Source: Anaerolineae bacterium
Lineage (GTDB): Bacteria > Chloroflexota > Anaerolineae > Anaerolineales > Anaerolineaceae
Assembly (NCBI GenBank): GCA_013177815.1
Contig: JABLXM010000013.1
Location: forward strand, 1-51,065
DNA length: 51,065 nucleotides
Direction: 5' to 3'
The number at the start of each line of letters is the position of its first letter. The first letter of the stretch is position 1. The notes beneath the pieces were generated by a model. That model worked only from the letters and a program-made list of their open reading frames with translations. It searched no databases and had not been told where the DNA came from. This document shows, piece after piece, positions 1 through 51,065 of this stretch. The position numbers were made by a program, and so were the translations under genes.

Positions 1-325
1 AATTGTATTTGCGGGCTTCGAAGCACAACTGGGCGATCTGATCCTGGGTGGCGTCGGGTTTGAGCAGGGTGTGGTCGATCATACCCGCCAGCGCATGGTC
101 ATCCGGGATGACGCCCAGGGTGGAGGACAGGCGTTCGGCGCCGGCGCTGACCACGTTGCCGGCATCATCGAAGCAGGTGTGCACGCAAACCGTGTCGCTG
201 CAACCATAGGTGCAGTAGGCGGCTTCGGGATGCCCGGCGCGCTGTTTGTGCTCCACCATGGCTGCCAGCACCTCGCGAGTGATGACTTCCACCAATTGTT
301 CGACGGTTTTTGGGTCAAAATCCAT
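1..325 (-). CDS. deoC: Deoxyribose-phosphate aldolase with BMC encapsulation-type N-terminus (partial, C-terminus off the left edge)
   Basis: I translated this by hand from the ATG at 325, which has an AGAGG ribosome site just upstream. Residues 86 onward (GMIDHTLLKPDAT) match the start of class I deoxyribose-phosphate aldolase, which splits deoxyribose 5-phosphate into acetaldehyde and glyceraldehyde 3-phosphate. The catalytic lysine lies beyond the window. Before the aldolase is an extension of about 85 residues that ordinary DeoC lacks. Residues 1-24 (DPKTVEQLVEVITREVLAAM) form a predicted amphipathic helix typical of microcompartment encapsulation peptides. Then comes a Cys-rich stretch, CTYGCSDTVCVHTC (CX3CX4CX3C), that could bind metal. 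The gene starts 8 bp after rpiB, in one operon. The aldolase call is firm; cargo status is inference from the helix and the partner gene. Confidence 0.88.
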   Translation of the reverse strand, partial: MDFDPKTVEQLVEVITREVLAAMVEHKQRAGHPEAAYCTYGCSDTVCVHTCFDDAGNVVSAGAERLSSTLGVIPDDHALAGMIDHTLLKPDATQDQIAQLCFEARKYN

Positions 326-333
326 ATGCGCCT

Positions 334-942
334 CTACTTCATGGTCAGTTTTTCGATCGCCTTGATCTTTTCGACCCGGCGGGTGTGACGACCGCCGCCA
401 AACTCGGTCGCCAGCCAGGTCTGAACGATCTGTTTGGCGAGGTTGGCGCCGATCAGACCGGCGCCCAGGGTGAGCAGGTTGGCGTCGTTGTGCTCGCGGC
501 TGTTGAGGGCGGAGGAGAGGTCATACGCCATACCGGCGCGCACGCCGGGCACTTTGTTGGCAGCCATGCAGGAGCCAATGCCGGCGCCATCGATCATGAT
601 GCCGCGCCAGGCTGTGCCGTTGCCCACCAGTTTGGCGACCTCGAACGCCAGGTCGGGGTAATCGACCGCGTCCTGGCTGTGCGTGCCGACGTCCTGCACC
701 GCGTACCCCTGCGCGATCAGATCGGTTTTGAGCAATTCCTTGAGTTCGTAGCCGCCGTGATCCGCGCCGATGGCGACCGAACGGTTGGCGTTGGGGAATG
801 GCGCAGCGGCAGCAGGCTGTGGGGCAGCCGCAGCGGGGGCTGGTGGCGCTGCAACGGGCGCGCCGGCGTTCATTCCCAGCGTTTGCCGCACGACCTTTTC
901 CACCATCGCGCGCAGTTGATCATCGTTTACGGGTAGCGTCAT
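334..942 (-). CDS. rpiB: RpiB/LacAB-family sugar-phosphate isomerase with BMC encapsulation-type N-terminus
   Basis: 202 residues. From about residue 54 (RSVAIGADHGGYELK) it matches RpiB/LacA/LacB isomerases, which interconvert ribose 5-phosphate and ribulose 5-phosphate. The 'SREHNDANLL' histidine segment and the 'AANKVPGVRAG' phosphate-binding segment are present. The usual 'CGTG' catalytic-loop cysteine reads 'DGAG', so the proton shuttle may differ. Residues 5-24 (VNDDQLRAMVEKVVRQTLGM) form an amphipathic helix joined to the enzyme by an Ala/Pro linker of about 28 residues; this layout is standard for BMC encapsulation peptides. The start at 942 has an AAAGGA ribosome site. rpiB leads the operon with deoC. 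The pair, both tagged, fits a sugar-phosphate-utilising microcompartment, with shell genes expected to the left of the window. Confidence 0.9.
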   Translation of the reverse strand: MTLPVNDDQLRAMVEKVVRQTLGMNAGAPVAAPPAPAAAAPQPAAAAPFPNANRSVAIGADHGGYELKELLKTDLIAQGYAVQDVGTHSQDAVDYPDLAFEVAKLVGNGTAWRGIMIDGAGIGSCMAANKVPGVRAGMAYDLSSALNSREHNDANLLTLGAGLIGANLAKQIVQTWLATEFGGGRHTRRVEKIKAIEKLTMK

Positions 943-967
943 GGATGTCCTTTCGTCACATTACAAC

Positions 968-979
968 TGGTAATGACCA
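968..979. promoter_or_regulatory. GntR operator upstream of rpiB-deoC
   Basis: TGGTAATGACCA is an inverted repeat of the TGGT-N4-ACCA form used by many GntR/HutC regulators. The same 12 bp recur at 3791-3802 in front of the GntR gene. When flipped, the flanks also agree (ACTGGT-N4-ACCACA). It lies just downstream of the rpiB -10 element, over roughly +6 to +17, where bound protein would block transcription. Confidence 0.75.
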
Positions 980-991
980 CATGACGTCCAT

Positions 992-1020
992 ATCATAGCA
1001 CGATTCAAAACCAGAGTCAA
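992..1020 (-). promoter_or_regulatory. Sigma-70-type promoter of rpiB-deoC
   Basis: On the minus strand, TTGACT (1015-1020) and TATGAT (992-997) are 17 bp apart, each one base from consensus. The predicted start near 985 leaves a leader of about 43 nt before rpiB, and this leader contains the GntR operator. Confidence 0.75.
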
Positions 1021-1098
1021 TAGGGATACATCGCGAACAAGTGGAGGATGCGGAAAAACCGGGCATCCATCGCGCTGCGCGAAATTCCTGTCGCCAAA

Positions 1099-1139
1099 CC
1101 GTAACCCTCCGAAGATTCCATACTTTCGGAGGGTTACGG
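1099..1139. repeat. AACCCTCCGAAG palindromic repeat, copy 1
   Basis: The arms 1099-1113 and 1125-1139 are perfect 15-bp inverted repeats around an 11-nt loop. The core AACCCTCCGAA/TTCGGAGGGTT is shared with copies at 2798-2833 and 6417-6457. It could form an RNA hairpin, but no T-run follows on either strand. Confidence 0.8.
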
Positions 1140-1343
1140 TCCACTGCCAACCACCCGCATCATCACCTTCCTCGTCTGCCCACTGCATTTACTGGCTGCC
1201 GGGCAGGTGCGATTGAAACCAGTGATTCGGGTGGTCACATCATTCAAACTGTGATGAACTGGATAATGCCCATCGCCGCGCTTGAACCGTCACCATAGGT
1301 TTGCACGGGCGCAGCGCAGCGATCTCCCGTAAAGTAGAAAAGA

Positions 1344-1380
1344 GACACCTGACCTGGTCGACTTTTCTCTTTTTACTTTA
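1344..1380. repeat. GACACCTG-(N)-TCGACTTTT dispersed repeat, copy 1
   Basis: GACACCTGACCTGGTCGACTTTTCTCTTTTTACTT-like segment. It matches 2922-2957 closely and 24808-24850 loosely in reverse orientation. Function unknown; it does not look coding. Confidence 0.55.
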
Positions 1381-1442
1381 CTGGACACGCCTCTCCATGA
1401 TTTACGATCCTCCTCATCGACTTTCTATCTCGTCGATGCCGG

Positions 1443-2636
1443 CTATTGATCGCACGGGAATTCCGGATTGCCCGTCCAGGTGTGCCCGCAAAACGCGCAA
1501 CATTCTGCATCGTCGATGAAGGTGTAATTCGGGTAGTCTGAGCAGGTGCAGGGCGGGGGCGGCACCTCCGTTGGAGGATCGACCACGCGCACTGTGGTGG
1601 GCGTCGGCGCGGGCACCGCGCAACCGCCCGGCTCATTGCCGGTCGGCGTAAAACCGTAAGCCAGGCGGCAAGTGTTATCGACCAGGTACAGGGCTTTCAG
1701 GGGGTAATCCGTTACGCCGCTGATGGGCGAACCGGCTTCGCCGAGGGTGAAGGTATCGTTGTAATCGAATTTCGTCGGGTCGCTGACACCGGCATCCGCC
1801 CAACCGTTCCACATGAACGTCGCCTGGTTCTCGAGCAGGGATTTCTTGATCGCCAATTGCATCACGTTGGGGTCCGCGGGGTCCACCCGCTTCCAGGCGG
1901 CATCCGGGTCCGCCAGGTTGTCAGGGGAGAACAGCACCTGTTCGTAACTGTCGCCGGAATATCCAGGCGCGTCCGCCAGGATCGGGCGGCGACCGCCCAC
2001 GTCGTTGTTGGTGTCCCGGTAAACCGACACGTTGTCGATGTTCCACGCGCTGTTGCCGTCACCCAGCGCCCACAGCAGCAGGTCGCCGCGACCGTCCTTG
2101 TCGAAGTCCAACTCGACGCCGTAGTGCGCGGCGAGCATGTTGCCTTCCGGGTTGACCCCGCTCATTTCCAGGATGAAGTAGAAGAAATTCGCGTCGGATG
2201 TGATCTCTTCACGCAGCAGGTCGACATCCGGGCGGTAGAGCATCTCCATGGCGGTGAATGGGCGCTCAAGCAGAATCTGGTTGAGGTAGTCGCCGCCGTA
2301 GGCGCGCTTTTGGCTTGCCATATTGGAGGAATCGGTGTCCATCCACCACTGCGTCACCCACCCCGGTTCTCCGGGAATGATGACGTGTTTGATCTCGACC
2401 GTTGCCGTGGGTTCTGCGGTGGCAACCTCGGTGGTAGTCGCTTCGACCGCCGTCACCTCGGTGGCTGTCGCCGACAGCGATGCTTTGAAGGCTTCCAGGG
2501 TTTGTTCCATGTAAATTGCCTGAAGTGTTTGCTGTGCGCTGCTTTCATCGGCGCTTCCAAAGGACAGATTGCAGGCAAGTGTGACCAACAACATTAATAC
2601 ACCAAAGATAAGTAGTCTCCGCTTTTCATGCAGCAT
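1443..2636 (-). CDS. Secreted lipoprotein, function unknown
   Basis: 397 residues from the ATG at 2636, chosen because a GGAGG site sits 9 nt before it; an in-frame GTG at 2645 is too close to that site. The N-terminus is a lipoprotein signal peptide with lipobox LVTLAC, so the protein should be lipid-anchored outside the cytoplasmic membrane. A Thr/Ala/Val-rich linker follows (TATEVTAVEATTTEVATAEPTATV). The globular part is rich in Asp, Asn and aromatic residues, with segments such as 'ELDFDKDGRGDLLLW' that could bind calcium. Before the end comes a Pro-rich stretch, and the C-terminal 45 residues are Cys-rich (CTCSD..CCAFCGH..CDQ), suggesting disulfides or a metal site. I do not recognise the family. 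It belongs with the other lipoproteins at 3.9-10.5 kb. Confidence 0.8.
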   Translation of the reverse strand: MLHEKRRLLIFGVLMLLVTLACNLSFGSADESSAQQTLQAIYMEQTLEAFKASLSATATEVTAVEATTTEVATAEPTATVEIKHVIIPGEPGWVTQWWMDTDSSNMASQKRAYGGDYLNQILLERPFTAMEMLYRPDVDLLREEITSDANFFYFILEMSGVNPEGNMLAAHYGVELDFDKDGRGDLLLWALGDGNSAWNIDNVSVYRDTNNDVGGRRPILADAPGYSGDSYEQVLFSPDNLADPDAAWKRVDPADPNVMQLAIKKSLLENQATFMWNGWADAGVSDPTKFDYNDTFTLGEAGSPISGVTDYPLKALYLVDNTCRLAYGFTPTGNEPGGCAVPAPTPTTVRVVDPPTEVPPPPCTCSDYPNYTFIDDAECCAFCGHTWTGNPEFPCDQ

Positions 2637-2698
2637 GGCTTTCACCCTCCAATCCGTTCACGCTTCGATAGATCGATCCACGAATAACCTTAACCATC

Positions 2699-2704
2699 AT
2701 TATA
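2699..2704 (-). promoter_or_regulatory. Extended -10 element for the lipoprotein gene at 1443-2636
   Basis: The minus strand reads TGCTATAAT, a perfect -10 with the TGn extension, 63 nt before the start. No good -35 hexamer is seen, as is usual for extended -10 promoters. Confidence 0.5.
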
Positions 2705-2797
2705 GCAAATTTAGGTATTGAAGATCGTTTTAGGTGACTGCATGCCCTTTGCGCACCTGTCGGCGCGGACGTGGGTGCACTTCCCGTCGCCAAATTG

Positions 2798-2833
2798 GAA
2801 CCCCTCCGAAGATTCCTAACCTTCGGAGGGTTC
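2798..2833. repeat. AACCCTCCGAAG palindromic repeat, copy 2
   Basis: The arms 2798-2811 and 2821-2833 pair with one bulged C; the 9-nt loop resembles that of copy 1 (ATTCC). It lies downstream of the GntR gene on its own strand, where it could act as a terminator or mRNA-end stabiliser. Confidence 0.75.
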
Positions 2834-2921
2834 TGATCAATTGCAAATCAGCCGTCGCTGCACCATCCTTGCCCACGAAGCACTCCCGCAAGGAGGGCGA
2901 TCACCCCCACAGCGGGAAAGG

Positions 2922-2957
2922 GACACCTGATCTGATCGACTTTTTTCTCTTCACTTA
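2922..2957. repeat. GACACCTG-(N)-TCGACTTTT dispersed repeat, copy 2
   Basis: GACACCTGATCTGATCGAC followed by a T-rich run and CTCTTCACTT. It matches copy 1 at 1344-1380 at most positions. Confidence 0.55.
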
Positions 2958-3033
2958 ATTCACGCTTCCTCCGCGTCCTCTCTGAACTCTGTGAGGGGTT
3001 CTCCCCATGTTATGGGATTGTCACACCGTGCGG

Positions 3034-3774
3034 CTAGCGGGTCAATTTGGCGAAGTAACGGTAACGGTCGCCGCGATAGACGATCTTGACGAACTCGATC
3101 ACACGGCGATACTGCGAGTAGGTGGTGCGCTCGCTGAGCAGCAGCGGACTTCCGGGCGCGATGCCCAGCAGCGAGGCTTCACGCGGGGTGGCGAGTGCCA
3201 CCTCCAGCGTTTCATCGGCTTCGGTGGGGATGAGATGGAACTTCTCCTGCAGGATGCGGTAGATCGAGCCCTGGGTTTCCACCTCTGCCGGGGTGATGGT
3301 CTGCCCGGGCGGCAGGACGGTGTAGGAGGTTTGCAAGCCCATCGGGATGTTATCGCCCAGGCGCAGGCGCTCCAGGTAGAGCACTTCCTGCGCGGAGGCT
3401 TCCAGTTCCAGCCGCTGGCGGATCTTTTCCGGTGGCTGGCGCATATCGATCGCCAGGATCTGTTGCCCCGGCTCCAGCCCGCGCTGTTTCATATCCTCGC
3501 TGAAGCTGGTCAACTCGGAGATGCCTTTTTGCAGTTTTTGCGGTGAGACGAAAGTGCCGCGTCCGTGCTCGCGGTACAGGTAGCCCTGCCGCATCAGCAG
3601 TTCGATTGCCTGGCGGATAGTGGTGCGGCTGACGCCGTAGAGTTCCTCCAACTGGCGTTCGGAGGGGATGGGCTGGTTGGGCTGATATTCGCCGCCTGCG
3701 ATGCGCTCGCGCAGGATGCTGGCGAGCTGGTAATAGCGCGGGGTGAAATCGTAAGGATCGATGACGTCTGGCAT
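3034..3774 (-). CDS. GntR/HutC-family transcriptional regulator
   Basis: 246 residues from the ATG at 3774, with AGGA 8 nt upstream. Residues 10-75 are a GntR winged helix-turn-helix (YYQLASILRERIAGGEY, PSERQLEELYGVSRTTIRQA, GYLYREHGRGTFV). The rest is a UTRA effector-binding domain (LYLERLRLGDNIPMGLQTSY near the middle, VIEFVKIVYRGDRYRYFAKL at the end), which makes it HutC-type. Such regulators usually sense a sugar phosphate or a related small molecule. A TGGT-N4-ACCA palindrome overlaps its own promoter and recurs exactly at the rpiB promoter. It therefore probably represses both itself and the rpiB-deoC operon. The ligand is unknown; a pentose or deoxypentose phosphate would fit the target genes. 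Confidence 0.92.
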   Translation of the reverse strand: MPDVIDPYDFTPRYYQLASILRERIAGGEYQPNQPIPSERQLEELYGVSRTTIRQAIELLMRQGYLYREHGRGTFVSPQKLQKGISELTSFSEDMKQRGLEPGQQILAIDMRQPPEKIRQRLELEASAQEVLYLERLRLGDNIPMGLQTSYTVLPPGQTITPAEVETQGSIYRILQEKFHLIPTEADETLEVALATPREASLLGIAPGSPLLLSERTTYSQYRRVIEFVKIVYRGDRYRYFAKLTR

Positions 3775-3790
3775 GTCGGTTCCTGGTCTG

Positions 3791-3802
3791 TGGTAATGAC
3801 CA
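3791..3802. promoter_or_regulatory. GntR operator at its own promoter
   Basis: TGGTAATGACCA, identical to 968-979. It begins 5 nt downstream of the -10 element and spans the predicted transcription start, as expected for autorepression. Confidence 0.75.
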
Positions 3803-3807
3803 GTTAG

Positions 3808-3836
3808 ATTATGGCGGATTATGGGGCTGGCGTCAA
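3808..3836 (-). promoter_or_regulatory. Sigma-70-type promoter of the GntR gene
   Basis: On the minus strand TTGACG (3831-3836) and CATAAT (3808-3813) are 17 bp apart. The operator at 3791-3802 covers the predicted start site. Confidence 0.7.
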
Positions 3837-3891
3837 GTGCAGAAAGCCCGGCTGAGCCGGCGGCGTGGAGCAAACCATGTGTGTGGGCAGG

Positions 3892-6138
3892 TCAGCCGGC
3901 GGCGGTGTCCATCAGGAACTCGACATCCGCCAGGTAGAGCGCGCCGCTCTCCGACGGAAAGACGAGTGTCAGGCTGGTGATGGCGCCCAGCTCCACGTCC
4001 TTGAAATCGCTCAGGGGGATACGCAACGAACTGAGTTGCAGCGGGACCCCGCTCCAACCATACGACTGCGACGGCAAGCTGTGAAGCGGCACCGGCGTGC
4101 GCAAGGTCACTTCGGCGAGATTGCCCTCGGCATCGCGCATGCGCAGGATGACATCGGTCTGGGTCTGCCGGTTGCGGGCATCGGTCAGGTCCGGCGCCAG
4201 GCGCAGGCTCAGGCGGTCATAGGCGCCGGCGTCGAACGGGTCGGGGCTGAAGGTGAACTGCAAGGCAGCATTCGGCGCATCCCATGCCAGGTGCGTGACC
4301 GCCGGCTTCCCCGGCAGAACATACTCACCCGCTGCCAGGGTGGGATGACAATCCTCCCCCAGGGCGCAATTCATGCTTTCCAGCCGGATGCGGCTTTGCA
4401 ACACGCCCGGCAATTGCAGTTCCTGCGCGCCCAGCACCACCGCCCGTTGCTGGGGTGGCAGCAGTTGGCTTTCCAGTACCGCAGCGCCGTAACGTTCGCT
4501 CACCGCCGGTGCGCTCGGGTCGAAGGGCAGGAAGGGTTCATTCGCGTTCGGCGTCAGCACGGCGCGGGCGAAGGCGGTGGCGTAATCCACCAGGAATGAT
4601 TGCACCTGCGCCTGCGGGAGGATATTCCTGCCTTGGGTGCACTTCTCATTGTTCAATTTTCGAGCGCCATCGTCCTTCATTTCCAGCAGACCGTTGAAGT
4701 AGTTGTGATTGGCAAAGCCCAACATGGCAGCAGCGCCGGGCTGCGTGCGGGCGGTATCCTGTACCGCGTGCTCGAAGAACGCCTGACTCTGCCAGTCGCT
4801 CAGGTCGCCGTCGCACGAGGGGGTCAGGACGGCGAACGGCAGGTCGGGCGGCACCTGGAATAGCATCTCGTTGGCGGGCGCGATCATCAACACCCCCGCA
4901 ACGCCTTCCAGGTTCTGCGCCAGCGCCAGCACATTCTGCCCGCCGCGCGAGTGACCGATCAACACGACCCGCTCGAAGTCCAGTTTGCCGCTCAGGTCCA
5001 CGCCAAAGGGCTGTCCGCCGCCGTTGTTGGCTTCTGCCAGGGCAGCCAGGTGCTGCTGGGCGATCTGCGGGACGAACGACACATCCAGCGGGGCTGCCGG
5101 GTTGTCGTAAAGGGCGGAATATTCCTGCGGCGCCAGGTAGCCTTCGTTGACGTCGATGGAGACCGCCGCGATGCCCTGTTCGGCGAGCGCAGCCGCCAGG
5201 GCGGCGAAGCCGAGGTCGTAGCGCACCTCGCGGGTGCCGGGCGGGCAGAACCATGTCCCCAGCGAGGGCGAGGCGATCTGGGCGAAATGCGGTTCGCAGA
5301 TGGTCTTGTCGCGCCCGTGCAGGATGAGGGCGAGTGGGAAGGGACCGTCACCTTCGGGCAGGCTGAAGATGCCTTTCAGTTCCAGCGGGCGGGTGGCAAG
5401 CGCCGCCGGGAGATCGGCTGCCTGGTTTTCCGGCAGGCTGAGGGTGGTATAGCCGAGGTGATAGGACTGGGGAACGGCGGCGCCCTCCGGGAGGTATGCC
5501 AGTTCCGTCAGCGCCGGCGCGGCGGGTTCGACCGGGATGAAAGTCAGCGAATCGACCACGCCCTGCAGGTCGGGGGAGAGCGCTTCCCAACGCTCATCCG
5601 GCGCGGCAGTCATCAGGTAGACGTACTGTGATTCGGAAGCGAACAGCATGACCTGACCGGTGCCGCCGGCATCCTTGACCGGGAAGGTGAACGTGAAGGC
5701 GGAGCCGGACAGCCCGCTCTCGGTGCGGATGGGTTGGCTTTCACCCAGTTCAAAGCCGAACGCGGCGCGGTCCTGGCGCAGGTAGTCCAACATGCTATCG
5801 GCGGTCAGCGGCGGCGTCAGCACCCCGCCGCCCAGGCGGATGAAGGCACCATAGGCGCCGTAGTCGGCGGCTGCCAGCAGGATGGAACGCGCATCCTGCC
5901 ATTGCGCGCTCATGGGGGGGATGACCGGGTTGACGAAATAGGACTGCGGCAGGGTGAGCGCGAAACCGCCGGCGGGAACCGGATAGGGCGGCGCGACCGG
6001 CACGGCTTCGGTGAGCGCGGCGGTGGGGGTCGTGACGATGATGGGCGTGCGGGACGGGGTTGCGATTGAGGGCGACGCGCTAGGCGTGCAAGCTGCCAGC
6101 ATCAGCAGGAACAGAAGAACGAAAGTCTTTTTAGGCAT
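3892..6138 (-). CDS. Secreted lipoprotein with an alpha/beta-hydrolase (dienelactone-hydrolase/PET-hydrolase-like) domain
   Basis: 748 residues from the ATG at 6138 (GGAGG 9 nt upstream). The signal peptide ends in lipobox LMLAAC, followed by a Ser/Thr/Pro linker, so the protein is exported and lipid-anchored. The first 200 residues resemble small secreted lipoproteins (PSYF..AQWQDARSILL). An alpha/beta-hydrolase follows at about residues 270-560: 'PLALILHGRDKT' is the oxyanion-side strand and 'VVLIGHSRGGQNV' the nucleophile elbow, with Ser near residue 395. A candidate Asp is in 'TPSCDGDLSDWQ' and a candidate His in 'GFANHNYFN'. The C-terminal 180 residues look like a beta-sandwich domain (LRLAPDLTDARNRQTQTDVILRM in part). 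An esterase or lipase role outside the cell is likely; the substrate is unknown. Confidence 0.85.
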   Translation of the reverse strand: MPKKTFVLLFLLMLAACTPSASPSIATPSRTPIIVTTPTAALTEAVPVAPPYPVPAGGFALTLPQSYFVNPVIPPMSAQWQDARSILLAAADYGAYGAFIRLGGGVLTPPLTADSMLDYLRQDRAAFGFELGESQPIRTESGLSGSAFTFTFPVKDAGGTGQVMLFASESQYVYLMTAAPDERWEALSPDLQGVVDSLTFIPVEPAAPALTELAYLPEGAAVPQSYHLGYTTLSLPENQAADLPAALATRPLELKGIFSLPEGDGPFPLALILHGRDKTICEPHFAQIASPSLGTWFCPPGTREVRYDLGFAALAAALAEQGIAAVSIDVNEGYLAPQEYSALYDNPAAPLDVSFVPQIAQQHLAALAEANNGGGQPFGVDLSGKLDFERVVLIGHSRGGQNVLALAQNLEGVAGVLMIAPANEMLFQVPPDLPFAVLTPSCDGDLSDWQSQAFFEHAVQDTARTQPGAAAMLGFANHNYFNGLLEMKDDGARKLNNEKCTQGRNILPQAQVQSFLVDYATAFARAVLTPNANEPFLPFDPSAPAVSERYGAAVLESQLLPPQQRAVVLGAQELQLPGVLQSRIRLESMNCALGEDCHPTLAAGEYVLPGKPAVTHLAWDAPNAALQFTFSPDPFDAGAYDRLSLRLAPDLTDARNRQTQTDVILRMRDAEGNLAEVTLRTPVPLHSLPSQSYGWSGVPLQLSSLRIPLSDFKDVELGAITSLTLVFPSESGALYLADVEFLMDTAAG

Positions 6139-6236
6139 GGGATTCGCCTCCACCGGGTGTGTACAGGAAAATAGTATCACAAATTGGGGTGGGGGTGAAT
6201 CGCAGTGCCCGTAGGGCAAGCCCCGAACCCATAAAG

Positions 6237-6338
6237 CAGATTTTCTGATTGACCATGGTGTTTATGGCGTTTCAAAATTGGGGGTAAGGTGTCAGTGTCC
6301 ATAGATCCTGCACAGGCGCAACGCAGAGTTCTTTAACA
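6237..6338. repeat. Long dispersed intergenic repeat, copy A
   Basis: It shares CAGATTTTCTG, then TATGGCGT-TCAAAA-TGGG, TAAGGTGTC, CTATAGAT/CCATAGAT, a GCAC..CGCA block and TTCTTTAACA, in the same order and nearly the same spacing, with copy B at 42896-43013. A decayed third copy of the second half is at about 1293-1326. Noncoding; a degraded mobile element or a structured RNA are both possible. Confidence 0.6.
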
Positions 6339-6416
6339 TTTTTTTCGTGGTTCGAATGATACGGACGGCTGTCGTTGGCGCTGGCGAGGGTGGCGAAGAA
6401 CCTGGAGAACGATTGA

Positions 6417-6457
6417 CCAGAACCCTCCGAAGGTTTGGAACCTTCGGAGGGTTCTGG
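6417..6457. repeat. AACCCTCCGAAG palindromic repeat, copy 3
   Basis: The arms 6417-6435 and 6439-6457 are perfect 19-bp inverted repeats with a 3-nt loop (TGG). This is the strongest hairpin of the three copies. It lies between the stop of the gene upstream (6506) and the start of the next on the minus strand. Confidence 0.8.
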
Positions 6458-6505
6458 CTGGGACATCCACAAGGATCGCCCCGAAATCATCCATCAAACA
6501 ACGTG

Positions 6506-7894
6506 CTAATTGGTTGTGTTGTTGTAGAACCAGTTGTAGGCGTAATAGCCGGGGAACGCCCCACCGCTGCCATCCATGCGGATGGCGATCTGGTAGGCGC
6601 CCGCCATTGCCGCCGGCAGGCTGAATTCCAATGTCTGTGCGCCGCCAGCGCCCGAATCGAAGGTGGCAACCTCGACCCCGCCAAGCGCCTTGGTGCCGTA
6701 GGCGCCCATGCGCACGGTGAAGGTGGTGCTGGGCGGCAGGTTGTTGGTCATGATGGTCACATTGGTATCACGCGCGACCGATTTGACGTTGAAGGTGGGG
6801 TAGCCGCCGTAGGCAGGCAACGGCACCGGGGTTTCGCCGGGAACGATCGTCGCCGCCGGCACGGCGGTCGCTACCGGCACCGCCACGCCTGTGGTGGAAT
6901 TGTTATAGAACCAGTTGTAGGCAAAGTAGCCGTTGGTTGCCTCCATGCGGATGGCAATCTGGTAAGAACCCGCCAGCGCCGCCGGGATGCTGTATTCCAA
7001 CGTCTGCGCCGCCGTGGTGCCGGAATTGAAGCTGCCAACCTCGATGCCGCCAACGCCCTTGCTGCCATAGGCGCCCATGCGCACGGTAAAATCCGAATTG
7101 GGCGGCAGGTTGTTGGTCAGGACCTGCACCTTGACATTGCGCTCGACTTCCTGGATGCTGAAGGTTGGGTAACCGCTGTAGCCGGGGATGACCACGCCGC
7201 TGCTGGGGTTGTTATAGAACCAGTTGTAAGCGAAATAGCCGGAGGCTGATTCCATACGGATGGCGATCTGGTAAGAACCCACCAGCGCCGCCGGGATGTT
7301 GAAGGTGGCGGCAAAGACCCCACCCGCCCCGGAGTTCAACGTTCCCACCACAGTGCCGCCAACGCCTTTGGTGCCGTAGGCGCCCATGCGCACGGTGAAA
7401 TCGGTGTTGGCGGGGAAGTCATTGGTCTTGACCGAGACGCTGGTATCCTTGACTACATCCGTGATGCTGAAGGTGGGCACATGCACATAGGTTGGCAGCG
7501 GCGTGCCGACGCTGGCATCGTTATAGAACCAACTATAGGTATAATACCCGCCGACGCCATCCATGCGCAGGGCGATCTGATAACTGCCTTTGAGTGCCTC
7601 GGGGATGTTGAAGGTGGCAGAGAACGAACCGCCCGCGCCCGAATTGAGCGTGCCAACCACGATGCCGCCGATGCCCAGCGTGCCATAGGCACCCATGCGG
7701 ACGGTGAAATCGGTATTGGCGGGGAAGTTGTAGGTCACCACCGTCACCGAGGTGTCGGTCACGACGGATGTGATGGTGAAGGTGGGCGCGCTGGCGGCGA
7801 ATGCCACCCGGGGCGCCGGCACCAGAGCCACCAGCAACAAAACCAGGATGACCGCCATTTGCGCAAACCTTCCTAACACCTTGTTCTTCTTCAT
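6506..7894 (-). CDS. Secreted protein with four tandem beta-type repeats
   Basis: 462 residues from the ATG at 7894, five nt after GGAGG. A Sec signal peptide (MAVILVLLLVALVPAPRVAFA) ends in an Ala-rich cleavage site with no lipobox cysteine. The mature protein is four repeats of about 95-100 residues, starting near residues 38, 137, 240 and 365. Each carries 'DFTVRMGAYG', a Gly-rich turn with a FDSG/LNSG block, an 'AGSYQIAIRM'-type strand and 'YAYNWFYNN'. A Val/Pro/Thr-rich linker separates repeats 3 and 4. The repeat pattern suggests beta-sandwich modules on the cell surface, for adhesion or scaffolding. No catalytic motif is seen and the family is not recognised. A good promoter precedes it, so it is probably its own transcript. 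Confidence 0.8.
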   Translation of the reverse strand: MKKNKVLGRFAQMAVILVLLLVALVPAPRVAFAASAPTFTITSVVTDTSVTVVTYNFPANTDFTVRMGAYGTLGIGGIVVGTLNSGAGGSFSATFNIPEALKGSYQIALRMDGVGGYYTYSWFYNDASVGTPLPTYVHVPTFSITDVVKDTSVSVKTNDFPANTDFTVRMGAYGTKGVGGTVVGTLNSGAGGVFAATFNIPAALVGSYQIAIRMESASGYFAYNWFYNNPSSGVVIPGYSGYPTFSIQEVERNVKVQVLTNNLPPNSDFTVRMGAYGSKGVGGIEVGSFNSGTTAAQTLEYSIPAALAGSYQIAIRMEATNGYFAYNWFYNNSTTGVAVPVATAVPAATIVPGETPVPLPAYGGYPTFNVKSVARDTNVTIMTNNLPPSTTFTVRMGAYGTKALGGVEVATFDSGAGGAQTLEFSLPAAMAGAYQIAIRMDGSGGAFPGYYAYNWFYNNTTN

Positions 7895-7936
7895 GGTTCC
7901 CTCCACACTCCATAATTGGAGAAAATTCGTATAAAT

Positions 7937-7964
7937 AGTATACCCAAATCCAGACTTATTTCAA
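7937..7964 (-). promoter_or_regulatory. Sigma-70-type promoter of the repeat-protein gene
   Basis: On the minus strand TTGAAA (7959-7964) and TATACT (7937-7942) are 16 bp apart, ending 42 nt before the start codon. Confidence 0.6.
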
Positions 7965-8012
7965 GGCGGCAAGTTTTATGCCATCTTGGCTCTATTCCAG
8001 CCGATTCGGACC

Positions 8013-9248
8013 TCAACGATTGATGCGCGGTGACAGCCAGAAGGCGCGGTCTTCGGTGGAAGCGCCGTTGTTCTGCACCACCAGCATCAGGGCGACATCC
8101 TTGCCCGCCAGCGAACTGAGATTGACGTTGATGTGGGTATATTTGCCTTCGGATACTTCGGTCCAACTGCCGAGGTTCTGCACCGGTCCGCCATCTGCCG
8201 AGTAGTTCAACTGGAACATGATGTTGCACGCCGGGCTGCCATCCAGGCAGCCGACCAGCGCGCTGAAGGTGTCGCCGGATTGGATGCTGATCTCCGGGTA
8301 GGTGCCCTGGATGAACCCGCCCGCGCCATTGCTGGGGATGGTTATCAACGCCGGTTCGTCGTCCTGGTAGCCGCCTTCGAGCTTAGGGGCGCTGGCGTAG
8401 GTGATGGAACCGTTGGTGAAGTTCTGTCCGCCGCTGGGGCATGCCAGCGTACCTGCCGTGCTGCGCCATTCCGCCGAACAGTAGTTAGCCACCAGGTCGA
8501 ACTCATCGCCCGGGATCAAGGTCGGCGAGCCTTTGACGACTTTGATATCCACCCAGAAGGCTTTATCGGCATGGATGCCCCAGCCAAAAAGCACGCCGGT
8601 GGATGAGCGCAACTGCCAGTTGCCGCGGTAGCTGCCGGTCTCTGACGGCGCCGTCAACGATACCGAGAGGTCCACCGTCTGACCGGGGTTGACCACCGTC
8701 CCCATGCCGATGACATCGGGGGCGTTCATCTTGGCGCCGCTGACATAAACCAGCGCGTAATCGGTCGTCCAGGCGCAGGTGCCGGCGTTCTTCAAGCGCC
8801 AGCTCTTGGTGAAGGCGGCGTTGGGCGCGAAGGTGGTGCCATCCGGCACGGTCACATCCGCCACGAACTGCACCTGGTTGCAGGGTGTGGGCACTTTGGT
8901 GGCAGTGTTGACCACCGTGACCTGGATGGTGGGCACAAGCGTGCTGGTCGAAGATGCCAGCAATGTGGCGGTGTTGCCGGGGGTGGGCGTCATGGTGGGC
9001 GGCGGCGTTTCGGTGGGGAGGGACGTCTCGCTGGGCAGCGGCGTGGCGCTTGCCAGCGCCGCCTGCGTCAGCTCTGCAATCATGGTGGTGATGGCATTTT
9101 GGGTCATTTGCGCATTGACCGTGGCGGCGACCGCAGTTGCCATTGCGCCAAGCTCTGCGGTGGGCGCCGGCGGCAAGATCTGGGGTACGCAAGCTGCCAA
9201 GAGCAACGTCAACGCGAGGGTCATGGATAGGATGCGTTTGGATTTCAT
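8013..9248 (-). CDS. Secreted lipoprotein with NBR1-type Ig-like domain
   Basis: 411 residues from the ATG at 9248, preceded by GGAGGAG. The signal peptide has lipobox TLLLAAC, so the product is lipid-anchored. A helical Ala/Met segment and a long Thr/Pro/Ser linker (PSETSLPTETPPPTMTPTP) follow. Residues of about 135-240 match the NBR1-type Ig-like domain: 'FAPNAAFTKSWRLKNAGTCAW', 'NPGQTVDLSVSLTAPSETGSY' and 'NWQLRSSTGVLFGWG'. This domain is common in Anaerolineae lipoproteins, where it is thought to bind protein or sugar on the outside. The C-terminal half, with four Cys, looks like a second beta-sandwich (GGFIQGTYPEISIQSGDTF), perhaps carbohydrate-binding. No enzyme motif is seen. Confidence 0.85.
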   Translation of the reverse strand: MKSKRILSMTLALTLLLAACVPQILPPAPTAELGAMATAVAATVNAQMTQNAITTMIAELTQAALASATPLPSETSLPTETPPPTMTPTPGNTATLLASSTSTLVPTIQVTVVNTATKVPTPCNQVQFVADVTVPDGTTFAPNAAFTKSWRLKNAGTCAWTTDYALVYVSGAKMNAPDVIGMGTVVNPGQTVDLSVSLTAPSETGSYRGNWQLRSSTGVLFGWGIHADKAFWVDIKVVKGSPTLIPGDEFDLVANYCSAEWRSTAGTLACPSGGQNFTNGSITYASAPKLEGGYQDDEPALITIPSNGAGGFIQGTYPEISIQSGDTFSALVGCLDGSPACNIMFQLNYSADGGPVQNLGSWTEVSEGKYTHINVNLSSLAGKDVALMLVVQNNGASTEDRAFWLSPRINR

Positions 9249-9407
9249 CGATATTCTCCTCCAGGTCAACATGCTTTAAACGCTGACCCATACGTATTTG
9301 TTCCCTTAAGGTAATATGAGTATACAACTATTTCGTTTTACTGGCGAGAGGATGGTTTTGGCGTCGAAAAATAAATATTTGATGAAAGAATTGCGCCGGT
9401 AACCCGA

Positions 9408-9436
9408 TTGACTTTTCACTTTCGCATGTATACAAT
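9408..9436 (+). promoter_or_regulatory. Sigma-70-type promoter of the lipoprotein gene at 9501
   Basis: TTGACT (9408-9413) and TACAAT (9431-9436) are 17 bp apart. The predicted start near 9443 leaves a leader of about 58 nt with an AAGGAGGAG ribosome site. Confidence 0.75.
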
Positions 9437-9500
9437 ATTATTCATAGTGGGAGGGGCTTGTGATTTAAACCGTTCACGTTTTGCTCAAGGAGGAGACCCC

Positions 9501-10499
9501 ATGCGTTTAAAAATAAATTTTTTGATTGCGATTGTGATATTGTGCATGGCAGCGTTGGCGTGTAATTTCACCAGCCCCAGCAGCGGGGGTGACACAGGGT
9601 TGGAAGAGACACGCATTGCCCTGGCGATCCAGCAGACCAGTATTGCCATCCAGCAGATGACGCTCGCCGCGCCGACCGTGCCCCCACCCGCTGCCACGGC
9701 TGTTCCACCGACGGAAGCGCCGCCGACGGTGGTTGCCCCCACCATCGCGCCGCCTGAACCGACGCCGGTGAATATCAACGCGCGCATCAAAGCTTCCAAT
9801 ATCCTAATCTTCGAGGACATTATGGGCTATCCGCGCGCAGGGATGCCGGTGGTGAACGAAACCATCAACTTGATGAACTTCTCGGGCGGTAAGATCATCA
9901 ACGCCGGCGACGCGTTGGGGACCTTCAAGTCGCACGCCAACTCTGCCACCAAGTGGGACCTGATCATCATCGCCACCGAAGTGCGCTCCGCCTTCCAGGG
10001 TGAGATGTTCGAGTTGATCTACGACCACATCAACCGCGGCGGGGCGGTCATCATCGAAGCCTGGCACATCGACCAGATTTCCTCCGGTAAGATCGCGCCC
10101 ATCCTCAGCAAGTGCGGCGTGGCGCTGCAGAAAGAATGGCCCCGCGACCTGACGGATTTCGACCCTTATGATTTCTCGGTCTACTGGCTGGATCAATTCC
10201 ATCCGCTGCTCACCACCCCAAACACCGTCGAACCGCCGGCTTACCCCAACGTGGGCGGTTTCATGTGGGACGTGGATGCTGGCGACCTGCTCAAACTGAG
10301 CACAGGCGGGGACGCCGTGCTGGTGGGCGGGCTGTTCCCTAACCGCAAGTCGGATTACGGCGTGCTGACGGTATGCCACGGCGGGAAGATGGTCATTCAG
10401 ACTTTCTCCTCGCACGATTACAAATGGTCGGTCGTACAGCCACTGTGGGAAAACTACATCACCTACACGCTGACCAATTATTACAATTCCAACCCGTAA
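9501..10499 (+). CDS. Secreted lipoprotein with a possible DUF4350/glutamine-amidotransferase-like fold
   Basis: 332 residues from the ATG at 9501; AAGGAGGAG 7 nt upstream fixes the start. Lipobox 'MAALAC' is at residues 15-20, followed by a short helix and a Pro/Thr/Ala linker. From about residue 100 there is an alpha/beta pattern: a first strand 'ASNILIFED', then 'KWDLIIIATEVRSAF', 'NRGGAVIIEAWHID' and 'DYGVLTVCHGGKMVIQTFSSHD'. The order of strands, with a short loop after 'IIEAWH', resembles ThuA or DUF4350 folds related to class I glutamine amidotransferases, but no catalytic Cys-His-Glu set is clear. It faces the rho-M23 operon convergently and shares a terminator region with it. Confidence 0.8.
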   Translation: MRLKINFLIAIVILCMAALACNFTSPSSGGDTGLEETRIALAIQQTSIAIQQMTLAAPTVPPPAATAVPPTEAPPTVVAPTIAPPEPTPVNINARIKASNILIFEDIMGYPRAGMPVVNETINLMNFSGGKIINAGDALGTFKSHANSATKWDLIIIATEVRSAFQGEMFELIYDHINRGGAVIIEAWHIDQISSGKIAPILSKCGVALQKEWPRDLTDFDPYDFSVYWLDQFHPLLTTPNTVEPPAYPNVGGFMWDVDAGDLLKLSTGGDAVLVGGLFPNRKSDYGVLTVCHGGKMVIQTFSSHDYKWSVVQPLWENYITYTLTNYYNSNP

Positions 10500-10528
10500 C
10501 GCGATCTTTCCTTTCAACCAATAAAATC

Positions 10529-10552
10529 GCCCCGCCTGGTTGCAGACGGGGC
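10529..10552 (-). terminator. Terminator between convergent genes
   Basis: GCCCCG (10529-10534) and CGGGGC (10547-10552) form a 6-bp GC stem with a 12-nt loop. On the minus strand it is followed by GATTTTATT, so it mainly fits the end of the rho-M23 transcript. It may also slow transcription from the left. Confidence 0.6.
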
Positions 10553-10588
10553 ATGTTTGGCGTCTTCTCTTCAGGAAGATTGCAAATG

Positions 10589-11710
10589 CTAGCGGACGTA
10601 ATCCCAGGGGTTCACGAACTGCCCCAGGTAGCGGATCTCGAAATGCAGGTGAGGTCCGGTGGAGTTGCCGGTGGAGCCGACCTGACCGATGCTTTCGCCC
10701 TTGACCACGCTCTGCCCGCAGCCGACGAAGATGGCGTAAAGGTGGGCATAGAGGGTATGAAAGCCGTTGCCGTGGTCGATCATGATCATATTGCCGTAAC
10801 CGCCCCCAATTGCTCCGGCGTATACCACCACGCCCGAGTCGGCAGCGTAGACCGGCGCGCCGGTCGGTCCGGCGATATCGATACCCAGGTGCCCGGACCA
10901 AAAATCATTGCCGGACAGGTAGTGGTTCATGGAGGGCCATAGGAAGAACCCGGTACCGTATAGACCGCCTTCGGGGATGGTGCAACCGCCCGGACCAGAG
11001 ATGGTTTGGGTTGCGCCGGCACCCGGTCGCCAGACCGTCGGAACCACCCACTGTTGGTTTTCGCGCCAGCCGCCGGGCACCATCACGTAGGTATCCGGTG
11101 CGATCTCGGGGTTGGTGATATCCAAATTGTTGCCGGGCCAGGAGATGATGGTTTGGGCATCCACCTTATACTCCTGAGCGATCTTTTCGATGGTATCCCC
11201 CTCCTTCCAATGGTAGAAGATGCCATCGGTCGGCGGGATGCGCAGGGTTTGATCGACCGAGAGCATGTTGGGGTTGTCGTTGAGGATGTCGTAGTTCGCC
11301 CACAGGATGGTCTCGGGCTTGAGGTTGTATTCCTGCGAAATCGAAAAGACCGAATCGCCCGCCTGGACGGTGTACTCGCTGGCTTTGGAGCGCGAGCGGT
11401 TGGGGATGGTGGTGTAGGCGTTTGCCAGTCGGGTGATGGTGGAGATGCTGCCGGGCAGCGTCAATTCCGGCAGCGCGATGTTGGGCAGCGCGGCAGGTGT
11501 GGGCGCCTCGATCACTTCGGCTTCGACTACGGGCGATCCTTCCCTATTGGACGCGTTGCCGCCCGGCAAGAACGGGTTGCGCGTGATCAAAAAGAATACT
11601 GCCACCGCCACCATGACGGTGGTCACCCCCCACGACGATCCTGAAAGCCACGCCGGCAGGCGGTCTTGCCTGCGCTGAGCGTCTTTTTTCGTGGGTTTGT
11701 TCAAGCTCAC
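10589..11710 (-). CDS. LysM-domain M23 metallopeptidase (cell-wall endopeptidase)
   Basis: 373 residues from the GTG at 11710, which overlaps the rho stop (GTGA) and has GGAGG 4 nt upstream. A single membrane segment (WGVTTVMVAVAVFFLI) near residue 35 suggests a signal anchor. Two LysM modules follow: 'YTVQAGDSVFSISQEYNLKPETIL' in part, and 'HWKEGDTIEKIAQEYKVDAQTI'; LysM binds peptidoglycan. The C-terminal 130 residues are peptidase family M23: 'GHLGIDIAGPTGAPVYAA' holds the first His and Asp of the zinc site, and 'GPHLHFEIRY' the HxH motif, with 'HTLYAHL' between. All zinc ligands are present, so it should cleave or remodel peptidoglycan outside the membrane. Translational coupling to rho makes the two genes one operon. 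Confidence 0.92.
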   Translation of the reverse strand: MSLNKPTKKDAQRRQDRLPAWLSGSSWGVTTVMVAVAVFFLITRNPFLPGGNASNREGSPVVEAEVIEAPTPAALPNIALPELTLPGSISTITRLANAYTTIPNRSRSKASEYTVQAGDSVFSISQEYNLKPETILWANYDILNDNPNMLSVDQTLRIPPTDGIFYHWKEGDTIEKIAQEYKVDAQTIISWPGNNLDITNPEIAPDTYVMVPGGWRENQQWVVPTVWRPGAGATQTISGPGGCTIPEGGLYGTGFFLWPSMNHYLSGNDFWSGHLGIDIAGPTGAPVYAADSGVVVYAGAIGGGYGNMIMIDHGNGFHTLYAHLYAIFVGCGQSVVKGESIGQVGSTGNSTGPHLHFEIRYLGQFVNPWDYVR

Positions 11711-12996
11711 ATTTCCTCCGTCAAGGTCTCCAGTAACTCGAGATTGTTCTTGGTTTTGAGCATGCGCTGCAAGATGGCTTCGGTTGCAACCGACATATCC
11801 AAGCCGGCGCCTTGTGGTGGCGAGCCGATCATTTGTAGGTACATGCGGCGCATCAGCCAAACGCGCGGCAGGATATCCGGACCCAGCAGCAATTCCTCCC
11901 GCCGGGTGGACGAGCGTTCGATATCAATGGCGGGGAAGATGCGGCGCTCTTGCAGCTTGCGCGAGAGGTGCAGTTCCATGTTGCCGGTGCCTTTGAATTC
12001 TTCATACACCACGTCATCCAGGCGCGAGCCGGTGTCGATGAGCGCGGTAGCGATGATGGTCAGCGACCCGCCCTCCTCCAGGTTGCGCGCGGCGCCGAAG
12101 AAGCGTTTGGGTGGGTAGAGCGCCGAGGGGTCCATACCGCCCGAGAGGGTGCGCCCGGAGGGGTTGACCACCAGGTTATAGGCGCGCGCCAGGCGCGTCA
12201 GCGAGTCCATCAGGATAACCACGTCGCGACCGACCTCCACCAGGCGTTTGGCGCGTTCCAGGGCGATCTCGGCTGTGCGCACGTGCGAAGAGACCGGTTC
12301 ATCGAAGGTGGATGCCACTACCTGGGCATCCACCGAGCGGTCCATATCGGTCACTTCCTCCGGTCGTTCGCCGATGAGTGCGATGATGAGGTGCGTTTCG
12401 GGGTTGCGGGTGGAGATGGCGTTCGCCAGGTCCTTCAGGATGGTGGTTTTGCCAGCCTTGGGCGGCGAGACGATCATACCGCGCTGCCCACGCCCGATGG
12501 GGGCGATCAGGTTGATCAACCGGGTGGATAGCTTATCGCGATGGGTTTCCAGGTCGAAGCGTTTTTCGGGGAAGATGGGCGTCAGGTCCTCAAAGTTGGG
12601 ACGCGAGCGCGCTTCTTCAGCCTGAACGCCGTTGATGCTCTCGACCTTGAGCAAGCCATAGTGGCGTTCGGTCTCGCGCGGCGGGCGCACGTGCCCGATC
12701 ACGAGGTCGCCGGAACGAAGTTCGTAGCGGCGAAGCTGCGCCTGGGAGACGTAGACATCCTCATGCCCGACCTGGTAATTGGTGCGCAGGAAACCGATGC
12801 CCTCGTTCATGATCTCGAGGACGCCGCCGCGCACTTCCAACCCTTCCTTCTCGGCTTCCACCTGACGGATGCGGATGATCAGGTTCTCTTTCTTGAGGCG
12901 GTTGGCGTTGGGAATACCCAAAGCAACAGCCGTCTCCCGCAACGTCATCAGCGGGGCATTTTCCAATTCGAGTAGTTTCATGGTCAATTCGCTCAT
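11707..12996 (-). CDS. rho: Transcription termination factor Rho
   Basis: 429 residues from the ATG at 12996; an in-frame GTG at 13005 is a less likely start. The N-terminal Rho helix bundle is short (MKLLELENAPLMTLRETAVAL), followed by the cold-shock-like RNA-binding domain (GVLEIMNEGIGFLR..YVSQAQLRRYELRSGDLV in parts). The hexameric ATPase core has Walker A 'SPPKAGKTT' near residues 175-183, Walker B 'VVILMDSLTRLAR', the Q-loop/R-loop region and the arginine-finger region 'SALYPPKRFFGAARN'. Rho binds C-rich nascent RNA and terminates transcription in the cytoplasm. The length is normal, with no large insertion. It is preceded by a leader of about 170 nt, where attenuation would be typical for rho genes. 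Confidence 0.98.
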   Translation of the reverse strand: MSELTMKLLELENAPLMTLRETAVALGIPNANRLKKENLIIRIRQVEAEKEGLEVRGGVLEIMNEGIGFLRTNYQVGHEDVYVSQAQLRRYELRSGDLVIGHVRPPRETERHYGLLKVESINGVQAEEARSRPNFEDLTPIFPEKRFDLETHRDKLSTRLINLIAPIGRGQRGMIVSPPKAGKTTILKDLANAISTRNPETHLIIALIGERPEEVTDMDRSVDAQVVASTFDEPVSSHVRTAEIALERAKRLVEVGRDVVILMDSLTRLARAYNLVVNPSGRTLSGGMDPSALYPPKRFFGAARNLEEGGSLTIIATALIDTGSRLDDVVYEEFKGTGNMELHLSRKLQERRIFPAIDIERSSTRREELLLGPDILPRVWLMRRMYLQMIGSPPQGAGLDMSVATEAILQRMLKTKNNLELLETLTEEM

Positions 12997-13462
12997 AGTT
13001 CTCACTTAATGGATGATACCAACCCTAGCCGCCCTGACCTGCACCAGCAGGTCCTTTGTAGATGGTTCATTGATATGGTACGATCGGGATGAATTTCAAA
13101 TGAAAGCAGCGTGATGTCCCTGTGTGGGGATCGTTCCTTTGGAATGCTTTTTCCAACCAGTAGGATGTAAAAATTATAGCACGGGGAAATAATTTATGCA
13201 AGTTGTCAAGGGCAGGTTTGCGGCAGCATAGGGTCAATGGAATAATATGTGCATCCCCGCCAGCCCGAACTTCTACGGCAGCGGTGACGAGTTAGCTGGC
13301 TGCCTTCGAGAGTGTCAGACACGCTGCTTGCGCCAGGGTCGATCTTCGGCTGGGATTGGGCAGATCCAGGAGATTTGATAATGCCGAAATGCAACGATGT
13401 GTGAAATCCCCAGACAGGTCATTACTCCTATCAGACTTTATATCCATATATCATGACCAGGT
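12997..13462. other. Intergenic region: rho leader and promoter, then no gene seen
   Basis: The left part is the rho leader. From 13202 to 13462 I see no credible gene, tRNA or repeat; short open frames there lack ribosome sites. Confidence 0.5.
13173..13201 (-). promoter_or_regulatory. Sigma-70-type promoter of rho
   Basis: On the minus strand TTGCAT (13196-13201) and TATAAT (13173-13178) are 17 bp apart, and the -10 is extended by TGC. It predicts a rho leader of about 170 nt. Confidence 0.7.
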
Positions 13463-13803
13463 ATGGAAGACAAATCAAAGATCGCACGGGAAGATGTTAT
13501 CCGCATCCTGAAAGAGCAAATGCCTGCCCTCCGGGATAGATTTGGCGTTACCCGGTTGGCGCTGTTTGGGTCATTTGCGAAAAGAAACGCCGGAGCTGGA
13601 AGTGATATCGATCTCCTGGTGAAACCGAGCGCCCACCCGGACTAAGTTTTATAACACTGGCTAACTTCTTGGAAGAAATACTCGGGCAGCGGGTCGACCT
13701 GGTCACGGTCGAAAGCCTTACGCACGGCAGGAAGACACCCCGGCGTGAACACATTGCCGATGATATCGAAAAGACACTGATCAATGTCAACCCGACGGCG
13801 TGA
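13463..13803 (+). pseudogene. mntA: MNT-type nucleotidyltransferase antitoxin, frameshifted
   Basis: The first part (from the ATG at 13463) reads as a minimal nucleotidyltransferase: 'LALFGSFAKRNAGAGSDIDLLV' contains the GSFA..G..SDIDLLV catalytic signature. It stops at a TAA at 13644-13646. The rest of the family, 'GLSFITLANFLEEILGQRVDLVTVESL..EHIADDIEKTLI', continues in the next frame from about 13639 to the TGA at 13801-13803. A one-base deletion near the C-run at 13631-13640 explains this. In intact systems this protein AMPylates and silences the HepT toxin. Its end overlaps the hepT start by 20 bp, the usual arrangement. A sequencing error is possible, but the partner gene is broken as well. 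Confidence 0.8.
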
Positions 13804-14121
13804 TACGGATTATCTATCAGACATGATCGAAGCGATCATGCGCATCGCAGACTATTCGCGCGGGTTGGATTTCGACCAGTTTGTCTTGGAGGAAAAAACC
13901 AGGATACAGTGATACGAAACTTACAGGTCCTTGGAGAAGCAGCCAGGAAAATATCCGCGGGTTTTACGCAGCAGCATCCATTGGTTCTCTGGAAGGAAAT
14001 CCGCGGTATGCGGAATATCGTTGTCTATGAATATTTCGGTCTAAATATCGATGTTGTATGGGCAATCGCCCATGTAGACTTACCCGAATTACTGCCTGAT
14101 TTGCAAACCTTCAAAACATAA
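13784..14121 (+). pseudogene. hepT: HepT-family RNase toxin, frameshifted and lacking the catalytic His
   Basis: The ATG at 13784 begins 'MSTRRRDTDYLSDMIEAI..LDFDQFVLEEKTR' and stops at 13911. The family continues in the next frame as 'VIRNLQVLGEAARKI' to the TAA at 14119-14121. Adding one G near 13899-13902 would restore 'EKTRDTVIRNL', the expected join. The HEPN RNase motif RX4HXY reads RNIVVYEY, so the active-site His is Tyr (codon TAT instead of CAT). An intact HepT cuts RNA and is neutralised by its MNT partner. With two independent defects, this toxin should be inactive. Confidence 0.82.
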
Positions 14122-14223
14122 GCGAGCCTTTATTGTTTATGATAAAAAAGGCAGCGCTCGAATGTGCGCCCATTTTTATCGATGTTCATATTAATGGTCT
14201 TACGCTACGCTCACCCTCCTCGC

Positions 14224-15324
14224 TCAGTAGCGCAGCAGCGCCCCGATCTCGCCCAATGCCAGCAAGCGATCCGAAGGCGCCATCACCTGCACCTCGCCGC
14301 CGTGCGCCAGCGCCCGACCAACCGCCAGGTCGATCACATCCGGCACGGGTGCCAACAGCCCGCCGCAAGCCGGGCAGGTATTTCCATTCGCTGGCGCCAG
14401 CGCTTCGCATTCGCGGCAACACTGCCCAGGCTCCCTCAAGCCCTCGCGCAGCACCAGCAACGCCACGCGCCCATCGTTGACCACCGCCAGCGTCCTCGCC
14501 AGACCGGTGACGGCGCCTTCGCCCTTGGCAGCCGCCGTCACCAGCCGTTGCATCAGGTGCGCCTCATGCTCGCGTTCCGCCGCCAGCCCAACCGCCAGAG
14601 CTTTCTCCAGCACTTCGGCGTGGCTGGCGGTCATGCTCATCGGAAAGTCGCCCACCACCAGGCTCTGCCAGGCTTTGGGCAGCAGCGCGCGGAACTGTGC
14701 CACGTTCTCATCCGTCCCACCGATCAGCACGCGGCGGATATGCTTTTCCTCGAAGAAACGCAGCGCAAACGCCACCGCGTCCTTCATGTTACGCTCCACC
14801 ACTTCGTCCATGTGATCGGTGCGCCCTGCCACCCCGCCGCGCTGCCCCGGCACGCTGGAAGCACCGCCGCGCTTGGTATGCCGCACCGGCTTGCCCATCA
14901 CGCCTTCCTGCTCCACCAGCTCGCCCAGGTGGAAGGAGAAAGCCCGCGCCCCTTGTTTGTCCACCAGGATCACGCCGTAACCGCCGTAGTTATCCAGCAG
15001 GTTCGTCAGCAGCTTGACCACCGGGCTGTTGCCCGCCTGTACCAGATCGCGCACCGGCAGCGCCAGCGTGTAGGATCGCAGCCAGCCCTCGCCCGCGCAT
15101 GAGAAGACCACCACCCCGCGCCCGCACCAATCATACTGCTGGCGAAAAAAACGCTCCACCGCATCAACATCCTCGTCCAGGGTCAAATTCTTGAGCATGT
15201 TACGCAGGCGGAGCCGGTATTCGTCCGCATTTCCCCGCGAGGGATCCGTATTGAGATAAACACTCAAAACCGGGTGCGTCGGGCTCATCGACAGCAGCCC
15301 CCGCAGTTCGCTGTCATCGAACAT
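14224..15324 (-). CDS. eRF1/Pelota-like protein (baeRF family), possible ribosome-associated factor
   Basis: 366 residues; AAGGAGG lies 6 nt before the ATG at 15324. The order of segments matches bacterial eRF1-like proteins (baeRF, family 10 type): an N-terminal domain opening 'FDDSELRGLLSMSP..VLSVYLNTDP', a middle RNase-H-like domain with 'GVILVDKQGARAFSFHLGELVE' in part and 'HIRRVLIGGTDENVAQFRALLP', and a C-terminal L7Ae-like domain. A zinc ribbon is visible near the end: CRECEALAPANGNTCPACGG. The family is thought to act on ribosomes in peptide release, rescue or hibernation, but functions are mostly predicted. No GGQ release motif is seen. The sequence 'KRGGASSVPGQRGGVAGR' occupies the loop where such motifs occur. 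It is followed downstream by the MNT/HepT remnant and has its own strong ribosome site. Confidence 0.8.
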   Translation of the reverse strand: MFDDSELRGLLSMSPTHPVLSVYLNTDPSRGNADEYRLRLRNMLKNLTLDEDVDAVERFFRQQYDWCGRGVVVFSCAGEGWLRSYTLALPVRDLVQAGNSPVVKLLTNLLDNYGGYGVILVDKQGARAFSFHLGELVEQEGVMGKPVRHTKRGGASSVPGQRGGVAGRTDHMDEVVERNMKDAVAFALRFFEEKHIRRVLIGGTDENVAQFRALLPKAWQSLVVGDFPMSMTASHAEVLEKALAVGLAAEREHEAHLMQRLVTAAAKGEGAVTGLARTLAVVNDGRVALLVLREGLREPGQCCRECEALAPANGNTCPACGGLLAPVPDVIDLAVGRALAHGGEVQVMAPSDRLLALGEIGALLRY

Positions 15325-15368
15325 CGCAACCTCCTTTCGGGTGAATGAATTGTCTGGTGCCGTTGCCC

Positions 15369-16538
15369 TTACGGGCGTTTACCGAGTGTGATGGTCACCT
15401 CCTGTTCCACGTTATCACGTACGATCGTCACGATCATTGTATCACCGGGGCTCTTATTAGTCATAATGTAAGCAATGACATCATCAAAAACGCGCACCGG
15501 TCTGCCGTCCACGCCCACGATCAGATCGCCGCCCGCCAGCAAGCCGGGGATATCGGTGGTGCGACTGCCGCCCAACAAACCAGCCTTATCCGCCGGGCTG
15601 CCTGCAACCACCTCGACGATATAGGCACCGGTGGTGCGCTCGATGCCCAGCGACTCACGGATCAGCAAGCTGGCATCGTCGTACGGACGGATGCCGAGGT
15701 AAGGATAGTCATACGAACCGGTCTCGATCAGGTAGGGCACCACCCGCCGCACGATGTTGGATGAGATGGCAAAGCCGATACCGCTGTTGACCGGATCGCC
15801 TTCCGCCGTCACCCCGGTGGTGCGAATGGCGCGGTTGACGCCGATCACTTCACCGTTCAGGTTGATGAGTGGACCGCCAGAGTTGCCGGGGTTGATGGAG
15901 GCATCGGTCTGGATGATATCGCCGGCGGAGAAGTACCCCCCCTCTTCATCCGTCCGTAGCGAGGTGAGCGAGCGCCCCTTGGCGGAGATGATGCCCAGCG
16001 TCATGGTGCCGTCCAAACCGAACGGGTTGCCAATCGCCACCACCGTTTGCCCAACGTTCAGGTTGTCCGAATCGCCCAACGGCAGCGGGAACAACGCCTC
16101 CGGCGCCACATTGACCTGGATGACCGCCAGATCCGAATCCAGGTCGGTGCCAATGACGGTGCCGCGCACCTTCAACCCGGAGGGGAAATCGACCTCCAGA
16201 TCATCCGCACCCTCCACCACATGATAATTGGTGATGATGTGCCCATCTGTGTCATAAACAAAGCCCGAACCCTGACCGCCTCCCTGGCTGTTGTAGGTCT
16301 GGATGGAAACTACGCCGGAGTTGGTGCTGTTGTAGAGGTTGATGAGGGTATCGCTGAATTCCTGAAGATCGCCAACCACCACAGGAGTAACGGCAGCCGA
16401 ACGCGTTGCAGTTGCCAGCGGCGTGATCGGCGCTGCAGCCGTCGGTTGTACCAGGTCACTTAAATTCGTAGAGAAACTGCATGCCAGGGTGACCATCACA
16501 ATCACCAGCAAGCCCACCAATAATCGTATTTTTTTCAT
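15369..16538 (-). CDS. HtrA/DegP-like serine protease with PDZ domain, lipoprotein
   Basis: 389 residues. Lipobox 'VTLAC' at Cys20 anchors it outside the membrane, followed by an Ala/Thr/Pro linker. The trypsin-like domain (residues 60-270) has the full catalytic triad: His106 in 'TNYHVVEG', Asp136 in '[10 protein letters not shown]' and Ser220 in '[10 protein letters not shown]'. The oxyanion loop is normal. One PDZ domain follows (about 285-385: '[32 protein letters not shown]'). HtrA proteases degrade or refold damaged exported proteins. The gene lies between a DnaJ-like and a baeRF-like gene on the same strand, with gaps of 31 and 44 bp, which suggests a protein-quality operon. Confidence 0.93.
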
Positions 16539-16569
16539 TGTCGTTAATTCCTATTCGAAATTTCGATCA

Positions 16570-17475
16570 CTAACCCTGACCGGAGGATAACTGGCGCAAC
16601 TGCACGAACAATTCGCGCTCTTTAGCTGTTAGATTGCGAGGGAGCACAACCTTGGTGCGGGCGTACAAGTCGCCGAATGATTGCGGGTTGCGCAATTTGG
16701 GCATGCCTTTTCCTGCCATGCGGAACAATTGTCCATTCTGGGTACCTGCCGGGATGGTCAAATTGACCTTGCCGGAGAGCGTGGGCAGTGTGACACTGCC
16801 GCCCAATACAGCGGTGAAAAGATCGACCGGCGCTTCGATGTACAGGTCATCCTGCTTGCGCTCGTAGCGACTGTCCGGCAGCACGTCCATCACCAGGTAG
16901 AGGTCGCTACCATCCGACACCACACCGCTCATGCGCACCTTGGTGCCGGTCTTGGCGCCGGGCGGTATCTTGACCTCCAATCGCCGCCCGTCCATCTGCA
17001 GCAAGCGGGTGGAGCCGTGGAAAGCCTCCTCCAGCGTGATCTGCACCGGTTGCTCGTAGTTGCGGCGGCGGACGCTTTGACCGCGCCGGGTGCCGCCCCC
17101 GCCCATGCCGCCAAAAACGGAATAGAAGAATTCTGAGAAACCTTGCCCGAAGATGTCACCAAAAGCGTCCGCGTCCACCCTGCCGGAATTGCCCGGCGTA
17201 TACCATTCCTTCCAATTGAAACCGCCCGGCGCGCCGCCGGTCTGTTGGTAACGGTTATAGGACTCGCCCAACTGGTCGTATCGGGCGCGCTTCTTCGGGT
17301 CGCTGAGGACTTCGTTGGCTTCGTTGATCTCCTTGAATTTGTCCTCCGCCGTCTTATTGCCCGGGTTGCGGTCCGGGTGGTACTGCATTGCCAGTTTGCG
17401 ATAGGCTTTCTTGATTTCATCGCTGCTGGCACCGCGGCTGACACCCAGAATCTTGTAATAATCCTTATATTCCAT
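16570..17475 (-). CDS. DnaJ/CbpA-like co-chaperone (type II J-protein, no zinc finger)
   Basis: 301 residues. The J-domain spans residues 4-70 with HPD at 33-35, the motif that stimulates DnaK ATPase. A Gly/Phe-rich linker follows ([25 protein letters not shown]). The two C-terminal beta-barrel substrate domains begin near '[16 protein letters not shown]' and include '[19 protein letters not shown]' and '[11 protein letters not shown]'. The four CXXCXGXG zinc repeats of classic DnaJ are absent, so it is CbpA-type. It delivers unfolded proteins to DnaK in the cytoplasm. It is the first gene of a possible three-gene run (J-protein, HtrA, baeRF) and is divergent from the sensor genes at 17.6 kb. 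Confidence 0.95.
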
Positions 17476-17614
17476 TATTTGATTCTATGTCCTGCAACCA
17501 TCAGGGTCAAGAAGAATGTAGAAAGATTTATATAACTCTAATGTTGTTCATTTTTACTTAAAAAGTGTAATCAACCTGAAAGCCCGGTCACTCGCATATC
17601 CTGAGCAACCATGC

Positions 17615-17620
17615 TATGAT
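17615..17620 (+). promoter_or_regulatory. Extended -10 promoter of the receiver-GAF gene
   Basis: TATGAT preceded by TGC (extended -10). The predicted start is about 6 nt before the ATG at 17633 and no ribosome site is visible, so the transcript may be nearly leaderless. Confidence 0.45.
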
Positions 17621-17632
17621 ATCTCAAACCTA

Positions 17633-19261
17633 ATGAACAATGCTCGCGACCGCATCCTGATCGTCGAACCCGATCCGGTTATCAGCGACCTGGTGGGCAG
17701 GCAGGCTCTGGCAGCAGACCGCTACCAGGTTGTCAGCGCGCCGGATGTCAATTCTGCCATCAGCAAAGCCATCCAAACCGCGCCAGATGTGGTTCTTGCT
17801 GATCTCAACCTGCCGGGTTTGAGCGCCAAGGACCTGATGGTGGCGCTCACCTCCCAGCGCCTCAATATCCCGGTCATCGTGATTGGGCGCAAAGGCGCCG
17901 AGATGGACATCATCCAGGCTTTCCGCCTGGGCGCCGCCGACTACCTGCTTTATCCCATGCGCGAGACCGAAGTGGTGGCTGTGGTCGAGCGCGCCATGAA
18001 GAGCGTGCACGAACGCAGGGAACGTGAACAACTCTCGCGCCAATTACAGCAGACCAACCAGGAACTGCAAATGCGGGTGCGAGAATTGACCACCATCTTC
18101 TCGATCGGCAAAGCCGTCACCTCGCTGACCGACCAGTCGCTGCTGTTCGACAAGATCGTGGAAGGCGCCATTAAAGCCACCCAGGCGGACCTGGGCTGGT
18201 TCGTGGTGCGCGAGGAAAATGGAAAGAACTTCTTGCTGGCAGCGCACCGCAACCTGCCGCCCTCGCTGGCAGAACGCATCCACCAGCCGTGGGATGACGG
18301 CATCTCCAACCTGGTTGCCATCTCCGGGGAGACGCTCTCGATCTTCGGCGAGCCGCTCAAGCGCTTCAAGATGCTCAACCTGGGTCAATCCGCCCTGATC
18401 GTACCGGTCAAAGCGCAGAAACAGGTGATCGGCGTGTTGTGCACGATGCGCAAGCAAGCGCAAGCCTTCAACATCAGCGAGCAGCACCTGGTGGAAGCCA
18501 CGGCGGATTACGCTGCCATCTCGCTGGTGAACGCCCGCCTGTTCCGCGCGGTGGAGGAGCGTGCCCGCAGCCTGCAAGGGACGGCGGAGAACGCTCAGTT
18601 GAATGAGCGGGTGCTATCGGAACTGCTCTCCGCACTCAAACATGAAATGCTGTCCATCCCCCGCCTGGCTGGCGGCGCCGAGAGGAACAGCATCCTCAAC
18701 CGGCTGCCGGGCAAAGCCGCGCCACAAACTGCCGGCGTCGAACAGATTGAGCACATCGCCCGCCTGGCTGAAGCCATCCAACTGCATGCCAACGGCAAAA
18801 AGGGACGCAGCGCGCAACCCGCCGACCTGAACGACCTGGCGCGCGCCGCCGTGAACCGCATGCAGCCCTTCGCGGCAGCCAACCGCCTTTCGCTTGTGTT
18901 CGAACCCGGCAAAGGCGCCCTGCCGGTGACGGTGGATACCGGTCAACTCAGCGCTGCGCTGGAAGGGCTGATCAACTGGAGCATCCACGCCTGCAAAGCC
19001 GGCGGGCGCATCCTGGTGGAAACCGGCGCCAATCGTGCGGGCAAAGTGCACCTAACCATATGCCTGGAACCAGAAATTGTGATTAAATACAGTGACGATC
19101 CTTTCGAAACGCCGGCACCGGCGTCGCGCCCCGCTGCGCCGGCTATTGGGTTGCCGCTGGTGCGTGCTATCCTGACTGCCCACCGGGGCGAAGCCAAAGC
19201 CGAAAAGGTGGATGAACGGCAGGTCAGGTTCGAACTGACACTGCCGCAGCGGCAGCCGTAA
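17633..19261 (+). CDS. Receiver-GAF protein with a degenerate histidine-kinase module
   Basis: 542 residues. Residues 6-120 are a response-regulator receiver domain with phospho-acceptor Asp57 (VVLADLNLPG), but the conserved Lys is Tyr106 (DYLLYPM). A coiled coil (HERREREQLSRQLQQTNQEL) leads to a GAF domain at about 165-310, a small-molecule sensor. The last 200 residues are laid out like a dimerisation and ATPase unit. 'LSALKHEML' could be a reduced H-box. The N-box reads 'ALEGLINWSIHAC', with Trp at the conserved Asn, and no DxGxG motif is seen. ATP binding is therefore doubtful, and the protein may act as a non-catalytic partner. It sits 17 bp before a full hybrid kinase gene, so the two probably form one signalling unit. 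Confidence 0.85.
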   Translation: MNNARDRILIVEPDPVISDLVGRQALAADRYQVVSAPDVNSAISKAIQTAPDVVLADLNLPGLSAKDLMVALTSQRLNIPVIVIGRKGAEMDIIQAFRLGAADYLLYPMRETEVVAVVERAMKSVHERREREQLSRQLQQTNQELQMRVRELTTIFSIGKAVTSLTDQSLLFDKIVEGAIKATQADLGWFVVREENGKNFLLAAHRNLPPSLAERIHQPWDDGISNLVAISGETLSIFGEPLKRFKMLNLGQSALIVPVKAQKQVIGVLCTMRKQAQAFNISEQHLVEATADYAAISLVNARLFRAVEERARSLQGTAENAQLNERVLSELLSALKHEMLSIPRLAGGAERNSILNRLPGKAAPQTAGVEQIEHIARLAEAIQLHANGKKGRSAQPADLNDLARAAVNRMQPFAAANRLSLVFEPGKGALPVTVDTGQLSAALEGLINWSIHACKAGGRILVETGANRAGKVHLTICLEPEIVIKYSDDPFETPAPASRPAAPAIGLPLVRAILTAHRGEAKAEKVDERQVRFELTLPQRQP

Positions 19262-19278
19262 CCGTCAGGTAACCGAGA

Positions 19279-21201
19279 ATGACCACGATCAGCAAAGACC
19301 ATATCTTGATTTTTACAACCGAGGAACAGGTCAACTACCTGTTGGAGCGCATGCTGCTCTCGATGGGTTACACCGTGGCGCTGTGCGATGATTATCCTTC
19401 GGCGCGGGAATCGATCAAGAACCAGGTGCCGGCGCTCATCATCCTGGGCGAGAAGGTCGAAGGCGGCAATGGGCTGGACTACGCGCTGGAATTGACCCGC
19501 GTGCTGCCCTCTGCCGGCATGATCTACCTCGTCAAAGAAGAAAACCCGGAAACACTCAAAAACGCCATGCGCGCCGGTATCAACGACTACCTGTGCCTGC
19601 CGCTGAAAGCCGATGATATCCTCAAAGCCGTCCAAGCCAGCATGGAACGCGCCCGCCAGCGCAAGGAATGGGTGTTGCTGGAAGCCAAACGCGCCACCGT
19701 CAACCTGCAACGCCGCGTAGACGAACTCGAAACGCTCGCCCGCCTGGGGCGCACCATCACCGGCTCGCTGGCGCTCGATAACGTGCTGTCACTGATCGTG
19801 GATGCAGCCGTCGAACTGACCGCCGCCGAGGAGGGCTGCCTGTTGCTGCTGGATGAAGCCAGCGGTGAACTGTACATGCGCGCCTCGCGCAACTTCCAGG
19901 ATGATTTCGTCAAGACCTTCCGCCTGCCCATCCAGGATACGCTGGCGGGCACGGTGCTGCGCACTGGTAACCCGGTGTTGCTGGATGAATCCACGCCGCA
20001 GAAGATCAAGACCTCCTACCTGGTGCAGAGCCTCATTTATGTCCCGCTGCAACTCGGCGGGCACACCATCGGCGTGCTGGGGGTCGATAACCGGCATGAA
20101 CGTCCTCCGTTCAAAGATAAGGATGTCAAGATGCTCTCTGCGGTGGCAGAGTATGCCGTCATCGCCATCGAGAACGCCCGCATCTATGACGAGAACGAGC
20201 AGGCGCGCAGCAAACTGGAGACCATCCTCACCAACATCAACGATGGCGTGATCGTGATGGACAACGATCACCACCTGTTGATGGCAAACCGCGCGGCTTT
20301 TTCCATCTTCAACCTCAACGACGAAGACCATACCGGCAGGAAGTTCGAAGAGATCTTCAACATCCCCGATCTGATTCAACTGGTCGATCTTAACAACGCC
20401 GCCATGGCAAGCCGCGCAGAGATCACCACCGAAAACGGCAGCACTTACAACGCCCACGTGGCGCCCATCGAACACGTTGGGCTGGCAGTGACGCTCAATG
20501 ACATCACCTACCTCAAGAAACTGGACCAGATCAAGAGCGAGTTCGTCAGCACGGTTTCGCACGACCTGCGCAGCCCGCTGACCGCCATCCTGGGCTATGT
20601 CGAGTTGATCGAACGTGCCGGCGAGGTCACACCCCTGCAACACGATTTCATCGAACGGGTGCAGAACAGCGTGCGCAACATCACCAAACTGGTGGACGAC
20701 CTGCTCAACCTCGGGCGGATCGAATCGGGCTTCGATTCTCGCAAAGAAGCCGTCAGCCTGGACCAGTTGGTGCGCTATGCCGCCGAGGAATTGCTGCCAG
20801 CAGCCAACGAGAAGAGGCAGGAAGTCACCATCGATATCCCCGCGCCCATCTCGTCCTTCTTCGCCAACCCGGTTCAGATACGCCAGATGGTGCATAACCT
20901 GATGGACAATGCCATCAAGTACAGTCCGGAAGGTAACAAGATCGACCTGCGCGCCGTGGTCGAATACAACCAGGTCATCATCCAGATCAGCGACCAGGGC
21001 ATCGGCATCCCGCCCGCCGACCTGCCCTTCCTGTTCGACAAGTTCTACCGCGGCGGTAACAGCCTGGAGGTCTCCGGAACCGGGTTGGGCTTGGCGATCG
21101 TCAAGTCGATCGTCGAAGGTCACGGCGGTCGCATCTGGGTGGAGTCGCTGCTTGGCAAGGGCAGCACCTTCACGGTCGTCTTGCCGGTCGAGCAGGGTTA
21201 A
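19279..21201 (+). CDS. Sensor histidine kinase: pseudo-receiver, GAF, PAS, HisKA, HATPase
   Basis: 640 residues, all cytoplasmic. Residues 6-125 fold like a receiver but the phospho-acceptor position is Gly57 (LIILGEKVEG) and the Lys is Leu (DYLCLPL), so it should not be phosphorylated. A GAF domain (about 155-310) and a PAS domain (about 315-410, 'NINDGVIVMDNDHHLLMANRAA' in part) follow. The HisKA H-box is 'VSHDLRSPL' with His428. The ATPase has the N-box 'LMDNAIKYSPEG', G1 'DQGIGIP', F-box 'LFDKFYRG' and G2 'GTGLGLAIVKSIVEGHGG', all intact. It should autophosphorylate and pass phosphate on, possibly to Asp57 of the upstream protein. The signal is unknown. Confidence 0.93.
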   Translation: MTTISKDHILIFTTEEQVNYLLERMLLSMGYTVALCDDYPSARESIKNQVPALIILGEKVEGGNGLDYALELTRVLPSAGMIYLVKEENPETLKNAMRAGINDYLCLPLKADDILKAVQASMERARQRKEWVLLEAKRATVNLQRRVDELETLARLGRTITGSLALDNVLSLIVDAAVELTAAEEGCLLLLDEASGELYMRASRNFQDDFVKTFRLPIQDTLAGTVLRTGNPVLLDESTPQKIKTSYLVQSLIYVPLQLGGHTIGVLGVDNRHERPPFKDKDVKMLSAVAEYAVIAIENARIYDENEQARSKLETILTNINDGVIVMDNDHHLLMANRAAFSIFNLNDEDHTGRKFEEIFNIPDLIQLVDLNNAAMASRAEITTENGSTYNAHVAPIEHVGLAVTLNDITYLKKLDQIKSEFVSTVSHDLRSPLTAILGYVELIERAGEVTPLQHDFIERVQNSVRNITKLVDDLLNLGRIESGFDSRKEAVSLDQLVRYAAEELLPAANEKRQEVTIDIPAPISSFFANPVQIRQMVHNLMDNAIKYSPEGNKIDLRAVVEYNQVIIQISDQGIGIPPADLPFLFDKFYRGGNSLEVSGTGLGLAIVKSIVEGHGGRIWVESLLGKGSTFTVVLPVEQG

Positions 21202-21325
21202 GTTCTTCGTGATGGGGGCGTTCGACCGTTGCGTGCCAGCCACAAAGCACATCAAAATAATGCCTGCCGGGTCAACGAACCATCATCCTGGTTCCGTCGC
21301 CTGTTGGCAATCTATCGTCAACTGA

Positions 21326-22141
21326 CTACACCCGCCCCCCTTGCTGGTCCGCCTGCGCCAACAAGCGTTTATATTCCGGCGTGGCGGCATATTTCCGCAG
21401 TTCGTTGATGCGTTTGATGATCATGGGGTGGGTCGAGAGGGCGTTCGCCAGCACGTTGGCGGGGTTGTCGTCCTCGGCATCGATCATTGCCAGCGCATAT
21501 TGCAGTTCCGCCTGTGTGTTCACATCCCCTGCCACCAGTTTCACCAGCGCGGTGACAGCCTTGTTCAGGCTGCCGCAGGCGAGCAAACCCGCCCGGTCGG
21601 AGGAGAACTCGCATGCCCGATTCCAGGAGCGGAAGGCGAACGTCATAACCACCGCCACGCCCAGCGAGACCGGCACACCCGCCATGCCGCCGATGAGCGT
21701 GTTCAACAAGGCGTGACCCAGCGCCACATGCCCCAGTTCATGACCGATGATGAAGGCGATCTCGTCTTCATCCATGATTTCGAGCAATGAGGAGTACACC
21801 ACGATCACCTTGGGGTCGGAGATGCCGAAGGTGTAGGCGTTGCGCTCGCGGCTGGGGACGACATACCCGCGCACCCGACCGGGTTGCAGCCGCGCCACAC
21901 AGGTGTCGAAGATGCGCGCCAATCGCGGCGAGCGCTGCTCCGAAACGGGGACGGCAGTCCTAATCAATTGCTGGTGCTGCGCCTGGTTCATATAATAAGC
22001 AACCACCAACATGAACACCACCATCACCGGCGCCAGGAAAAGGGTCGGTCCTGAAAGCAGCAGGATGACCGCTCCCAATACCAGCAATGTGACGGTCAAG
22101 ATCAATGACTCATTGGTAACACGATAACCGGTCAAGCGCAT
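21326..22141 (-). CDS. M48-family membrane metallopeptidase (HtpX-like)
   Basis: 271 residues; GGAGGGCGCT precedes the ATG at 22141. Two transmembrane helices lie near residues 12-32 and 34-52. The zinc motif HELGH is at 134-138 ('IAFIIGHELGHVALGH'), with the third ligand region 'EFSSDRAGLLACG' further on. Another hydrophobic segment (GGMAGVPVSLGVAVVMTFAF) follows the HEXXH motif, as in HtpX. The domain faces the cytoplasm or the membrane surface and degrades misfolded membrane proteins. The N-terminal 'NAYTFGISDPKVIVVYSSLLE' is typical of the family. It is convergent with the sensor kinase at 21201 and divergent from the gene at 22262. Confidence 0.92.
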   Translation of the reverse strand: MRLTGYRVTNESLILTVTLLVLGAVILLLSGPTLFLAPVMVVFMLVVAYYMNQAQHQQLIRTAVPVSEQRSPRLARIFDTCVARLQPGRVRGYVVPSRERNAYTFGISDPKVIVVYSSLLEIMDEDEIAFIIGHELGHVALGHALLNTLIGGMAGVPVSLGVAVVMTFAFRSWNRACEFSSDRAGLLACGSLNKAVTALVKLVAGDVNTQAELQYALAMIDAEDDNPANVLANALSTHPMIIKRINELRKYAATPEYKRLLAQADQQGGRV

Positions 22142-22261
22142 AGCGCCCTCCTACTCCCAATTATAGCGTCCAATCGCCGACATGGGGGGCGGTTGCCGGG
22201 GGTTCCAACCCGATCACCCAGGCGCCTGATGTATAATGAAACCTGGAAAGTGCGCTGAATA

Positions 22262-24730
22262 GTGTTCGATCTTTATATCCTTCCTTTACATCTCAAGCAC
22301 GGACAGGATGTAGGCACCCTGCCCGGGCTGTTGGTGGCTCAACCGCCCCGGCGGGCGCACCGCAACCGTGCCCAAGAGACGCTCATCATCCACCTGGCGG
22401 TGGTTGGTGGCAACCCCTTGCCGTTGGTGCATGAAGAATGGCTGAAGCTGACCGCTGCAACTTACTTTGCCACCCGCGGGTTGGCGACCGCTGCCATGAG
22501 GACAGCAGCCGAGCACCTCAACCAGGTCATCCTGGACCACAACCTGAAAGGCGCAAACGCCGAAAACCGTCTGAACCTGGCGCTCAACATGGCGGTGCTG
22601 CGCGGCAGGTTGCTTTACCTCGGTCAGAGCGGCGGCGCCACCGCTATGCACCTGACCCGCGGCGAGGTTGCCACCCTGCCGGAATTGCAGACCGACCTGC
22701 GCCTGCTGGGCACCAGCCGCGCGATCGAACTGCGCTACAACCCGCTGGAAATAACTCCCGGCGCAATCCTGCTGACCGGCGCGAAACTGCCAGCCGGCTG
22801 GAACCAACAGACGCTGGCGGATACCAGCAACCTGCCTTTGGAGCAGGCGCGCCGCCGGTTGCTGCTGCAAGGTGGCTCGGACCTGACGGCACAGTTCATC
22901 CAATTCCAGCCCGGCAAGGGCGTCATCCACCGCCTCAAACCACGCTTGCGCCCCGGTACGGAGGCGGCGCCCCCGCCTGCCGCTGATGCTGCTGCTCCCC
23001 TGGAAGCAACGCCGCCAGCGCCGGTGCAAATTCCAGAACCCGCCCCGCTGCCGGCAGAAGAAGCAGAACCCGCCTTGCCGGTGGTGCCACCCTTCATCGA
23101 GGAAACCCCGCCGGCGAAGGCGCCGGAAGCGCCGCCGGCAAGACCGGAGACTTGGCGAGCTCCAGTGCCGGAAGCGACGGCGCGTGGCGGCGAGCCGCGC
23201 CGACCAACGATGACGGCGCAGCCGACCCCGCCGGCGCAAGCGACAACGCCTTCCGAACCTGCGGTGACCCCGCCGGAGCGCCGCGCGGCAGACGAACCCG
23301 AGCGTGTGCCGGTGCGTCCATCGCGCCCGGCTGCGCAACGCCCACCCCGACCGGCGAAGAAGATCACCCTGCCAAAACTACCGCAAGCGCCCAAGCTGCC
23401 CAAATTGCCCCCCGAGCTGCTGCTGCAACTTTCGCACGCCTGGCACAACGTCAAAGCGGCGTTCGGCAAAGCGGGGGTAGCGATCAAACGCTTCCTGCCG
23501 CGCATGTTGCCGGAAGGCGAAACAATAAGTCTCACCCCCGGCGCCATGCTGTTCATCGCGCTGGCGGTGCCGGTGCTGGTGGTGGCGGTCGCCACCACGG
23601 TTTACTTCCGCACCGGGCGCAGCGAGCTGCACCTTCAGTACCTGGGCGAGGCGGCGGCATCGGCTGCCCAGGCGAGTGAAGCCGGCGATCCGGCGCTGCA
23701 ACGGGTGGCGTGGCAACAGGCAATGACCTGGTTGGTGGAAGCCGAACGCTACGGGCAAACGGAGGAATCGCGCCTGCTGCGCGAGCAGGTCACCGGCGCG
23801 CTTGATCAGTTGAACAGCATCTCGCGCCTGTACTTTCAGCCTGCCATCGCGGTCGGCTTCGACAAGAGCCTGCATTTCACCAACATCGCCACCACCGACA
23901 GCGAGATCTTCCTGCTCGAATCCGGGCAGAGCCGCATCTACCGTCTGTTCCTGACCGGCACGGGCTACCAGTTGGACCCCGATTTCAACTGCAACGCCAG
24001 CGCCCTGCCCAAGACAACCGTGATCGGCAGCCTGGTGGATCTGGTCGCCATCCCGCCCAACGCGCTGAACGCCAGCGTGATGGCGGTGGACGCCGCCGGC
24101 ACATTGATGTACTGCGGCACGGGCATCCAGCCGGCGCTGCAATACCTGCCGACGCCGGATACCGGCTGGGGCGCCATCAGCGCCATGGCGCTCAACGCCG
24201 GCGGTCTCTACTTGCTGGACGCGCCCGCCAATGCCGTTTGGAGCATCAACTACGGCACGACCGGTTTGGGAGAGCACGTGCGGTTGTTCTTCGATGACGA
24301 AGTCCCGCAGATGGACGACATGATCGACCTGGCGGTCTACGCCGAGAATCTGTACCTGCTGCACGCCGACGGGCGTATGGCAGCCTGCCTCAACCGTACC
24401 TTCACGCTCGGTAAAGCCACCTGTAGCGACCCCGCCAGTTTCGGCGACCAGCGCCAGGGGCAACCACCGGAGGTGCTGCTGTTCCCCGATACCCGCTTCA
24501 TCCAACTGGCGACCACAGCGCCGCCCGACCCCTCGGTCTATGCGCTGGATGCTGCCAGCAACAGTATGTACCACTTCAGCCTGCGGCTGAACTTGCAGCG
24601 CCTTTTGCAACCGCAGGATAGCGCGGATTATCCCATCCCGGAGAAACCGCTGACCGCTTTTGCCATCACTTCCGGTCGCATCGTGGTGTTTGCCTTCGAG
24701 AACGAGGTCTACCTGGCGGAGATGCCGTAA
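22262..24730 (+). CDS. Membrane protein with degenerate PP2C-like domain and predicted beta-propeller
   Basis: 822 residues from the GTG at 22262; TATAAT is at 22232-22237. Residues 1-225 follow the strand order of PP2C-type phosphatases ('RLLYLGQSGGATAMHLTRGEV', 'ITPGAILLTGAKL'), but the metal-binding aspartates of a live phosphatase are not seen, so it is probably a sensor or binding version. A Pro/Ala/Glu-rich linker (about 230-400) becomes basic before a single membrane helix at about 425-448 (GAMLFIALAVPVLVVAVATT). A short helical segment follows. The rest (about 535-822) has repeated 'SRIYRLFLTG', 'GGLYLLDAPANAVWSI' and 'ENLYLLHADGRMA' units, suggesting a beta-propeller outside the cell. 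The layout implies a transmembrane link between an outside binding part and an inside PP2C fold. Function unknown. Confidence 0.75.
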   Translation: MFDLYILPLHLKHGQDVGTLPGLLVAQPPRRAHRNRAQETLIIHLAVVGGNPLPLVHEEWLKLTAATYFATRGLATAAMRTAAEHLNQVILDHNLKGANAENRLNLALNMAVLRGRLLYLGQSGGATAMHLTRGEVATLPELQTDLRLLGTSRAIELRYNPLEITPGAILLTGAKLPAGWNQQTLADTSNLPLEQARRRLLLQGGSDLTAQFIQFQPGKGVIHRLKPRLRPGTEAAPPPAADAAAPLEATPPAPVQIPEPAPLPAEEAEPALPVVPPFIEETPPAKAPEAPPARPETWRAPVPEATARGGEPRRPTMTAQPTPPAQATTPSEPAVTPPERRAADEPERVPVRPSRPAAQRPPRPAKKITLPKLPQAPKLPKLPPELLLQLSHAWHNVKAAFGKAGVAIKRFLPRMLPEGETISLTPGAMLFIALAVPVLVVAVATTVYFRTGRSELHLQYLGEAAASAAQASEAGDPALQRVAWQQAMTWLVEAERYGQTEESRLLREQVTGALDQLNSISRLYFQPAIAVGFDKSLHFTNIATTDSEIFLLESGQSRIYRLFLTGTGYQLDPDFNCNASALPKTTVIGSLVDLVAIPPNALNASVMAVDAAGTLMYCGTGIQPALQYLPTPDTGWGAISAMALNAGGLYLLDAPANAVWSINYGTTGLGEHVRLFFDDEVPQMDDMIDLAVYAENLYLLHADGRMAACLNRTFTLGKATCSDPASFGDQRQGQPPEVLLFPDTRFIQLATTAPPDPSVYALDAASNSMYHFSLRLNLQRLLQPQDSADYPIPEKPLTAFAITSGRIVVFAFENEVYLAEMP

Positions 24731-24807
24731 TTCCCTCATGGTAGTGGGATTCTTCACAAAGAGATCGGAGAGGGCGCGGAGATGTTCAACCACAGAGGTG
24801 GGAAATA

Positions 24808-24850
24808 AAAAGTGAAAAGTCGAAGAGAGAAGAGGTGATCAGACACCTGG
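24808..24850. repeat. GACACCTG-(N)-TCGACTTTT dispersed repeat, diverged reverse copy
   Basis: AAAAAGTGAAAAGTCG..AGACACCTG resembles the reverse complement of 1344-1380 and 2922-2957. It lies just left of the IS element. Confidence 0.35.
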
Positions 24851-24877
24851 ACGGTGTGTGGTGAGGTTGGCAGGCTG

Positions 24878-24913
24878 TGAACTTCCCCAGAAAAAATGGA
24901 CAACCAGTTAAGG
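24878..24913. repeat. IS left inverted repeat
   Basis: Begins TGAACTTC and ends AGTTAAGG, matching the reverse complement of 26104-26139. Confidence 0.88.
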
Positions 24914-24943
24914 GAAATCTATAATCAAAACTGGAGGAAGTTC

Positions 24944-25246
24944 ATGAAGACAATGCGGAAGAAATACAGCAAGGAATTCAAATTAGAAGCCATCCGGATG
25001 TATGAGAATGGCGAACGAACATACAAAGAAATCGAAGAAGAACTGGGGATCACAGCAGGGCTGTTGTGGAAATGGAAAGAAAACTTGAAGAATCAGCCCA
25101 AAAAAGAAGAGGCATTTCCAGGCAATGGAAGACTAACCGATACAGAAGCGCGCATCCGGCAGTTGGAACGAGAAAATGCCTTATTGAAAGAGGATAAAGA
25201 GATTCTAAAAAAAGTGCTCACGATGTACTCAAAGGACGGCAGATGA
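24944..25246 (+). CDS. IS3-family transposase OrfA
   Basis: 100 residues from the ATG at 24944, with GGAGG 7 nt upstream. 'KKYSKEFKLEAIRMYENGERTYKEIEEELGI' (in parts) is the helix-turn-helix that binds the element ends, and 'RIRQLERENALLKEDKEILKKVL' is the leucine-zipper coiled coil. Both are standard for OrfA. It ends with the ATGA overlap at the orfB start. OrfA alone is usually regulatory; the active transposase is the frameshift fusion. Confidence 0.93.
   Translation: MKTMRKKYSKEFKLEAIRMYENGERTYKEIEEELGITAGLLWKWKENLKNQPKKEEAFPGNGRLTDTEARIRQLERENALLKEDKEILKKVLTMYSKDGR
25207..25213 (+). promoter_or_regulatory. Programmed -1 frameshift site (A7) for OrfAB
   Basis: A run of seven A's, read as A AAA AAA in the orfA frame. 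The -1 frame stays open from here into orfB without a stop, so a slip would make a full OrfAB transposase. Confidence 0.7.
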
Positions 25247-26100
25247 AATTTCGTTTCATCGAGAAGCACAAGAACAAGTACCCCGTAGGGCGTATCTGTG
25301 CACTGCTGGGAGTCAGCCGAAGTGGTTATTATGCCTGGAAGAACCGCAAACCCAGCCAACGGGATCAGATCAACCAGGCATTGATCGATCATATCCGCCG
25401 AATCCACAGGATGAGCCGCAAGGCTTATGGCAGCCCAAGAGTGTATGTTCAATTGAGAAAGCAAGGCTACAGATGCAATCAGAAAACAGTAGCCCGATTA
25501 ATGCGTCAGGATGGGATCAAAGGGCAGCGAAGATACCGAAAAGTGATCACCACGAACAGTAACCACAAGTTCCCTACAGCTTCCAACGTGCTCAATCGCG
25601 AATTCACTGCTGATGGTCCCAATCAAAAATGGGTGGCTGATATCACGTATGTTCCGACTGAAGAAGGCTGGTTGTATGTAGCCGGAGTGTTGGACTTGTT
25701 CTCACGAAAAATTGTTGGCTGGAACATGTCAAGCCAGATTGATGCCACTTTAGTTGAGAGAGCCTTACGAATGGCTTTATACCAAAGACATCCGGGGAAA
25801 GGTTTGCTGCATCACTCAGATCGGGGCGTTCAATACGCAAGTCATCAAGTCCGTGATATTCTGGCTGCAAACCAAATCCAGGTTAGCATGAGTGGAACAG
25901 GGAATTGTTATGACAACGCAGTGATTGAAAGCTTTTGGGGTACGTTGAAAAACGAGTGGGTTCATCACCAGAAATACAAAACCAGTTCACAAGCACGAAC
26001 TGATATTTTTGGATACATTGAAGGGTTTTATAATACTGTCAGGCTTCATTCAACTTTGGGGTATTTATCCCCATCTGAGTTTGAAGCCAAGTATCGGTAA
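25243..26100 (+). CDS. IS3-family transposase OrfB (DDE integrase core)
   Basis: 285 residues. An N-terminal HTH_21 region (KKYPVGRICALLGVSRSGYY-like, 'YGSPRVYVQLRKQG') is followed by an rve integrase core. The catalytic DDE residues are in 'WVADITYV', 'HHSDRGVQYAS' and 'NAVIESFWGTLKNE'. The C-terminal 'YNTVRLHSTLGYLSPSEFE' is the usual family ending. Length and motifs are complete, with no frameshift. It is made mostly as the OrfAB fusion through the upstream A7 slip. Confidence 0.96.
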   Translation: MKFRFIEKHKNKYPVGRICALLGVSRSGYYAWKNRKPSQRDQINQALIDHIRRIHRMSRKAYGSPRVYVQLRKQGYRCNQKTVARLMRQDGIKGQRRYRKVITTNSNHKFPTASNVLNREFTADGPNQKWVADITYVPTEEGWLYVAGVLDLFSRKIVGWNMSSQIDATLVERALRMALYQRHPGKGLLHHSDRGVQYASHQVRDILAANQIQVSMSGTGNCYDNAVIESFWGTLKNEWVHHQKYKTSSQARTDIFGYIEGFYNTVRLHSTLGYLSPSEFEAKYR

Positions 26101-26103
26101 TCT

Positions 26104-26139
26104 CCTTAACTATGTGTCCATTTTATGGGGTGAAGTTCA
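26104..26139. repeat. IS right inverted repeat
   Basis: Ends GAAGTTCA. Its reverse complement begins TGAACTTC and matches the left repeat at 29 of 36 positions. Confidence 0.88.
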
Positions 26140-26289
26140 ATGCCAGAGTTGAAGCAGGTAGGACAGAAAGTGATCCGAAACAAGCCGGAGCATGTGCGGT
26201 ATTACGACTTATGCGGAAAATGCAGGCGAAAGAGCGAAACGACGATGGGCGACACCTTTCTCCACCCGGACGCGGCTGTGGTGATTTAG
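26140..26289 (+). CDS. Short open frame beside the IS, unrecognised
   Basis: 49 residues, MPELKQVGQKVIRNKPEHVRY-like, with a CGKC pair and a stop at 26287-26289. It starts exactly at the IS edge, so it may be a gene fragment or chance. No ribosome site. Not recognised. Confidence 0.2.
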   Translation: MPELKQVGQKVIRNKPEHVRYYDLCGKCRRKSETTMGDTFLHPDAAVVI

Positions 26290-26901
26290 CGAGACTGAGG
26301 GGGTATTTAGGGGGGGATGCCTTCTGCCTCGCTATTTTTGCCTTTCTGGGCAAGTGATGGATGATGTACTTGGACCTGCCCAACGTAGCAGCGGGGTGGA
26401 CATGGTATTGTTTGGCAAATATCTGCGCAATACATCTTTGAGCACGACTTCGTTCTGCGAGCACTTGATATCCATGCCGAATATGTGCTGGTATCCCAAC
26501 GCTTTCAGACGCTTGATAGTAGAATGTTCAAAGCCAGATTCTGTGTCCAAGTGATTCATGGCAAATTTATCCCACTATTCCTTTGATCGTGTAATGGGAC
26601 CTCCAAAATGGATCAATTGCTCTACAAGATGGTGGACTGTTGTGGAAGGATCATTATCTGCAGGTATGAGAGGCTGATACTCTTCTAGGAGACGTTGGGC
26701 GTGGCACAAAGCATTAGAGCGGCGTGACAAAAGTTCATCGTAAATAGTCTCGCTGTTCTTTTTATAATGGTGCCCTAACAAATTTCCTAGTAGCTTTATG
26801 TAATCTCGCCTTGAAAGAGCAGTTTGTTGAAATCTGAAGTGTAACAAATACCATATTGCAAAAGACTGGTTTGAATAAGCAGGAAGCAAGGAAGGACAGT
26901 C
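26290..26901. other. Gap of about 600 bp with possible gene remnants
   Basis: Two minus-strand open frames (26332-26559, 75 aa; 26575 to about 26860, up to about 95 aa) have plausible soluble-protein composition ('YDELLSRRSNALCHAQRLLEEY' in part) but no ribosome site and no family I recognise. They may be fragments left near the IS insertion. Confidence 0.3.
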
Positions 26902-28005
26902 ATGACTCAACCAACGCGAGTGGCGGTGATTGGTGTGGGGCAAATCGGTCAGGTTCATTTACAAACTTATCTGAATATGCCCGATGTGGAAGTGATTGCA
27001 ATTGTCGGGCGCGACCCGCAGCGCACAACCGCGGTTGCAGAACGCTATCACATCAAGCACTGGACAATTGATTACCACAGCCTTCTGGAGAGCATGGAGA
27101 TCGATGCAGTGAGCGTCTGTTTGCACAATAATTACCATAAACCGGTCGCAGTGGCTGCCCTGCAAGCAGGCAAGCATGTATATTGTGAAAAACCGATCGC
27201 CGGCACCTACCGGGATGGACTGACCATGGTTCAAGCCGCTGAAAAAAGCAGGAAGTTGCTTTCCATCCAGCTTGCCAGCCTGTTCAGTCCACAGACCAAA
27301 GCTGCCCAGCACGCCATACAGCAAGGTTGGCTTGGAAAGCCTTATCACGCCCATTCGGCAGGGTTTCGGCGGCGGGGGCGACCGTACGTGGATGGGTATG
27401 GTTCTCCAGCGTTTGTTCAAAAATCTCAAGCGGCGGGCGGTGTATTGCTGGATATGGGGGTTTATTTTTTGGGCAGCCTGTTGTATTTGTTGGGGAATCC
27501 CGCTCCGCTGTGCATCTGCGGACAGACTTACCAGGAGACACCGATTGACCCGCACCGGCTGGAACAATCAGAATACGATGTGGAAGAAATGGGGTTGGGG
27601 TTCATACGCTTGGCGGGGGGAATTACTCTCACCCTGGCGCAAGCCTGGGCGATGCATCTGGATTCGCTCGGCGGGTCCTACCTTGTCGGATCAGAAGGGG
27701 GCATCCGGCTGGAGCCGTTCGCCTTGTTCCGAAGTCTGGGGGACTTGGATCTCGATGCCACCGCCGACATGGACCATTTCATGTTCCGGCTTCACAATAT
27801 CAGGGAGCAAGGACCCGCCTGGGAAAGCCCACAGCATCATTTTATCGCCGCGGTTCGGGGTCAGGTAGAGCCACTGCCAACTGCCGAGATCACGCTGAAC
27901 ACTTTGTTGATCTCAGAAGGAATCTATCTCTCCAGCGCATTGGGTCGGGAAGTTGGCGTTGATGAGGTTATGACGCAATCAAAGACGACCGCAGTAGATG
28001 TTTGA
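26902..28005 (+). CDS. Gfo/Idh/MocA-family NAD(P)-dependent oxidoreductase
   Basis: 367 residues; AAGGAAGGA lies 7-8 nt before the ATG at 26902. The N-terminal Rossmann fold has 'VAVIGVGQIGQVH' near residues 7-19 and the family 'EKPI' Lys (HVYCEKPIAGTY) near 95-100, the catalytic lysine region. The C-terminal beta-sheet domain carries 'AGGVLLDMGVYFLGSLLYLLG', the substrate-side helix. Members oxidise or reduce sugars, sugar acids and inositols. It converges on the LacI gene at 28037 with only 31 bp between stops, so it is transcribed toward the GRE operon and not from it. Given the neighbours, a sugar-related substrate is likely, but none can be named. Confidence 0.92.
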   Translation: MTQPTRVAVIGVGQIGQVHLQTYLNMPDVEVIAIVGRDPQRTTAVAERYHIKHWTIDYHSLLESMEIDAVSVCLHNNYHKPVAVAALQAGKHVYCEKPIAGTYRDGLTMVQAAEKSRKLLSIQLASLFSPQTKAAQHAIQQGWLGKPYHAHSAGFRRRGRPYVDGYGSPAFVQKSQAAGGVLLDMGVYFLGSLLYLLGNPAPLCICGQTYQETPIDPHRLEQSEYDVEEMGLGFIRLAGGITLTLAQAWAMHLDSLGGSYLVGSEGGIRLEPFALFRSLGDLDLDATADMDHFMFRLHNIREQGPAWESPQHHFIAAVRGQVEPLPTAEITLNTLLISEGIYLSSALGREVGVDEVMTQSKTTAVDV

Positions 28006-28036
28006 GCGAACGCGCTTTGCAAGGCGGTGCAATACT

Positions 28037-29059
28037 TCAAGACCTGGGAACGGAGACGGATTGGCGGATGATCAGTTCCGGCAATAACTGGATCCGTGCA
28101 GGGGTAGTTCTGCCAATGGATTCGTTTGCCTGAATGCGCTGCATCAAGAGTTCAACCGCTTTAACTGCCATTTCGCGGATGGGGACCGCCACAGTGGTGA
28201 GCGGAGGATAAGCCGTCAGGCACAACGCCAAACCGTCCGCGCCGACTACTGAAATGTCATCCGGCACCCGCAATCCGGATTCCCACACAGCGCGAATAAC
28301 CCCCAAGGCAATGATATCGTTATAAGCGAGGACGGCGGTCGGAGTGTGGTTGTTTTCCAAAAGGCTGAGGGTGGCTTTATATCCCAGCAAGGGGGAAGCT
28401 TCACCGGTAAAGACCATGCGCAGTTCTTCGCCGCATTGGAACTGGCGGCAAAACTGTTCGTAGCCTGCCAAGCGTTCCACTTCGAAGGACTTGACCGGTT
28501 CTGGACCGATATAGGCGATCCGGCGGTGCCCAAGATCCGCCAGGTATTGCATAGCAGATCGATTGCCGTTGACGTTATCGACCCCCACGATATCCAGGGA
28601 TACAGCAGGGATATTGTTGAGCAAGATGACCGGACAACCTTCGCGTGATAATTGTTCCAATAAATGGATGTTCTCCATATTCTCATGGGCGGAGACGATT
28701 AATCCGTCACTGCGGCGCGCCACCAAGCTTTCGATCCCAATGCGTTCCTTGTGAGGATTGTTTCCGCTGCTGTATATCAGGGTAGCATACTGATAACTTT
28801 CAGCAGCGTTCTGGATGTGCTGCGCTAATTCCCCGAAGAATGACCAGGGGATGTCATTGATAACCAAGCCGATCGAGAAAGTTCGTTCACTGACCAGACT
28901 GCGTGCCACCAAGTTGGGGCGGTAGCCCAGTTGGCGCGCCAGTTCTTTGACTTGTTCCCGCACCTCGGTCGAAATACGAGGATCGTCCTTTAAGGCGCGC
29001 GAAACGGTGGAATTTGCCAGATTCAGTTGCCTGGCGATATCGGCGATCGTTACGCGCAT
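28037..29059 (-). CDS. LacI-family transcriptional regulator, last gene of the glycyl-radical operon
   Basis: 340 residues from the ATG at 29059 (AGGA upstream). Residues 2-50 are a LacI helix-turn-helix with hinge: 'TIADIARQLNLANSTVSRAL' and 'GYRPNLVARSL'. The rest is a periplasmic-binding-protein-like sensor domain ('SIGLVINDIPWSFFGELAQHI', 'GHRRIAYIGPE', 'AVLAYNDIIALG', 'DDISVVGADG'). It is 12 bp downstream of the GH42 gene and so should be made from the same promoter as the GRE. Three copies of the palindrome ATGCAAACGTTAGCAT, with the central CG usual for LacI targets, lie upstream of that operon and in the divergent promoter region. It is the best candidate to bind them, repressing both arms and itself until a sugar ligand appears. 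Confidence 0.93.
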   Translation of the reverse strand: MRVTIADIARQLNLANSTVSRALKDDPRISTEVREQVKELARQLGYRPNLVARSLVSERTFSIGLVINDIPWSFFGELAQHIQNAAESYQYATLIYSSGNNPHKERIGIESLVARRSDGLIVSAHENMENIHLLEQLSREGCPVILLNNIPAVSLDIVGVDNVNGNRSAMQYLADLGHRRIAYIGPEPVKSFEVERLAGYEQFCRQFQCGEELRMVFTGEASPLLGYKATLSLLENNHTPTAVLAYNDIIALGVIRAVWESGLRVPDDISVVGADGLALCLTAYPPLTTVAVPIREMAVKAVELLMQRIQANESIGRTTPARIQLLPELIIRQSVSVPRS

Positions 29060-29071
29060 CAATCCATTCCT

Positions 29072-31195
29072 TTATGCCTGGGATTCATCGCACTTGAGGT
29101 GAAACAACGCACCAGACCTGGCAGCTATGCTGAATGAGAGCGTATTCAATGACTGCTGCTGGCATTCACCCTTGCCGCTGGATTCGAAGAATCGCACAGA
29201 CAACTTAAATTCTACCTTAATTATCAAGGGAGACCGCGTATAGTTCACCATGCTCAGATACCTATCTCGACCAGCGTGAAACAGGCGGACCAAGGCGCCG
29301 GCAGGACAGTTTAGCTCGCCAATCGATGGATAGCCGTTTGGCTGCATCCAACGGCACACCGCTTCACCAACGGCACGACCATATGAACTGGTGAGGGTGT
29401 TGGACGGAAAAGTTCCAATCCAAACCGCCATGCCTTTACCCGCATTACATCGAATCACGGCTGCCTTCCCATCCGAGAAAGATGCCAACACCTCCGCTTG
29501 GGGGCCGACCTCATGAAAATATTGACGGTAGTGGCTGCCGAAGAAGAAACGGTCTTCCGGCTGGTTTTCGATATCATCCGCCCAGCGGATAACCAAATCA
29601 TCCGCCTTATCCAACTCGGGACGGCTGGCATGGAAAAGCCTTTGGAAATGCGAGAGATCACGCCGGAGCACCCCGCGCTCGTTATATAGCCCGCAAGCGG
29701 CTTCCACCACCAGTCTGCCGCCATCCAAGGCGTATGCTTCAAGGGCGTTCAATTCAGCATCGGATAACGCCACTGCTGCCGGGACATAAAGGGTTGCAGG
29801 CATGGGTTGGTCCCCGGCGATGAGCGCATCAGAATGCAGCATGCGCACCGGGATTCCGCCTTCGAAGCAGGCGCGGTAGGCGCCGTACAAGGCATGGGCG
29901 TAAAACGATTCGCCTTGATTTGCCGCATGAAAGTACAGATCGGCGGTGCGAGAGACCAGGATGGCATTTAATTCGGGAGCGCGCTGGCAGATGCTGAAAG
30001 CGGGTAGACAGTTGAAATCGGCTGCACACTCAGAGGCTGCCGCAGTACGATCAGACCCCCCTCCATCCAGGCTGGTCAACCCAAACCCGGGCGACTCAAG
30101 CCCGCTTGGTTCAGGGCGCCATTGCCAGTAGAGCAATCCCTTGGCGCCGGCGCTGACCGCGCCCCAATTCCACAAGCGAATCTCATCCGGCGTGGCGGTT
30201 GGACGCCCATAGGCTTCCCACTTGCTGATGCCGGGTTGCAGTTCACTTTGCCAGAATTGCTTGCCTGCGCTTGCAGCCGCAACCATCTCCACATGGAGCA
30301 GGTGTTGGACGAAGTCGTTGTTCATCAGCCATTTGGGAAAGCTGGTCAACCCGAACTGGTCCACCTTTCTGGATAGCAGGAACTCATCCCCCAGCAACTG
30401 AGCCAACCCCCCATCACCGGTGCTACCAAGATACCCGCTGAAAGGCATGTGGGTCATGACCGGAACTTGCCCGGCGAATGGGCGAGCAGCGTTGACCCGC
30501 TCCTCCAGCCAACGGTTGAGATTGTGCAACCAGAACAACCGCCAGTCGATCATGTCCGGGTAAGTGCCAAAGCGGCGCGGCGGCAGGGCATCATCCCAGG
30601 CAGTGTAGGCGCGGTGCCAAGCATGGTTTAATGCATCCAGATGCGGATATTTTTCTTGCAACCACGCCAGCCAACGACGCTGTGAATGATCACAATAACA
30701 GAATAATGCGTTGGGGTAATCCCACGCTGGTTCGAGATGGGGTTCATTCCAGACATCGAAAGCAGCCATCACCGGGTGATTGGCATAACGCCGGACAACG
30801 GTGGCAATGAAGTTGGCAACCAATGATTGCACAGCCGGGTGATCGGCACAAAGCCCCGGTGAACCTCCCGAAGGCAAGTTGGCTGCGCCGCCGACATTCA
30901 CCGCGTGATCAAGCTCAGTTGTGTAGCGGGCATCCGGATATTCGCGGGCTGCCCAATACGGCACCCCTTCGGGAATCAGATTGATGACTGCTTTCAGACC
31001 GTACCGGGTGCACAGGTCAAGCAGTTGGTCAAGGTCTTCGAAATAGCATTCCCCCGGTCGACGTTCAATCCAAGACCAGACCGCCCATAATTTAATGGTA
31101 TTGAAACCACATTGGCGCATGTTCTGAAAATCAAGGTGCCAATCCGCCTGGATCGGATACGGTGGTCGGTAATACTGGCTGCCATAAATGATCAT
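29072..31195 (-). CDS. GH42-like beta-galactosidase-type glycoside hydrolase
   Basis: 707 residues from the ATG at 31195, with GGGAGGG 4 nt upstream. The TIM barrel (about 1-370) has the GH42 signature start 'GSQYYRPPYPIQADWHLDF'-type, the acid/base Glu151 in 'FDVWNEPH' and the nucleophile Glu318 in 'FWQSELQPG'. The usual alpha/beta trimerisation-type domain follows ('LDGGRLVVEAACGLYNERG'), then a beta domain. No signal peptide, so it acts in the cytoplasm on imported oligosaccharides or glycosides. Its place between the GRE activase and LacI ties it to the island. Typical GH42 enzymes release galactose from beta-galactosides, but relatives differ; substrate uncertain. Confidence 0.9.
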   Translation of the reverse strand: MIIYGSQYYRPPYPIQADWHLDFQNMRQCGFNTIKLWAVWSWIERRPGECYFEDLDQLLDLCTRYGLKAVINLIPEGVPYWAAREYPDARYTTELDHAVNVGGAANLPSGGSPGLCADHPAVQSLVANFIATVVRRYANHPVMAAFDVWNEPHLEPAWDYPNALFCYCDHSQRRWLAWLQEKYPHLDALNHAWHRAYTAWDDALPPRRFGTYPDMIDWRLFWLHNLNRWLEERVNAARPFAGQVPVMTHMPFSGYLGSTGDGGLAQLLGDEFLLSRKVDQFGLTSFPKWLMNNDFVQHLLHVEMVAAASAGKQFWQSELQPGISKWEAYGRPTATPDEIRLWNWGAVSAGAKGLLYWQWRPEPSGLESPGFGLTSLDGGGSDRTAAASECAADFNCLPAFSICQRAPELNAILVSRTADLYFHAANQGESFYAHALYGAYRACFEGGIPVRMLHSDALIAGDQPMPATLYVPAAVALSDAELNALEAYALDGGRLVVEAACGLYNERGVLRRDLSHFQRLFHASRPELDKADDLVIRWADDIENQPEDRFFFGSHYRQYFHEVGPQAEVLASFSDGKAAVIRCNAGKGMAVWIGTFPSNTLTSSYGRAVGEAVCRWMQPNGYPSIGELNCPAGALVRLFHAGRDRYLSMVNYTRSPLIIKVEFKLSVRFFESSGKGECQQQSLNTLSFSIAARSGALFHLKCDESQA

Positions 31196-31231
31196 TGATC
31201 CCTCCCAATTCACAATGTGTGATCGTCCTGC

Positions 31232-32167
31232 TCAACCGACGCGGATGGCATCGTAGCCATATTGGCGAATCTGTGTGAGCCAGTTCTCGATCACGTCAGG
31301 GGATGTGGTCTTCAACCCAGACAGATGATCCGGTAAACCTATCCGGCTGCGTTTGCCGCTGCCCATATTATGGTACGGCATGAGTTCGATACCCTGTAGG
31401 TTGGGATATTTGATCCCAAGTTGGGCAATTGCCTGCAAATGGTCGGGCTGGTCGTTCAAGCCTGGCACCAGTGGGCAGCGTAAAATGATGCGGGCATTCT
31501 CCTGATAGAGGTACTCGAGATTGGACAGGATGGTCTGGTTGGGTACGCCCGTAAGTTGTTTGTGCAATTCACTGCCGGTGGCTTTGTAGTCGATCAGGAA
31601 GAGGTCAACGTACGGCAGGACCCTGGTGAATGCGTCCTGGGGAGCGTAGCAGGATGTATCTAGGCAGGTGTGCACTCCCTCATCCTGGCATCGTTTCAGA
31701 AGCGCCAGCGTAAAATACAATTGAGCCATTGGCTCGCCTCCGGAGAAGGTCACACCACCACCGGAAGCGCGGTAAAAATCAAGGTCAGCCAAGATCTCAG
31801 GCATCAACTCATCTACGGTGGTTTGCTGCCCGAAGATCTGCAGCGCCTGATAATTGCAGGCATCGATGCAAGCGCCGCAGGCATCGCAAAGTTCATAATT
31901 GATCACGTGCCGACCCACGCTGACGATATGCGCTTGCCAGAGGCAGGCATCGGCACAGGCACCGCAAAGCCGGCACCGTTCGATGTTGAGGCTGACTTGT
32001 GGGTGAAAAGAGTACGATTCTGGATTGTGGCACCAAACGCAGCACAGCGGGCATCCTTTCAGGAAAACCACAGTGCGCAACCCGGGACCATCGTGCAGCG
32101 CAGCGCGCTGAACATCGAATATGATACCCACGGGTGCGGCAGCGGCTGCTGGGTGATTATCTGCCAT
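31232..32167 (-). CDS. Glycyl-radical enzyme activase (radical SAM)
   Basis: 311 residues. The radical SAM cluster motif CX3CX2C is in 'LKGCPLCCVWCHNPES' near residues 40-50. Two ferredoxin-type [4Fe-4S] motifs follow: 'CRLCGACADAC' and 'CDACGACIDAC', the inserted domain found in activases of dehydratase-type GREs rather than in the small PFL activase. 'GGGVTFSGGEP' is the SAM-contact loop. The protein generates the glycyl radical on the GRE, encoded 38 bp upstream in the same operon. It works only without oxygen, so the operon fits anaerobic growth. Confidence 0.95.
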   Translation of the reverse strand: MADNHPAAAAAPVGIIFDVQRAALHDGPGLRTVVFLKGCPLCCVWCHNPESYSFHPQVSLNIERCRLCGACADACLWQAHIVSVGRHVINYELCDACGACIDACNYQALQIFGQQTTVDELMPEILADLDFYRASGGGVTFSGGEPMAQLYFTLALLKRCQDEGVHTCLDTSCYAPQDAFTRVLPYVDLFLIDYKATGSELHKQLTGVPNQTILSNLEYLYQENARIILRCPLVPGLNDQPDHLQAIAQLGIKYPNLQGIELMPYHNMGSGKRSRIGLPDHLSGLKTTSPDVIENWLTQIRQYGYDAIRVG

Positions 32168-32205
32168 ATGCCATGAACACCATCGAGGAGCGGCAAGAGA
32201 TTGGG

Positions 32206-34467
32206 CTAATAGGTCGTCCGGCTGAGTATCTCAACCTGCACATCACGGGGTAAATCCACGAAGCGGGCGCTGAACCCGCCAACACGGACGAAAAGGTCGC
32301 GATAAGCTTCTGGTTGTTCAAGGGCGCGTTCCAGGTCGCCACGGTTGATGACGGTGACCATCAACTGGCACCCTCCCTTATCGAAATAAGTACCCAGGAT
32401 GGCGTCGAACTTTTCGCGCTGATTCGTGAAGAGGTCACGCCCAAACCGAATATTCTGCACCGCGCCGGCGTGAATCGCCGGACTGGGTTTAACGACCGAG
32501 TTGAGGAGCGCGGTAACGCCTTTCTTATCGCTGCCCCCGGAAGGGGTGTTGGCATTTGCCATCGGCATGCCCGCCTTGCGCCCATCCGCCGAGGCACCCA
32601 CCCACCGGGCGAGGGTTGTATTCTGGGAGTTATTGATGATCACATCCAGGTACCAGTGCAAATTCGTGCGCTGCCGCTGATCTCGGATGGTGTTGCACAG
32701 GAAGTTGTGCAGTTCCACCAGCATGCCATCGGCGTCGGGGTCATCATTTCCATATTTTGGACAATCAAGCATCATGCGACGCTCGTGCTCGAAACCTTCG
32801 AAATTGGCGTGCAAGGCTTGCAGCATTTGTTCGGGGGTGAAGCGCTTTTCATCGTAGACCAGTTGACGGATCGCAGTCAGGCTGTCGGCTGCATTGACAT
32901 TGCCGTAGGATTCGAGTGAGCCGCCCAAGTAACGCACGCCACCGTCGAATATGCCAAGGTTGCGCGGCAAACAGTCGTCGTACAGCATACTGAGGAAGAG
33001 GTAAGGCGCTGTTTTGCCTGTGATAACGTATTCAAGCTCCTCGTGGTCCGCCAGCACCTCAATGAACAAGCGTAGTTGTTCCTTATAGGCTTCCCACAGA
33101 TCATCGAAACTGCGGAAATCATGGAATTCACCGGTTTGCAGCCCCATCTGTTTGCCGGTGATCGGATCGCGCCCGTTGTGTAGGGTAATCTCCAGCGCCT
33201 TGAGCATGTTCAGGGCACCGCTGGGTGTGCCAAACCCCATGTGGTCGATGACGATCTCACCGCAACCAAGCGGGACATACTGCTCGGCGTCTTCCAGGGG
33301 CACATCGTGAGCGAACTGGACGCTGGGGATGAGGACGTCGTCGTTGTAAAGCAGAGGATAGGTGTGCCCCTCCCCAATCAGTTCGGTCGCTTTTTCCATC
33401 AAGAGGGGGTTCATGCCTTTGTAGAACCGCAATGTCAATTGCGGAAGGATGGCTCGCCCGTAGGTCCGTGCGGTTTCCATTGCCAGCAAGGCAAATCGAT
33501 CGGCGTTGGCTTCATTTGGGCGTCCCCGTCCTCCAATGATGACCCGACCATCCACTTCGCGGAATTGGTCGTTGATGAGACGCCAGAGCGAGCGCATCAA
33601 TGCCAGCGCATCATCTTTCGTGAGAATCCCACGCTCCAGGTCCCGCACATAGAAATCCCCCAGGTAAACATCCATGCGACCCATTTCCAGCGTTCCACAC
33701 ATCAGGGTATACAGCCAAGACATTTGCAAAGCTTCCCGGAACGTCTCAGGAGGTTGGCAGGAGATATTCTGAAGGCAGATTGAGATCTGTTGCAAGCCCG
33801 CTTTGGCTGCCGGCTCTGCCGCGTGGTCTGCCAACTCCTGCGCGTGGCGGGCATAATACTGGCATGAGTCGGCAAAGACCTGCAGGGCGATCAGCATTCC
33901 TTCGTAGAGGGAGGCATCCTGCCCATTGTCAAGGGCGGCTTTCTGATGGGACTGCAATTCCTCCACCAGCCCGGGAATACCGAGGTTGAGCAGCTTGGTG
34001 TAATTTACAAAGACGCCCGCCATGCGGTAGATCGGTTGCGCCACCATGGGTTTGTAATTGAAAGGCAGGGGCTCCAATTCATCCCGGAACAAGTAAGGCT
34101 TCATGCGGTCATCGAAAGCCGCTTCCACCAACGCCTGGGAAGTCTCCTTTTTCCAAAAGTGAAGCATGTCAAAGCCCCGTTCTCTTTGATCGAACGGCAC
34201 GCTGCTTTTTTCCAGGGCGCGGATGATTTTCCGCTCATCGCAATAATACCCATAACCGCTTTCGGGCGGGTTGTTGTGAGGGCTGAAGCCCACCAATCCC
34301 CATTGAATGCGACCCGCTAACAAGTCGCCAGGTTGAATAGCGGTTAAGACGGACGGGAATTGCTCCCGCAGGCACATGGCTTCGCGGATGGCGATCGGAG
34401 CATGATAATGACGACGATAAGCTTCAGTGAAGCGCAATTCCATCGACAAGTCAGCCGTTTCGGGCAT
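32206..34467 (-). CDS. Glycyl radical enzyme (PFL-like, dehydratase/lyase type), substrate unknown
   Basis: 753 residues, of normal family length. The thiyl Cys402 is in 'YVPLGCGEIVID'. The C-X-E pattern (Glu404) is shared by glycerol, diol, choline and isethionate GREs, whereas pyruvate formate-lyase has two adjacent cysteines. So a C-O or C-C bond-breaking lyase or dehydratase is likelier. The glycyl radical loop near the C-terminus is 'VRVGGFSARFVDL', with Gly731 the probable radical site. 'GCGE' in place of the usual 'GCVE' may mark an unassigned clade. It leads an operon with the activase, GH42 glycosidase and LacI, driven by a consensus promoter overlapping a LacI-type operator. The substrate is probably derived from the imported glycoside or sugar; I cannot name it. 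Confidence 0.93.
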   Translation of the reverse strand: MPETADLSMELRFTEAYRRHYHAPIAIREAMCLREQFPSVLTAIQPGDLLAGRIQWGLVGFSPHNNPPESGYGYYCDERKIIRALEKSSVPFDQRERGFDMLHFWKKETSQALVEAAFDDRMKPYLFRDELEPLPFNYKPMVAQPIYRMAGVFVNYTKLLNLGIPGLVEELQSHQKAALDNGQDASLYEGMLIALQVFADSCQYYARHAQELADHAAEPAAKAGLQQISICLQNISCQPPETFREALQMSWLYTLMCGTLEMGRMDVYLGDFYVRDLERGILTKDDALALMRSLWRLINDQFREVDGRVIIGGRGRPNEANADRFALLAMETARTYGRAILPQLTLRFYKGMNPLLMEKATELIGEGHTYPLLYNDDVLIPSVQFAHDVPLEDAEQYVPLGCGEIVIDHMGFGTPSGALNMLKALEITLHNGRDPITGKQMGLQTGEFHDFRSFDDLWEAYKEQLRLFIEVLADHEELEYVITGKTAPYLFLSMLYDDCLPRNLGIFDGGVRYLGGSLESYGNVNAADSLTAIRQLVYDEKRFTPEQMLQALHANFEGFEHERRMMLDCPKYGNDDPDADGMLVELHNFLCNTIRDQRQRTNLHWYLDVIINNSQNTTLARWVGASADGRKAGMPMANANTPSGGSDKKGVTALLNSVVKPSPAIHAGAVQNIRFGRDLFTNQREKFDAILGTYFDKGGCQLMVTVINRGDLERALEQPEAYRDLFVRVGGFSARFVDLPRDVQVEILSRTTY

Positions 34468-34556
34468 AGCTCAGTTTCCCTTTCCGAACATCGATCAAAA
34501 ACCGCGCAACCGGTGGTTTGTTGAGGGCAAACACTGGTGAAGAGAAAACAGGATTT

Positions 34557-34572
34557 ATGCTAACGTTTGCAT
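34557..34572. promoter_or_regulatory. LacI-type operator 1 (GRE operon)
   Basis: ATGCTAACGTTTGCAT, the reverse complement of operators 2 and 3. It overlaps the last two bases of the minus-strand -10 and the start site. Confidence 0.8.
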
Positions 34573-34599
34573 TATATCGCCTACATGCACACCTGTCAA
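34571..34599 (-). promoter_or_regulatory. Consensus sigma-70 promoter of the GRE operon
   Basis: On the minus strand TTGACA (34594-34599) and TATAAT (34571-34576), both perfect, are exactly 17 bp apart. Transcription would start near 34564, inside operator 1. Such a strong promoter needs a repressor. Confidence 0.88.
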
Positions 34600-34819
34600 T
34601 AGGGAGGACATTTCCACCAGCGGCGTGACCAGTCGATCTCCAGATTTGCTCTGACTGCTGCTCTTAAAATGTCGCATACAGTCCTTGAGATCAATTTCAT
34701 ATTCGTTTCCATAGGAGCACAAAATCAAACAGGGCAAGCATGGAACCGCCCGAGCCACATGATAATTGGATGATGGTTAGTGGCATGGGCATTCTGGCAT
34801 CTGGATCAAAGGCAAGCTA

Positions 34820-34848
34820 TTGACAAATGGATTGAAATCAACTAAAAT
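34820..34848 (+). promoter_or_regulatory. Sigma-70 promoter of the DeoR-ABC arm
   Basis: TTGACA (34820-34825) and TAAAAT (34843-34848) are 17 bp apart. As in the divergent promoter, the operator begins with the last two bases of the -10. The leader to deoR would be about 580 nt. Confidence 0.75.
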
Positions 34849-34862
34849 GCAAACGTTAGCAT
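34847..34862. promoter_or_regulatory. LacI-type operator 2
   Basis: ATGCAAACGTTAGCAT. The conserved 19-bp form AATGCAAACGTTAGCATAA is shared by all three sites. It covers the start of the plus-strand promoter. Confidence 0.8.
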
Positions 34863-34993
34863 AATTGGATATCATAGTCCAAATTACACTAGGCATGGGT
34901 CGTCACAGTTATCCGGATTATGCTATCGGTTCCACTGGCGATTTTTTATGTTGAATAGTCAATATCAAGCAAATATGCTGGGTTGGCTTTCAA

Positions 34994-35009
34994 ATGCAAA
35001 CGTTAGCAT
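34994..35009. promoter_or_regulatory. LacI-type operator 3
   Basis: ATGCAAACGTTAGCAT, 147 bp from operator 2. A weaker promoter (TTGAAT 34951-34956, TATGCT 34974-34979, 17 bp) lies just upstream. It may be an auxiliary site for DNA looping. Confidence 0.75.
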
Positions 35010-35432
35010 AACAAATATTACCACCTATGATTGTTTTCCTGGTTCATGGTTTTTGGGGTCAAGGTGAGCCGTACACATTATCAAACCCTCTTGACTTAAG
35101 GATTGGATATGTGCTAATATGATACAAAATAACAAAATCACACATTAAACAACAATAACAAACATTGAATTGAGTGCGGCGGACTGATCGATGCATGCAC
35201 TAACCAAGATAGCCTACAACCGACTATCACGATAAGAGCATAAACGAAGATCCAACATGTCAACTCCTCACCAAGTAAATCAGATTCAGTATTTCCTGGC
35301 ACCAACCCTGATAGGCATGATATTTATGCCGATTCGCGCGTTCGTCGTATCTCACAGATATCTAAAGATTGACCTGTGCCTGGATAGTCATGATCGGTCT
35401 ATGATCCAATGTGCGCTGAAGGAGGGAATGAA

Positions 35433-36203
35433 ATGTTAGCTGCTGAACGGCAAAAGATCATTTTGGACGTCTTAGCGCGCAACCACTCGGTGGAAGTTGT
35501 GGAACTTGCCATTGACTTCAAAGTATCGGAAATGACCATCCGACGCGACTTGCTGAAATTGGAGCAGGCAGGTCTGTTGAGACGCACCTTTGGAGGGGCG
35601 GTATCGGTCTCTTCACCGCTGGCATTACAAATGTCGGTCATTGAGAAAGAATCCGTCCATCAGCAGGATAAGATCGCCATTGGCTTGGCAGCCGCACAAC
35701 TGATCCGCGATGGTGAGACCGTTGGCATCGGCGCAGGCACCACCTGCGCCCAAGTCGGCAAACACCTTTGTGAGGACCGGAGCATCACAGTGGTGACCAA
35801 CGCGCTCAATATCGCGTCCGACCTGGCACACCGCCGATGTGTTCAGTTGATGGTCACCGGGGGGACAGTGGTTGAACGTTCACTTGCCCTGGTTGGTCCG
35901 TTTGCCGAGGCGATTTTCGACCAGGTTCACATCAACAAATTGTTCCTCGGCGCCACCGGCGTGACTTATGACCAAGGGGTAACAACGCAGGACCTGATGG
36001 AAGCCTCCCTGTATAAAGCCATGATCAGCGCTGCCCAGGAGGTCATCATCGTCGCCGATTCGAGCAAGTTGGGGCTGGTGACCTTCGCCCCTATGGTCCG
36101 CATTGAATATGTCACCAAGCTGGTGGTGGACGCCCAGGCGTCGGAAGAGTACCTCGAAAAGATCAACCGCATGGGTGTGGAGATTATCATTGCCAAAGAA
36201 TAA
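35433..36203 (+). CDS. DeoR-family transcriptional regulator
   Basis: 256 residues from the ATG at 35433, with GGAGG 7-8 nt upstream. Residues 3-55 are a DeoR winged helix ('AAERQKIILDVLARN', 'VSEMTIRRDLLKLEQAGLLRRTFGGAV'). The rest is the DeoRC sugar-phosphate-binding domain with the 'GIGAGTTCAQVGKHL' phosphate loop and 'LGATGV..GVTTQDLMEA' motif. Regulators of this type respond to phosphorylated sugars, which the PfkB kinase encoded next would produce. It is the first gene of the rightward operon, and its 3' end overlaps the kinase start. So the island has two regulators: LacI (free sugar) and DeoR (sugar phosphate); this division is inference. Confidence 0.93.
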   Translation: MLAAERQKIILDVLARNHSVEVVELAIDFKVSEMTIRRDLLKLEQAGLLRRTFGGAVSVSSPLALQMSVIEKESVHQQDKIAIGLAAAQLIRDGETVGIGAGTTCAQVGKHLCEDRSITVVTNALNIASDLAHRRCVQLMVTGGTVVERSLALVGPFAEAIFDQVHINKLFLGATGVTYDQGVTTQDLMEASLYKAMISAAQEVIIVADSSKLGLVTFAPMVRIEYVTKLVVDAQASEEYLEKINRMGVEIIIAKE

Positions 36204-37155
36204 AAAACCTGATCCGGGACGCCCCGTCTACGTGTTGGGGGAGATCGTAATCGACGTGATCTTATACGATCCGTCAAGCATCTGTGTCTTCGATCAGCCC
36301 GTTTGGGCAAGAGATATCCGCTTTATGCTCGGGGGTTCTGCCAGTTATGTGGCTCAGGGATTGAATGCGTTAGGTTGCCCGGTCGTCATCAATAGTTTTG
36401 CCGGAGACGATGATTTGACCAGCCAGCTGTTGCGGAGTTTGGATCGGCAGGGATTGGATACCGGAGCGGTCCTTCGCCAGGCAGGCGTACGAACTTCGAT
36501 ATGCATCGGTGTCTCGGATAAGGGCAAGAAGCGCTTCATCGGGTGTTCGCTCTTTGCACCATATCCATCTGAACTGTTGGCTGAGCCCCCCTCGAACGCA
36601 TCCCTAGTCTATTTTGGCGGGTTGGCAATGTATCCAGACCTTTGGGATGGCAGGCTGGCTGCCTACCTTGAAGCCGCGGGAAAACACGCCTGGGTGATCA
36701 TGGATACACAGATGTTACCCATCCCGGCTGAAAAATATCGAACCCAGGCAATCAACTGGCACAATTTACATCCAGTTGATGTTTTGCTGGTCAATCGGGC
36801 TGAAGCAATGGCGCTGACCGGTTTACACCAACCCGACGATGCAGGCAGGGCTTTGCTGGAATTCGGTCCGAAATGCGTAGTGGTCAAACTCGGCAGTGAC
36901 GGTGCTCTGGCGGTGCAGGCAGGCACAAGTGTGACGCTGGTCAGCAAATCCTGGTCTGTGAAGGTGGAGGAACCGGTCGGCGCGGGTGATTTCTTTGGAG
37001 CGGGATTATCGTTCGGTTTGCTGCAAGGTTGGGGAATGCAACGCTGCCTCGACTTTGCCAATGTCTTTGCCGGGCTCGTCATCAGCCGCCAGACGGGCGA
37101 TATGCCGGATCTTGCTCGTACGCTGGAAATCATGGAATCTCATTTTCTTGGATAG
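36190..37155 (+). CDS. PfkB-family carbohydrate kinase
   Basis: 321 residues from the TTG at 36190, chosen because GGAG sits 8 nt upstream and it gives the usual short N-terminus; it overlaps deoR by 14 bp. A GTG at 36175 is an alternative. Family motifs are 'VYVLGEIVIDVI' at the start, the substrate-side 'GGSASYVAQGLNALG' with 'FAGDDDLTSQLL', and the C-terminal signature 'EPVGAGDFFGAGL' with the catalytic Asp. 'VVKLGSDGALAV' is the ATP-side strand. It phosphorylates a sugar or sugar-like compound in the cytoplasm. Its product may be the substrate of the GH4 enzyme downstream, or the DeoR effector. Confidence 0.9.
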   Translation: MPKNKKPDPGRPVYVLGEIVIDVILYDPSSICVFDQPVWARDIRFMLGGSASYVAQGLNALGCPVVINSFAGDDDLTSQLLRSLDRQGLDTGAVLRQAGVRTSICIGVSDKGKKRFIGCSLFAPYPSELLAEPPSNASLVYFGGLAMYPDLWDGRLAAYLEAAGKHAWVIMDTQMLPIPAEKYRTQAINWHNLHPVDVLLVNRAEAMALTGLHQPDDAGRALLEFGPKCVVVKLGSDGALAVQAGTSVTLVSKSWSVKVEEPVGAGDFFGAGLSFGLLQGWGMQRCLDFANVFAGLVISRQTGDMPDLARTLEIMESHFLG

Positions 37156-37177
37156 TCAAACATAGCAGGAGTGAAAC

Positions 37178-38455
37178 ATGAAAGAAATCAAGATTGGAGT
37201 GATCGGTAGTGGCAGTACATACAACCCTGAGCTGATCGAGGGCTTGTTGAAGCGCCGGGAAGAGTTACCGGTGGCAGAGATTGCCTTGATGGATATCAAT
37301 CCTGAAAGACTGGAGATCACCGGCGCCCTAGCGGAGCGCATGGTCAAAAAGGCAGGTGTCAATACCAGGGTCATCAAGACCCTTGACCGTAAGGTAGCGA
37401 TGGATGGCGCTGATTTCGTCATCACCCAGATCCGGGTGGGGTTAATGGAAGGCAGGGCGCGGGATGAGCGTATTCCGCTTGAGTTTGGGGTCATCGGTCA
37501 AGAGACCACCGGTCCCGGTGGATTTTCCATGGCGTTGCGCACCATCCCGGTTATGCTGGAAATTGGCAGGGAGATGGAAAAGCTTTCGCCTAATGGCTGG
37601 ATGATCAACTTCACCAATCCTTCTGGTCTGGTAACCGAAGCGCTCAATCACCACACAAAAATGCGCATGATCGGGCTTTGCAATTCGCCGATCACACTAC
37701 AAAACCGGCTGGCGACCCTCTTTAACATTAGCAAGGACCGAATATGGATGGATTACTTCGGCTTGAATCATCTTTCTTTCATCAGCAAAGTGTTTCTCGA
37801 TGGTGATGATGTCACAGCAGAAGTGATTAAACGGATTAGCGAGGGAGATGCCCGGGAACTGCCGGGGTATCCCTTCAATCCAACCGTCTTAAAAGCGCTG
37901 GGAATGATTCCAAATGGATACCTGCAATTCTTCTATCACCGTGACAAGCTTCTGGAGAAATTGATGTCTTCTCCCGGCAGGGCAGAGACGGTCATGAAAA
38001 TCGACGGCGAGTTGCTGGAGCTGTACAAGGATCCAAATTTGAATGAGAAACCCAAAATTCTTGAACAAAGGGGAGGCGCATGGTATTCGGACGCTGCATG
38101 CGCCTTGATCAGTGCCATGGTGAACGACAAGAAGGAAGTACATATTGTTAATGTCAAGAACCAGGGAGCAATCGGTGGATTGGGAGCAGAAGATGTCGTT
38201 GAAGTGCCGGCATTGATCAAGCGCTCGGGAGCGTATCCAGTGGTGATGGGAGAGATGCCGTTAAGCGTGCGTGCTCTCATCCAAACGGTGAAGACATACG
38301 AACTCCTCACCGTCAAAGCTGCGGTCGAGGGCTCACGAGATGCCGCTATCCTTGCGTTGGTGAATCACCCCCTGGTTCCTTCGGTGGATATCGCTGAGCA
38401 ATTGTTTAACCGCATTCTCGAAGAGAATCGTGAGTGGTTGCCTCAGTTCAAATAA
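37178..38455 (+). CDS. GH4-family NAD-dependent glycosidase (6-phospho-beta-glucosidase-like)
   Basis: 425 residues; AGGAG precedes the ATG at 37178. An N-terminal Rossmann fold opens with 'IKIGVIGSGSTYNPELIEGLL'. The family block 'GVIGQETTGPGGFSMALRTIPVM' follows near 110-132. The metal-binding Cys is in 'GLCNSPITL' and the metal-binding His in 'FGLNHLSFI'. GH4 enzymes need NAD+ and Mn2+ and cleave by a redox and elimination route. The sequence style fits 6-phospho-beta-glucosidases (LicH/BglT type) better than alpha-galacturonidases. A PTS usually supplies the phosphate, but here there is an ABC importer and a kinase, so the kinase may phosphorylate the glycoside inside the cell. It is 22 bp after the kinase. 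Confidence 0.93.
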   Translation: MKEIKIGVIGSGSTYNPELIEGLLKRREELPVAEIALMDINPERLEITGALAERMVKKAGVNTRVIKTLDRKVAMDGADFVITQIRVGLMEGRARDERIPLEFGVIGQETTGPGGFSMALRTIPVMLEIGREMEKLSPNGWMINFTNPSGLVTEALNHHTKMRMIGLCNSPITLQNRLATLFNISKDRIWMDYFGLNHLSFISKVFLDGDDVTAEVIKRISEGDARELPGYPFNPTVLKALGMIPNGYLQFFYHRDKLLEKLMSSPGRAETVMKIDGELLELYKDPNLNEKPKILEQRGGAWYSDAACALISAMVNDKKEVHIVNVKNQGAIGGLGAEDVVEVPALIKRSGAYPVVMGEMPLSVRALIQTVKTYELLTVKAAVEGSRDAAILALVNHPLVPSVDIAEQLFNRILEENREWLPQFK

Positions 38456-38477
38456 CAGCACAAAGGGACGCATCAAT

Positions 38478-39452
38478 ATGGCTAAACGATTAATCGAAGC
38501 ATCACCATCAATCCTGGCGGCGTTATCCGGAAAAGAATTATTGGATAGCCTGCGCATCTGTGGCGGGCGGGCGGTATCGGCGGAGGTAGTTGCATTCCAG
38601 CCAGCGCTTATCGATGGCGTTAGCAATGCAGCGCTTTCAGCAGCCTTTGGCGCCGATATCATTCATTTCAATCACTATGATGTTGATAAACCCCAAATCG
38701 CCGGCATGCCATCCATCCCAGAAGGCATAGCCGCCTGGGAACAAGCAGGTATTGCCTTGAGACCTAATGACCAGGTCGAAGGACCTTCCGGTAGTTTCTT
38801 CAAAAACTTGGGGTTGGGGATGACGTTGCGGGATGTCCGTCAGCAGATCGGGCGTGTGGTCGGGGTCAGTCTGGAGGTTGATTTTGATGGAGCGGATGCG
38901 CCGGCTGGCAGGGTTGCCTCCCCAGAGACCGCGCGGAAAGCGCTGGCGCAGGGGGCAGCATACATTACGCTTATTGGCACGCCCGCTCATACTCCTGATG
39001 TGTTAGCTAAAAATATTCTGCGGTTGCGACAGGCGCTTGGAGACGAGGTCGTGCTCTCGGCTGGTCGCATGCCGTGGGGTGGATCACGACCGGGGATGCC
39101 AGATTTTCTGCTTTCTGCAGAAGTGGAAACACTGGCTGAATCAGGTGCGAATATTGTGGTAATCGCCGCACCCGGAACCATGCCTGGGGCAACCATCGAA
39201 GAAGTTCAATCCTCTGTGAATGCTGCTCACCGGCATGGTTTACTCGCAAAGGTCACGATTGGCACCTCTCAAGAGAGTGCTGATGAAAGCACAGTCATCC
39301 GCTTAGCACTGGATGGGAAACTGACCGGTGCCGATATTTTCCAGATTGGAGATGGTGGTTTCTGTGGTATGTCGATTCCGGAATCGATACTTGCGTTCAG
39401 CATAGCGATAAAAGGCCGGCGTCATACCTATCGAAGAATGGCAATGTGTTAG
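38478..39452 (+). CDS. Predicted TIM-barrel protein (DUF7916-like)
   Basis: 324 residues from the ATG at 38478, 22 bp after the GH4 gene. The start 'RLIEASPSILAALSGKELLDSL' and the blocks 'SAAFGADIIHFNHYDVD', 'GVSLEVDFDGA', 'GAAYITLIGTPAHTPD', 'LAESGANIVVIAAPGTMPGA' and 'ADIFQIGDGGFCGM' have strand-helix periodicity of an alpha/beta barrel. They recall a family of PEP-mutase-like proteins of unknown function found beside sugar-uptake operons (DUF7916, from memory). No catalytic residues can be assigned. Position in the operon suggests it acts on the same sugar, or as an aldolase, isomerase or mutase step. Confidence 0.7.
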   Translation: MAKRLIEASPSILAALSGKELLDSLRICGGRAVSAEVVAFQPALIDGVSNAALSAAFGADIIHFNHYDVDKPQIAGMPSIPEGIAAWEQAGIALRPNDQVEGPSGSFFKNLGLGMTLRDVRQQIGRVVGVSLEVDFDGADAPAGRVASPETARKALAQGAAYITLIGTPAHTPDVLAKNILRLRQALGDEVVLSAGRMPWGGSRPGMPDFLLSAEVETLAESGANIVVIAAPGTMPGATIEEVQSSVNAAHRHGLLAKVTIGTSQESADESTVIRLALDGKLTGADIFQIGDGGFCGMSIPESILAFSIAIKGRRHTYRRMAMC

Positions 39453-39557
39453 TTCAGTAATGGAGTCATGAAAGGAGGTAATGGCACGAGGAGCAATGAC
39501 GTCCCAAGTCGTAAAACCGATACGTAGAAACACATAATCATTAAGGAGATAAAAAAG

Positions 39558-40913
39558 ATGAAGCTTCATAAGTTGTTCACGATCCTGTTGCTGGGGGCGG
39601 TCATTCTTTCTGCTTGTGGACCCGCCGCTACACCAGCGGAGGAAGTTCATGAGACTACTGCTCCTCCAGCCGAAGCCACCGCTGTACCGCCAACCGAGGA
39701 GCCAGCCGTTGAAGCCAAACCGGTTGTCGTCTCAGTGTGGACATCTGACCTGAAAGCCGTCCAGTTGGCTGCAGAAGCCTACACCGCCGAAACAGGCAAG
39801 CCGGTGACGGTTCAGGAAATTGCCCGCGATGTGTTGCAGGAAAAAGAAAAGACCGAGTTGACCTCCAAGACCGGCGCGATCGACATCCTGTACGTGCCGT
39901 CTGAGTGGCTTGCCGAATTGGCTGAAGGCGGGCTGGTTGAACCATTGGATGAGTATATGGCAAACCCAGAACTCCTGCAGCCAGATCAATCGGACTGGGC
40001 ATCTCCCGGTTCTGTTGATGCCTACCGCTATAAGGACAGTCTGTATGGTTTTCCGGTTTCGATGGATACCTTGTTCCTTTATTACCGCAAAGACCTCATT
40101 GAAACGCCTCCGGAAACCTGGGATGATTTCTTGAGAATTGCCCAAGAACAGACGACTGCCGAGCGGTATGGAACGACCATTTTTGGCAAGTTGCCCGAAT
40201 CGATCTCTTGGGATTTCATCAACTACTTCTGGGGCTTCGGTGGTGAACTGCTGGATGAGAACTTCCACCCCACTGTGAACTCGGAAGAGGGCGTTGCAGC
40301 GTTGACGTTCTTCACGGATCTCCTGAACAAATACCAGGTTGTCCCACCGGGTGTGCCGACCTATGAATATCCAGAAGTTTTGGCTGCCTTCCAGCAGGAT
40401 AAAGCTGCTATGGTTATTCAGTGGAATGCTGCCTATCAATCATTTGTTGATCCGGAACAATCGCCCTTGATCTATGACAAATTCGAAACCACCGTTTTGC
40501 CCGGGATGAAAATGGACGATGGAACGATCTATCGCAGGAGCATCGGGCACGTGTGGGGCTTTGTCATGAACGCCAGTTCAACGAACAAGGAAGAGGCTTA
40601 TAACTTCTTGGTTTACTTGACCAGCAAAGAAGGATTGAAATTCTTCCCGGACAACGCGGATAGCAAGAATGTCAATTCGAAAGCCATATTGAACGACCCC
40701 GCCATGCTTGAGGCGCATCCTGAATATGCCTATTTGGCGGATTCCTTCCAATATATGTCATTATGGCCAACAACCCTTGCTACCAGCCAGCTTATCCTGA
40801 CATTGGCTCAGGAAGCGTCGGCTGCTCTTGCTCAGACCAAGTCCCCCCAGGAAGCGATGGATGATGCTCAACAAGCAATTGATGAGTTAATGCAGGAGGC
40901 GGGGTACTACTGA
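39558..40913 (+). CDS. ABC sugar transporter, solute-binding lipoprotein
   Basis: 451 residues; AAGGAG lies 9 nt before the ATG at 39558. Lipobox 'AVILSAC' at Cys20 anchors it outside the membrane, followed by a Pro/Ala/Glu linker. The mature part is an extracellular solute-binding protein of family 1 ('VVVSVWTSDLKAVQLAAEAYTAET', 'AIDILYVPSEWLAELAEGGLVEPLDEY', 'YGFPVSMDTLFLYYRKDLIETPPETWDDFL', 'FQQDKAAMVIQWNAAY', each in part). Aromatic residues and Asp/Glu in the cleft suit a sugar or oligosaccharide. It is the first gene of the transporter set; a stable hairpin after it may keep its mRNA level above that of the permeases. Confidence 0.95.
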   Translation: MKLHKLFTILLLGAVILSACGPAATPAEEVHETTAPPAEATAVPPTEEPAVEAKPVVVSVWTSDLKAVQLAAEAYTAETGKPVTVQEIARDVLQEKEKTELTSKTGAIDILYVPSEWLAELAEGGLVEPLDEYMANPELLQPDQSDWASPGSVDAYRYKDSLYGFPVSMDTLFLYYRKDLIETPPETWDDFLRIAQEQTTAERYGTTIFGKLPESISWDFINYFWGFGGELLDENFHPTVNSEEGVAALTFFTDLLNKYQVVPPGVPTYEYPEVLAAFQQDKAAMVIQWNAAYQSFVDPEQSPLIYDKFETTVLPGMKMDDGTIYRRSIGHVWGFVMNASSTNKEEAYNFLVYLTSKEGLKFFPDNADSKNVNSKAILNDPAMLEAHPEYAYLADSFQYMSLWPTTLATSQLILTLAQEASAALAQTKSPQEAMDDAQQAIDELMQEAGYY

Positions 40914-40932
40914 TAGTTCATTGTTTTCAGTT

Positions 40933-40969
40933 ACCGGGTATGGTGGCAAAACATACCGCCATACCTGGT
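40933..40969 (+). promoter_or_regulatory. Intercistronic hairpin between binding protein and permease genes
   Basis: The arms 40933-40946 and 40956-40969 make a 14-bp stem (two G-U pairs) with a 9-nt loop and no T-run. Hairpins at this place in sugar ABC operons usually stabilise the upstream binding-protein mRNA. Confidence 0.65.
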
Positions 40970-40983
40970 AGTGGATGGTGCTC

Positions 40984-41859
40984 ATGAAAAAGATAAAGAG
41001 ACGAGGTTTTATCCAGGCGTTACCATTTATCGCACCTGCAATAATCATCATTGTGGTTGTTCTCATTTATCCATTATTGTATACATTCGGGTTAAGTTTC
41101 TTCGATTATTCGATCGCGAGGGGTTTACGTTTTTCGGGTCTTGGCAATTATATAAAGATAATCCATGATGATAAATTTATCACTTCGCTGATCAATACGC
41201 TTTATTACACCGTCGTCGTTGTCACAGTGGAAGGGACTCTTGGATTTATTCTTGCCAGTATTCTCAATCAAGAATTTCCTGGGCGAGGTTTGATTCGCGG
41301 ATTGCTGATGATCCCAATGCTTACATCGCCAATAGTCTCCGCCATCACGTGGCGCTTCATGTATAACCCTGATTTTGGAATCATCAATTATTTGTTCTCA
41401 CTGGTCGGATTACTTCCCCAAGTGTGGACAGGAGATCCGAAAACCGCTCTACCTTCGATCATGATCGTCGATATTTGGGAATTCACACCATTCGTCATGC
41501 TGCTGTTGCTGGCGGGATTACAATCGATTCCACAAGAGCAATATGAGGCTGCCATGATCGACGGCGCAGGCTCTTGGGCGCGCACGCGGTATATCACAAT
41601 ACCCTGGTTGCGCCCCATGATTCTGGTTGTTTTACTCCTGCGTACGATGGATTCGATAAAAATATTTGACCAGGTATATGCATTAACTGCGGGTGGTCCC
41701 GGCGTCAGCTCGATGACGTTGGGCGTATATGCCTATATCAATGGGTTCCGGAATTTCCACCTTGGCTACGCAGCAACTATCTCATGGGTCCTGGCGCTGA
41801 TCACGATTGCAATTTGTGCCTTCTACATCCGCTCGATCCAAGTGCCTGATCATGCTTGA
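40984..41859 (+). CDS. ABC sugar transporter permease (MalF/UgpA type)
   Basis: 291 residues from the ATG at 40984; an ATG at 40975 is an alternative. Six membrane segments are visible, the first at 'PAIIIIVVVLIYPLLYTFGLS'-type. The cytoplasmic EAA loop that docks the ATPase is 'EQYEAAMIDGAGSWARTRYITIPWL'-type. It pairs with the next permease to form the membrane channel. The stop at 41859 is 51 bp before the second permease start. The transported compound is unknown but is expected to be the glycoside or sugar processed by the island's enzymes. Confidence 0.95.
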   Translation: MKKIKRRGFIQALPFIAPAIIIIVVVLIYPLLYTFGLSFFDYSIARGLRFSGLGNYIKIIHDDKFITSLINTLYYTVVVVTVEGTLGFILASILNQEFPGRGLIRGLLMIPMLTSPIVSAITWRFMYNPDFGIINYLFSLVGLLPQVWTGDPKTALPSIMIVDIWEFTPFVMLLLLAGLQSIPQEQYEAAMIDGAGSWARTRYITIPWLRPMILVVLLLRTMDSIKIFDQVYALTAGGPGVSSMTLGVYAYINGFRNFHLGYAATISWVLALITIAICAFYIRSIQVPDHA

Positions 41860-41910
41860 GAGAGTTCATGATTTCCAGAATTCTATTTGTGTCGGATGGG
41901 GTTCACAACC

Positions 41911-42744
41911 ATGAAAAATAAAACCAAGACAAAAATTCAGCGAAGCATAAGCCATATTTTTTTGACAGTTGTTTTGATCTTTTTCCTGTTTCCTATTTTC
42001 TGGATGTTTATGACATCCATCAAACAGCCTCAAGATACCTTTGCCATTCCCCCGGTCTGGTTCTTCAAACCTACCTGGGATAATTACACCACTACATTCA
42101 TCGAACAGGGATATTATAAGTATTTGATAACCAGTTTTGAAGTTACGATTATTGCTGTCTTCATCGCCACCTGTGTCAGTATCCTGGCTGCCTATGCCAC
42201 TTCCAGGTTTCAGTTCAAGGGAAAATCCCAAATGTTGTTGAGTTTATTGGTCTTCTACACGATTCCTGGGATCGCGTATGCCATACCTCTTTACATGATC
42301 TACGGGAACCTGAAAATCCAAGACACGCCTCTGGGCTTGATCATCATCTTTACAGCATTGACCATTCCATTCTCCACCTGGGTGCTCCATGGCTATTTTG
42401 TTTCCATCCCGCGCGACCTCGAAGATTGCGCCATGGTGGACGGTTGTTCCCGGTTGGGAGCATTGGTCCGCATCGTTCTACCCCTATCTGCGCCCGGCGT
42501 AGCGGCAACCACAATTCTCACCTTCATCTCGACCTGGAACAACTTTCTATACCCGGCTATCTTGGCGGGATCAAAGACAAAAACGCTGACCGTGGCGATG
42601 TCTGCCTTTATCCATGACCTGAAAATTGAATGGGGACAGGCGTCGGCGGTTGCCTGCGCTGTGATCGTTCCTGTTTTAATCCTAATCCTGGTTGCGCAAC
42701 GGTACATCATTATCGGGTTGGTAGCCGGGGCGGTTAAGGAGTGA
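41911..42744 (+). CDS. ABC sugar transporter permease (MalG/UgpE type)
   Basis: 277 residues from the ATG at 41911; in-frame starts at 41896 and 41887 are possible but less good. Six membrane segments, with the periplasmic 'MFMTSIKQPQDTFAIPPVWF' loop after the first helix, as usual for MalG-type permeases. The EAA loop is 'LEDCAMVDGCSRLGALVRIVLP'-type. No ABC ATPase gene follows in the operon; many Gram-positive-type and Chloroflexota sugar importers share one ATPase (MsiK/UgpC type) encoded elsewhere. It is followed by a strong hairpin at 42754-42785. Confidence 0.95.
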   Translation: MKNKTKTKIQRSISHIFLTVVLIFFLFPIFWMFMTSIKQPQDTFAIPPVWFFKPTWDNYTTTFIEQGYYKYLITSFEVTIIAVFIATCVSILAAYATSRFQFKGKSQMLLSLLVFYTIPGIAYAIPLYMIYGNLKIQDTPLGLIIIFTALTIPFSTWVLHGYFVSIPRDLEDCAMVDGCSRLGALVRIVLPLSAPGVAATTILTFISTWNNFLYPAILAGSKTKTLTVAMSAFIHDLKIEWGQASAVACAVIVPVLILILVAQRYIIIGLVAGAVKE

Positions 42745-42753
42745 TCAGAAAGT

Positions 42754-42785
42754 GTTCGATCTCAGAAATCATTCTGAGATTGAAC
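42754..42785 (+). terminator. Hairpin at the end of the ABC transporter operon
   Basis: The arms 42754-42767 and 42772-42785 pair over 14 bp with one G-U pair and an ATCA loop, 10 bp after the permease stop. There is no T-run, so it may be a Rho-dependent or mRNA-protecting end. Confidence 0.55.
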
Positions 42786-42895
42786 GCGGAATAATCTACC
42801 CCGTCATTGTGATAAGCATCTACCGGACAATTGAGTGACCGACAGTAGTCTCGCGCAGCGCCTGCGGGGTAAACCCCAAACCGGCGGATTGGGAA

Positions 42896-43013
42896 CAGAT
42901 TTTCTGTCTATCCATGACATCTATGGCGTCTCAAAAATGGGCGTTAAGGTGTCCATTGTATCTACTACGTCTATAGATTCTATACAAGTTTGCACCACGC
43001 AATTTCTTTAACA
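42896..43013. repeat. Long dispersed intergenic repeat, copy B
   Basis: Same order of blocks as 6237-6338 (CAGATTTTCTG, TATGGCGT, TAAGGTGTC, TATAGAT, GCAC..CGCA, TTCTTTAACA), with a short insertion in the middle. Confidence 0.6.
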
Positions 43014-43178
43014 CTGGAAGGGGAAGGCAACTAAAATTCACAATAGTAATTTGAATAACCCCTGTTGAAAATAATAGTATTTGCTTGTGATTTATCATAT
43101 AATATTTATGTTGATTAATTGGGAGGAGAGCACAGGATCCGTTAAATCATAGTTGGTGTAACGAATAAGGAGGCGGGA

Positions 43179-45437
43179 ATGGGAGATAAGGAAACATATC
43201 TCATAAAGTATGGACAGCATTGTTTAGGAGATACGGTTGAATCTCCTGCGGGAGTTTCCTTCAATCAATATGAAGATATATTCAGACAAGGAGGAGTTAA
43301 ATTAAATTCTCTGGAATCCATCCTATCACTGATATCTCTACAAACCGACAAGCGCATAGATGAAACAATTGCATCTTATTATTCCTATCGCCCAACAGAC
43401 CTGACAGATGACAATCTTATATTCCCTTCAACGGTCAAAATGCCCCCCAAGCCTGCCTCGATCGATATCGAGGAATTAGGATCATTCGACCCACACCAAT
43501 CACAAACACATGCCGGCGCCTTCGAACAATTCTTCCATTTGATGAAGAAACACGGCTGGACTCTTCCAGGCAGGTTCGGTATCCCTGGTATATCCCTATT
43601 TGAGGAATGGAAGGCTGTTTGCGCACTCGTGTTTGCTTGCGGCGCAAACTGGGAAAAAGGTCCCGCTGAGAGGTACACGCTTGTGGGCGGCGATATTCCC
43701 GGAATACAGGATTTTGTCTATACAATAAGTTCGAAGGGGGCAGCGAAAGGTCTGCGCGGGCGGAGTTTCTTTATCCAGTTGTTCATCGACAGCCTGATCG
43801 AACGCTTATTGCTCGAATTAAATCTATCCAGGGCTAACATCATCTATTCGGCTGCGGGCAATTTCATGTTGCTTGCCCCGGCTGATATCGGAGAAAACCT
43901 CAATAAGATCAAGAATAACGTCGAAAAGGCGTTATTAAGTGACTTTCACGGCGACCTGAGTTTGTGTCTCGACCAACAAGAAATTCCTGTTGCAGCCCTT
44001 GCAGGCAAAGGGTATGGCGAATTCACGAAGCAATTGAAGGAAAAAATAGCATCCCAAAAACAAAGGCGGTTTGCAGGCATTATTCAAGATCACTGGGGCG
44101 ACTTATTCGCACCACACGGCGCGCCCGGAAACCGTTCCTGCGTTGTCTGTCAGACCCCTTTGGAAAAGGGTGTTGGAAAGGTGCTGGAAATAATGCCCGG
44201 CGGTGAAATTTCCTATACCTGTAATTCTTGTGAGGGTTTCCGATTGCTCGCCAATCGGCTGGCGCGAAAGGACCTGGCAATCCGTATGTCGGCGAAGCAA
44301 GGCAGTAATAAAGGGGAACCCTGGCAGGAATTCCTGTGGCATGCGTGTGCGATCTGGACAACCATTGATGAATTTAGGAAGATTGCCCCAGGAGCTGATG
44401 GCATAACATGGCTAATCAACGATACAGATTTTTTGAATAAGGGCGCGCATGGCTTCCGCTTGCTCGCCAATGCCACCCCTGTGGTATGCGATTTCGACAT
44501 CGCGAGATGGGAAGAAGAAAACGCAAAGGGGACTGCCGAAGACGAAGCGCCGGAGAAGGGGGACATCCGTAATTTCAGCCAACTGGCAGAAGCCGCAGAT
44601 GGCGTTCGCCAGGTCGGTGTCCTGCGCATGGACGTCGATAACCTGGGCAGCATCGTCACGAGGGGCATCCCGAACAATTCGCTACTGATCGCCTCTGCCC
44701 TCAGTTTCATGCTTGATCTCTTCTTCGGCGGCTGGTTGAACAAGATCTGCGCCGACATCAATGGTGTTGATCGTATCGTAAATGGCGAAGACCGCGGCGA
44801 GCGACTCTACACCATATATGCCGGTGGCGATGACCTCTTCATCGTTGGCTCATGGAACCTGCTGCCAGTCCTTGCCGAACGGATCAGGGAAGATTTCAGA
44901 CGTTTTGGCTGTGGCAACCCAGACCTTAGTATATCCGGTGGGATGACGCTCGAAGGGCGAAAGTTCCCGCTATATCAAGCAGCGACGAGATGTGGAGAAG
45001 TCGAAAAAAGCGCCAAGAATTATCGGCGCAACGGGAAAGAAAAGGATGCCTTTCATTTCCTGAACCTCCCCATAGGCTGGGAGGAATGGTCGCAGGTAAC
45101 CACGCGCCGCGCGCGCGTGGAAGAAGCAATGGCAGATAATGCCCCCAAAGCATTGCTGCGGGTGTTACAGGACGCCTACCAGGGGTATGTACGTAAAAAC
45201 GAAGAGAGTTCGCGAAAGAATAAAGATAGCCCAGGCGTAGAATTCGGTCCGTGGATATGGCGGGGCGCTTATATGTTAGCGCGCATGGCGGACCGGGCAG
45301 GAGCTGACCATCAAGAAGCGGCGAGAATCATGCGAGATTTTCAATTGGATCTGATGGCGCGTGATCGGTTGCGCTATTCCGCCCTGGCGGCTCGCTGGGT
45401 GGAGCTATTGAACAGAAATCAGGAGGAAGTCAAATGA
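43179..45437 (+). CDS. cas10: Type III-A CRISPR effector Cas10/Csm1 lacking the HD nuclease domain
   Basis: 752 residues; AGGAGG is 8 nt before the ATG at 43179. Cas10 is the large subunit of the Csm complex. The palm-1 block 'GGDIPGIQDFVYTISSKGAAKGL' near 170-192 with 'RGRSFFIQLF', the zinc site C321/C324/C348/C351, and palm-2 'GVLRMDVDNLGSI' (479-492) with 'YAGGDDLFIVG' (GGDD at 549-552) are all present. The cyclase that makes cyclic oligoadenylate from ATP should work. The usual N-terminal HD DNase (HDIGK-type motif and later HH) is absent: the protein opens about 40 residues before 'LNSLESILSLISL', which in the family lies after HD. So it should not cut DNA. It is first in an operon with csm2-5 and two effector genes, and overlaps csm2 by ATGA. 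Confidence 0.95.
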   Translation: MGDKETYLIKYGQHCLGDTVESPAGVSFNQYEDIFRQGGVKLNSLESILSLISLQTDKRIDETIASYYSYRPTDLTDDNLIFPSTVKMPPKPASIDIEELGSFDPHQSQTHAGAFEQFFHLMKKHGWTLPGRFGIPGISLFEEWKAVCALVFACGANWEKGPAERYTLVGGDIPGIQDFVYTISSKGAAKGLRGRSFFIQLFIDSLIERLLLELNLSRANIIYSAAGNFMLLAPADIGENLNKIKNNVEKALLSDFHGDLSLCLDQQEIPVAALAGKGYGEFTKQLKEKIASQKQRRFAGIIQDHWGDLFAPHGAPGNRSCVVCQTPLEKGVGKVLEIMPGGEISYTCNSCEGFRLLANRLARKDLAIRMSAKQGSNKGEPWQEFLWHACAIWTTIDEFRKIAPGADGITWLINDTDFLNKGAHGFRLLANATPVVCDFDIARWEEENAKGTAEDEAPEKGDIRNFSQLAEAADGVRQVGVLRMDVDNLGSIVTRGIPNNSLLIASALSFMLDLFFGGWLNKICADINGVDRIVNGEDRGERLYTIYAGGDDLFIVGSWNLLPVLAERIREDFRRFGCGNPDLSISGGMTLEGRKFPLYQAATRCGEVEKSAKNYRRNGKEKDAFHFLNLPIGWEEWSQVTTRRARVEEAMADNAPKALLRVLQDAYQGYVRKNEESSRKNKDSPGVEFGPWIWRGAYMLARMADRAGADHQEAARIMRDFQLDLMARDRLRYSALAARWVELLNRNQEEVK

Positions 45438-45877
45438 GTGACGGGATTAAAGAAGTGATCACCAAAGATGACCCAAAATTGCTTATCGAACAGGCGAAGG
45501 ACCTGGCAAGAAAACTGGCAAAGGATGAAACGACCAGGACACAGATCAGAAAACTTTTCTCCACCATCAGAAATATCGAAATGAATTGGCCTCGGACCAT
45601 AAAGGATGAAAAGGATGAAGAACAACAAAGACGCGCTTACCGCGAGCTGTTGATGTTCAGCGCCAGGCTGACCTATCAAGGAGGCAGGGATCAAAAGATC
45701 AAAGAGCTTGTAAAAGTGATACAAACCGGTATCGAAGCGGTGGACCTGCAAAAGCGCGAACATTTGGAACGCCTGGCGCAATTCTTCGAAGCGGTAGTGG
45801 CATATACGTATGCGGATAATGACCAGCGCCAGCCGGCACCTACAAGCCAGAATCAAAGACCGCCTAATAGGCGGTAA
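45434..45877 (+). CDS. csm2: Type III-A CRISPR small subunit Csm2
   Basis: 147 residues. The start overlaps the cas10 stop (ATGA). Helical and charged throughout: 'IEQAKDLARKLAKDETTRTQIRKLFSTIRNIE' (in part) is the typical N-terminal half, and 'YRELLMFSARLTYQGGR' and 'LERLAQFFEAVVAYTYA' the C-terminal half. Csm2 multimerises along the inner side of the Csm complex, contacts target RNA and has no catalytic residues. A disordered Gln/Pro/Asn tail ends the protein. It lies between cas10 and csm3, the standard III-A order. Confidence 0.93.
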   Translation: MSDGIKEVITKDDPKLLIEQAKDLARKLAKDETTRTQIRKLFSTIRNIEMNWPRTIKDEKDEEQQRRAYRELLMFSARLTYQGGRDQKIKELVKVIQTGIEAVDLQKREHLERLAQFFEAVVAYTYADNDQRQPAPTSQNQRPPNRR

Positions 45878-45911
45878 GCATGAACTATACGAGGGAAAAA
45901 GGAGATCACCC

Positions 45912-46712
45912 GTGAAAGAGATAAACCTATTTGGTAGGATCATTCTCAGTGGATATATTCGTGCTGTTACCGGACTGCATGTTGGGAAAGGTAAAGAAGG
46001 ATTGATGATCGGCGGTGTGGATAACCCGGTGATGCGAGACGCCCTCACCAACCAGCCCTATATCCCTGGCTCTTCCCTAAAAGGAAAGTTAAGATCCCTG
46101 GCGGAAAAGCGCGACCCAGCCACCCAGCCCAACAAAAGCATTGGAAAAGGCGTGACAATCCATGTATGTAATGATCCTGAATGCAGGGTTTGCCGGATAT
46201 TCGGTATCCCCGGTCAGGAACAAGCCACTGCCCCCACCAGGCTGGTAGTTCGAGATGTTTTCTTGGAAAAAGAATCCGCAGAAAGCCTCAAAGCGTTGGA
46301 TAGCGACTTGCCTTTCACCGAAGTGAAGTATGAAGCAGCCATCGACCGCATCACCTCCGAGGCGAATCCTCGACCGCTGGAACGCGTGCCGGCGGATGCG
46401 CTGTTCGGTCCGTTCGAGATGGTCTTCAACATTTACCAGGATGATGACCATGACCTTCTGGCAACATTGATCGAAGCAATGGCTTTACTGGAGGATGACT
46501 ACCTGGGCGGCTCGGGCAGCCGCGGCAGTGGGAAGGTCAGGTTCGTGAACCTGGAAGTCAAGTTTAAACCTGTTGCCGTATATGGCGATGCGGGGGTGGA
46601 TATTTCGACCATGGGCTTCGAATCGCTCGAGGGTGCCCGATCAGCCATCGATAGTATCATCGAGAAATCCAGGCAGGAAATACAAGTCCCGAAAGTTGCA
46701 GGTGCCGCGTGA
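45912..46712 (+). CDS. csm3: Type III-A CRISPR backbone subunit Csm3 (target RNA nuclease)
   Basis: 266 residues from the GTG at 45912, with GGAGA 7 nt upstream. A RAMP (RRM-like) protein of the Cas7 group: 'GRIILSGYIRAVTGLHVG' opens the fold and 'PYIPGSSLKGKLRSLAEK' is the family's Gly-rich crRNA-binding loop. Asp37 in 'IGGVDNPVMRD' matches the catalytic Asp of Csm3, so target RNA should be cut at 6-nt steps. 'GGSGSRGSGKVRF' is the C-terminal RAMP Gly loop. Several copies form the helical backbone around the crRNA. It ends in a GTGA overlap with csm4. Confidence 0.95.
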   Translation: MKEINLFGRIILSGYIRAVTGLHVGKGKEGLMIGGVDNPVMRDALTNQPYIPGSSLKGKLRSLAEKRDPATQPNKSIGKGVTIHVCNDPECRVCRIFGIPGQEQATAPTRLVVRDVFLEKESAESLKALDSDLPFTEVKYEAAIDRITSEANPRPLERVPADALFGPFEMVFNIYQDDDHDLLATLIEAMALLEDDYLGGSGSRGSGKVRFVNLEVKFKPVAVYGDAGVDISTMGFESLEGARSAIDSIIEKSRQEIQVPKVAGAA

Positions 46713-47809
46713 AACCGGTTAGCGTCTGCTACCGCCTGCAGGCGCGCAGTCCGTTTCATTTGGGTGAGCGCGGTGTGGGTCTTGAAGAGTCCTCGGTGGT
46801 ACTGCATTCAGACACCCTGTTCTCGGCATTGATCATCCAGTTGCGCGAACTCGGTGAGCCATTTAAAGATCTGATTGATGCCTTTCCGCGCGCTTGCTTT
46901 CCAGGCGTTGGAAAACAGGCGTTTGCAACCGGGAACCCACCGCTGCGGATGTCATCTGCATTCCCGTATTCCGGCAACGTGCTCTTTTTCCCAAAACCGC
47001 TCCTGCGACTTGCTGCCGCCAGCTCCCCTGAACCTGCGCTCCCGTTTGGGAAAAGCCTCAAGAGGATACAATTCGTTTCCAAGCAGTTATATGAAAATTG
47101 GATAACCGGTCGAAAAATCCCGGAAGGGTTGATCGCCATGAATACGCAAGGTCAGTCCGTAGAGATCAAACAGCTTATCCAGAACGGCAAGGTCTGGCTG
47201 ACGCCAGACGAGAGAGATCGCCTGGGGACAACCAGCGATTTTATCTGGAGAGAGGAGGTGAAACAGCGTGTCACGGTGGACCGCGCAACTTCATCATCGC
47301 AGGTCTTTTCTGCGGGTGTTGTATCATTTGCCGAGGAATCGGGGCTGTTTTTCCTCATAGATTATCTAGATCAGAAGTGGCGCCCCAAAATTGAACGGTC
47401 GCTACGTGTGTTGGGTGAAGGCGGCATTGGTGGAGAACGCAGTATTGGCTACGGAAAGTTCGACCTGCAAGAAGCAGAAGAGATATCAGTTGCTGCGCCC
47501 GAAAAGCCGAATGCCGCCACCATATTGTCGTACTGGTATCCGACAAAACTGGAAGTTGAAACCGGAATGCTGGCTGGCGCCCGCTATGACCTGGTCATCC
47601 GGCGGGGCTGGGTGGCATCTCCAGAAGGCATGAACCTGCGCCGGCGCGGCGTGCGCATGCTGGCAGAAGGCGCGGTCATCATGAAGACACCTACCGGCTC
47701 CCTGGTGGACGTCAGACCGCTTGATCCTGAAGATGTCCCAAATATTCCACACGATATCTGGCGCAATGGACTGGCATACTCGTTACCCTGCCGGGTCGAG
47801 GAGGGATAA
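46709..47809 (+). CDS. csm4: Type III-A CRISPR subunit Csm4 (Cas5-like)
   Basis: 366 residues from the GTG at 46709 (GTGA overlap with csm3). RAMP features: 'VSVCYRLQARSPFHLGERGVG' at the start, 'LHSDTLFSALIIQLREL' as the standard Csm4 helix, and the Gly-rich 'VLGEGGIGGERSIGYGKFDL' near 235-255. Csm4 binds the 5' tag of the crRNA and holds Cas10 at the base of the complex. No catalytic role is expected. The stop is followed after one nt by the csm5 start. Confidence 0.94.
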   Translation: MKPVSVCYRLQARSPFHLGERGVGLEESSVVLHSDTLFSALIIQLRELGEPFKDLIDAFPRACFPGVGKQAFATGNPPLRMSSAFPYSGNVLFFPKPLLRLAAASSPEPALPFGKSLKRIQFVSKQLYENWITGRKIPEGLIAMNTQGQSVEIKQLIQNGKVWLTPDERDRLGTTSDFIWREEVKQRVTVDRATSSSQVFSAGVVSFAEESGLFFLIDYLDQKWRPKIERSLRVLGEGGIGGERSIGYGKFDLQEAEEISVAAPEKPNAATILSYWYPTKLEVETGMLAGARYDLVIRRGWVASPEGMNLRRRGVRMLAEGAVIMKTPTGSLVDVRPLDPEDVPNIPHDIWRNGLAYSLPCRVEEG

Positions 47810-47810
47810 A

Positions 47811-49037
47811 TTGACCAACCTGATCACATATACCTGGAAAATAGAAACCCTCACCCCTCTGCACATCGGCAGCGGGATACGGCTGCGGCAAGGCTTCGAC
47901 TTCATTGCAGATAAAGACAAGATTTGGGTCGCAGACCAGGCTGCCATCTACGAACACCTCATCGACCGAGCCGAGTCTCACGCGGGCAGGCATCCGACCG
48001 AAATCAAGAACCTCATCCGTATGACTTTGGATGATATCGTCAAGAATAAGTGGCTTGAGCTGCAAGATTTTAACCTGGCGCCGGCAGGTGTGTTTAGTTA
48101 TGTCCTCAAGGGCACACCCTCGGCGACCGAGGGGCGCGGCGAGGTGCAGGCGTTCATCCGGGATGGCTTCGGCAGACCCTATATCCCTGGCTCCAGCATC
48201 AAAGGCGCGCTGCGCAGCGCGTTGTTGCGCCATCTAGCCAGGCAAACAGACCAGCCGATTGATGTATGCAGAAAACCAACCCACAGGGGTTATGATGGTC
48301 GCTTCGCTGCCACCATTGTTGAAAAGAACGCATATGTTGGCGATGAGCGGGGCAGGGATAAGAAACCACAAGATCCCAACCTGGATATCTGGCGTGCAAT
48401 CCGAGTGCAGGACGCGCAACCAGTCCCGGTGGAGACGTTGGAACTCGCGAACGCAATTGTGTTCCCTGCCCAATCCAACAGCCGCACCGTTGCCGCCATC
48501 CCGGTTGACCTGGAGGTCATCCCTGAGGGCGTGATCTTCACGGCAGCCCACCAGATTGACCAATGGCTGCTGGCATCCGAGCAGGCGAGATCGGTCATTA
48601 CGTTTCCGCAAGAAGCCATGAAGCGAATGGAGAACCTGATCCGGACAGTAAATGAAGAAACAGTCGAGTTGCTGAACGGCGAGCAAGGATATCTCAAGAG
48701 TCTGAATGACAGGGGCATCACAGGCTGGCAAGAGCCAGCCCGTATTCGCGCCATGCTGGTAAAAGTCCTCAAAGATCTCAAAGCGAACGAGATGTTGATA
48801 TCGATCGGCAGAGGCACAGGCTGGAATGCCAAAACGCTTGGCAAGCTGTTGCAGAACAAACAACTCAAGCAGAATAGCAGCCCGTACGATTTCAACCAGC
48901 TTGTGGCAGATTTCCGGCTTGGCAGGGGCAAATGGCGTAAGGATATGGAAATTCCGTTCACCCGGCTGCTTGCCACCACCCACACCCAAGTACGCGCGCC
49001 GATGGGGTGGATCAAAATCACGATGGAACAGCAATGA
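47811..49037 (+). CDS. csm5: Type III-A CRISPR subunit Csm5
   Basis: 408 residues from the TTG at 47811; GGAGGG is 5 nt upstream and no ATG or GTG fits better. RAMP motifs are 'WKIETLTPLHIGSGIRL' at the start and 'RPYIPGSSIKGALRSALL' (crRNA loop) near 125-140. The segment 'VETLELANAIVF' and the C-terminal 'MGWIKITM' are Csm5-like. It caps the backbone at the 3' end of the crRNA and recruits host nucleases that trim it. It overlaps the next gene by ATGA. Confidence 0.94.
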   Translation: MTNLITYTWKIETLTPLHIGSGIRLRQGFDFIADKDKIWVADQAAIYEHLIDRAESHAGRHPTEIKNLIRMTLDDIVKNKWLELQDFNLAPAGVFSYVLKGTPSATEGRGEVQAFIRDGFGRPYIPGSSIKGALRSALLRHLARQTDQPIDVCRKPTHRGYDGRFAATIVEKNAYVGDERGRDKKPQDPNLDIWRAIRVQDAQPVPVETLELANAIVFPAQSNSRTVAAIPVDLEVIPEGVIFTAAHQIDQWLLASEQARSVITFPQEAMKRMENLIRTVNEETVELLNGEQGYLKSLNDRGITGWQEPARIRAMLVKVLKDLKANEMLISIGRGTGWNAKTLGKLLQNKQLKQNSSPYDFNQLVADFRLGRGKWRKDMEIPFTRLLATTHTQVRAPMGWIKITMEQQ

Positions 49038-50515
49038 CAGTCCTTATCCTCAGCAATATCGGCGCGCGGGATGTTCTGCTGGATGGCGAGGAACAGCGCC
49101 CCGCGCGCGGCGCCGGGGAAGCATTGTTCGAGGGTTATCCGGCTAACAAGGATCGGCTGACACTGCCGATGCTTGCCGGGCTGGTCAGTTACGTTCGCTC
49201 CCGCCATCGTGAGGAAGCGGTGAGGGTCATCCTGTTCGGCACCGACCAGCCGGAGAGCACTCCCACGCATTTCCGCGAGACCGATACCCTCTACTTCGCC
49301 CGCTTGGCAGCACGCATGTTGGCGAATGACCCTGCGAACGAAGGGATAACCTTCGAGGAACGGCTGATCGAGGACATCAACCCGGCGCTGCTCGACGAAG
49401 CCATCCCGGCTTACGACCGCCTGGTCAAACCCCTGGCGCCCGGCGTATCCATCTGCTACGCGCATATTTCCGGCGGGATGCCAGCCTGCAACATGGCGCT
49501 GCTGCTGCAGGGCGTGCGCCACTTTGGTGAAAATCTGGTTTGCCTCTATACACCCATGAAAGGGGAAATCACTCCCATCAACGCCAGCCGCCAGGTTTCG
49601 AACGCTTTTCGTGAAGCTGCCATCATCGACCGCCTGCAACGGCACGATTTCGCCAATGCCTTGCCGCTGATGCGCGACCTGCAATGCCCACCATCCTTGC
49701 TGCACCTTGCCGGCTATGCTGCCCGGCGCTTGGATTTCGACTTTGAAGCTGCCCGCGCCGAAATGGACCTGGCTTACCAGTGTGCGGAGCCAAATCTCCG
49801 CAGCTTTATCCAAAATAACGGACTCCGCCACGACTTGGACCTCCTCTTGGAACAAAAGGCATCCGGCGGGCGGCTTGGGGCGCTGCTATGGGAGCTCTAT
49901 TGGAATGCCTGCATTTGCTATGAGAACCAACGCTATGCCGATTTTCTCGCCCGCGTCTACCGCTTTCAGGAGGCGGCGCTGCGCCTGTTGGTGGAGCAGA
50001 TCTTTTCCCTCTCCACGGACCTGGGCAAGGATGTGCGGGACGTCAACCAGGCAGCCTGGGAGACACGCATCTCACAGAATGCCGCGCTGCTGGCGTCCCT
50101 CGAAGCGGCAAAGATGGACGACAAGCCGTTGAACTGGAAGACCATTGGTCGCCCAACTTACAAGTGTATGCTTTCGTTTGCCATCAAGGAGAATGGACGT
50201 GATACCAACGGAACGTTGTTGATTGCCGAACGAGAGCGCGGCAAAATGAACGAATTGTTCCGGTCGATCAACCAGTTGGATGACTTGGTGGAATTGCGCC
50301 ACCGCACGATTGTGGGGCACGATTTTGCTGGCGTCTCTGAGGGCATGCTGCTGGCAGCCGCCCCAAAACGTAATGATGTTACTCAATTGCCGACGGCACA
50401 CTGGCGGTATATCATGGGGAAACTGCGGGATCGATTGCCCAATAGACCAGCGAACTCTCCTTATGAGAACATCTCGGATTTCATCGTTCAGTCTCTTCGG
50501 TTGCGCGAGGGGTAA
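49034..50515 (+). CDS. csm6: CARF-HEPN ribonuclease, Csm6/Csx1-like
   Basis: 493 residues from the ATG at 49034 (ATGA overlap with csm5). The N-terminal 190 residues form a CARF domain: 'VLILSNIGARDVLL' is the first strand and 'SICYAHISGGMPACNMALL' carries the SGG ligand loop near 146-149, where cyclic oligoadenylate binds. A helical linker (190-320) leads to the HEPN part, with 'LRHRTIVGHDFAG' holding R424-X4-H429 (or R422-X6-H429), the RNase motif. When Cas10 makes cyclic oligoadenylate, this enzyme should cut RNA non-specifically. The long middle helical region resembles the TIGR02710-type Csx1 group more than streptococcal Csm6, so the name is by role and position. Confidence 0.85.
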   Translation: MTVLILSNIGARDVLLDGEEQRPARGAGEALFEGYPANKDRLTLPMLAGLVSYVRSRHREEAVRVILFGTDQPESTPTHFRETDTLYFARLAARMLANDPANEGITFEERLIEDINPALLDEAIPAYDRLVKPLAPGVSICYAHISGGMPACNMALLLQGVRHFGENLVCLYTPMKGEITPINASRQVSNAFREAAIIDRLQRHDFANALPLMRDLQCPPSLLHLAGYAARRLDFDFEAARAEMDLAYQCAEPNLRSFIQNNGLRHDLDLLLEQKASGGRLGALLWELYWNACICYENQRYADFLARVYRFQEAALRLLVEQIFSLSTDLGKDVRDVNQAAWETRISQNAALLASLEAAKMDDKPLNWKTIGRPTYKCMLSFAIKENGRDTNGTLLIAERERGKMNELFRSINQLDDLVELRHRTIVGHDFAGVSEGMLLAAAPKRNDVTQLPTAHWRYIMGKLRDRLPNRPANSPYENISDFIVQSLRLREG

Positions 50516-50516
50516 T

Positions 50517-51065
50517 ATGGATAATTTGATCAGCTTTCTGCGCCGTTACCGCAACATTCTGCTTATCACGCTTTCTGGTTTCATCGTGCCTATCCTCACC
50601 AATTTGTTCAGCAGCTTTCTGGAGGAGGTCTTTGGGGGAGAGATCGCTCAGCGTATCCAATTGCTTGCCATCGTCATCGCCATGGCAGTTGTGCTCTTTG
50701 CCATTGTTCTATGGGTGGGGAAAGATCGCCGCCAATGGGTTCTGGTACCCCGTGAGGAGCAGCCACCCTGCATGCCCGGTTTGATCGCCCTGGTCGGTAC
50801 GGGCAGATCAGATCGGGACCCGATGGATTCCCCGGTGGGCGCTGCCATCGCGTATCACTCTGCGGGAGGTTTGCAGTGCTGTTGGCTGCTTGCCAGCCGC
50901 GAGAGCATGCCGGTTGCAGAAGCGTTGCGGAAGCAGCATGAAACCCCCGGGCTCACGATCAATATCATCGAGATCCACGACCCCTTCGGCATCCAACACA
51001 CTTATGAAGCTGTCAGCAACATCTATGCGAACGCATTGGAAGCCGCCGGGATGACATCGGAGCAG
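50517..51065 (+). CDS. Membrane protein with CARF-like domain, cut off by the window end (possible CRISPR membrane effector)
   Basis: 183 codons with no stop, running off the right edge; the start is 1 nt after the csm6-like stop. Residues 13-35 (ILLITLSGFIVPILTNLF) and 48-68 (LLAIVIAMAVVLFAIVLWV) are two membrane helices joined by a short amphipathic loop. A soluble part follows: a strand 'GLIALVGTGRS', then 'PVGAAIAYH', 'LQCCWLLASRES', 'LTINIIEIHDPFGIQH' and helix 'TYEAVSNIYANALEAAGM'. This strand-helix order, with 'TYEAVSNIY' leading toward a glycine loop, resembles CARF or SAVED-type sensors. The rest of the domain is missing. Position in the operon and the fold hint suggest a membrane effector sensing cyclic oligoadenylate, similar in idea to Cam1 or Csx23. 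Neither the fold nor the role is proven. Confidence 0.6.
   Translation, partial: MDNLISFLRRYRNILLITLSGFIVPILTNLFSSFLEEVFGGEIAQRIQLLAIVIAMAVVLFAIVLWVGKDRRQWVLVPREEQPPCMPGLIALVGTGRSDRDPMDSPVGAAIAYHSAGGLQCCWLLASRESMPVAEALRKQHETPGLTINIIEIHDPFGIQHTYEAVSNIYANALEAAGMTSEQ

Follow-up and report, generated by a model that had tools for sequence, protein, structure and literature searches.

To our knowledge, few glycyl radical enzymes (GREs) act on sugars. The known sugar GREs are YbiW and PflD of E. coli, whose substrates are 1,5-anhydroglucitol-6-phosphate and 1,5-anhydromannitol-6-phosphate (PMC12441222). For many of the GREs abundant in the gut, a function has yet to be assigned (PMC11574389). Residue roles in the active site have been described for the eliminases HypD (PMC7077986) and IslA (PMC8473560), and these descriptions are used below.

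The window examined here is the whole stretch of 51,065 nucleotides of contig JABLXM010000013.1 from an Anaerolineae bacterium (assembly GCA_013177815.1). It encodes a GRE that belongs to a separate, apparently uncharacterised family, defined by a GC[GT]E motif and repeatedly found among carbohydrate genes.

Gene organisation of the locus

The GRE gene opens a minus-strand operon with the order GRE, activase, GH42 and LacI and with intergenic gaps of 38, 18 and 9 bp:

32206..34467, minus strand: GRE of the GC[GT]E family, 753 aa, with thiyl Cys402, base Glu404 and glycyl Gly731
31232..32167, minus strand: GRE-activating radical-SAM enzyme, with CX3CX2C at CPLCCVWC and two ferredoxin-type 4Fe-4S motifs (TIGR02494, 316 bits against a cut-off of 174)
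29072..31213, minus strand: GH42-fold glycosidase, retaining the acid/base Glu157 and the nucleophile Glu324 (PF02449, 153 bits)
28037..29062, minus strand: LacI-family regulator, final gene of the GRE operon, by domain match

The 753-aa protein matches the PFL-like (PF02901, 395 bits) and glycyl radical (PF01228, 65 bits) Pfam domains. Its Cys loop reads PLGC402GE404 and its glycyl loop RVGG731FSARFVDL. Together with the dedicated activase 38 bp downstream, these features place it in the GRE superfamily. The AlphaFold model (pLDDT 83.7, pTM 0.87) contains the ten-stranded GRE barrel, matching GREs in the PDB at Z 30-38 over ~710 residues. No other PFL-like protein occurs in the source draft genome, which is 88.9% complete.

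Open reading frames and domain matches confirm the gene content given by a first-pass annotation, namely a GRE with a GCGE motif, an operon with activase, GH42 and LacI, and a divergent arm with kinase, GH4 and ABC genes. The absence of shell and aldehyde or alcohol dehydrogenase genes, also remarked there, was reproduced: none of the 20 window proteins scanned carries a BMC shell, aldehyde dehydrogenase or alcohol dehydrogenase domain.

Several other features lie in the window. A type III-A (Csm) CRISPR operon (Csm1/Cas10, RAMP proteins, Csm4) spans 43179-50515 and begins 0.4 kb past the sugar importer. In this region, neither Pfam nor NCBIfam gave a match to the 502-aa ORF at 49007-50515, and a repeat search of the window showed no CRISPR array. 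An 822-aa ORF at 22262-24730 has no Pfam or NCBIfam match either. Four tandem copies of ~283-310 nt, 61-71% alike, occupy 6518-7787 inside one minus-strand ORF (6506-7906), and a 34-nt hairpin-like element, CCCTCCGAAG...CTTCGGAGGG, is present in three copies, at 1105, 2802 and 6423.

Composite structure and predicted regulation

The GRE operon is flanked on both sides by plus-strand genes of a second cassette:

26902..28005, plus strand: Gfo/Idh/MocA oxidoreductase, first gene of the resident GH4 cassette, by domain match (56% identical partner in L087)
35409..36203, plus strand: DeoR-family regulator, AgaR-like, by profile and domain matches (partner in L087)
36103..37155, plus strand: PfkB-family sugar kinase, true start probably ~130 bases inside the ORF (partner in L087)
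37178..38455, plus strand: GH4 glycosidase of the NAD-dependent family (69% identical partner in L087)
38430..39452, plus strand: DUF7916 protein (PF25509, 283 bits), TIM-barrel-like by eye only (partner in G011)
39558..40913, plus strand: ABC sugar importer, solute-binding protein (SBP), by profile and domain matches (partner in L087)
40975..41859, plus strand: ABC sugar importer, permease 1 (partner in L087)
41887..42744, plus strand: ABC sugar importer, permease 2 (partner in L087)

The sugar-type Gfo/Idh/MocA dehydrogenase, DeoR and DUF7916 genes were missing from the first-pass list; DUF7916 has no solved relative. An IS3-type transposase pair (HTH_Tnp_1 and rve integrase) at 24896-26100, ~0.8 kb upstream of Gfo/Idh, may represent a mobile element in the neighbourhood of the insertion described next.

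A relative from the same family, G011, carries Gfo/Idh-DeoR-PfkB-GH4-DUF7916-SBP-permease-permease in identical order. Seven of its proteins share 49-73% Blast identity with those of the window, and DUF7916 was recognised there through the family model. The G011 cassette has no GRE, activase, GH42 or LacI, and ~230 bp separate its Gfo/Idh and DeoR genes. Since the 7.4-kb block 28006-35408 of the window occupies exactly this gap, we infer that the GRE-activase-GH42-LacI block was inserted into a resident Gfo/Idh-DeoR-PfkB-GH4-DUF7916-ABC cassette. Base composition does not mark the import as recent, since the G+C of the block equals that of its neighbours (55%), so the case for insertion comes only from gene order and phyletic distribution. 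GH4, PfkB and DUF7916 were discarded as clues to the GRE substrate, given that G011 has the cassette without a GRE. The locus had been described as a single glycoside-catabolism island. Its structure is instead composite, with a GH4/kinase/ABC cassette that occurs without the GRE block in G011; in the window, LacI appears to regulate both arms. The resident ABC importer may also serve the GRE module, as the latter lacks the SBP and permeases found in the operons of its relatives.

Joint regulation is suggested by the following elements between the two arms:

34557..34572: candidate operator ATGCTAACGTTTGCAT, touching the -10 of the GRE-operon promoter
34571..34599, minus strand: predicted sigma-70 type promoter, perfect TTGACA-17-TATAAT, reading towards the GRE
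34820..34848, plus strand: promoter-like TTGACA-17-TAAAAT (11/12 matches), reading towards the DeoR/GH4 arm
34847..34862: the candidate operator again, inverted, touching the DeoR/GH4-arm promoter
34994..35009: third copy, inverted, by sequence match

These three mismatch-free copies of the 16-bp element, two of them at predicted strong promoters, lie in a 0.94-kb intergenic region of low G+C (42%), and the rest of the genome holds no copy of like quality. LacI appears to control both divergent arms via predicted operators. Between the operators and DeoR (34572-35408, 0.84 kb), no ORF and no Rfam match was found, and a search of this 0.8-kb region for an RNA element gave folding no better than that of shuffles.

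Placement among characterised glycyl radical enzymes

NCBIfam equivalogs for known GRE types were missed by at least 700 bits in every case, in a comparison that included no model for IslA. The curated cut-offs for HypD, CutC, HpsG/HpfG, HPAD, IAD and PFL lie at 994-1150 bits, and the window GRE scores 75-292. Individual values are 292 against 1100 for HypD, 246 against 1050 for CutC, 277 against 1000 for the HpsG type, 214 against 1109 for PRK09983, the model used to judge grouping with YbiW or PflD, and 75 against 994 for PFL. The protein also falls outside TIGR01774, the family model that includes glycerol dehydratase, with 322 bits against a cut-off of 678. Three diverse relatives failed the equivalogs in the same way.

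Identity to solved GREs is ~25-27%. The best sequence matches among solved structures reach 200-258 bits and are led by N-methyl-hydroxyproline dehydratase (its PDB deposit bears a benzylsuccinate-synthase name), followed by glycerol dehydratase and others; E. coli PFL gives 63 bits. When the AlphaFold model was compared by fold, 1,2-propanediol dehydratase (Z 38.5) and glycerol dehydratase (Z 38.3) were nearest, followed by HypD and CutC (Z ~36.5) and by PflD and YbiW (Z ~33-34). This likeness to diol dehydratases carries no information on the substrate.

A maximum-likelihood tree resolves 30 sequences, including that of the window, as one clade (support 100/100) with a long stem, separate from YbiW, PflD, HypD and CutC. 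Within it, the window GRE and eight others form a sub-clade (support 100/99); the inner branches are rough, as the bootstrap was not fully settled. The first-pass annotation had called the protein a GRE of unassigned type and had named clustering inside a known group as the observation that would overturn this. Profiles and tree were both examined for such clustering and showed none, and the unassigned status stands. No description of the GC[GT]E family was found in the open literature; subscription journals might hold a functional report.

Active site

Family rows read GC[GT]E in place of GC[VI]E, and all 30 aligned rows retain Glu404. The family signature combines P-x-G-C-[GT]-E with the glycyl loop RVGGFSARF. 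Eight further residues (R148, R308, D323, Q343, E519, N612, N613 and H666) are invariant across the same 30 rows and find a matching residue in none of the seven reference rows.

Pocket residues were placed by alignment, not by coordinates. On this basis, the essential His160 of HypD, next to the catalytic Glu and a His also in YbiW, PflD and glycerol dehydratase, becomes Gly151, and Asp278 becomes Gly258. The packing aromatic Phe340 is replaced by Asp306, and almost every family row has Asp or Asn at this position. The stretch carrying Ser334 is missing, Thr645 on strand beta-8 corresponds to Asn613, and the beta-1 His-Ser pair of glycerol dehydratase becomes Gly-Thr. From the replacement of the His, the Asp, the aromatic residue, the Ser segment and the Thr, we infer a pocket that would be larger or more polar, as a sugar would require.

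Distribution and gene neighbourhoods of the family

Six relatives found in a genome scan are 45-48% identical and come from Spirochaetes and Clostridia; the scan also gave GREs of greater distance, and a plasmid collection added relatives from Persicobacter (40% identical) and Parabacteroides distasonis (38%). Because the relatives at 45-48% identity retain the same operon in both groups, the gene pattern around the GRE is not a product of chance. Profile searches, in which family GREs score at least 580 bits and other GREs in those genomes ~310 bits or lower, detected such GREs in the C. asparagiforme family (12 of 397 genomes), a spirochaete class (8 of 198) and the Onthomonas family (2 of 350). 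Across 301 genomes of the window's own phylum, the window GRE was the sole family member.

The usual operon of the sub-clade consists of a divergent AraC gene followed by GRE-activase-SBP-permease-permease-GH42 (L002, L003, L004, L005 and L060), and the shorter arrangement GRE-activase-GH42 is found in L009 and in the window. Locus L006 has no GH42, and the partner is absent from its entire genome (G065). With L075 left out, as a contig end cuts that locus, eight sub-clade loci could be tested. GH42 is present in seven of these eight operons, whereas none of ~20 loci elsewhere in the family has it (Fisher p 7e-6, with no correction for common ancestry). The partner GH42 subfamily (>1100 bits) was found only in GRE-bearing genomes among the sets searched, where other GH42s score at most 333 bits. 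GRE and GH42 divergences are correlated (r 0.92, Mantel p 0.0002), the pattern that joint inheritance of the two genes would produce. Of the co-occurrence anticipated for both glycosidases, the GH42 half is therefore upheld by these seven operons, whereas the GH4 half fails on the GRE-free GH4/kinase/ABC cassette of G011.

One 20-kb cluster in G066 (contig C66, ~15.5-35.7 kb; L009/L074) contains three GRE-activase pairs. Two of these GREs belong to the window's sub-clade, and the third is a distant GRE of 728 aa that adjoins a xylose-isomerase-like protein, an ABC importer and Gfo/Idh.

Other sub-clades show different neighbours. NanE, a ManNAc-6-P epimerase, adjoins the GRE in L022, L070, L071 and L088, lies two genes further in L064 and is nearby in L073. 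It is accompanied by ROK or a mannose-type PTS in L022, L064, L070 and L088, and by neither within reach in L071 and L073. Elsewhere, the family GRE stands beside GH1, ROK and ABC genes (L065, L069), GH2, ROK and SIS (L062), a cellobiose-type PTS (L063), or GH20 and sulfatases (L021); GH20 was noted in Persicobacter. Carbohydrate is the common thread of these neighbourhoods, with no single sugar among them. Naming the substrate by gene context was abandoned, since across the family the neighbours include GH42, GH1, GH2, GH20, PTS, ROK and NanE. In Parabacteroides distasonis and in G1024 (L022, 16152-21788, and L088), the GRE accompanied by a ROK kinase and a NanE-type ManNAc-6-P epimerase belongs to a separate sub-clade, possibly with a different sugar.

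The partner glycosidase

The galactose-binding residues of BiBga42A are conserved in structurally known GH42 beta-galactosidases (PMC10688820). Compared with such enzymes (BiBga42A, A4-beta-Gal), the partner GH42 retains both catalytic glutamates and the equivalents of Asn159 and Glu366, but its galactose-binding -1 subsite is mostly replaced. The equivalents of D285, Y287, W326, F356 and H369 are replaced in seven of seven partner GH42s, and that of R121 is probably replaced too, in a gapped and uncertain part of the alignment. Counting R121 with this uncertainty, six of the ten catalytic and -1-subsite positions compared are changed in all seven. Judged from these residues, the partner probably does not accept ordinary galactose, and the loss of galactose-binding positions makes "beta-galactosidase" an unsafe label. 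This change in the sugar pocket suggests a glycoside which present annotation would mislabel as an ordinary galactoside.

Proposed function and alternative readings

We consider it reasonably likely that the GRE is a C-O eliminase acting on a sugar or a sugar-derived polyol. Elimination of the CxE type, in agreement with the first-pass annotation, is the likeliest chemistry given C402-G403-E404 and the Glu kept in all 30 rows. In the proposed sequence of events, an inducer would release LacI and both divergent promoters, as predicted from sequence, would fire. The ABC importer would take up a glycoside, from which the GH42-fold enzyme, through its two glutamates, would free an unusual sugar or aglycone. 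The activase would install the radical on Gly731, from where it would move to Cys402. The Cys402 thiyl radical would then abstract hydrogen from a carbinol carbon while Glu404 accepts the hydroxyl proton, and the resulting ketyl radical would expel a vicinal C-O substituent (water, ring oxygen or sugar). By analogy with the CxE eliminase class, a deoxy-keto product would enter ordinary sugar catabolism; no gene in the GRE block names this product.

A special case of C-O elimination is ring opening of an anhydro-sugar or anhydro-alditol, with or without a phosphate group, that the glycosidase would supply. YbiW and PflD set the precedent (PMC12441222), a PTS or ROK kinase adjoins many relatives of the window GRE, and the window itself encodes a PfkB kinase. 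This narrower reading is nevertheless somewhat unlikely, as the enzyme is ~25% identical to YbiW and PflD, lies outside their branches and lacks their His; no transaldolase-like FSA gene is nearby, and the GH42-type operons L002, L003 and L004 have no kinase at all. The CxE motif also fits C-N or C-S cleavage, and CutC and HplG are GREs able to break C-N bonds. A C-N lyase acting on an amino sugar, supplied by the glycosidase and, in relatives, by NanE, ROK and GH20, would suit the neighbours seen in other sub-clades: NanE beside or near the GRE in the six loci listed above and GH20 in Persicobacter. The window's DeoR is, moreover, closest to AgaR. Yet NanE tracks another sub-clade, and the operons of the window's own sub-clade contain no NanE, NagA, NagB or other amino-sugar gene, which leaves this option distinctly unlikely.

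Dehydration to 3-hydroxypropanal of glycerol from a galactosylglycerol-type compound, an option raised in the first-pass annotation, did not survive comparison and is now scarcely credible. The GH42 partner is present, and by fold 1,2-propanediol dehydratase (Z 38.5) and glycerol dehydratase (Z 38.3) come closest, but the TIGR01774 score is 322 against 678 bits, and glycerol dehydratase residues are absent from the pocket (His to Gly151, beta-1 His-Ser to Gly-Thr, aromatic to Asp306) and from the Cys loop. The same rebuilt pocket recurs in relatives beside GH1, GH2, GH20, PTS or NanE genes. No 1,3-propanediol dehydrogenase accompanies the GRE, and with most galactose-binding residues of the GH42 lost, the galactosylglycerol idea loses its main support. 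An ordinary PFL-type or degenerate GRE parked by chance in a sugar island, with no sugar role, is a very improbable explanation as well. Insertion into an existing cassette and absence from ~300 genomes of the phylum would agree with it. Against it, a single GH42 subfamily accompanies the GRE in three phyla, all catalytic residues are intact, and the scores of 63 bits to E. coli PFL and of 75 against 994 bits for the PFL equivalog are not those of a PFL.

Beyond the C-O eliminase reading, we tentatively raise a broader proposal that we hold to be possible rather than probable: the GC[GT]E family would form a new functional class of GREs that use radical chemistry on intact sugars to cleave a C-O bond (glycosidic, anhydro or ring) or a C-N bond. 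If true, this would define an oxygen-independent route of glycan breakdown across several phyla, including gut Clostridia and Parabacteroides. The family occurs in human gut bacteria too, and its culturable carriers (C. asparagiforme, Parabacteroides distasonis and Persicobacter) make the reaction directly testable. It offers a distinct active-site signature and, in the partner glycosidase, a subfamily so far found only with it.

Comparison with described systems

The GRE diol dehydratases, glycerol dehydratase (1R8W) and 1,2-propanediol dehydratase (5I2A), are alike in fold (Z ~38) and share the Cys-x-Glu and Gly loops and the CxE eliminase layout. The window GRE differs from them in sequence (25-27% identity) and in its pocket, where the His, the beta-1 polar pair and the packing aromatic are replaced; its locus also differs from theirs, having no shell and no diol or aldehyde enzymes. 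YbiW and PflD, C-O lyases of anhydrohexitol-6-phosphates, are likewise GREs of sugar catabolism, and relatives of the window GRE also lie near PTS or kinase genes. At ~25% identity, however, the window GRE sits on a separate branch with different pocket residues. Although it misses the equivalog models of HypD, CutC and HpsG/HpfG by at least 700 bits, it has the GRE fold and the equivalents of Cys402, Glu404 and Gly731 in common with these eliminases and with IslA.
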